Below, one piece after another: positions 1 through 36,065 of a stretch of DNA of 36,065 nt. Below the pieces are notes generated by a model. The model worked only from the letters and a program-made list of their open reading frames with translations, made no database searches and was not told the origin of the DNA. The stretch lies in IMG/VR virus record IMGVR_UViG_3300017737_000028, positions 1-36,065 of that record; one strand, 5' to 3'. The DNA is from a virus. Numbering within the stretch: the first letter of the stretch is position 1; each line of letters opens with the position of its first letter. The translations under genes were made by a program, and so were the position numbers.

Positions 1-268
1 CAAACGCGCAGCATATACCATCGCCAAAAGCATCCATCATAACAAACTCGTAATCACCTGCTGGTAAAAACTTTGTTACAGTTAGTAGAGTGTTGTTCTG
101 ATATGGTGGGCTAGCAGCAACTATTTCGTCGCCTTGTAGTATCTCCCATGACGTTTCACCAGCGTAGTTATCTGGCTGAACAGTAATATCTAACCAACTA
201 CCTTGTCCAAACGCTGCGCTAGCTAAAAGCCAAAACAGTATTACAAATATGTATCCTAACTTCTTCAT
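1..268 (-). CDS. Secreted protein with Bacteroidota-type GDGICC domain (partial, runs off left edge)
   Basis: This reading frame starts with ATG at 268 and stays open to base 1, giving at least 89 residues. I see a clear signal peptide: MKKLGY, a hydrophobic stretch, then a likely signal peptidase cut after ASAAFGQ. The mature part has the order DITVQPDNY, ETSWEI, ILQGDEIVAAS, then LPAGDYEF and DAFGDGICC. That order matches a small beta-sandwich domain common in secreted proteins of Bacteroidota (DNYPxETSWE ... LPDGxYxFxxxDSxGDGICC). The start abuts the stop of the upstream gene, so the two are co-transcribed and probably translationally coupled. Function is unknown. The family is usually found in exported host enzymes and surface proteins, so acquisition from the host is my inference. 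The C-terminus is cut off by the window. Confidence 0.8.
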   Translation of the reverse strand, partial: MKKLGYIFVILFWLLASAAFGQGSWLDITVQPDNYAGETSWEILQGDEIVAASPPYQNNTLLTVTKFLPAGDYEFVMMDAFGDGICCAF

Positions 269-643
269 TTAAAAATCACTATATATAATTCCGTCAATAA
301 CCCCTTGCACATCTTTCTTAGTAGCCTCCATCTCCATCATTATGTTAGCTTGAAACCTCTCTACCTCTTTACCGTTAAACACTATAATCGTAGGTACTAC
401 AACTATTTTGTAATCATTTTGATAGCTACCCTCATCAATGTTGACGTTCATGATTTCACAGTCAGTAAGATTTTCTAAGTAGTCAACATTATTACTAGCG
501 TTCCAGCTAGCGTTAAATTGCACAACGCAGATATCACTACCGCATAGGTTTTGTGCACTAACAGCCATGCCACCAACAAGCATTACAACTAATAGCAACG
601 CATATACTAGCGTGGTTCTCCAGTTCATTGTATCTGTTTCCAT
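269..643 (-). CDS. Exported thioredoxin-fold protein lacking the CxxC active site
   Basis: The protein has 124 residues from ATG at 643; a second ATG six codons in (MNWRTT) would give the more usual short n-region. Residues 10-31 form a hydrophobic signal sequence or anchor ending AVSAQ. The rest reads as a thioredoxin fold: strand VVQFNASW (40-47), then strand IMNVNID, cis-proline segment VVPTIIVFNGKEV (82-94) and a C-terminal helix. Where thioredoxins have WCxxC this protein has W47-N48-A49-S50-N51, so both catalytic cysteines are asparagine. A different pair, C34 and C39 (CGSDIC), lies just before the first strand. It is probably periplasmic or inner-membrane anchored and redox-inactive in the classical sense. 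It lies 2 bases after the 94-residue gene. The fold assignment is from motif reading; the role is unknown. Confidence 0.72.
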   Translation of the reverse strand: METDTMNWRTTLVYALLLVVMLVGGMAVSAQNLCGSDICVVQFNASWNASNNVDYLENLTDCEIMNVNIDEGSYQNDYKIVVVPTIIVFNGKEVERFQANIMMEMEATKKDVQGVIDGIIYSDF

Positions 644-645
644 GA

Positions 646-930
646 TTACTTTAGTTTATCAATTTTTTCTTCGATACGATCAAGATCTTCTTTGAGCTCA
701 GACACATCTTCCTGTGTAGTCATAATAGTCTGACGCACTAGTTTGTCTTTCATATCAAACTCCATGCGAGTTACATCTGGAGGTAACGGCTCTGGTAGTT
801 CTTTAGCCAAAGCTATATCAGCTTGTAGCGTAAAATATAAACCAATCAAGGCTGCTAGTCCAGCGCCTGCCATACCAATTGTTTTGAGGTCTAGTGTTAC
901 TTTAGTATCCTCACCTATTTGTTTTGCCAT
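646..930 (-). CDS. Small membrane protein with C-terminal coiled coil
   Basis: The 94-residue protein begins MAKQIGEDTKVTLDLK, has one hydrophobic segment at about residues 18-38 (TIGMAGAGLAALIGLYFTLQ) and ends in a charged heptad-like helix (DVSELKEDLDRIEEKIDKLK). The topology suggests a short cytoplasmic N-terminus, one membrane span and a soluble coiled coil. I recall similar small proteins from marine phage genomes, always without an assigned function. It starts 3 bases after the stop of the beta-barrel gene and ends 2 bases before the thioredoxin-like gene, so it belongs to the envelope cassette. A spanin-like or holin-accessory role is possible from topology alone, but nothing in the sequence proves it. 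Confidence 0.75.
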   Translation of the reverse strand: MAKQIGEDTKVTLDLKTIGMAGAGLAALIGLYFTLQADIALAKELPEPLPPDVTRMEFDMKDKLVRQTIMTTQEDVSELKEDLDRIEEKIDKLK

Positions 931-933
931 ATC

Positions 934-1977
934 TTAAAAGATTACATAGTTTGCTCCACACTTAAAGTTGTACCACTCTCTATTCCAGTACTTATAATAT
1001 CTACCTTCTAAGAATACACCTAAGTGCTTGTTAAATCTGTGTCCAAATATTAAACCGCCTGAGTAATCAAGCCACTGACCACCTACTGTATTGTGATACA
1101 TATACTCACCTCCAGTGTCGTAATGGTAGGGTAAAACGTTTCCCCATGAGTGGAACCAGAAGTCGTCTGTAAAGTGATAGAAGTCGAAGCCGGCAACCAC
1201 TGAGTAATTCCACTGACGAGAGAGTTCATTTCTTTTTCTAGCAGTGTATTCAGATAAGATGTTAGGGATAGTGACTGCCTCCCAGACTTCAGTGTTTGTT
1301 GCAACGACTGTTCCGTCAGGAGCGAGGTACTCGCCTGTAGTAAGGTTGTGTGAATACCCTTCTTCAATTGCGAGGTAAGTATAGTGTATGTCTCCGTTAG
1401 AAAGCTTCCACTCTTCAAGTGGATCATATCCGTATGGCTCTGAGATACGTTGTGCAACACCTGCGTGCAAAGAAAACTTGTTACCGAGCTTGAGCCGAAA
1501 TCGTTGTGACGCCTCAAAGTATTCGATGTCTGCAAACCCATCTTCAACGTATTCAACCTTTGCCATAACCTTGTCTCCGATGTAGCGAAAGAAGTGATGC
1601 TGATTAAAAAACTCTTTGCCTTGTTGTCTTTCGTACGTAACTTCTCCAAGAAACTCTATGCCGTTACGCTTACCTATATTCGCGTCAGCAGACCAAGATG
1701 TCTCTGATCCGTCGTAAAAAGCTTGAGCTCTGTTTTCATAACCAAACCTAGCGATTTTACGAACGCCCATAGATAAGCTGTAGTCAAACGGCGTAGCTAT
1801 AGTCTCTTGAGTTAACCCACTAGTAACAGAGTATGTAGTCTGATCTGACACAGAGTTACCTCCATTAACAGCTGCATAAAACGTAGAGAACTTAAAGGCT
1901 TTTTTTAGCTCTTGAGCTTGTACTATAGTACAGCTAAATAATAAAGTTAATAATAAACTTAATCGTGGTAGTAACAT
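934..1977 (-). CDS. Outer-membrane beta-barrel-like exported protein
   Basis: The 347-residue protein has a signal peptide (MLLPRLSLLLTLLFSCTIVQAQ, cut likely near residue 22). The mature part is dominated by alternating hydrophobic/polar strands rich in Tyr, Phe, Trp and Gly, such as FGYENRAQAFYDG, FLGEVTYERQ, KVMAKVEYVEDGF, NYSVVAGFDFYHF and GVFLEGRYYKYW. It ends in an aromatic residue (NYVIF), as outer-membrane barrels often do for assembly by the BAM machinery. It overlaps the end of the giant ejection-protein gene by 19 bases, so it is late and coupled to it. I recall homologous proteins from marine Bacteroidota phages with no established role. Surface exclusion of superinfecting phage or outer-membrane destabilisation at lysis are inferences. 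A virion component is less likely because of the signal peptide. Confidence 0.75.
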   Translation of the reverse strand: MLLPRLSLLLTLLFSCTIVQAQELKKAFKFSTFYAAVNGGNSVSDQTTYSVTSGLTQETIATPFDYSLSMGVRKIARFGYENRAQAFYDGSETSWSADANIGKRNGIEFLGEVTYERQQGKEFFNQHHFFRYIGDKVMAKVEYVEDGFADIEYFEASQRFRLKLGNKFSLHAGVAQRISEPYGYDPLEEWKLSNGDIHYTYLAIEEGYSHNLTTGEYLAPDGTVVATNTEVWEAVTIPNILSEYTARKRNELSRQWNYSVVAGFDFYHFTDDFWFHSWGNVLPYHYDTGGEYMYHNTVGGQWLDYSGGLIFGHRFNKHLGVFLEGRYYKYWNREWYNFKCGANYVIF

Positions 1978-4900
1978 TTTCCTGATTTATTTTTTGTTTT
2001 CATTTTACAACGTTTACCGTCGTCCTTTATATGTGAGCATTGCACTTCGTTAGCTTGTTGAGGTACCTCATCGTGTACTGTGCAAAAGCTTTTGCCAGGT
2101 AAAGCAGTGTTAGAACAGCGCTTGCCAGATCTACTTACCGCTGCGCATTTAACTTCTTCTGCGCCTTGTTCTCTTTCCTCGTCTTGATCTAATTTATTGT
2201 CTTCAATAACCTGAAGCTCTTCGTCAGCTTTCTGTACTTCTCTTTCTATTTTCTTTTGCTCTCTTCTTTCTTTTGCCTCTGCAGCTTTAATTTCTTTTAT
2301 TTCACCTTTAGCATCTACTACGTCTTGGTTTTTAATACCAAAACTCCACTTGTTCCAGCCTAAGAACATGGCAGCTCGTTTCCAGGTTTCATTATCAGAG
2401 TCCATGGCTTCTCTGAGATTTTCAAACTTACTGTGAAGCCTACTTAAAGGTATGTTAGTTACAGCCTCTGTTACAGAAAACGAAGCGTCATATATAGGAT
2501 TATCAATATCTGTCATAGGCATTTGGTCTATAACCTCTTGATTATACTCCCAAGTACGCATACCACTAACTAGCTTTCTAGATTTAATACCTATTGGCGG
2601 TGAAAGATTAAGAGCTTCTATAAGCACGTCAGCCTCGTTGTATTCTGTAAAGTACACGTCGTCGTCTTCTTTTGCCTTTTGCTCAAGGTGCTCTAGTATA
2701 GTATTTTTTAATGTAGATACTACAGCGCCTCCAATGCCTGCTCCACGCAGTATGCTGTCTACCATACCGTTAACCACTCTTTCCTTTTTAGTATCTAAAT
2801 CATCTTCTTCCTCGTCATCACCAAACATAACACTAAACAGCGCTGTTTGAAGACCATAGAATATCATGCTTTGTACAGCGCCGTAGTATATAATTTTTGA
2901 AATATGTTCTTTTGGATCACCTCTGCCGTTAACCATATCTTGCGCGGCACGCTTCATGATTCTATTGTATTGCATTGGTGTGTTTTGGAAAGCAAGTATC
3001 AACTTACCAAGTGGAGATGCTTGTTGTTGAGATATTTTATCCGGTCTAGTAGACTGCTGAGTTTCTTCAGCTATGTCCATCATATCTTCAAAAGCCTTCG
3101 ACTCAGCCTCGTTTTGACTCATACCTTCATCCAAGTATGTTTGGATTCTATTTCTGTACATTGTAGCACCACCTGTAGCAATAGCCAAACTATCCGCTAT
3201 CTGCGTTGGCGTAAAACCAAGTTGCAGTAAGTGACTTACAATCACCTTCATTTTGTTGTCAGACTTTTCTAGGTCTTTAAGTAGCTCAGCGGCGTTTAAG
3301 TCAGTACCAATACCACCACGTCTTTGTTTTAACGTAGGTGAATTAAATATCATGGCAACGTCAGTCCAATATTGCTTTTGGTTAGCAAAAGCTTTAGCAG
3401 CTTTAAGCGGGTTGTTATCGTGCCAGTTTATAAAGTTTATATTAGAAATCATTTGTAGCACGGCTGATCTAGCGTTAAAGAACATTGTAGTACCAACAGA
3501 ACCATTAATCCAATTCATAAAGTCATTGAGTATTCTATTAGAACCAAAGTTTCTAGTGCTACCAGTTTTCATACGATACAGTATGTCTTCTATAGCCTCT
3601 CTGTGTCGCGAACCAAACACGGCCTCTATCTTATTTAGGTTTTCCTCACTAAATACAATATCAGCGTTATCGTTAAACTCTTGAAGTAACATGTCTCTTG
3701 ATTGATCTATAAGCTCAATCATATCAGACGTAATTGTACCTGCTAACCAATCTTCCTTAACATCGAGGTCCGCGCCTGGTTTGCTTTGTATTTGTGCTAA
3801 ACCATCCGCAAAAAGCTTTATAGCAGCATCATCGTTTACAGCTTTGATTAAAGCCTTGAGATCAGCATTTGATAAACCAGGTATGTCTAAACCAGCTTTG
3901 TTCCAGTTATATACCCTTATAGCCTGTTCGTACGTAAAGTCTGTACCAGGCACTTTTTTCTTTAGTTTTTTAGCAGCATCTTTATTATTGCGTTTTAAAG
4001 CTCTAACATCCGAAGAAACCTCTTGCTTGATAGCATTAACTCTTTTCATACCCTTAGAATAAGGGTCAAATAAATTCTCTTTAAACCACTGATGGTGTTG
4101 CTCACCAACTTTACCCTTGCCTAAAAAAGGATATATTAAACCTTTAAAGTTCTCCGCGGATGGAGGTAAGAAAAATTTAAACCTACCCTTGCGTTTACCG
4201 CGTTGTCTAGCTTTAGCGGCAGAAAAGGTTTTTTCTTTACCTACGTCTTTAGATTCTTCTAATATAGTATTAAAGTCGTCATTTAAATCTTTTTCACCTT
4301 CGCTTAGTATACTACTAAACTCCGCAGGTGCAGATCTACTAAATTTAGTTTTAGCTAATTCAACTTTACCCTTAATATCAAATTGGTTAAACACTTTGTT
4401 TACAGCGTCAATGTTTTGCATGGCATCGTCTGCAAAAGCAATATTGTTGTAACCTTGTGCGTGCTTATCTAGCAGCCATCTTGCTTTAGCCTCGCCAGTA
4501 GAGTTGCCTAAACCAGTTATATTTTTAAGAGGTATGTCTAAACCTAAAGCATCTAAAAACTGCTTAATAGCAGGCGCAGCTTCAGGATTTCTAGCTGTTA
4601 GTATATACGTGTCTTGTGTTCCATATTTTTTAGCTCGCCTCATGGCTTTGTCAAACATAGGACCAGGCTTACCACCAGTTACTTTGTTAAACTCAGAAAA
4701 GTCTGGCGTCCAACCTTTAGTAACTAGATCAGCTCCTTGTTTAGCAAAGTCTTCAGCACTTATTATTTTTGTTTCGCCATCTTTAGTGAATATAACGTTT
4801 GATTTTGTTGTAGCTAATGTATCATCAAAGTCCCAAGCCGTCATGCCTTTTGTTTCACCTGATCTAGAAAACTTTACAGCTTTCTTAGCGTCGTTGATTG

Positions 4901-7900
4901 TTTTTTGATCAGTAGCTATATCAGTGTTAGCCGCTAAATTACCTAGCGCTTTCTTTCTACCAGTGTTAGCTTTTCTCCAGTTTTTAATATCTATACCAGC
5001 ATCACCACCAACTGTTACGCCAGTTGACATCATGTCTAATTCTAAATCAAAACCAGCGGCAAGAAGCTGCGGTCCGTAGTATCTACCAAGTGGAGACATG
5101 TCTGGTTTTTGCCAGTAAGGAACTGTTGACTTGTAGAATAAGTTTACAATCTTGTCATACTTTTCAGGTAGATAAGCTAATCTATAGTTATCCATAGTTT
5201 GATCAAACATTGTTTTCTGGTCAACGTCACCAGTTGCTATATATCTTAATGCCTGGAGATTTACTTGAAGTGCTGGTGTCATATGCTCAAGCGTAGCTGG
5301 ACCTTTAAACTTTTTTGAAGGAACAAAGTCTAGTATAGCAGAAGCTCTAGTTAAACCTTTTTGGTTTGCGTTCATAACCTGAAGTATAGCTGTTGCTTGA
5401 CCCAAAGTTATTTCACCGTTGGCTACCATATTCCTCAGCTCTTCAACAACTTGCCTAAACGCTTGATTGTTTTCTTGCTGGGCTTTAACTACGGCTTTAT
5501 TGTTTTTTATCTTATTTACACCATCGTTGTCAAGCTTTCCCTTCATGTAGCCTGAAGGTGGCTTAGAGTATTTACCAGTCTCACCTTTTTTAGAACCAAC
5601 TAAAAGTCTAGTGTCATCTACACCGTCTACAAAATACCCTCGCTTAGGATTTGTAGCAGCTGATAAACCTGGTACTAAAAACCTTTCGTTAAACTCTGAA
5701 CTAAACTTAGCAGCTAGTTTTCCAGTAGCGTTTCTAGCTAAGTCTCTGTGCTCTGGATTTCTCATATCCAGCTCGTTCTCTGCGCCTATTATAGTTTTGT
5801 AATACTGTCTATGCTCAGTTGAATCATTAATCACATGACCTAGAATTACTTCTTCAATAGGTGTATCGATCATAACAAAGTCTGTCTGATCTTGAATATC
5901 TAAATACCTACTATATTGATCGTGTAAAGCCTGTATTTCAGTACCTATTTTATTTAGCCTTTCTGTAACTAATTTAATTTCTCTATTACCAGCTTTTCCA
6001 AACTGGTCCATAGCCATTGCTTTTATATCATCTTCTGTAAATAAACTATTGAAAGCTCCCTTAACATTGCCTGATAAACTTTTAATTATATCTAAACCTT
6101 CAGGTCTATGTAATCTATTAAGTATCGCTTGAGCTATCTTAGGGTACTTTGTTGAAGTATCCAGCAGTGTTTTAGAATAAAGTACTTTTGATTTACCGTC
6201 TTCAAACGCAAACGCGCCTTGCTCACCATCTTGTATCAAAGCCTCTTTAGCAGCTTGATTAGTTATCGCCTTGCCTGTTTGATCTATTAATGCTTTTATT
6301 CTAGCGCTAGTGTTACGATCACTTACATTAGGCGTGCCAGCCGGTGTGATACCAAATATCTCTAAAAACTCTTGCTTTGTTATATCGCCTCGTTTTACTT
6401 GAGCTGCTAGACCAGCTTTGCTCCCAGTCTTTGAAGCAGAAACTCTAGAGCCTTTAGTATATAAAGATTCTAGTAAAACTTTGTTAATACCTGTTGATTT
6501 ACCAGAACTGTCTGTTCCGTCAGGTAGCATTGCTAACAACGTATCAGCATTCTTAAGAATAAAGTTTTGAGCGTTAGCCACGTCGCCTTTACTAAGGTTG
6601 CCCGGCTTAGGCGATACACCAAACATAGTCTGTGTCTCGTCTACTAAAGCGTTACCCAGCGTTTTATAAGACTTACCGTCAGTATCAATATCTCCATTCT
6701 TAACTCCCTCAACAACACTATCGTGCATGTTTTGTCCTCGCTCCCCAAATCTATCGCCTAACCTTATGCCTTCTCTAGTTCTTGCTTGCGTGTCAATATC
6801 AACCGTTTCTTCAGCAGCTATGCCTCTAGCCTCAGTAACATCAGACTCAAAATCTGTTTTAAGTATTCTGTTAGCAGCCTCAATAGCTCTTCTATCTAAG
6901 AACTTATTGATATAAGCCGCGATAGGTACTCCAGGATTAGCATCTTGATCATACTCAAGAATCATATCGAGTATACCTCTTCTACCAGTATTAATTTCAT
7001 CTGTAAGTAACTGCCTATCAAAGCCAGGTACGTCTTGATATTTATTAACTAGCTTGTTTACTCTACCGCCAAACTCATCGATAATATCCATCGCAGCACC
7101 GACACCTTGCTCTTCATATAGAGTTTGCACACGTTCAGATGCCTCTTGCCCAGACCTTGAAAATCTTTTCTTACTAGTCTCTCCATCAAGCTTACCATCA
7201 ATTCTACTTTTTGTAAGCTTTGAAACCTCACCATTTCTAAACGCCTCAATATTACTTATCATAAAATTAAGCGCGTCCTTACTGTTATTTATTTTAAAGC
7301 CTTGCTTCGTAGCCATGTTAAACCAGTTGCGCAAACTAGTTCTACCAGCGGCTTTTTTAGCAGCGTTGAACTCACTCTTATAGTACTTATTACCAATTAT
7401 ATCTTGAACAGACTTTGTGTACTCGTCATAATACTCTTGACTACCAGATTCAAAGTTTCCTCCTCGAACCAATGCATCAACTCTATCTCTAGCAGATTGA
7501 TCCACCCACCTAAGATTTTCATCGGCAGCTAAACCTTGTTGTAAATTTACGGCAAAGTTTTCCATCTGACCTTCAGCGTTCATACCGCTTAATACGTCCA
7601 TAGCGTGAGTACCCTCGTGAAGAGCTACTGTACCCTGAAGCATTTCCCCGTTATTTAAAGCGTCCTGGACCTGCTCTGTATTGGCCATAGTTATATATTT
7701 GCCACCTACAATAGCGCCAAACTCAACACCCTCCTTAGTAGAAGACTTAAACATGTCCTGCATATCATCTCTAAGTGCGTTGTACTCGTCTTCAGTGATA
7801 TTACCATTGTCAAACTCTTGCTTAAGTTTCGCCATTAAGTCTTCGTTAGAGTCTGCTTGTATTACCTCAAAGTTACCAGCAACACTTGGATCCGCTAGTA

Positions 7901-10900
7901 TAGATTCTAAAGATATATTACCTTCACGTGCCTGTGTAGTAGTCCACCCTTTGCGGACCTGAATTTCAGTAGCGTACCTGTCTATTATAGCATCCTCTGC
8001 TTTGCGGTTTCTGTTTTTTCTACCGCTTTCGCTAAACTTACCTCCATAAACTTTTTGCTCTACGTAGTCCATCAACTCATCGTCTTTACGATGTGAGTTG
8101 ATTCTATTGTTTCTAGCTTTACGCTGCATTTCAGTATGAACAGCAACAGCCTTCTCTTTATTAGACAGCTGATCCCAACCAGGTTTTTTAGATAGTCTCT
8201 CTTGAACCTTTAATCCTTCTTCGCCATATACATCTTCTACCACGTTACCGTCTTCGTAAGCTTGAGCAACTTCGGCGTGTGTTTGGCTAATTCTATTTTG
8301 AGCGCTAGATAATCTTTGATCAAAAGATTTTAAATCACCACCGCTTAGCGTAGCCCTATGTGCTTTTAGTTTTTTATCTATTGTAGCTTGAGAATCAGAT
8401 CCTTTAACACCAGCTTCTTGATGTATTTTTAATAAAGCTTTATTAGCTTCTAGTGTAGTTTTCAAGGTCTTTGAACCACCAACTAAAACGTCAAGCTCTA
8501 GACTACCTTGTAAATTAGATAGTCTACCTACTTCTTGAAGATAATCTACTTTAAGAGCGGCTTTCTCGGCTGGTGTTGCGGCTCTTTCCATGCTAGCTGT
8601 GATCATGTCTAGATTCGTCATCACATCATTGTAGACAGCTCTAGTATCACTAGTAGCCATTGTAGATGTAAATGCGTTGTAGACGTTACCAGAACCTTGA
8701 GTTGGACCAGCTGATATGATAGAAGACAAGACTACATCAAGAGCGCCAGAGTAATCCGCGTCTTGACCTAGTATTTGAGAGCCAGCAAATTGATCACCAA
8801 AGAATATTAAACTTTCCTCAATAACTTCACTGCCTGTTTCCTTAGCAGTAGCAAGAACACCTCTGCCTACGTTTTGATACCACTTGCTAGTTGCAGCCCT
8901 AATCACATCATCAACTTCACCTCCAAAAGCTTTTAATAATTTTTGAGAGTTTATAGCTGTACCAAAGAACGTAGTTACACCGCCTTCAATAACAAGTGCT
9001 GAAGCCATAGCTAAATACAGTTCTTTATCATCTATTTCTCCAAGAATTTTGGTTTTTTCTAACTGTCCTTTTTGTACTAAATATTCAGCTGTTGAGACAT
9101 CGCCGTTTTCAAGCGCCAACTCTAAGTCTTTCAGATCTTCTTCAGCTTGCTTTCCAGCGGTACGCATGTCGTATATTTGCTTTTTCTTTTGGCCTGCAGA
9201 TCCAGTTCCAAAAATACCAAAACCAGTGGTCGCTGAGCTTCCGTATTTTATAACGTTAGCTGAAGCTCCAAGCGCTTTCAACCCAGTAGAAGTTACACCA
9301 CCTGTACCAACAGCTACTATTAAGTTTGGTAATTGCTGAGTGAAAGTTCTAGACGCATACTCGCCTTTAGCGCCTATATCCCAAGCTTCCTCACCAGTAA
9401 GCATAGTTCTGTAAACCCCTGCCCTATCGTCTATTCTTTGCAGACCTGCTAAACCTTCCTCGCTGCCAAAGAAAGACGTAGTACCCCACCACATACCTTT
9501 CCAAGCATCCATCCAGTCTTTCCACTGAACATCACGTCTATCAAATTCTTTTGAAACAGTTGCAAGTGTAGCGGCATCATCTTCAGTTTCATTAACAAAC
9601 TCTAGGTAATCAAACATTTCACCTCTAAGACCATTCATATAATCTGAATTTATAGTCTCGTATTGACCGTATAGGTTGTCTATCTTCTTTTGGAATATCT
9701 TGCGATCTTCTTCGTTACCATCCTCTGGCATATCTACTACAAGTCTAAATGTACCATCCTCAACATTACCTTCAGAGTGATAGCCATATCCTGCTTTAGC
9801 AACGTTAGCTAAAGCACCGTTGATAGTTGTAGCTAAAGTGTCGCTTTTTTGTTTTAAATGGTTTTCAATAGTAGTTTGTCTCGCGCTAAAGGCATTGATC
9901 TTGGCTTGTATATTGTGAGGCGCTGTTTTTTCGTCTATAACACCTCTTACAATATTAGCGTCTGGAGAATTTGCTATTTCTCTTTCAAGCAATACACCTC
10001 TGCGCCTAGCAACCTTTTCGTCTACAGCGGATCCCACCATAATGTTTACCATCTCAGAACCTGCAGTTAATGAGTTTTTAACTACCTCTTGACCTTCAGG
10101 TGATAAGTTCTTGTACATATCAGACTCAAGCACACCGTTAAGTCTTTGCTCTTGCCAATCTGAAGCTTTTGTTTCTTTAGTTTCGACGAATGTCCTTCCC
10201 TTCCTTTCCTTCTCTGTCGTTGTCGTGTAGTATATAGGTTCGTTAAAATATCCTGCTATTGTAGTTATTTCTTCTTCTGGTAAGTTTGAGTCTTCTAGTA
10301 TAGTTCTAACTACATCAAACGTTAAAACGTTATTGTCTTTAAGAGCTAAAGTAACAGCCCTGCCGCTGTACTCTGTTTCATCTATATCAAATGTTGATGG
10401 ATCATCACGAGTAACAATGTATTTATCTTCAAAAGCTCTAAGTTCAGTTTCAATACCACTAAGTACTTCAGCTTCTCTTTCAACCATATACTCTCTTGAG
10501 TTTTGCAAAAAGTTTACAACGGGGTTGCCGTCTGCGTCATAACCAAAACCGTTTTCCTCGTGAAAATCTTCTGCTAAGTTCCAAAAATAGTTTTGCACTT
10601 CAGCACTGCTCACCCCGCCGTAACCATTGTTCATTGTGCCACCAATGTTATTGGCATCTTCTTCGTACCTGTGATTATTTACATACCCTTCAAAATCTTC
10701 AGGCGATCCTCCTAAAACAACCTCACCGTCTTTTAATAATCTATATCCTTTTACAAACGTACCGCTTCTCCCTTTTTCGTCGTTGAGCCTATTATTACTC
10801 CATTGAGTAGGTTTTCCACCGCTAAAGTTAGCATAAATCGGCTCAACAGTATATCCAGAAGCACTAAGCACTTCGTTCATACCTTCAACGTCATTAAATT

Positions 10901-11843
10901 GATAGGCGTATTCTTCGCCGGCTTGCCCGCTAGCTGTACCAAGTATAGTTTCAGAAGCACCAAACGCTGGATCCGCGTTACCACTGTCTTTTCTTTCAAA
11001 TAAAGACCATATAGGATTAGATGCTATTTGACTGTTATCACCAGTGTTATACCACTCTGCAACAATATCTACCGTGGTATCTATTTGCTGAGGATTAGTG
11101 TCCGATATCGCAAAATACCCACCGTCTGGCCTAAACACAGCAGCGTGTTCATTAGAATATCTACCAGTGTTAGAGTGATTAGCTTGTAGGTTAGGAAGAG
11201 CTGCGACGCTTTTGAAATCTCCGGCTACAGTAGAAGAAGAGTAGTTAGACTCACCTCGATACTCTCGTTTGATATTATTTTTAAGTTCATTGCTGAATTT
11301 ATCTTCAATGCCATCAAACATGCCTGGTTGGTCTGCGGCATCGCCTTCGACATAATTAGCATCAACTTTGTCTACAAATTCTCCGTACTCAGGAAATATA
11401 TCTTTTGCTATGCTGTTAGCTATATCCCCAGTGACAGCAGTCCAATCTGTAGTCCCTACTTTTTTAGTGTAATATACCCCGTTGTCTCTCTTATAATCCC
11501 ATCCATCTCCCGTGTCCAAAACAACTTTAGGTGGATCTTTTTGCTCTTCAACTACAACTTCTTCTTCTTGCCCTTGTTCTTCAATTATAGTCTCTTCTTT
11601 GCTATCATCATCTACAACTATTTGCTCTTCATTTTCTTGCTCCAAAGAAGAGTCGTCCACGCTCACTTCCGTAGTAGACTGTAAAACTTCTGGTTGCCCT
11701 TGAGTCTCTGACTCTCCGCTCGGGCCAGTCTGAGAGTCTTGTGCTTTTTTTAATTCGTATTGTTTTATTTCTGATGCGATCTCTTCAGGAGAAGCACCAG
11801 CCTGCTCCATAACGAGTACTAACTGCTCTAATTCTTCGTTCAT
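1959..11843 (-). CDS. Giant modular ejection (internal virion/cargo) protein, polyvalent type
   Basis: This protein has 3294 residues. The first ~110 are acidic and low-complexity, followed by a GDGWDYKRDNGVYYTK block (112-135). A hydrophobic, Gly-rich region follows near 850-1090. A zincin-like motif H1409-E-G-T-H1413 lies mid-protein. RFSRSG occurs at 1560-1565. A HAD domain (D2338-F-D-D-T, T2416 in LTARN, D2472-D2473) lies between KFSRS at 2324 and KFSRS at 2500. The last ~800 residues form a conserved helical region (SPLGKLILAFQNTPMQY near 2945), an amphipathic or membrane-like segment near 2990-3010 and two zinc knuckles at 3233-3293. Size and position after the gp14/gp15-like genes suggest a packaged protein ejected with the DNA, as T7 gp16 or crAss cargo proteins are. 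There is no DxDGD motif, so it is not a visible RNA polymerase. Start codon follows the 455-residue gene by 3 bases. Confidence 0.85.
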   Translation of the reverse strand: MNEELEQLVLVMEQAGASPEEIASEIKQYELKKAQDSQTGPSGESETQGQPEVLQSTTEVSVDDSSLEQENEEQIVVDDDSKEETIIEEQGQEEEVVVEEQKDPPKVVLDTGDGWDYKRDNGVYYTKKVGTTDWTAVTGDIANSIAKDIFPEYGEFVDKVDANYVEGDAADQPGMFDGIEDKFSNELKNNIKREYRGESNYSSSTVAGDFKSVAALPNLQANHSNTGRYSNEHAAVFRPDGGYFAISDTNPQQIDTTVDIVAEWYNTGDNSQIASNPIWSLFERKDSGNADPAFGASETILGTASGQAGEEYAYQFNDVEGMNEVLSASGYTVEPIYANFSGGKPTQWSNNRLNDEKGRSGTFVKGYRLLKDGEVVLGGSPEDFEGYVNNHRYEEDANNIGGTMNNGYGGVSSAEVQNYFWNLAEDFHEENGFGYDADGNPVVNFLQNSREYMVEREAEVLSGIETELRAFEDKYIVTRDDPSTFDIDETEYSGRAVTLALKDNNVLTFDVVRTILEDSNLPEEEITTIAGYFNEPIYYTTTTEKERKGRTFVETKETKASDWQEQRLNGVLESDMYKNLSPEGQEVVKNSLTAGSEMVNIMVGSAVDEKVARRRGVLLEREIANSPDANIVRGVIDEKTAPHNIQAKINAFSARQTTIENHLKQKSDTLATTINGALANVAKAGYGYHSEGNVEDGTFRLVVDMPEDGNEEDRKIFQKKIDNLYGQYETINSDYMNGLRGEMFDYLEFVNETEDDAATLATVSKEFDRRDVQWKDWMDAWKGMWWGTTSFFGSEEGLAGLQRIDDRAGVYRTMLTGEEAWDIGAKGEYASRTFTQQLPNLIVAVGTGGVTSTGLKALGASANVIKYGSSATTGFGIFGTGSAGQKKKQIYDMRTAGKQAEEDLKDLELALENGDVSTAEYLVQKGQLEKTKILGEIDDKELYLAMASALVIEGGVTTFFGTAINSQKLLKAFGGEVDDVIRAATSKWYQNVGRGVLATAKETGSEVIEESLIFFGDQFAGSQILGQDADYSGALDVVLSSIISAGPTQGSGNVYNAFTSTMATSDTRAVYNDVMTNLDMITASMERAATPAEKAALKVDYLQEVGRLSNLQGSLELDVLVGGSKTLKTTLEANKALLKIHQEAGVKGSDSQATIDKKLKAHRATLSGGDLKSFDQRLSSAQNRISQTHAEVAQAYEDGNVVEDVYGEEGLKVQERLSKKPGWDQLSNKEKAVAVHTEMQRKARNNRINSHRKDDELMDYVEQKVYGGKFSESGRKNRNRKAEDAIIDRYATEIQVRKGWTTTQAREGNISLESILADPSVAGNFEVIQADSNEDLMAKLKQEFDNGNITEDEYNALRDDMQDMFKSSTKEGVEFGAIVGGKYITMANTEQVQDALNNGEMLQGTVALHEGTHAMDVLSGMNAEGQMENFAVNLQQGLAADENLRWVDQSARDRVDALVRGGNFESGSQEYYDEYTKSVQDIIGNKYYKSEFNAAKKAAGRTSLRNWFNMATKQGFKINNSKDALNFMISNIEAFRNGEVSKLTKSRIDGKLDGETSKKRFSRSGQEASERVQTLYEEQGVGAAMDIIDEFGGRVNKLVNKYQDVPGFDRQLLTDEINTGRRGILDMILEYDQDANPGVPIAAYINKFLDRRAIEAANRILKTDFESDVTEARGIAAEETVDIDTQARTREGIRLGDRFGERGQNMHDSVVEGVKNGDIDTDGKSYKTLGNALVDETQTMFGVSPKPGNLSKGDVANAQNFILKNADTLLAMLPDGTDSSGKSTGINKVLLESLYTKGSRVSASKTGSKAGLAAQVKRGDITKQEFLEIFGITPAGTPNVSDRNTSARIKALIDQTGKAITNQAAKEALIQDGEQGAFAFEDGKSKVLYSKTLLDTSTKYPKIAQAILNRLHRPEGLDIIKSLSGNVKGAFNSLFTEDDIKAMAMDQFGKAGNREIKLVTERLNKIGTEIQALHDQYSRYLDIQDQTDFVMIDTPIEEVILGHVINDSTEHRQYYKTIIGAENELDMRNPEHRDLARNATGKLAAKFSSEFNERFLVPGLSAATNPKRGYFVDGVDDTRLLVGSKKGETGKYSKPPSGYMKGKLDNDGVNKIKNNKAVVKAQQENNQAFRQVVEELRNMVANGEITLGQATAILQVMNANQKGLTRASAILDFVPSKKFKGPATLEHMTPALQVNLQALRYIATGDVDQKTMFDQTMDNYRLAYLPEKYDKIVNLFYKSTVPYWQKPDMSPLGRYYGPQLLAAGFDLELDMMSTGVTVGGDAGIDIKNWRKANTGRKKALGNLAANTDIATDQKTINDAKKAVKFSRSGETKGMTAWDFDDTLATTKSNVIFTKDGETKIISAEDFAKQGADLVTKGWTPDFSEFNKVTGGKPGPMFDKAMRRAKKYGTQDTYILTARNPEAAPAIKQFLDALGLDIPLKNITGLGNSTGEAKARWLLDKHAQGYNNIAFADDAMQNIDAVNKVFNQFDIKGKVELAKTKFSRSAPAEFSSILSEGEKDLNDDFNTILEESKDVGKEKTFSAAKARQRGKRKGRFKFFLPPSAENFKGLIYPFLGKGKVGEQHHQWFKENLFDPYSKGMKRVNAIKQEVSSDVRALKRNNKDAAKKLKKKVPGTDFTYEQAIRVYNWNKAGLDIPGLSNADLKALIKAVNDDAAIKLFADGLAQIQSKPGADLDVKEDWLAGTITSDMIELIDQSRDMLLQEFNDNADIVFSEENLNKIEAVFGSRHREAIEDILYRMKTGSTRNFGSNRILNDFMNWINGSVGTTMFFNARSAVLQMISNINFINWHDNNPLKAAKAFANQKQYWTDVAMIFNSPTLKQRRGGIGTDLNAAELLKDLEKSDNKMKVIVSHLLQLGFTPTQIADSLAIATGGATMYRNRIQTYLDEGMSQNEAESKAFEDMMDIAEETQQSTRPDKISQQQASPLGKLILAFQNTPMQYNRIMKRAAQDMVNGRGDPKEHISKIIYYGAVQSMIFYGLQTALFSVMFGDDEEEDDLDTKKERVVNGMVDSILRGAGIGGAVVSTLKNTILEHLEQKAKEDDDVYFTEYNEADVLIEALNLSPPIGIKSRKLVSGMRTWEYNQEVIDQMPMTDIDNPIYDASFSVTEAVTNIPLSRLHSKFENLREAMDSDNETWKRAAMFLGWNKWSFGIKNQDVVDAKGEIKEIKAAEAKERREQKKIEREVQKADEELQVIEDNKLDQDEEREQGAEEVKCAAVSRSGKRCSNTALPGKSFCTVHDEVPQQANEVQCSHIKDDGKRCKMKTKNKSGKCYYHD

Positions 11844-11846
11844 GTT

Positions 11847-13214
11847 TTAGAGGTTTTTATAGTATTGAATTTTTTCTGCAATAGACATGTTTTGTGGAGC
11901 TCGTCTTGCTCTTGTTTTTTGAACTTGTTTTTCCGCTTGATCTGGATTTTCTTTATCAAACCGTGCTTTACCTAATGCGTATCCTTGATTATGCATAACC
12001 GATTCGATGCCTTGCGCCGCGTACGTAGCTAGTTCATCAAACAACTTATCATCAGCCTTAGCCCTATCAATTAACTCATTCATCTTTGCTTTAGGTACAT
12101 CACCAATAATACCACCTTCTATCATGAGCTCTAGCAAAGGTTTTGTGTTTGCAAAAGTTGGATCTAACATAATAGAATTTATGTTGTCAGGTGTGATCAT
12201 TTTTTTACTCTGAGCAATTACAGACTCTTTGTTATAAATAGCGTTTTGTCTACCCATGTCTTGTAAGTTGAGTAGCTGAGTTTGGAAATCTAATTCTCTT
12301 TGGTGTGGGTAAGACTTGTCTTTAGCAAACTTATTCATCCATGTTCTATCAGCCGCATATTCTCCGCCGTTATCTAATTGAACTCTATATACTAGATCGT
12401 TGTTTTCCGTATAACCCGGAATAACGTTTTCATCCATTTTAAACAACTTAGACCACACTTCTTTTTCAAGATCTGTAGTAGCGTTGCTGAAACCGTTATC
12501 TTTGTATATATCGTTAACAGTCTCAATAATGCCACCTGGAGCAACCTCTGCTTTTACAGCAGACCCTAATTGACCTAGTGTACCAAACGCCTCCATTCTT
12601 TGTTTTTTCTTTTCTGTGTCGTCATCCGCTTGTGAAAAGAACTTATTTTCTTTAACATCTCTTAAAAGATTTTGAAAGTGATTACGCATAGTCTCTGTTG
12701 CTACACCGCCTCTACTTGCTATAGACTCAGAACTTTCTTTCAACCTCTCGTCGTAGTTAACCTCATCGAGCGCGTCGTGTTTAGACGTAAAAGCAGAAGG
12801 TCCACCACCGCCTTTAATTCTTTGAGTGTCTAGTTTCTTTTGCTCTTTGTCAGCTATTTTTTTAGCCAATTCCATTTCTCTTTCTTCACTTGACAAACTT
12901 TGTTCAAGTCTTCCTTCTATATTTTCTTGGCTTAAAGAGATTGGCGGATCTCTTTCTTCGTCTGATCTTTTAGCCAAGTCTTTCATAGCTTGGTTCGTCT
13001 TTTCTTTTTCGTCTGCTACTTGTTTTTTAGCCTCGCCTTGCGCGTTTTCTTTAGCTTGAGCAAGCTCTACGCCTTCAGTGCTAACTCTTTCACCTAAGTC
13101 TTCAAGAGGGCTAAAGTCAGTTAAATATGTTTTATTCGCCGCTCTTAACGACTGTAAAGTTCCAGCGCTAAGCTGGTAGTTTGAAAATCCTTTTTTGTCT
13201 TTTTCTTCAGCCAT
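11847..13214 (-). CDS. Internal virion/cargo protein, coiled-coil rich (gp15-like by position)
   Basis: The 455-residue protein is highly charged and mainly helical, with long Lys/Glu/Gln-rich stretches at residues 50-140 (for example EEREMELAKKIADKEQKK). It also has a Gly-rich hinge (KGGGGPSA) and a basic C-terminal tail (KTRARRAPQNMS). No enzymatic motif or signal peptide is visible. It sits between the Ala/Gln-rich gp14-like gene and the giant gene, separated from the giant by 3 bases, which is the same order as the T7 ejection proteins gp14-gp15-gp16. I therefore infer that it is packaged in the head and ejected with DNA. The start context is AT-rich with no Shine-Dalgarno sequence. The specific family is not recognised; the functional call rests on position and composition. 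Confidence 0.65.
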   Translation of the reverse strand: MAEEKDKKGFSNYQLSAGTLQSLRAANKTYLTDFSPLEDLGERVSTEGVELAQAKENAQGEAKKQVADEKEKTNQAMKDLAKRSDEERDPPISLSQENIEGRLEQSLSSEEREMELAKKIADKEQKKLDTQRIKGGGGPSAFTSKHDALDEVNYDERLKESSESIASRGGVATETMRNHFQNLLRDVKENKFFSQADDDTEKKKQRMEAFGTLGQLGSAVKAEVAPGGIIETVNDIYKDNGFSNATTDLEKEVWSKLFKMDENVIPGYTENNDLVYRVQLDNGGEYAADRTWMNKFAKDKSYPHQRELDFQTQLLNLQDMGRQNAIYNKESVIAQSKKMITPDNINSIMLDPTFANTKPLLELMIEGGIIGDVPKAKMNELIDRAKADDKLFDELATYAAQGIESVMHNQGYALGKARFDKENPDQAEKQVQKTRARRAPQNMSIAEKIQYYKNL

Positions 13215-13225
13215 GATATTATAAT

Positions 13226-13855
13226 TTAACCACCCATTGTTCCAGCGTAATCCATACCCGCTTCACCAACATCAGCAACACCTTCAATAGCTTGTGCTTT
13301 AGCATCCGCCTTTCTTTTTCTAGCTTCAGCTAATTCGTCAGCACTCATCGTCAGCTGGCTTTGAACTTTACCAAACTCTTGCTCTCTACTTATCAATTCT
13401 CCTTTACGCTCCATTTGCTGTATTTTACCGGCTTCAGCAGCAGCGGCTTGTTGGTTAGCTGCTTCTTGTTTACCAATACTAGCAGATGCTCTTTGAGCAT
13501 CTATAGAACCTTGTTGAGCCATAGTTTGAGCTAGCGCGGCAATGCCAGATCCACCAGCTGCTCCACGCATCTGCTGCATGATGTTAGCTTGGCTTTGCAT
13601 TGATTGCTGTTTTTGAAACTCAGCCTCTTGTTGGTTAACTGTTAAGTCTTCCATTGTGTTCTCAAGGTTCTGATATGGATTACTTGTATCAAGATTAGCA
13701 AACATGTTTTTATTTTTAGCTACCTCCATTTTAGCTTTTGCTTCATCAGCTTTAGCTTTCTTAGCTTCAATTGCTCCGTCAACAGCTTTGGCTGTACCAG
13801 CCGTAGCCGCTATAGCCAAACCTATTATTGCTACTGTACCTACTGCAAACGACAT
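13226..13855 (-). CDS. Ala/Gln-rich internal virion protein (gp14-like)
   Basis: The 209-residue protein starts with a hydrophobic, Ala-rich segment (residues 3-25, FAVGTVAIIGLAIAATAGTA). It continues as a long helical region rich in Ala, Gln, Lys and Glu, including SNPYQNLENTMEDLTVNQQ and GGSGIAALAQTMAQQGS. This composition and the NxxENxxEDLTVN block match a widespread family of internal or ejected proteins in marine podoviruses, in my recollection. The hydrophobic N-terminus plus helical body is reminiscent of T7 gp14, which inserts in the outer membrane after ejection. It precedes the 455-residue and giant genes, supporting an ejection-complex role. There is no export signal cleavage site that I trust, so the hydrophobic segment is more likely a membrane-insertion element. 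Confidence 0.7.
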   Translation of the reverse strand: MSFAVGTVAIIGLAIAATAGTAKAVDGAIEAKKAKADEAKAKMEVAKNKNMFANLDTSNPYQNLENTMEDLTVNQQEAEFQKQQSMQSQANIMQQMRGAAGGSGIAALAQTMAQQGSIDAQRASASIGKQEAANQQAAAAEAGKIQQMERKGELISREQEFGKVQSQLTMSADELAEARKRKADAKAQAIEGVADVGEAGMDYAGTMGG

Positions 13856-13858
13856 AAT

Positions 13859-14332
13859 TTATTTATTTTTAATATATTGTTCATATTCTTCTTGATTTAG
13901 TGCTACTATATCAGTCTCTAGTTTTCTTATATCTTCTGTATTAGTAGGATTTTTATGCGTGTTATACCAAACACTATCTTCATGAGCATATAAAACTCTC
14001 TGAGCACCAGGCGTAGCGATTACATGACAAGGAGCTTTGTACTCAAAAACACCCTCCTCACTAGATATAGTCAAATGCCCAGACAACAAAAAACACATGT
14101 GCATATGTTTATGTATTGCTCCAACTACAGCAGAGTCTTTATACATTGTCATTTTTCTAACATAGACACCGTCCATAAAAAAATGTTCTATAGGTAGTTT
14201 ATCTGAGTTAGTTATTATAGGTTCTTCATCTGTACCTACAATTATATTGTCTCCGTCAGCGTTAGCAGTCAGCGTATTAAGTAAGCTCTGTACGTCTGAT
14301 TTAAAGCTTTTTTGCAACTTGTTATCAGTCAT
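13859..14332 (-). CDS. Cupin-fold protein
   Basis: The 157-residue protein has a single cupin (double-stranded beta-helix) domain at about residues 48-125. The first cupin motif is visible as G71-A-I-H74-K-H76-M-H78 followed by CFLLSGHLTIS. The second half runs EGVFEYKAP, then a PG turn (TPGAQRV) and later HEDSVWYNTH. H74, H76 and H78 are plausible metal ligands. The last ~30 residues are helical and acidic. It lies between the muzzle/126-residue genes and the ejection genes. Cupins of this kind recur in structural modules of marine phages, in my recollection, but their role there is not established. Possibilities are a virion decoration, a small-molecule binding sensor or an enzyme. There is a 46-base AT-rich gap upstream, one of the largest in the window. 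Confidence 0.75.
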   Translation of the reverse strand: MTDNKLQKSFKSDVQSLLNTLTANADGDNIIVGTDEEPIITNSDKLPIEHFFMDGVYVRKMTMYKDSAVVGAIHKHMHMCFLLSGHLTISSEEGVFEYKAPCHVIATPGAQRVLYAHEDSVWYNTHKNPTNTEDIRKLETDIVALNQEEYEQYIKNK

Positions 14333-14378
14333 TGTATTTAATTGAATTATACTGATATATAGTTACACTTTTTAGTGT

Positions 14379-14759
14379 TTATTTACTACTCTCAAACATT
14401 TCGGTAGCTATGCTAAACAATTCAGCCGCAGCTGTAGTGTCATCGTTAACAAGTTTTACGCTAGCAAAGTACCCTAATGGAGAACTTAAGTTAGCTTTAT
14501 TGTTTTTGCTAAACAATATAAACTTATCGCTTAAACCCGCGGCACCACCTAGATCATTATAACCTACAGAGGTTTCTATAATCATAACTGGAGAAGCAGT
14601 CCCAGGATTTTGTATTTCTCTTATGCTACCTATCTCTATTACAGATCCGCTATTAGTTGTAAAACCTCCAGACGCCGCTGTGCTTACGTAGTAAGCTGTA
14701 TCTCCAACCTGGCAAGATGCGTTTATTGGTGCTGAAAATGTTAATGTTGCTGATGGCAT
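14379..14759 (-). CDS. Small beta-rich virion-associated protein, function unknown
   Basis: The 126-residue protein is Ser/Thr/Ala-rich and predicted mostly beta: FSAPINASCQVGDTAYYVST, VIEIGSIREI, PVMIIET and DKFILFSKNNK. The final segment is helical (AAAELFSIATEMFESS). There is no signal peptide or catalytic motif. It follows the 2721-residue muzzle gene by 6 bases, and short proteins with this SxQVGDTAYY block often stand directly behind the tail protein in marine podovirus-like genomes, in my recollection. A tail tip, head-fibre or trimeric plug component is the most reasonable inference. I cannot assign it to a characterised family. Confidence 0.65.
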   Translation of the reverse strand: MPSATLTFSAPINASCQVGDTAYYVSTAASGGFTTNSGSVIEIGSIREIQNPGTASPVMIIETSVGYNDLGGAAGLSDKFILFSKNNKANLSSPLGYFASVKLVNDDTTAAAELFSIATEMFESSK

Positions 14760-14765
14760 TGTTTA

Positions 14766-17700
14766 TTAGTTTACGTTTACAAAGTCGTCGATAAATATAT
14801 CTAAACTACCTGCTGTTTTATTTAAACCTCGAACATCTAGATATCCTGACACCACCAAGCTACCACTTACAATAGAAGCTTGGATGTGCTTAACTCGAAC
14901 AGCACCTGAGTTTGAAGACTCGTTCACATCGCTGCTAAAGCTAGTAAAATCTTCTGTATTAGTGAAAGTTAAAATAGTATCTTTTGAGATTGTCTGAGGG
15001 TTGTTTAAAGTTATTTGAGTAGCCGAGTCGACACTTTTAATAGCCGCGAACACAGAGTCTCCGTCAGTTCTTATAATACCTTCACCTTCGACTTGCATTA
15101 AAGCTTCAATGCCTCTAGTATTGTCTAACGGTACCAAAGTAGCGCTTGATACTGCTGATGTTACTCGAGCTTGAAGAACACCACCTAATCCAGTTGTAGA
15201 TCCTTTGAAGTCTATATCACTATTGTTTTTTAAATAAAGCTTTTTTCCTGAAGCAGGTGGAGCTGTTATAGAGAACGGAACTAAACCAGCGTGCTTAAAG
15301 CTGAAAGTAAGCTTAGAGTTATTAGGTAGGCTAACAGCGTTGCTAAGCGTTATCTCTTGTCTTCTTATAGATGTTATTACTGTATTCTGTGGCACGTCAT
15401 TACCAGCAAACTTAGTCATAAGCACCATGCCTGTTTTAAATTTATTTTTTCTATTTAATACAGTTATTTTTTTAGATAAAACACTATTGTTGCCTCCTCT
15501 GGTGAATACATCTTCACCTTGCCTAGTTTTTTCGCCGTAACTACCTTCATAGTTACCAGGCCTGTATATTACTTGAGTGGTTGTAGTGCCCCAGTTAGAT
15601 GTTGTAGTAGGACTAGCTTGTATAGTTAGCTTTTTTATACCTTGCTTTATAATAGAGGCTTGACCAGGTGCAGTAGGAACTCTACTAGCAACAACTGGCG
15701 CGTTACCTGAAACAGCACTAGACACAGCTTCTACTCTTATGTCGTATCTAGTTCTAGAAGTAGTTGAAGGTAAGTCAACTTCATGCGTTATTATGCCAGA
15801 ACTTCCAAACGTAGCTTCTTTATAAGAAGATGTGGTTTCAAAAATACCTTTTTCAAAGTTGTAGTACTTTGCTACCGTTGGGTTTGTTGTGCTAGTTGTT
15901 TCTTGCAAGAAAACTCTATAAGAAGCTCCTGACGCGCCGTGTACTTTGACATATGCTTTAGAAGCTTTTGATCCATAGTTACTAGTGTACGTAACGCTTT
16001 TAATATCGTCTGGAGTAGAAGTGTGGTTTTGCTTTACTTGATGATTAACAATAGCCTTGTGTCCTAACACACATATATCACTTGGATCTTGGAATAAACC
16101 GTTTTCTTCTGGTGGACTATAAAATACCTTTGCTTTAAAACCAGTTAAAGCACCTCCAGTATATACAAGATCTGTTATTTGACCATCGTAACTACTACTA
16201 TATAAACCTAAGTTTTCAAAAGATATTGAAGGAAAACTGTTACCACTTGTAGAGTAGTAATATATAGGCGCTGTGCTTGTGTCAGAAGCAAACGTAAGTT
16301 CTGCTATCATCGTCTCTGTGCCATCTTGAACAACACCGCTGTGCTTAGTTATGTTGTGAGATAAGTTAAACTCAGTTGTTTTAGATATAGTGTTGGGAGA
16401 CGTTATATTAGTAAACGCAACAGTTGAGCCACTTAGTACATCATGCTGCGTTCTAACACACGCGTTTCTTTCTCTATAAGTGTTTGCTGTAGACTTAATA
16501 TCAATATCTACTACATATGTAAAGTTATCCGCTGGCCAAGACTGAGCTGCGTCAAAATGAACTCTAGCATTCACGGTGTTAAGCGGGTCACCAGCCCCGA
16601 AAGTAGAGTCAGAAAACACAATTTTATCAATGTCAGCTAGATCATTAACGTGGGTGTCACCATCAACAGTAAACTCTAATCCTGATGCAGCTGCATCTTC
16701 TATTTCAAAGTCGGCCGCTGATAAAGGATATCCACTGTAAGAACCATTTACAATAGGCGATATTGTTAAATCTACGTAAACACTACTTCCAATAGTAGTG
16801 CTAGCGTTAACATTAAGAGTGTTAGATGCTACTGTAAATTTACTTTGCTCTGTTGCAAGAACCGTAGATGTATCAAAAGTAGTATCAGAGTTGTTAGCTA
16901 CTGTTATAGTTATAACGTCAGCCGTTCCGCTGTCATTATGTTGTATGTTGGCTAATCCAATACCTTGAACACTAAACTCTCTTTCATCTAAATTTGATAG
17001 AGCTGTTACTTCACCTGATGGATACCCAAAGTACTTATCTTCTTTATTTTTAAAGAAAACATTGCCACAGGTTTGTAAGTTAGTAGTAAGATTATCTACA
17101 TACCAACCGTTCTTTGCAGCAAGATTATAGTACTCCCCATCCGTTACATTGTCTGTGTCTACCACTCCGCTATTAGTGCTGTAATCTCCAGTAAAATAAT
17201 CTTGATTGTCTACGTCTGTAAATACAGGTATATTAGCTTGGCTACCTTCGTAATTTAACGTCATAAAACTTTTAACAGTTTCAGGTTGATCATTAAACAA
17301 TACCGTTATACTAGAGTTATCAGCTGAAGTATTACTGCCGTAGAAAGTATTGTAAGCGTTATTAGTGTGGTGCTCATATATGCCACCGCCGCTAAACGTA
17401 TAGTATGCGTTGTTTAAGCTAACTCCACTTTGTGGATAAAAAGATTTAAAGCTAGTCCAGCCGCTAGCTTGCTCACTATAAGAAATAGTAGCCTGATCAT
17501 GGTGCGTGCTCTGGTGATTAGCATACTTCTTGTAAACGCTAAGATTATACTCTTTCTTCCTTTCGTCATATGTACCTAGGCACGTGTCTACGTAAGAGCT
17601 CATAAGATCAGAAAAATAATCCTTCATACCTATGTCAGATATCGGTCTTACACCTTCGCCACTAAGTGCTAACACCTTTCCTCTCATAGCATCAGAGAAA

Positions 17701-20700
17701 TAAATAGTTGTAGGTGTAGAAGCTAGAGACTCTGGGTTTTTAGATATACCAAAATCACCTTGATAAGGAGTGACATCGCCAATAACAGTGTTACTAGATA
17801 CTAGTTGAGGCTTACCGTCTGCATTATATAAAGCGTCTTTATTTGTTACTGCTCTTAAGATCTTATCTTCGCAGAACATTACAAGTCTGGTATCTCTGTT
17901 AAATAATCTCTGTATGCTGCCGTATATAGGATTTAAATCTTTAGTTATAGCTTCTCCAGCTATGAACTGATTAGTGTTATTAACCCCGGCTGTAGAGTTA
18001 TATATACCAGACCATATCAACCCGTGTTTTCTTCTTTCTTCACGAACTTGTTCCGCTAGTACAGACGAAGCTTTCACGCCATTGTCTATTTGAGCTGTAT
18101 TAAAATCATCTCTAATTCTATCAGACTCTATACCATTACCAAAACAATAGCAGTTATTCCAGTCTAAATAATGAGTTTGAGAAAACAACTTATTGTTGTT
18201 GAAGAACGTATTTGGTCCACCGTGTAAGGTTAGAGTTGTGTTTCCAGTTGCTACTGCTCCGTTGGCTACTGCTGTGAAAGAATAATGATCCCTTTTAGTA
18301 AATAATATAGATTCATCATCGCTAATACTAGTAGACCCTATAGCTGGCGTGAATGTCACTGTTTGATTAGTAGCGGCTGTTACAGTATGCGTGTCGCTAC
18401 CAATTTTAAATGTTGAACCTAGTGGCGTTAGCTCTTCTATAGTTTGGCTATTTAAATGCAAGGGTATTAAACCGCTAGCTTGATAGTATATATCTAAATC
18501 TACACTTTCTTTAGGTTCTGTTTCCCAAACACCAGGCTTTTGAGTAAATGTACCTCTATTAGAAGCTTCTGAAGTAACTTGTACTATCTCAATAGTATCA
18601 AAGTTGCTATTGTCATGGCGTATTGCGCGTTTATAATCGTCTTCGCCAGGTACAGGTCCATTACCTATATACGTTTGATAAGTAGGGGAATCTGGGTCTA
18701 AATCCATTTCATATCCACCTGTACCAGTTGTAGGGCTGTAGTAGTATGGACCAACAGACCCAATAGGTGGGTCTACGACAATAGTCCATCTCTGTCTCAT
18801 GTTATCTACATGGTACTGATCTTTGTCTTTGTTCAACCCATTGCCACTTGTCATTCTACAGTTTCGTATGCCCCAAGCACCTTGTTGAGGATTACTACCG
18901 TTTTCAAATACACTAGTATTGTTAAAACCGTCGTTTTCTATATTTCCCCCAACAGCTACTGGAAATGGCTCACCAGATACAGTGTATACTACATTTCCTG
19001 GATCTTTTTGAAATCTAAAGCTAGTATTAGGTTGAGTAAGAGTGTTTATGAAATCTTTCGCTTTGTCGTACAGCACCATGTCATCTTGAGCATCAACCAT
19101 GACGTCTTGAAGTTGGTGCCAGAAAGGAGACACTACGCCATCACCACTGCCTTGAAAGTTACCATCACCGTCCCAAACGTATTTACCGCCGTATCCACTT
19201 GAATTACCCATACCACTCCAAGAAATATCCATGTATCTACCGCCTCCCCAAATACCTCTACTAGGCTGGCCCATGTTTTTCTTAACGTTACTAGCATTAG
19301 CGTATAGCCCACTATAGCCATCATCTTGATCTTCAGCCATACCACCTTGAGTGCCGTGCCAGAAGTGATCGTTAGTATTACCGAACGTATAACCTAAAGA
19401 ACCTTTAATTCCAGGCTTATCGTCATCCTGGTTTTGGCCGCTACCATCACCTGTTTTACCAGTCCAAGAGTACGCTGTAGCAGCGTCAATAAAGAATCTA
19501 AACTCCTTCCTCACAAACGCCCAATATTCTTGAGCGTCTCCGTCGTCATAAAACTCGTTTGTTTGAGTACCGTCACTTAGAGCATACATTGGGTTTTGAT
19601 CTAAAATTCTAGTTTGTAGACCACCAACCTCGTTTGACGCTGAGTTCCAAGGACTTGATCCTGGAACGTTATCCTCGTGTCCCCACCAGTATATGTTTTG
19701 ACCTTGACCACCTATGTCTGTGCCGCCTGTGTGGTGCGCGTATTCTGTTGGGTGTATAGGTGAAGCGGCTACGAATCTAGTTCCTGCAGTGTGGTTGTAA
19801 CCAGTGATTGGTTGAAGCTGTGGGCTCTGTGAAACGTGAACTGCACCAGAGGCGCCGTTAGGAGTAAAACCTTGATCAGCAAAATTATCATCTTGGTTGT
19901 CTCCATAATTAAACAACGAAGAGCTAGTAGTGTGTTTAGGCACAGTAGGTATTTCGCCCGTGTTTATATCAGTGTTTTTGTATGCGTTGTTAGCTATATA
20001 ACCAACGTTGTACGTTTGAACAACGTCAACGTCAGTAATAGCTGTGTTAAGTACATATCTTTCTAACGTAGCATCTTTAAGTATTTTAACAAAAAACCTA
20101 CCATCAAACTCAGGTCTGTTTTCTACTTCAAGCTCTATGAGCTCCATGCTTAAGTCTGTAATACCGTTTTCATAAGTATCGTCTGGGCTAATGAACGCAG
20201 CGGATTCATCTATGCCAGAGACTAACTGTATTTTATAAGGACCATCGTCAGTGAGTTTAGATATTCTAGATACTTCGAATTCGTTTGAAACTTGACCTTG
20301 ACCTCTAAATTTTACTACTAAAGAATCAGGAGTAAGGATATGTATTTGATCACCGTATGCGTTTTCAAAGTCCCACTCACTAATTTTTATAACAGTATTG
20401 TCTTGTAGCGGGTAACCGTCGTTACCAGCACCTATGACATCATTGCCGCCATCAAACACTGTGCCCAAAGACTTTCTTTCTGTTTTCACAAAGTCAGGTG
20501 CTTCGTTTTCTATAGCTAATATTCTGTACCTAGCTTTATCTTTTACGGCTTCATCGGTTCCGTGAGCTTTTTTAAGTACAATAAACGTTTCGTTGTCTAA
20601 TTTGTTTCTTTCTGAAGAAGGAAATGATAGCCATATATTACCATCTGCTGCAGCATACCACCTATCCATAGCCATAGTGTAGTACTCAACAGAAGTTTCC

Positions 20701-22931
20701 TTTACATAATAAGAAAAATACTCAGCCCACTCTGGGATACTAGGCGTAGAAGGATTTATTTGGCAAGTTAATCTATTCTTAGTGTCTGAATTATCTTTTA
20801 ATACCGTTATAGCGGCTTGTTTAGTAGTCAACACAGGTGTTTCTCTTCCGTATGTATCGCTAAATACTACACCGACCTGATACTTACGCATCGTCTTAAC
20901 TGACGGCTGAGCGTATTCGTAACCTCCATCAGTCAAACCTTGAGCATCAACGCCTACGTTTATAATAGGGTCTTCTAATACAGTGTAGTTCTGTAAGTAG
21001 TTTCCATAAATAAGTCTATTCGCTGTTATCTCTTGAGCTTTAGCTTGTCGCGGTACGTTGTCAAAAGGCCTTATTATTTGATTAGACGGAACTATAGCAT
21101 GGATCATGTCTGTAGTTATCTCGAACTCACCTCTTTTAGCACCTAAGGTTTCATCGCTAAAGTCAGGCCACTCATCTTGACCATCAGACTGCTTAATTGT
21201 TTTAACTGTGTATACAGCTGGCTTACCTGCTTCTTTATAAAGTAAGTCTATTTCTACAACATCCTGCGGAAAAGTTTCTTCGTTGTAGTGGTAATACTTA
21301 AGTATTAAACCACGAAGCTGATTAACCATACCTAAGTTATATCCCTTCTTAGCTAGGTAATCATAGTGATCTGGTAAAAAAGCGATCTGTGAAAAAGGCG
21401 CGAAAGGAGAGTATTCACCGTCTTGGTACTTATATCTGTATGAAAATCTAGGGAACCTATTTTCAAACATAGGTCTTTTATCTTCTAGCTTAGTGTACCA
21501 AGTTACAGCCGAAGTTGTTAATCCAGCGTCGGCGGAAAGTACGATACCTGTAAACTCGCTATTATCTAGAAAGTTTGGGTTTGTAACATTAGATCCAGTT
21601 ATTTCAATTCTAATATTATGCTCAGTAAAGCTATTTGGAGATAATGACGTATCAGCTAAGGCTACTAAAATAATATCTTTAGTTGTAGCTCGATAATCTA
21701 CATCATCTTGAAACGTCAAGGTAACTGGATCTCCAGCTTGTATTGAACCTCCAGTAGAATTAGTAAAAGCGAAATCTGGTATAACACCGTTAGTTGAGTT
21801 CTCAACTCCAGCCGAATTTACTCTCGCACTAGACGTTCTGTACATGTCTATTTCTAGCGGCTGAGTAGGAGCTTTACGTATCACAGTAACATGAGATTCG
21901 TCAACGTAAACAGGGTGAGTTTCTGCTGCGTTAGTAACTACTCTGTATCTGCTACTTTCGTCAGTATAAGAGCTTTTGTCCTTAACTAACCTAGTGTGGA
22001 ATATATCAAGGTTTTGATCTTCAAACGTAGCCGTTACATCTCCCGCGATTAAATTAACAACACCACCAGTACCAGCTATTGATCTAGATATATTTATTTT
22101 CTTTGGCTCACTAAAGTTATCTGTCCAATAAATAAAATCATCAATAATATTTACAGCGGTTATTAATCTATTCTTAGAAAAGTTTAATACTCTATTACCG
22201 TTAAACGTTATAACATCATCGTCATCAAGGCCATGAGCTTTATTTGTTGTTACTTTCCAACGGTTTAAACCGCCCGCAGTATCAAACGACACGTCCGTAA
22301 CAACTAGATTATCAGCTTCAGTAGTTTGTACTGTAGTAGCTGATGTAGTTATAAACATACCAGGTCTTATCTCACAATTCTGATTACCAGCAGAATCAAT
22401 TGCTTGTGTAGTTATATGAAATGTATTACCAGTAGCCACACCACTTCCACTAGCATCAACTTCTGCGTGAACTCTGAATATATCTACAAACACGTACTTG
22501 TTGCTTTTTGCTACAGTATCGTATTCAATGATATAATCTTTAGCGCTATTATGTGTAAAGTCAGTCGCTCCATTATCGATAGTACCAAATAAGTTAGTGC
22601 TATCGTTAGAGTCACCAGCAGAAACAAAAGAATATATTTTATCCGTAGATGGGTGGGCTATAGAAGCTACAACAGTGCTTTTAGTGTGAGGTCCGTATTT
22701 ACTAGAAACTGTACCGCCTGCACCAAGAACTATAGCAGAAGAGTTTTCATAAGTAAATAAAGTATTTTTATTAGTGTTACCTAATAACGATTGCACGGTA
22801 CCTACATTAGAACCTTCTGAAGTAGCTATTTCTATGTTATTTGCATCTCTATATTGACCATTAGGAACGACACGCTCATCCATGTCTTTGTTCATCTTGG
22901 CCGCTGAGAAAACTCTCTTTAACTCTGGCAT
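14766..22931 (-). CDS. Giant tail muzzle/stabilisation protein with adhesin-like C-terminal region
   Basis: This protein has 2721 residues. The N-terminus holds the signature of phage stabilisation (muzzle) proteins: AAKMNKDMDERVVPNGQYRD (residues 10-29) followed by EGSNVGTVQ. The best conserved core is at about 1690-1790: LVMFCEDKI, ISKNPESLA, YFSDAMRGKVLALSGEG, GMKDYFSDL and the later YDERKKEYNLS. These belong to the family that closes the tail of T7-like and crAss-like podoviruses. Between about 1060 and 1280 there is a Gly/Asn/Trp-rich insertion (YWWGHED, RGIWGGGRYMD). From about 1900 to the end the sequence is Ser/Thr-rich beta structure resembling tail-fibre or adhesin repeats, ending DIFIDDFVNVN. 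I infer a fusion of tail-closure and receptor-contact functions. It follows the ring-protein gene by 3 bases. Confidence 0.8.
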   Translation of the reverse strand: MPELKRVFSAAKMNKDMDERVVPNGQYRDANNIEIATSEGSNVGTVQSLLGNTNKNTLFTYENSSAIVLGAGGTVSSKYGPHTKSTVVASIAHPSTDKIYSFVSAGDSNDSTNLFGTIDNGATDFTHNSAKDYIIEYDTVAKSNKYVFVDIFRVHAEVDASGSGVATGNTFHITTQAIDSAGNQNCEIRPGMFITTSATTVQTTEADNLVVTDVSFDTAGGLNRWKVTTNKAHGLDDDDVITFNGNRVLNFSKNRLITAVNIIDDFIYWTDNFSEPKKINISRSIAGTGGVVNLIAGDVTATFEDQNLDIFHTRLVKDKSSYTDESSRYRVVTNAAETHPVYVDESHVTVIRKAPTQPLEIDMYRTSSARVNSAGVENSTNGVIPDFAFTNSTGGSIQAGDPVTLTFQDDVDYRATTKDIILVALADTSLSPNSFTEHNIRIEITGSNVTNPNFLDNSEFTGIVLSADAGLTTSAVTWYTKLEDKRPMFENRFPRFSYRYKYQDGEYSPFAPFSQIAFLPDHYDYLAKKGYNLGMVNQLRGLILKYYHYNEETFPQDVVEIDLLYKEAGKPAVYTVKTIKQSDGQDEWPDFSDETLGAKRGEFEITTDMIHAIVPSNQIIRPFDNVPRQAKAQEITANRLIYGNYLQNYTVLEDPIINVGVDAQGLTDGGYEYAQPSVKTMRKYQVGVVFSDTYGRETPVLTTKQAAITVLKDNSDTKNRLTCQINPSTPSIPEWAEYFSYYVKETSVEYYTMAMDRWYAAADGNIWLSFPSSERNKLDNETFIVLKKAHGTDEAVKDKARYRILAIENEAPDFVKTERKSLGTVFDGGNDVIGAGNDGYPLQDNTVIKISEWDFENAYGDQIHILTPDSLVVKFRGQGQVSNEFEVSRISKLTDDGPYKIQLVSGIDESAAFISPDDTYENGITDLSMELIELEVENRPEFDGRFFVKILKDATLERYVLNTAITDVDVVQTYNVGYIANNAYKNTDINTGEIPTVPKHTTSSSLFNYGDNQDDNFADQGFTPNGASGAVHVSQSPQLQPITGYNHTAGTRFVAASPIHPTEYAHHTGGTDIGGQGQNIYWWGHEDNVPGSSPWNSASNEVGGLQTRILDQNPMYALSDGTQTNEFYDDGDAQEYWAFVRKEFRFFIDAATAYSWTGKTGDGSGQNQDDDKPGIKGSLGYTFGNTNDHFWHGTQGGMAEDQDDGYSGLYANASNVKKNMGQPSRGIWGGGRYMDISWSGMGNSSGYGGKYVWDGDGNFQGSGDGVVSPFWHQLQDVMVDAQDDMVLYDKAKDFINTLTQPNTSFRFQKDPGNVVYTVSGEPFPVAVGGNIENDGFNNTSVFENGSNPQQGAWGIRNCRMTSGNGLNKDKDQYHVDNMRQRWTIVVDPPIGSVGPYYYSPTTGTGGYEMDLDPDSPTYQTYIGNGPVPGEDDYKRAIRHDNSNFDTIEIVQVTSEASNRGTFTQKPGVWETEPKESVDLDIYYQASGLIPLHLNSQTIEELTPLGSTFKIGSDTHTVTAATNQTVTFTPAIGSTSISDDESILFTKRDHYSFTAVANGAVATGNTTLTLHGGPNTFFNNNKLFSQTHYLDWNNCYCFGNGIESDRIRDDFNTAQIDNGVKASSVLAEQVREERRKHGLIWSGIYNSTAGVNNTNQFIAGEAITKDLNPIYGSIQRLFNRDTRLVMFCEDKILRAVTNKDALYNADGKPQLVSSNTVIGDVTPYQGDFGISKNPESLASTPTTIYFSDAMRGKVLALSGEGVRPISDIGMKDYFSDLMSSYVDTCLGTYDERKKEYNLSVYKKYANHQSTHHDQATISYSEQASGWTSFKSFYPQSGVSLNNAYYTFSGGGIYEHHTNNAYNTFYGSNTSADNSSITVLFNDQPETVKSFMTLNYEGSQANIPVFTDVDNQDYFTGDYSTNSGVVDTDNVTDGEYYNLAAKNGWYVDNLTTNLQTCGNVFFKNKEDKYFGYPSGEVTALSNLDEREFSVQGIGLANIQHNDSGTADVITITVANNSDTTFDTSTVLATEQSKFTVASNTLNVNASTTIGSSVYVDLTISPIVNGSYSGYPLSAADFEIEDAAASGLEFTVDGDTHVNDLADIDKIVFSDSTFGAGDPLNTVNARVHFDAAQSWPADNFTYVVDIDIKSTANTYRERNACVRTQHDVLSGSTVAFTNITSPNTISKTTEFNLSHNITKHSGVVQDGTETMIAELTFASDTSTAPIYYYSTSGNSFPSISFENLGLYSSSYDGQITDLVYTGGALTGFKAKVFYSPPEENGLFQDPSDICVLGHKAIVNHQVKQNHTSTPDDIKSVTYTSNYGSKASKAYVKVHGASGASYRVFLQETTSTTNPTVAKYYNFEKGIFETTSSYKEATFGSSGIITHEVDLPSTTSRTRYDIRVEAVSSAVSGNAPVVASRVPTAPGQASIIKQGIKKLTIQASPTTTSNWGTTTTQVIYRPGNYEGSYGEKTRQGEDVFTRGGNNSVLSKKITVLNRKNKFKTGMVLMTKFAGNDVPQNTVITSIRRQEITLSNAVSLPNNSKLTFSFKHAGLVPFSITAPPASGKKLYLKNNSDIDFKGSTTGLGGVLQARVTSAVSSATLVPLDNTRGIEALMQVEGEGIIRTDGDSVFAAIKSVDSATQITLNNPQTISKDTILTFTNTEDFTSFSSDVNESSNSGAVRVKHIQASIVSGSLVVSGYLDVRGLNKTAGSLDIFIDDFVNVN

Positions 22932-22934
22932 GTA

Positions 22935-23882
22935 TTAATGTTTAATTTGCTTAGATCCTCCTCTAAGTATTTGAGTTAATTCTTCTAACTTAATATTTGA
23001 TAAACGTAGCTTTGCTTTTCTTGTTTCAGCAAAGCGTTCTCTTTTTATTTGACCAAGTAAGCCACCTGGTGTATCTTTTCTCGCTGATAACACGCCGTAT
23101 AATACGTGCTTGTATATAGCTTCTTCAGCTAGTTTTGGCACCATGCTATTAGTAAGATCTATACCAGCATTACCTGCTGTGTTCGCTAATCCATCACTAA
23201 TATACTTTATAACAAGTGTTTTGCCACTTAAGTTAGAGCTAAAGTGAAACTTACCTTTATCGTGATCAATATAAAAACTTCCATTAGCTTGAGCATACTG
23301 TGGGTCTATACCGTATCTATTACCAACTAATTCTCCGTATTCGTCATCCATATCATCAGAATCGACTGAACCTATATCTGTTGATGTTTGAGAAACAAAG
23401 TTGTTCATGCTGGCTGATATTTGATTTCCATTAGCATCCGCCATCACTTCAACAATGTCGTCACCCGTAGTAGCGTGACCGCCACTTAATAACTCATTGG
23501 CTGTGGTTGCAACTCTAGCATTAGAGGTTTTACTAGCAGGGTATATAATTCTTTCTATGCCGTTACCATCGCTCCACGATAACTTAACATAGTTAACATA
23601 ATCTATGGGCATTACAGAGACTAGTGTTGACTGAACTGTTATCTCCCAATCTTTAGTGCATTTAAGCGTATCATAGCTAAGCTCTTGCAAAGCTCTTATA
23701 GCATGGAAGTTAACATCATTAAGCGCAACGTTTTCACATATTTTTCCTTCGCCAACATATGCAGCATTGAAAGAGTCTATAATCTCGCTAAGAGGTATGT
23801 ATCTGTAATCACCGTATTTATTATCATTGTTAATGCCATCGTTATCGTAATAACCAGCACCTGTTGATCTTATTATGCCCAT
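22935..23882 (-). CDS. Neck ring/connector protein (tail-tubular-like)
   Basis: The 315-residue protein has the order of a widespread neck protein of crAss-like and marine podoviruses: YRYIPLSEIIDSFNAAYVG (27-45), then NDVNFHAIRALQELSYD, then VMPIDYVNYVKLSW and a NGIERIIYPASKT segment. A variable Ser/Asp-rich middle follows, then FYIDHDKGKFHFSSNL and a helical C-terminus (KLAEEAIYKHVLYG, IKRERFAETRKAKLRLSN). The role is a multimeric ring between portal and tail muzzle, in the position of T7 gp11-like tubular proteins. It sits between the 244-residue protein and the muzzle gene with 3-base gaps on both sides, which fits sequential neck assembly. The ring assignment comes from family recollection plus position. 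Confidence 0.7.
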   Translation of the reverse strand: MGIIRSTGAGYYDNDGINNDNKYGDYRYIPLSEIIDSFNAAYVGEGKICENVALNDVNFHAIRALQELSYDTLKCTKDWEITVQSTLVSVMPIDYVNYVKLSWSDGNGIERIIYPASKTSNARVATTANELLSGGHATTGDDIVEVMADANGNQISASMNNFVSQTSTDIGSVDSDDMDDEYGELVGNRYGIDPQYAQANGSFYIDHDKGKFHFSSNLSGKTLVIKYISDGLANTAGNAGIDLTNSMVPKLAEEAIYKHVLYGVLSARKDTPGGLLGQIKRERFAETRKAKLRLSNIKLEELTQILRGGSKQIKH

Positions 23883-23885
23883 TTA

Positions 23886-24620
23886 TTATAGATTTTGAAG
23901 TTGTTGTTCAGCCGCGTTTTTACCAGCCGCAAGCTGGAACAGACCTGGTTTGTTAATGATTATGCCAGCTAATTCTAGTATATTGTTAACTAAAGTATCT
24001 TCTTCTGATTTATGTAGCTCAAAGTCTACAGCCACGTTTGCGTTGTATAACGCTTTTTCGTTAACAACAACATATCCCCAATTTGCTTGAGTAGGTACTC
24101 TAAAGCACTCTACAGAAATACCGCTTGCTATAGGCATTGAGCTCCCAGCATACACCAGTATGTCTCTACCTGTAACTATGTTGTCGGTAAATATAGGTCC
24201 GTCTCCTGATGTTGTTGCAATATGTCTAATAGACTTAGTGAATCTAATGGCCTCGTTTATTGGTAGTTTATAACAAACTTGGTTGTTATAAAACACTCTA
24301 CCTGTTTGAAATACGTCGCATTGCTCTCCACCCGCAGCAACCGTGCTAGGAAATGTGTGACCAGCTGACACTGGCTCAACTGTTAGAAACGGATTTAACT
24401 TTGAAGATATTAATTCAGAAATATTTGTTTCGTCTATTTCTGGATCTACAGATTCTTCTTTTCTATTCCTTATATTTTTAGAATAAAAATAAGACTCAAA
24501 TATAGCAATCTGAGCCTGGTTTGCCAATAAGTTAAACTCCTGCGGAGTTATATAGCCACGCTGCTCTTTGTTTGCAAGGGCTAATACTCTTTGATATACT
24601 GTGTCTACACTTATTGCCAT
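23886..24620 (-). CDS. Head-to-tail connector/ring protein
   Basis: I set the start at ATG 24620 (MAISVDTVYQ, 244 residues). An upstream in-frame TTG at 24644 lies inside a strong hairpin and encodes a basic, unconserved-looking extension. The N-terminal block VDTVYQRVLALANKEQRGYI, then TPQEFNLLANQAQIAIFE, is highly characteristic of a connector protein that I recall from many marine podoviruses. The middle is beta-rich and the C-terminus is helical, with NNILELAGIIINKPGLFQL. It is probably a ring under the portal. The leader between hairpin and start is A-rich (ACTACAAAAAAAGAATT) without a Shine-Dalgarno sequence. Family function is inferred from context. Confidence 0.7.
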   Translation of the reverse strand: MAISVDTVYQRVLALANKEQRGYITPQEFNLLANQAQIAIFESYFYSKNIRNRKEESVDPEIDETNISELISSKLNPFLTVEPVSAGHTFPSTVAAGGEQCDVFQTGRVFYNNQVCYKLPINEAIRFTKSIRHIATTSGDGPIFTDNIVTGRDILVYAGSSMPIASGISVECFRVPTQANWGYVVVNEKALYNANVAVDFELHKSEEDTLVNNILELAGIIINKPGLFQLAAGKNAAEQQLQNL

Positions 24621-24639
24621 AATTCTTTTTTTGTAGTTT

Positions 24640-24665
24640 TGCAACCACCCCGAAGGGCAGTTGCA
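24640..24665 (-). promoter_or_regulatory. UUCG-capped RNA hairpin between neck genes
   Basis: On the minus strand, arms TGCAACTGCCC and GGGTGGTTGCA enclose a TTCG tetraloop. The 11-pair stem contains two adjacent wobble pairs (U-G then G-U). In the plus-strand transcript those two positions would be A-C mismatches, so the element is built for minus-sense RNA. It is followed by ACTACAAAAAAAG rather than a U-tract, so it is probably not a classical terminator. It may be an mRNA-stability, processing or translation-control element between the 279- and 244-residue genes. Its core resembles the terminator behind the capsid gene. Confidence 0.7.
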
Positions 24666-24678
24666 TCACCATTGATTA

Positions 24679-25518
24679 TTAATTTAATCGTTTTTCTATA
24701 TTGGAGTATATCTCCATCCCTTCATCAGTCTTAAACCAAGCGGCTAATGCTGAATATGGGTGTTCATCAAAAGGAACAGTCATTATCTTTCTATCATTGC
24801 TTCCCCATGAAAATGAGCGTTGATCGGAAGATAATTTAATAATTCCTAGCTCAGTGGCTTTGATACCAAAGTTTCTAAGCATTACGTTGTCGTCGTTAAC
24901 AAGTTCTAAGAACAAACTAGGATTTCTTTTTGCAAACACTAACACGTCGCGTTTAAGTTCGCTAGAACTCATCTCTGATACCTTAGAACCAATCTCTGCT
25001 CTCATCACAGCCTCAGCTAAATCAATATCAATATCCATAGCAGCGTTTAACGCATTTATTTCCATTTGAATTAGCTCAACTTCGTTTATCGCTTTTACTT
25101 CTGGTTTGTATTCGTAATAAGCGGTGCCTCTATTAGGGTGGTACAGTGATAGTAATTTCTGCAAGACCGTTTTTTCTTTTGGTACATGAAGATACCCGTT
25201 TCTAAACATGATGTGAGATAACCGTTGATCACCTTTCATTTCGTCTACAAAAGGCGTTCTTTGATTTGAAGTGTTTTTAAGTTCTCTTTCATATCCTTTT
25301 TCTTCATCAAAATAATATATACCTGAAGATTTAAGAGAATAGCTTAAAGGTTTTTTATTGCTAGTCAACCAGTATATTCTATCTTTGATTTCCCAATCAT
25401 TTTTCTTAGATAATTCTTTTACAATTGGTTTTGGCTCCGGTTTTGGAGCTTCAACTACAACTGTCTCTTCTACGTAGGGCTCTTCGACCTCTACTTTTTT
25501 TGTTTGCTTTTTAGCCAT
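24679..25518 (-). CDS. Head- or neck-associated structural protein
   Basis: The 279-residue protein opens with a Lys-rich start, then an acidic/Pro-rich linker (EEPYVEETVVVEAPKPEPKP, residues 12-31). A compact domain follows: YWLTSNKKPLSYSLKSSGIYYF and then QRTPFVDEMKGDQRLSHIMF, ending in LLSLYHP (all before residue ~135). The second half is helical (IQMEINALNAAMDIDIDLAEA, ELKRDVLVFAKRNPSLFLEL) and ends HPYSALAAWFKTDEGMEIY. There are no catalytic motifs or signal peptide. It stands directly behind the capsid gene and its terminator and ahead of the connector genes, bracketed by two related UUCG hairpins. I infer an auxiliary head or head-completion protein. The exact family is not recognised. 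Confidence 0.6.
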   Translation of the reverse strand: MAKKQTKKVEVEEPYVEETVVVEAPKPEPKPIVKELSKKNDWEIKDRIYWLTSNKKPLSYSLKSSGIYYFDEEKGYERELKNTSNQRTPFVDEMKGDQRLSHIMFRNGYLHVPKEKTVLQKLLSLYHPNRGTAYYEYKPEVKAINEVELIQMEINALNAAMDIDIDLAEAVMRAEIGSKVSEMSSSELKRDVLVFAKRNPSLFLELVNDDNVMLRNFGIKATELGIIKLSSDQRSFSWGSNDRKIMTVPFDEHPYSALAAWFKTDEGMEIYSNIEKRLN

Positions 25519-25530
25519 AATATAATATAA

Positions 25531-25575
25531 TAAAAAATTAATATAAAACTACCCCACCCGAAGGCAGGGTAGTTT
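25531..25575 (-). terminator. Intrinsic terminator behind the major capsid gene
   Basis: On the minus strand, AAACTACCCTGCC pairs with GGTGGGGTAGTTT around a TTCG tetraloop, giving 13 pairs including two adjacent G-U wobbles. It is followed by TATATTAATTTTTT. The hairpin begins 14 bases after the capsid stop codon. In the plus-sense RNA the wobble positions become A-C mismatches, so the orientation is minus. Partial termination, plus protection of the capsid mRNA 3' end, would raise capsid output relative to the downstream neck genes. There is no obvious strong promoter in the 27 bases before the next start, so read-through is expected. Confidence 0.85.
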
Positions 25576-25589
25576 CACCAAATATAATC

Positions 25590-27098
25590 TTACTTCATCA
25601 ACATGAAGTTGTTTGCACCTTGTACCACTAAGCAGCGCTCAGATAGGTAGTGAACTTGCATTGCATCAAGATCAGATGTAACAGCTCCAACTGAACCAGT
25701 AGTCCAAGTCTTCATCTTACGGTTGTCCGTATTAGAAGCTCTGTAACGAACGTGTAAGAAAGGACGCTTAAGGTTCTTTCCTAGTGACTGATCGTATACA
25801 GTTGAAGTTCCTGCAGGAATAACAACACCGCGGATAGCGTCTGAAGTAGCACGGCTATTGATTCCACCACGAGTAGCTTTATCGTTTAAGTAACGGAAGT
25901 CTGACTTGTAGAAATCGTAAGATCCGCGACGGAATCCAGAGAATCCTAAGTTAAGAGCCATATCCTCATCGTTCTCGAATACCCCGTAAGAAGTACCTCC
26001 AGCACCGTAAGAATTCATTGAAGCAAGCATGTCGTCCATTGCTAAAGCAGTTGAACGATTAACAAACATCATGTTCTCTTCAATAGCACCTTGAGAATCA
26101 AACTCTGCTAGAATAGCATCAAACTCAGCTAGGTCAGTAGCAGCGTTAACACCAGTAACGCCAGTAGTAACATTACCTCTAGACTCAATAGCAGCAAATA
26201 AACCTTCACTACCTGAGTTAACTCCTAATGCAGCATAATCTGTATCGTTAGTACCTCCAGCATTTGTAATGTGCGATGCAGCCGCTGTTTTCTCAGCTTC
26301 CATCATAGTCATCTCTAAGTAATCTGTAAAGCGTGAGCGAGTATCGCCTTCAGCTTTCAAGTACCATAAGTAACCGCTTTGTCCGTCTTCTCCAGAGATT
26401 TCAACCCAACCAATTTGAGAAGCGTCAGATCCAGAGATCTCGTAAGCGTCCTTCATAATGATTGGCTTGTTGTTGAAAGAAACGTGAGTTGGCTTAACTG
26501 TTCTAGCAGAACCAGTACCTGATCCGTAAGAACCTTGACCAGTTACACCCTTTTTGAACTCAGAACCTACAACTAACATAGTAGCTGCTGTAGTACTCGC
26601 AGTACCAATAGCAGTATCATCGTCGAAATTTTCAACGCTGTATGGCTGTGCAGTAATAGCTACGCCATCCACTTTTGTTACGTGAGCTCTAATTACTTTA
26701 CCGGCTACAGCTACTAAAACGATATCATTTAGTCTAACACCATGGTTAGCTAAAGTAAACACATTTGTAGTACCCGCATTGTTACCGTCGATGTCTCCTG
26801 TTACAGTAAAGATAGAATCACCTGTACTTAGTGTACCTTGAACAGAGATATGTAAACGACCTTGCTCAGTCCAGATAACCTGGTCCGCTGTCATCGCTTC
26901 TTCTGCTCCTACTTGTGATAGGAAACCAGAAATTGTACGAGGTCCAAAAACCTCAGCCTCCTTCTCCATAAGATCCGGTAGGTATTGTTGCGCCCAACCT
27001 TGGTCAGATGCTGTAAAATCGATGTAGTTTGAATCTAGCGTTTGCTTCTGTGGAGCTGGTACGCTATTCAAATTTCCACCTGGATTTGAAATTGCCAT
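25590..27098 (-). CDS. Major capsid protein (HK97-fold, crAss-related type)
   Basis: This is a 502-residue protein. The N-terminus has YLPDLMEKEAEVFGPRTISG (39-58), then AMTADQVIWTEQGRLHIS. A beta-rich insertion of about 100 residues follows (GTLSTGDSIFTVTGD to GSEFKKG), then helical and strand segments typical of an HK97 core, including the long helix SRFTDYLEMTMMEAEKTAAA and EFDAILAEFDSQGAIEENMMFVNRS. Position fits: scaffold-like gene 12 bases upstream, terminator downstream. Codon use differs from its neighbours: 15 of its 19 Arg codons are CGT or CGC and 4 are AGA, a sign of high expression. The leader AAATTAAGAAAAA before ATG has no Shine-Dalgarno sequence. Confidence 0.88.
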   Translation of the reverse strand: MAISNPGGNLNSVPAPQKQTLDSNYIDFTASDQGWAQQYLPDLMEKEAEVFGPRTISGFLSQVGAEEAMTADQVIWTEQGRLHISVQGTLSTGDSIFTVTGDIDGNNAGTTNVFTLANHGVRLNDIVLVAVAGKVIRAHVTKVDGVAITAQPYSVENFDDDTAIGTASTTAATMLVVGSEFKKGVTGQGSYGSGTGSARTVKPTHVSFNNKPIIMKDAYEISGSDASQIGWVEISGEDGQSGYLWYLKAEGDTRSRFTDYLEMTMMEAEKTAAASHITNAGGTNDTDYAALGVNSGSEGLFAAIESRGNVTTGVTGVNAATDLAEFDAILAEFDSQGAIEENMMFVNRSTALAMDDMLASMNSYGAGGTSYGVFENDEDMALNLGFSGFRRGSYDFYKSDFRYLNDKATRGGINSRATSDAIRGVVIPAGTSTVYDQSLGKNLKRPFLHVRYRASNTDNRKMKTWTTGSVGAVTSDLDAMQVHYLSERCLVVQGANNFMLMK

Positions 27099-27110
27099 TT
27101 TTTCTTAATT

Positions 27111-28265
27111 TTAATTTTTGTTTTTATTTTTAATTTTGAACTTAAAAGAGGCAGAATCATCACCTAGAACTCTTACTTTTATACCACCTTGCGCTTCACC
27201 TTGAGTGGATCTAGCAGTGGTATTTATATTCTTAGCTTTTGCAACACTGTCTTTCAGTGCGTCTGCTCGGCCTTGTTCGTAAAAGTGATTAGCAACTGCG
27301 TCTGCGTTCATAGCCGTGTACAAGCTCTTATGGTAACCTTTAGCATCTGACATTGTATTATCTTCGTTCAAAAACTTTTTGACAAAGTTGTTTATGTCGC
27401 TTTGTGTTTCCATTACATTGCTCGCATCTTTAACATTGTACCTAAATTTTTTATCTCCGACGTTATATTCAAAACCTTTGAATTTGTCGTTAAAAACCTT
27501 TTCTGTTTTATCAAAAAATCTGGCCTTTTGTTTTTCAGCTAGTTTTTGCGTCTGCTCTGACTCTTTATTGTATCGGTTGAAGAAATCAATTGCTTTCTGC
27601 TGCTCTTGAGTGAGCTTGCTTCCAGCTTTAATCTCTTCGTAGTATTTAGACTTTTGCCCGTCTAAGTAGGTCTTGGCCTCGGCAACTTGCTCTTTGAGGG
27701 CCAATTTTTTACGTTTAATATCTCTTTCATCATCTACATCCTCGTCAAATGAAAAAGTATCTTCTAGCAAGAAGTTTACTTCTTCCGAGTTTAGATGAGG
27801 TTTAGTTCTTTTGTAGTATTCTCGCAAAGCATCTTGATTATCTAAATCCTCAACGTTTCGGTTTAGGTTTACATAATCTTCTAGATCTCCACCAGTGTCG
27901 TCCATAAAGTCAAGTAGCTTTTGGACATTCTCTGGTATAGCTTTACCCGTTTCTTCGTTTGCATCTAAAGCTTCTACGACTTCTTCTTCAGTTATAACTT
28001 CTTCATCTGTTATTTCTTCAAGCGTGGGTGCTTCGACATCAGCGATCTCTTCTTGTTCAACTTCTGCAATAACCTCTTCGAGATCTGTTTGGTTTTCATC
28101 TACTGTTTCTACTGGTTTACTTAAATCTACTTTGATGACGTCTGGATCATCTTTGCTTTCAAATTTTTCTAGATCAAGCTCTGGTGCCTGTTCTTCTACA
28201 GCCTCTACCTGAGGCTCTTCTTGGATAACCTCTTCGGTTACCTCTTCATTTTTTACTTCTTCCAT
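27111..28265 (-). CDS. Capsid scaffolding-like protein
   Basis: The 384-residue protein lies between portal and capsid genes. The first ~115 residues are extremely acidic (runs such as EEVIQEEPQVEAVEEQAPEL). The middle is helical and coiled-coil-like (KKLALKEQVAEAKTYLDGQ, EEIKAGSKLTQEQQKAIDFF). The C-terminal tail is short and basic (FKFKIKNKNKN). This arrangement matches scaffolding proteins: disposable helical core, acidic exterior and a basic C-terminal motif that contacts the capsid protein. No protease catalytic motif is visible, so this is scaffold alone and not a protease-scaffold fusion. Function is inferred from position and composition; the sequence itself belongs to no family I can name. 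Confidence 0.65.
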   Translation of the reverse strand: MEEVKNEEVTEEVIQEEPQVEAVEEQAPELDLEKFESKDDPDVIKVDLSKPVETVDENQTDLEEVIAEVEQEEIADVEAPTLEEITDEEVITEEEVVEALDANEETGKAIPENVQKLLDFMDDTGGDLEDYVNLNRNVEDLDNQDALREYYKRTKPHLNSEEVNFLLEDTFSFDEDVDDERDIKRKKLALKEQVAEAKTYLDGQKSKYYEEIKAGSKLTQEQQKAIDFFNRYNKESEQTQKLAEKQKARFFDKTEKVFNDKFKGFEYNVGDKKFRYNVKDASNVMETQSDINNFVKKFLNEDNTMSDAKGYHKSLYTAMNADAVANHFYEQGRADALKDSVAKAKNINTTARSTQGEAQGGIKVRVLGDDSASFKFKIKNKNKN

Positions 28266-28279
28266 AATATATTATATAA

Positions 28280-30652
28280 TTAATTACCAATTTGTGGGTT
28301 GAACTTATCTAAACCCATTCCGCCTCCAAGTATATCATTACCTGAAGACTCAAACTTTTTACTCGTTTGCTTCATGTTTTCTCGCCTATCTTTGCCAGCT
28401 TCTTTAATACCTTCAAGATCTTGCGATTGTTTACGTTGTTGCTGTTGAACCTGTTGATTGAGCTCAAACTCGTAGGTCATTAGCTCTTTCTTTAATCTAA
28501 CCTCTTCTTGCAAGTGCCTCATTTTAGCTTCAGCCCTAACAGATTCTAGTTGGATTTCCGCTTCAGTTTTTGCCTTATTTTTTTGTATCTCAGTGTTAGC
28601 AGCGGCTTGTTGAGCTTGCGAATTCGCTTCTGCCTGGGCTTGCATGTTTTCTTGCTGTAGTCTTTGATCTCTTTCTTGTTTTTTCCTGCGTTTAATTTTT
28701 AGCAACTGATTTGCTAGCTTTAAATTTCTTACTTCACGAATATCTATAGCATCGTCAAGATCAATAAGTTTTTGAGACAAAGCCGTTTGTATGTTATTTT
28801 CTAATAACTGCTTTTCTTCTTCGTCAGGCTCAAGCTCTAAAAATATACCAAAATCATACAGATGAAGTTCTGACATTTCTTTTAACGTAGCCACGTTGTG
28901 TGATCCTATGCTCTGCACAAACGCATCTGCTGTTGGAGAATATTCAAGTATATCAGATATGCGTAACGATAAAGCTTCTGCTACTTCAGCCGTTAAAAAC
29001 ATTGATCCAAGTAGTATATGTCTTGTAGCTACGTTAGAGTTAGCTGCAGCTAGTTTTTGAACTCCAACTAAAGAATTAGGATCTGGTACACTGGCATCTC
29101 TAGCTTCGTTAAGACCCGTTACATCACGAATCATTTGTAAGTAGTAATTATAAGTCTGTATTAAGCTACCAATTTTATTTTGTCCAGCGCCGTTAGATAT
29201 TTGTTGAATAGGTATTTTACCTGGGTTCTGATCTCCGTCAGATGTAAAACTTCTACCAATTACACTACCAGTTTGGAAGAACATGTTAAGCGCTTCTTGG
29301 GGATTGTAATTAGTTCCGTTACCTAAATCAACTTCAGCAAGCCCATCAGCGTCAAGGTATACTCCATCAGGAACCATGCGCGACATAACTTGCTGCAACT
29401 TTAAATGCGTTAACTGAATAGTGTCAGCAAACCCAGTGATTCTACTAACTAAAGACTCAATACGACCCTCGTACATGCGTGGCGCTACAATAGAGTAATT
29501 CATCTTAACTTTGTTAAAGTCAGATTTACTGCGCATCATGTTTTCAGCTTTATTCCACTTTAAAAGTTTATCCGTGCCAATAACCATTGCGCCTTCAAAT
29601 ATGCACTCTACAGACCGCTGCAACCTTTCGTATCCACCTTCTTTATCTTTTGGAGGATTAAATGTATCAGGCTTTTCTATAGCCTTCATACCGCCAGTTC
29701 CGGTTTCTTTAATTTTATAGACGTCATTAGTATAGGTCCTGTAGTTAAAGTACACTACCTGCACTTTGTTTTTGTCCATACCTTGTATACGTCTACCTCT
29801 TGAATTTCTTTTGCTAGTATTGTTGTATATTTCTTCTATATCACTTTGCGTAAGATGATCAAACTCTCTTGCAAGTTCGTTAATAGGTATAGTTTTAACT
29901 TCGCCTATATAGTATATATCTTCAAAATAAGGTGAGTCAGTGTAAGAGTATACAATATTCGCTGGATCAACGTATTCAACTGTAGCGCCTTCGCTTAAGT
30001 TAAAGTTTGTTTTTACACAACCTATGCCTAATACTGTTAGGTCGTACAATAATCTACGCCTAGTTAAATCATATTTATTACCTTCTAGTAAAACACCAAT
30101 AGCCTGCTCTTCTGCTATTTCTACAGCCTGCTTATAATTTAACTGCATATGCAACTCTAGCTCTTCCTTAGTGTCTGGTAGTTTAGCTTGATCAGTTTCA
30201 TATAAGTCAGCACTAAATAACTCGGCAGCTTTATCATTAAACTGTTTGCTCTCCATGTCCCTAAGCATGGACTCCATGTAGTCAGTTCTTTTGCTTACTC
30301 CATATTGATCTTGAGAATAAGCCTTAACGTTAAACATCCTTTCAGACATTCCGTTTACAACGATATCTACAAACTTAGGTATAATGGGTACTGGCTTCCA
30401 ATCTAAATTTAAATAAGATAAATCACCATTAATAGATAATTCATCTTTGTACTTTTGTATCGACTGCTCACCACGAGCGTACAGCCTAAGTTGATGAAAT
30501 TTATTTTGGGTTGTATTGTATCTATTGTTATGAGAGTCTTTAAACCACTCTTGCTCAATAGCGTGAGCTACTTTAAGCCCATACTCTGGACTCATTTTCT
30601 CTAGGTCAGAAACCGCTTGAGAAGGAAAATTTACATATACTGACTCAGCCAT
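28280..30652 (-). CDS. Portal protein
   Basis: The 790-residue protein forms the dodecameric DNA channel at the capsid vertex. Portal signatures of the crAss-like/podoviral type include KFHQLRLYARGEQSIQKYKD near residue 51, VPIIPKFVDIVVNGMSER (about 87-104), VEYVDPANIVYSYTDSPYF (about 224-242) and DVTGLNEARDASVPDPNSL near 515. From about 640 to 750 the protein is a Gln/Glu/Lys-rich coiled coil (QAQAEANSQAQQAAANTEIQ), as expected for a portal barrel or clip. It begins 2 bases after the large terminase gene and precedes the scaffold-like gene, the standard packaging order. Arg codons are mostly AGA, unlike the capsid gene. Length is close to what I recall for crAss-like portals. Confidence 0.9.
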   Translation of the reverse strand: MAESVYVNFPSQAVSDLEKMSPEYGLKVAHAIEQEWFKDSHNNRYNTTQNKFHQLRLYARGEQSIQKYKDELSINGDLSYLNLDWKPVPIIPKFVDIVVNGMSERMFNVKAYSQDQYGVSKRTDYMESMLRDMESKQFNDKAAELFSADLYETDQAKLPDTKEELELHMQLNYKQAVEIAEEQAIGVLLEGNKYDLTRRRLLYDLTVLGIGCVKTNFNLSEGATVEYVDPANIVYSYTDSPYFEDIYYIGEVKTIPINELAREFDHLTQSDIEEIYNNTSKRNSRGRRIQGMDKNKVQVVYFNYRTYTNDVYKIKETGTGGMKAIEKPDTFNPPKDKEGGYERLQRSVECIFEGAMVIGTDKLLKWNKAENMMRSKSDFNKVKMNYSIVAPRMYEGRIESLVSRITGFADTIQLTHLKLQQVMSRMVPDGVYLDADGLAEVDLGNGTNYNPQEALNMFFQTGSVIGRSFTSDGDQNPGKIPIQQISNGAGQNKIGSLIQTYNYYLQMIRDVTGLNEARDASVPDPNSLVGVQKLAAANSNVATRHILLGSMFLTAEVAEALSLRISDILEYSPTADAFVQSIGSHNVATLKEMSELHLYDFGIFLELEPDEEEKQLLENNIQTALSQKLIDLDDAIDIREVRNLKLANQLLKIKRRKKQERDQRLQQENMQAQAEANSQAQQAAANTEIQKNKAKTEAEIQLESVRAEAKMRHLQEEVRLKKELMTYEFELNQQVQQQQRKQSQDLEGIKEAGKDRRENMKQTSKKFESSGNDILGGGMGLDKFNPQIGN

Positions 30653-30654
30653 GC

Positions 30655-32868
30655 TTATTTAATTATCTGGGAGTTAAACCCTTTATTATCGTATTTTGCT
30701 ATATTCAAATCCATTGGTGCTCTTTGTACTTTTGCGTTTGGGGCATACAAGTGTCTGTTACAAGCCATAATAGCTAAGCCTGAACTAATCGAAGCATCAT
30801 GCTTTGTTCGTTTATTTATATCAAACTTAGCCCAGTCATTTAACAACTCGTTAAAATACACTGTTCCGTAGTTGCCTTCACCTAGATGACCTACATGTCC
30901 TTGTATATACATTTCTATAGCAGACGCATGCGCTTGCTTGATATCCTCACTTGAGTTAGGTATGCCACCTATTTCTTTTTCAGCAACAGATAGTTTTTTC
31001 CAGATCTTGTCTGGTCTGTTCATACTGTAACCTCTGTAGCCTCTTCGGCGTAGATAGTACAGTAATCTTGGCTTGTTGTTCTCTGCTAGTAATGGCATTC
31101 CGTAAAATACTAACGCCATTAGCACATCTTCAAAAAACATCTCCGCAGTTTGTGGTCTTGCTATATACTCTAAAAAGAACGTGCTTGATGGCGCGTCTTC
31201 CATAGAGAATTTTGTTAATCCGTGTAAAGCGCCTTTCGAGCCGCGACCATCGACAGTACCACTAATGTCGTAGCTATCACATCCAAATGCTCCAACATGC
31301 TCATTACCTGGAAACTTAATGCCATTTTTAATTATTTGTTTATTTTGTAAGTTTGCTGGTGGAACCCAGCTTACTTTAAATCTTCCGCCTGGATCTGGGT
31401 GAAATATTACCTTAGAATCTTTTATCCCGTTAACCCAACTAAAACTACCAGTAGTAGTGTGAGCGTTGTGCCTACTACCTTCATTGTAGTCTATTTGCTC
31501 ATATATCTTCATTAGGTTAAAGATACTGTTTTTGCTCTCATCTCTAAAAGCATGTTCCGTAGTTCTAGGAAACTGACGGTAAAATTCGTTCAAAGCATCT
31601 TGATCATCTTTTAATCCTTCAGCTTCATTCTCCCACGAGTCTACTACTCCAACATCTATTAGTTCACCGTCTGGTCCCAGTCGTTCTCCATCACTTGGAT
31701 TATCAAACACTGGAAGTCCGTACTCGTCAATAAATCCTTCATAGTTCCATTCCATAGGGATAAAGAGAGAATAAAGCCCAGACTTTGTTTGTCCATTACG
31801 ATTTCGCTTTGATACATCTGAGTCATTATATAATTTTTTAAAGTTACTACCTCCTTTATCTAATGCGTTTGAAGTAGATCCCATGAGGCATTTGCCTACG
31901 ATTCTACTTCCAAGTCTTAGGCAAGTCTTTGTTACTCGCCAGTTGTTCAATATGTTATCAGGTCTCTCCCACTTACCACTTTCATCGTGCACTAGCAGAC
32001 TTAGCTTTTCACCGTCGTAGCTGTTGTCACCTGTGTTCTTCCAGTCTATGGTTGTATCAAGACCCACTATCTCCTCTAGTTGTTCGTTAACCTCTATTTT
32101 TTTACGAGTGAATTTACTAGCAGGAACTCTATACGCTAACTCAGACTTTGGACGATCCATACCATCCTGTATAGGTTTAAAGAAGAAGGGGTAATTAATT
32201 GATATAGGTACCACTTTGTCAGTAAACATTTTTTTCGCATCGGCACCAGACTTAGACAAGATCCCATATCTACTATCACTTGATATAGTGGCTAAGTTAA
32301 CTGTTTCTGCTGAACTCATAAAAGAAAACCCTGAACGACGGTTCTTAAGGTAGCACATTCCATAGCATCTTTTATCAGCTTTGCAGGCTTCCCAGAATAT
32401 AAAGAACAGCCGATTGGCCTCTCTAAAGTCTGGTGCACCAACGTCAATCTTGCTCCATTGCAAATACATGTAGTGGCTACCAGTCAAGTAAGTTGGCTTA
32501 CCTTTATTCATAAACCAATGACCTTCTTCTCTACGTCTAAACTCTTCGTCTATGTAGTCATGCCACTTTGCTTTTTGTTCTTCTGGGTAGTTTCTCCAGT
32601 CAAATATAGTCTTTATGCGTGCCAACTCTTTAGGCGGCTCTTCCTTGCTCCACTTATCAGTTTTAGATTTGAAGTTAGTTGGAGCTTTAGGCAAAGCTAT
32701 TTTAAAACCTTGTATATCATATATTTCACCTATAACACCGGTTCTAGACAAGACCACTATATCGTGATCTTTATCGTAACCATACTTCCACTTCTTACTT
32801 CTGTTTAATCTAGTAAGTGTGGTTTTCTTTATAGGCTCTATTACTTTATATAATGTCTGTTCGTACAT
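30655..32868 (-). CDS. Terminase large subunit (packaging ATPase and nuclease)
   Basis: The 737-residue protein pumps DNA into the prohead and cuts it. The N-terminal ATPase has a deviant Walker A, K175-N-R-R-S-G-F-S (175-182), in which the lysine sits at the start of the loop as K76 does in lambda gpA. Walker B is LLVHDE with D295 and catalytic E296, and a coupling motif MGSTSNAL follows near 335. The nuclease domain starts near residue 525, with D531 in FGCDSYD and D534 as candidate metal ligands. The start ATG overlaps the stop of the preceding 90-residue gene, and the portal gene follows 2 bases later. The chemistry is well established for the family; which residues are catalytic here is my reading of the motifs. 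Confidence 0.93.
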   Translation of the reverse strand: MYEQTLYKVIEPIKKTTLTRLNRSKKWKYGYDKDHDIVVLSRTGVIGEIYDIQGFKIALPKAPTNFKSKTDKWSKEEPPKELARIKTIFDWRNYPEEQKAKWHDYIDEEFRRREEGHWFMNKGKPTYLTGSHYMYLQWSKIDVGAPDFREANRLFFIFWEACKADKRCYGMCYLKNRRSGFSFMSSAETVNLATISSDSRYGILSKSGADAKKMFTDKVVPISINYPFFFKPIQDGMDRPKSELAYRVPASKFTRKKIEVNEQLEEIVGLDTTIDWKNTGDNSYDGEKLSLLVHDESGKWERPDNILNNWRVTKTCLRLGSRIVGKCLMGSTSNALDKGGSNFKKLYNDSDVSKRNRNGQTKSGLYSLFIPMEWNYEGFIDEYGLPVFDNPSDGERLGPDGELIDVGVVDSWENEAEGLKDDQDALNEFYRQFPRTTEHAFRDESKNSIFNLMKIYEQIDYNEGSRHNAHTTTGSFSWVNGIKDSKVIFHPDPGGRFKVSWVPPANLQNKQIIKNGIKFPGNEHVGAFGCDSYDISGTVDGRGSKGALHGLTKFSMEDAPSSTFFLEYIARPQTAEMFFEDVLMALVFYGMPLLAENNKPRLLYYLRRRGYRGYSMNRPDKIWKKLSVAEKEIGGIPNSSEDIKQAHASAIEMYIQGHVGHLGEGNYGTVYFNELLNDWAKFDINKRTKHDASISSGLAIMACNRHLYAPNAKVQRAPMDLNIAKYDNKGFNSQIIK

Positions 32869-33140
32869 TACTTAGATCTTCCTTCAGCAAAACCCTTGAA
32901 AACCTTTTCTTCTTTTACAGTCTCTCGACCTTCAAGTAGATTTTCTTCTTCTTGGATTCTGTTTAATATTTCAAAAGCGTCGAAGATCGCAAGCTTTTTT
33001 GTGGCAGCGGCATTCTTGAGTCTATCAGCTGATATATCATCATCTGAATCAACAATAGCTTCTTTAGCTACTTTGATTAATTCCTCAACTGCTCTGTGCC
33101 CAGCTTGGATTATATTCTTCTTCGTCTCCTTGATATTCAT
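32868..33140 (-). CDS. Candidate terminase small subunit
   Basis: The 90-residue protein is helical and charged. Two amphipathic helices are visible (NIIQAGHRAVEELIKVAKEA and ADRLKNAAATKKLAIFDAFE), followed by ILNRIQEEENLLEG and a basic tail. It lies immediately upstream of the large terminase and overlaps it by one base, which is the usual place for the DNA-recognising small subunit. No clear helix-turn-helix can be proven by eye. Its first 56 bases overlap the 3' end of the GroES-like gene in another frame. No other ATG exists near the start, so the overlap looks real. Alternative: a small unrelated structural protein. Confidence 0.5.
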   Translation of the reverse strand: MNIKETKKNIIQAGHRAVEELIKVAKEAIVDSDDDISADRLKNAAATKKLAIFDAFEILNRIQEEENLLEGRETVKEEKVFKGFAEGRSK

Positions 33141-33675
33141 ATTTAATTGTAATAAATTTAGATAACGCCCTATACATCCTTTTACCGTCTACCACAAACT
33201 CAAATTTGCTAATTGGGTCAAACCCAACTAGATCGCCTACAGTTACAGTTCCGTCGGAGTATCTAACAATACCAACTAGTGGTTTTTCAGTTTCAACGCT
33301 TAACTGGCTTTTGTCCTTAATAGGCTGCACGAAGCAATAACCCTTAGGACAAACCCAATCACCATCTCTTTTATATAGGTATATTTGGTCTTGCGTTACC
33401 AGGTATTTACCTTCTTCAAGGAATGACCTGCTATTTCTTTCTTTGCCTTTTACATCATGCCATCTTCTAAAGACGTTGTGATGTAATGTTACTATATCTC
33501 CAGGTTGAACCTCTGATTCACCGACCTTAGGTACAGATAAAACTATAGCTTCTCTGTTTACATGCTGGTGGTTAAATACCTCGGTGTTTAGTATTAGCTC
33601 TTTGTCTCCAACCTTTTTTATGTTGTTGTACCTTTCTCCTAATGGTTCTACAACGTAGTTGTAAACCGACTTCAT
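33085..33675 (-). CDS. Tandem GroES/Cpn10-like co-chaperonin
   Basis: The 196-residue protein reads as two consecutive Cpn10 folds. Repeat 1 (about 8-105): VVEPLGERYNNIKKVGDKEL, a possible mobile-loop region around LNTEVFNHQ, then VLSVPKVGESEVQPGDIVTL and KYLVTQDQIYLYK. Repeat 2 (about 115-190): FVQPI, then VGIVRYSDGTVTVGDLVGFD, FEFVVDGKRMYRALS and ITIKYEY. In GroES the order is xRPLxDRV, mobile loop, GxVxAVG, VKVGDxVxF, LIxxxDIxA, which both halves follow. Phages such as T4 (Gp31) encode a co-chaperonin so that host GroEL can fold their capsid protein, and this gene lies in the head-assembly block. The fold call is from motif order; chaperone activity is inferred. Confidence 0.6.
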   Translation of the reverse strand: MKSVYNYVVEPLGERYNNIKKVGDKELILNTEVFNHQHVNREAIVLSVPKVGESEVQPGDIVTLHHNVFRRWHDVKGKERNSRSFLEEGKYLVTQDQIYLYKRDGDWVCPKGYCFVQPIKDKSQLSVETEKPLVGIVRYSDGTVTVGDLVGFDPISKFEFVVDGKRMYRALSKFITIKYEYQGDEEEYNPSWAQSS

Positions 33676-33896
33676 TAGTATTCTAGGTTATACTCAACTG
33701 ATATAGCCATGTTCTTGTTAAAATCTTTCCAAGGTATAACTGCTTTCTCTTTGCGAATATAAATAGAGTACTTATCTTTTTCTTCTAGTATATCACAAAT
33801 AGTATGACCGCCATACACTTCTTGTCCTACAGCGTAGTGCATAGAGTCATTCTTGTAGTCTTTACCTATAGTTATCTTACGAATTAGATGGCTCAT
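33675..33896 (-). CDS. Small conserved-looking protein of unknown function
   Basis: The 73-residue protein is predicted beta-rich (RKITIGKDY, AVGQEVYGGHTICDIL, KYSIYIRKEKAVIPWKDF). It may be an SH3-like or OB-like small barrel, judged only by strand pattern. No signal peptide, membrane segment or catalytic motif is seen. Its start overlaps the end of the 92-residue gene by 20 bases, and its stop shares a base with the start of the GroES-like gene, so it is tightly coupled to both. I do not recognise the family. Confidence 0.6.
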   Translation of the reverse strand: MSHLIRKITIGKDYKNDSMHYAVGQEVYGGHTICDILEEKDKYSIYIRKEKAVIPWKDFNKNMAISVEYNLEY

Positions 33897-34155
33897 CTTC
33901 TTTGTAGTTTATGATACCATTTTGTATGTTGATATCATTAGTGCCATAAGTATCTTTAAGATTATCTTGTAAACTGTTTAGCTTGTCATTGCCTTGGAAT
34001 AAAGCATGAAGAGCATTGTGTTTCTGCACTTCCATTTGCCCAATGTCAAACTGTAGTTTATTGATAGCTGAAACTACGTTTTGTAATTCTTTTAAGTTTT
34101 CTTCAGAGATCTTCTCTGGTTTTAGGTCTACGACCTTTTCTTTCTTTTTACCCAT
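33877..34155 (-). CDS. Small coiled-coil protein, unknown function
   Basis: The 92-residue protein has a Lys-rich start (MGKKKEKVVDLKPEKISEEN), then a long helix with heptad character at about residues 20-67 (LKELQNVVSAINKLQFDIGQ, KHNALHALFQGNDKLNSL), and an acidic tail. No enzymatic feature is visible. I recall similar short coiled-coil proteins (VVDLKPEKISEE at the start) from marine Bacteroidota phages, without assigned function. It is preceded by a 28-base AT-rich gap and overlaps the next gene by 20 bases. A head-assembly or accessory role is suggested by position only. Confidence 0.65.
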   Translation of the reverse strand: MGKKKEKVVDLKPEKISEENLKELQNVVSAINKLQFDIGQMEVQKHNALHALFQGNDKLNSLQDNLKDTYGTNDINIQNGIINYKEDEPSNS

Positions 34156-34183
34156 AATTGTATTGTATTAAATTAAAATTGTT

Positions 34184-34540
34184 TTATGATTTACACGGCG
34201 TTACAGCCGCAACTACACCACTTCTATTCATTTCAAAACTTTGAAACAATACAAGGTTTGTTGTTTTATAGTGACCAGCTCGTAGTATAAACTGTTCACC
34301 AGCTCTTTTTTTAGAATATACCTTGTCTCCAACCTGTGGTAACGGTCCGCTACCGTCGTGGTAGTAAGACTCGGTGCAAGCGCTTCTTGTATCAAGCGCA
34401 CAAGCCGAAGAACGCTGTGTAGTAGAAGCAGCTATTCGAGTGTAGTTTTTTGCAGTTACAACTTCTTTCCTGCGCTTTACTAGTATAGGTTTATTCTTAC
34501 CTCTAGATTGAGCAGAGCTATTAGCGTTACCTAAAGCCAT
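34184..34540 (-). CDS. Small Cys-containing protein of unknown function
   Basis: The 118-residue protein starts with a polar, basic segment (NANSSAQSRGKNKPILVKRR). A Cys-containing stretch follows (SSACALDTRSACTESYYHDG), then a likely beta segment QVGDKVYSKKRAGEQFILRAG and a late Cys (TPCKS). Its ATG shares one base with the stop of the upstream gene (TAATG junction), indicating translational re-initiation. Three cysteines and short strands would fit a small virion protein stabilised by metal or disulfide, but nothing proves that. I do not assign a family. Confidence 0.6.
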   Translation of the reverse strand: MALGNANSSAQSRGKNKPILVKRRKEVVTAKNYTRIAASTTQRSSACALDTRSACTESYYHDGSGPLPQVGDKVYSKKRAGEQFILRAGHYKTTNLVLFQSFEMNRSGVVAAVTPCKS

Positions 34541-34944
34541 TAGTGACCGTAGTATATGATTATACCGTCACCATACGCATCTGTTCCAGAGGCGTCAAAG
34601 TCTGTTAACTGAACACTTGTCCACCTACCGTATATAGTTAAACCTGCTGGAAACTCTACTGTGGCAGCGATTGGGGCTGAAACTACAGCATCACCGTCAT
34701 TGTCTTCTCCGTTTGCTAAAAACTGCGTTCCAGTTCCTATGAAAGACACGCCATCATCTACTGTTGCGCTTCCATTAGCTATGTACGAAGCATCAGCAAT
34801 TAGCTTAGCAAATTTAACAGCCTCTAGTGTTGTTATAGCTACAATTACTTTTCCTGTTGGAGCAAAAAGCTCGGTTAGACTTTTTAAGTGACCGCTACCT
34901 AGTTGCCCAAAGTTATAAGCTGTAGCTGTTGAATTAATTCCCAT
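34540..34944 (-). CDS. Putative capsid decoration-type beta protein
   Basis: The 134-residue protein is Gly/Ala/Thr-rich and almost wholly beta: NFGQLGSGHL, TGKVIVAITTLEAVKFAKL, TVDDGVSFIGTGTQFLANG, AATVEFPAGLTIYGRWTSVQ and YGDGIIIYYGH. There is no signal peptide or active-site motif. Proteins with the block PTGKVxVAIT ... FPAGxTIYGRW recur in marine phage structural modules, in my recollection, and are often proposed to decorate the head. It lies one base after the holin gene and shares one base with the next gene. The decoration role is inference. Confidence 0.6.
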   Translation of the reverse strand: MGINSTATAYNFGQLGSGHLKSLTELFAPTGKVIVAITTLEAVKFAKLIADASYIANGSATVDDGVSFIGTGTQFLANGEDNDGDAVVSAPIAATVEFPAGLTIYGRWTSVQLTDFDASGTDAYGDGIIIYYGH

Positions 34945-34945
34945 T

Positions 34946-35374
34946 TTATTTTTTTACTTTTTCTATAGATCTACCAGCAAAGTATGCACCAAACGCGGTT
35001 AACATAAGTATCTGTAGCAAATCTACATATGAATCTTTAACATTGAAAGGCAATGTATCTACGCTATCAAAAACCATTGTTAGCATGAACATACCCATTA
35101 AACATATAAGTGTTAGTGGTCTAATCATCTTAGCTAGCTTTACATCGCTACCCATATCAGCTTTCCACCTTTCGCTTACGTTATTTTGAAACTGAACCTC
35201 AGCATCTACAGCAGCCATACCTGACTCTGTGTCTACATCTGGATCTTTATCAATAAGGTTTTTTACTACGCCAAGAGCTCCTGAGTCTGGTAGAAAGTCT
35301 CCTACTACGTCAAGAACGTTTGGCGCTTTATTTTTAAGCCATTTACCTAGGCCTGTATCTTTAATCTTTTTCAT
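34946..35374 (-). CDS. Holin of the GTA 3TM type
   Basis: The 142-residue protein has a soluble N-terminal half followed by the segment ERWKADMGSDVKLAKMIRPL (about 68-87). This matches the conserved region of the family named holin of 3TMs for gene-transfer release (GTA_holin_3TM). Two hydrophobic stretches follow (LTLICLMGMFMLTMVF, about 87-102, and LLQILMLTAFGAYFAG, about 118-133) and a short basic tail (SIEKVKK). It would form inner-membrane lesions at lysis. Unusually, it is not next to an endolysin but sits between a zincin-like gene, sharing one base with it, and the decoration-type gene. Confidence 0.72.
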   Translation of the reverse strand: MKKIKDTGLGKWLKNKAPNVLDVVGDFLPDSGALGVVKNLIDKDPDVDTESGMAAVDAEVQFQNNVSERWKADMGSDVKLAKMIRPLTLICLMGMFMLTMVFDSVDTLPFNVKDSYVDLLQILMLTAFGAYFAGRSIEKVKK

Positions 35375-35724
35375 TACTCTGCTTTTTTAGCTCTCTTCTC
35401 CCAAGGAAATACATTGCTTCCTTCTTCGTGCCACTTGCCATTGTACTTTATTTTACCGTCTTTTCTATGGTAAGTCTTATTACCATCTCTTACATAGTCA
35501 TCACCATAAGCAATTTTACCTTGCTTCATTTCCTTAGCGTGAACGCTTTCATGACGTATAACCTTTTTTTCTAGCGCGCTACCTTTAGGTACATCTTTGT
35601 CTACGTAGATACTACCATCCATATTAGCTTCTCCAAGTATACCTTTATCTAGATTTTTTCTAAATATAGGTGTTTCTTTAGAGTTCCTAATCCGTCTTTT
35701 TTCTCTACCTAGTTTATAAGCCAT
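35374..35724 (-). CDS. Small HExxH zincin-like protein
   Basis: The 116-residue basic protein carries H58-E-S-V-H62 in the segment KKVIRHESVHAKEM, a canonical HExxH zinc-peptidase helix. It is preceded by GEANMDGSIYVDKDVP, a likely edge strand. A third ligand is not obvious; candidates are E65, or D75/D76 in the later GDDYVRDGN segment. The end contains WHEEGSNVFPWEK. No signal peptide is seen, so it acts in the cytoplasm or virion. Size and motif resemble minimal metallopeptidase-like proteins of marine phages. It could be a lysis-associated peptidase given the adjacent holin, or a structural relic. Its stop shares a base with the holin start. Confidence 0.65.
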   Translation of the reverse strand: MAYKLGREKRRIRNSKETPIFRKNLDKGILGEANMDGSIYVDKDVPKGSALEKKVIRHESVHAKEMKQGKIAYGDDYVRDGNKTYHRKDGKIKYNGKWHEEGSNVFPWEKRAKKAE

Positions 35725-35747
35725 TATTTTGCTTTGCTACGTTAAGC

Positions 35748-36059
35748 TTAATCTTTAAAAAACTTTGAGTCTTGAGAGTCTACTTTTCTTTGTAGTCTAT
35801 CAGCCTTTGCTTTTTTGCCTTTGCTAGAAGCTACATTTCGCTTTCTTGCTAACCTCGCACCTTTTATATTACCTTCGTTTAAGCGTTCTGTAACGTTTTT
35901 AACTGTACCGCCTTTTTTACCTCTAATCCTATCTTCTTTACTTTTCATAGGAGTTTCTGGTGCATCTAGTATCTCTTGCTTAATATGATCCGGTAAGTTC
36001 TCTTGTTTGCCTACAAGAGCTTTCGTCATAGGGCTTTTACCCTTCATTTTAAATGCCAT
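35748..36059 (-). CDS. Small basic protein of unknown function
   Basis: The 103-residue protein is strongly basic with a Lys/Arg-rich C-terminal half (RIRGKKGGTVKNVTERLN, KGARLARKRNVASSKGKKAK). The N-terminus reads FKMKGKSPMTKALVGKQENL. No domain is recognised. The composition suggests nucleic-acid binding or a disordered virion protein. It is the first complete gene of the transcription unit in the window. Only six bases lie upstream of it, so neither promoter nor preceding gene can be judged. Confidence 0.6.
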   Translation of the reverse strand: MAFKMKGKSPMTKALVGKQENLPDHIKQEILDAPETPMKSKEDRIRGKKGGTVKNVTERLNEGNIKGARLARKRNVASSKGKKAKADRLQRKVDSQDSKFFKD

Positions 36060-36065
36060 GCTATC

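Follow-up and report, generated by a model that had tools for sequence, protein, structure and literature searches.

Junction motifs that vary in concert at the module borders of giant phage proteins imply a common reader, for which an embedded zincin-like peptidase is a candidate

A giant multidomain protein at the end of the virion module

The window analysed in the present study is the whole stretch of 36,065 nucleotides of the virus record IMGVR_UViG_3300017737_000028. The large gene ending its virion module is an ORF on the minus strand (1959-11843; all features below lie on this strand), which encodes a giant multidomain protein of 3294 aa (365 kDa). The portal protein (28280..30652; phrog_6547, E 6.5e-142) placed the virus near the Flavobacteriia podoviruses, and together with the neighbouring genes showed kinship with phages of Cellulophaga, Flavobacterium, Tenacibaculum and Maribacter. 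In Cellulophaga and elemo phages, the giants encoded at the corresponding position carry a structural protein annotation; by analogy, the giant of the window is probably carried in the virion and injected into the bacterial host. Full-length relatives were found in two other loci, L081 (88% identical) and L082 (75%). Pfam and PHROGs searches with the giant itself gave nothing useful, tblastn found its HAD–C-terminal part in no isolate phage of the collection searched, and tblastn with the peptidase of a relative gave no match in phages or plasmids.

Several distinct modules were recognized in this single polypeptide, as is typical of polyvalent proteins. The HAD-like phosphatase domain (residues 2335-2495, DFDDT...LTAR...DD; 4359..4841) was located by a profile that also matched in all of the relatives, and the top Foldseek matches for this part were a class C acid phosphatase, a haloacid dehalogenase and another HAD protein (probabilities 0.98, 0.94 and 0.82, none with E < 0.001). 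Its DFDDT corresponds to the DxDxT motif I of the HAD superfamily. It is followed by a conserved helical C-terminal domain (residues 2520-3110; 2514..4286) common to all giants of the clade. The giants of the relatives were ~43-55% identical over the HAD and C-terminal domains with different upstream parts, and some of them gave kinase-like AAA_33/Zeta matches.

Upstream lies a putative zincin-like metallopeptidase domain, whose approximate extent (~residues 1350-1551; 7191..7796) was set from conserved residues and AlphaFold. It contains an HEGTH catalytic motif (residues 1409-1413; 7605..7619), an HEXXH signature overlooked in the original prediction, and Glu1474 (7422..7424), the predicted third zinc ligand. 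In 24 aligned giants, His1409, Glu1410, His1413 and Glu1474 were invariant, with the glutamate 61 residues past the second histidine; HEXXH plus a downstream glutamate is the signature of the zincin MPTases of polyvalent proteins (PMC5512222). The AlphaFold model of this region shows two strands, the HEXXH helix and the glutamate helix, and relatives gave weak matches to the metallopeptidase families M78, M1 and DUF6782. These residues, the predicted order of strands and helices and the weak matches in relatives together suggest membership of the zincins. None of 25 records of the clade matched the Pfam family MPTase-PolyVal (PF18818), and Foldseek of the region, with a model of moderate confidence, returned no zincin among its matches. 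Every giant with a complete upstream part, except that of L133, contained at least one HEXXH motif. L083 was considered as a giant without a peptidase and rejected, as a direct search gave HEIFH at 1562.

Junction sites in the giant protein

The original prediction had been that a motif, [KR]FSR[SA], marks domain borders in this protein. RFSRSG at residues 1560-1565 (site 1; 7149..7166), KFSRSG at 2324-2329 (site 2; 4857..4874) and KFSRSA at 2500-2505 (site 3; 4329..4346) were all present exactly as claimed, and a fourth copy that had been overlooked, LYSKTL, was found at 1888-1893 (site 1b; 6165..6182). Site 1 is located 151 residues past the HEXXH motif, whereas site 2 directly precedes and site 3 directly follows the HAD domain, so that the two frame the profile match of 2335-2495 within ~10 residues, as proposed. 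Composition alone would give 0.006 copies of [KR]FSR[SA] and 0.02 of FSRS in a protein of 3294 aa, of which three were seen; however, judged in retrospect this makes a weak case for one protein alone, as seven other tetrapeptides reach three copies too (eight including FSRS).

AlphaFold models (moderate confidence, mean pLDDT 69-71) placed site 1 within a segment of pLDDT<50 (1552-1566), site 3 within another (2499-2517) and LYSK at the edge of a third (1889-1899), and site 2 fell in a block of mean pLDDT ~52 just ahead of the first HAD strand. The three FSRS sites fall in linkers, as judged from the models.

Enrichment and position in related giants

The comparison extended to ~100 related viruses. 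A scan with HAD–C-terminal alignments gave 93 giants among the matches listed, of which 78 were non-redundant in the upstream part; a second scan gave 27 further independent giants among the matches listed, which served as a replicate. The scans yielded at least 599 candidate stretches. Upstream of HAD, FS[KR] occurred 117 times in the 78 giants compared with 50.5 expected (2.3-fold; p ~1e-15), which put it third among all tripeptides when K and R were treated as one residue, and [KR]FS[KR][STA] 16 times compared with 1.4. A control set of 456 other ORFs from these loci showed no enrichment of FS[KR] (50 vs 51.8). The replicate gave 37 vs 17.1 in the giants and 27 vs 40 in control ORFs. An initial test of 11 proteins, which the larger set replaced, had given a modest excess (21 vs 10.7, rank 64). 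The wider consensus had K/Q/M at −1, V/I at −2 and S/T at +3. The motif as first proposed was therefore present but too narrow: the family is approximately [VI][KQM][FY]S[KR][ST], of which each phage has its own version, and a recognizable site was absent from some borders in some giants.

Within the relatives, sites recurred ~150 residues past HEXXH, again at ~530-580, 10-22 residues before HAD and 5 after it. BLAST alignment ends fell within 8 residues of sites 417 times, compared with 139 ± 28 for random places in the same proteins (0/1000), although the motif may itself hold alignments and so contribute part of this excess. This gathering of homology ends at junction sites is the pattern of mosaic module exchange known from polyvalent proteins. 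The predicted position at domain borders and conservation at the protein level were thus borne out in homologues by enrichment, recurring positions and breaks in homology; random placement, location inside folded cores and restriction to one protein, all named beforehand as outcomes that would speak against the prediction, were not what the homologues showed.

The same observations would also suit a passive linker, in which composition or tolerance of recombination, together with common ancestry, accounts for the motif and no reader exists. The sites do lie at homology breakpoints, their flanks are polar with fewer hydrophobic residues, and homology of the post-HAD site extends throughout the clade. 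We consider this explanation very unlikely, for reasons that come from the variation of the sites and from their recurrence in an unrelated lineage (see below).

Concerted variation within one protein

The likeness of the copies within one protein was analysed by shuffling letters among proteins within position classes. At −1, copies in the same protein were identical in 65 of 202 comparisons, where 27.1 were expected (z 8.5), and excesses were also obtained at +3 (z 6.2), +4 (z 3.8) and −2 (z 2.6). No excess was found at −10 to −3, and it was weak or absent from +5 on. Since the excess is confined to −2, −1, +3 and +4 and leaves out the flanks, composition was ruled out as its cause; the same restriction of the concert to −2 to +4 argues against a passive linker. 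The −1 excess persisted when each 65% or 60% cluster was represented by a single protein (1/2000 shuffles in either case); clustering at 55%, which left eight clusters, gave 9/2000 shuffles. In the 27 new giants it was seen again (24/49 vs 11.5 at −1; 14 vs 4.6 at +3).

The likeness within a protein could also be accounted for by duplication or gene conversion at the DNA level, spreading a short cassette between borders. However, synonymous codons agreed between copies at chance level (417/733 vs 397 ± 11.5), and therefore DNA duplication was rejected as highly improbable. The window's own three copies use different codons, as the original prediction had noted in setting aside a recent duplication.

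The borders before and after HAD are mutually non-homologous, but each most closely resembled its partner in the same protein (20.1 vs 16.2, 0/5000), and the same was found for 23 proteins without FS[KR] after HAD (20.4 vs 15.5, 0/5000). That non-homologous borders match even where the motif differs from FS[KR] is again difficult to reconcile with a passive linker. For example, the HAD borders read RSIEYTE/KSIEYSE in L136 and RSANPSK/RSVDPSK in L162, and L143 has SSENPT/LSENPS at the HAD borders plus RSQNPT past its peptidase. In L109, a close relative, KSSQDV, YSQDV, KRSQDT and KFSQDV stand in place of the window's RFSRSG, LYSKTL, KFSRSG and KFSRSA respectively, giving xSQD[VT] at all four positions. 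Such joint change at all of the sites implies a common reader of all sites, and repeated cognate sites between modules are what a self-processing polyprotein would carry.

The embedded peptidase as candidate reader

The best candidate for this reader, on the evidence of sequence, is the embedded zincin-like metallopeptidase. A site was present 110-170 residues past HEXXH in 25 of 75 giants (6.7 expected) and in 6 of 27 in the replicate (2.3 expected). In a partial Mantel test that accounted for the HAD, N-terminal and C-terminal regions, motif similarity correlated with peptidase distance, with a small effect (r=0.17, 2/2000); no correlation was obtained with the HAD or N-terminal region, and that with the C-terminal domain was marginal (75/2000). 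L133 has HDxxH instead of HEXXH, yet FSES at both HAD borders, and fits no part of the scheme below; as its borders share FSES, it was rejected as a clean control without peptidase and motif.

We lean slightly towards the reading that the giant is a self-processing polyprotein, whose embedded zincin-like peptidase would read, and probably cut, phage-specific junction sites; the identity of the reader, the cutting, the bond and the timing are what we infer. The peptidase would recognize a site of ~7 residues, here [KRL][FY]S[RK][ST], right past its own domain, at the end of the module that follows, and before and after HAD, and would probably cut there. At the site past its own domain it would free itself, and at the remaining sites it would separate the other modules, so that effector modules may be released during maturation or after ejection. 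Cutting at all four sites would give fragments of ~172, 35, 49, 19 and 90 kDa. The version of the site in each lineage would be uniform within a protein because a single reader must recognize all copies.

Alternatively, another protease may cut the sites, either one of the host or a prohead protease whose gene lies elsewhere in the phage. Processing of internal virion proteins by prohead proteases is common in other phages, and L133 keeps matched sites with a degenerate HDxxH, both of which would agree with this. On the other hand, shared head-protease sites would be expected in further substrates, and the other ORFs of the loci lacked motif enrichment; the sites cluster 110-170 residues past HEXXH in two unrelated lineages; and motif similarity tracks the zincin over the other domains, if weakly. 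We therefore regard cutting by another protease as unlikely.

Other lineages and known systems

The LPD38 polyvalent giants of Proteobacteria prophages and phages form a separate lineage, defined by the LPD38 domain, but share the arrangement of an HEXXH or HEXXXH peptidase followed by [FY]S[KR]. In 27 non-redundant giants, [FY]S[KR] occurred 65 times compared with 36.6 expected (controls 53 vs 57) and [FY]S[KR][STAN]G 9 times compared with 0.8 (controls 0 vs 1.1), and a site lay 110-170 residues past the HEXXH or HEXXXH in 10 of 33 (1.9 expected). The suggestion in the original prediction that similar motifs exist in other phage polyvalent proteins thus holds for this lineage, and the recurrence argues further against a passive linker.

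The virion RNA polymerase of phage N4 (Schitoviridae) resembles the window's giant in being ~3500 aa long, ejected and equipped with an HExxH-bearing C1 domain (PMC12633501). It differs in its packaging, which reportedly involves no processing (PMC5512222), and in that it has no junction motif past the zincin: in 34 N4-like RNA polymerases the motif was there at chance level (1 vs 1.4). Because N4's own is reportedly packaged uncut, these polymerases serve as a natural negative control, from a single lineage.

A domain of this kind is also present in the N4 lineage, where it is not known to cut any protein, and this counts against self-processing.

The sites may instead be docking motifs, with borders that bind the zincin domain, a scaffold or a portal/ejection partner and stay uncut. 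Concerted variation shows a common reader and is silent on its action, and the N4 polymerase needs its zincin region for encapsidation while being packaged uncut (PMC5512222). However, predicted disordered linkers between folded modules fit cutting better, as does the absence of the motif from the N4 lineage, which has a zincin but is unprocessed. Docking is thus improbable to about the same degree as cutting by another protease. Of the three functions first offered for the motif, a processing site would fit best; the concerted variation speaks against a recombination-tolerant linker, and a docking tag is the less probable reading.

The MPTase polyvalent proteins described in phages and conjugative elements by Iyer et al. 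(2017; PMC5512222) are likewise giant, multidomain, mosaic and probably virion-delivered, and auto-processing by their MPTases was already suggested there; the accessible part of that text describes no junction or cleavage-site motif, and 'FSR' and 'linker' do not occur in it. The window's peptidase differs from those MPTases in lying beyond the reach of PF18818, and among proteobacterial matches to PF18818, which were uninformative, short proteins predominated (open frames of 300-400 aa). Phage P1 DdrB has a zincin domain too, and its processing to ~76 kDa is reported (PMC5512222); unlike the window's giant, it has the zincin at the C-terminus and no [FY]S[KR] motif. DdrB was rejected as a matching case: its single KRFSYN at 757 would give 82.7 kDa, with no clear match to the ~76 kDa.

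A scheme of one embedded protease and cognate sites resembles that proposed for the giant. In RNA virus polyproteins, one embedded protease serves several similar junction sites, which change together between lineages. The window is different in that it belongs to a dsDNA phage with a virion-delivered protein and an unrelated protease, whose cutting is here proposed from the sites.

The arguments for and against a more general statement are evenly balanced in our view: that virion-delivered giants of dsDNA phages would generally be processed by their own zincin at every module border, the protease and the sites co-evolving, and that this system would recur in unrelated polyvalent lineages and be absent from the uncut N4 type.

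Significance

Neither the motif nor junction sites that vary in concert turned up in a literature search, which lay largely outside preprints and subscription journals. The purpose of the zincin peptidases in polyvalent phage proteins has been an open question since 2017, and a motif that is repeated at borders and varies in concert allows the question to be put directly and at little cost, as cleavage or its absence at residues that can be named. With the motif, module borders could also be located in giant phage proteins that lack annotation, and these phages may offer natural pairs of protease and site with different specificities.

Junction sites and additional domains of the giant proteins

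Five giants of the LPD38 polyvalent-protein lineage (L299, L315, L316, L347 and L359) each contained at least two peptidase motifs, and most of these motifs were followed by an [FY]S[KR] site at about +127 to +201. In the giant of locus L133 (4433–12589, on a contig common to L208), HEXXH was replaced by HDAFH, and the peptidase is perhaps decaying or altered. Despite this HDAFH, both borders of its HAD domain carried FSES as a matched pair. In the region of residues about 2365–2392, phage N4 vRNAP (L107) had TLFHSKAYGN at HEXXH+159, near the published C1/C2 border of this polymerase; the related form LF[HM]S[KR]A was found only in close relatives. The second very large ORF of the window (14766–22931; 2721 aa), which has the head genes on one side and the giant on the other, gave no Pfam matches and was devoid of the junction motif, with the exception of a single NFSK.

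The C-terminus of the window's giant carries a tandem pair of Cys/His knuckle-like repeats, CAAVSRSGKRCSNTALPGKSFCTVH and CSHIKDDGKRCKMKTKNKSGKCYYH (residues about 3245–3294; window about 1962–2110). Both full-length relatives, L081 and L082, keep these repeats, and a similar one seems to be present at the C-terminal end of the L127 giant.

A subset of the giants in alignment A3 (L163, L177, L178, L186 and L187) matched AAA_33/Zeta-toxin-like kinase profiles in the part preceding the HAD hit. At these loci, HAD motif I appeared to be separated from the remaining HAD domain by extra sequence. Such a combination of an AAA_33/Zeta-like kinase with a HAD phosphatase would resemble polynucleotide kinase-phosphatase.
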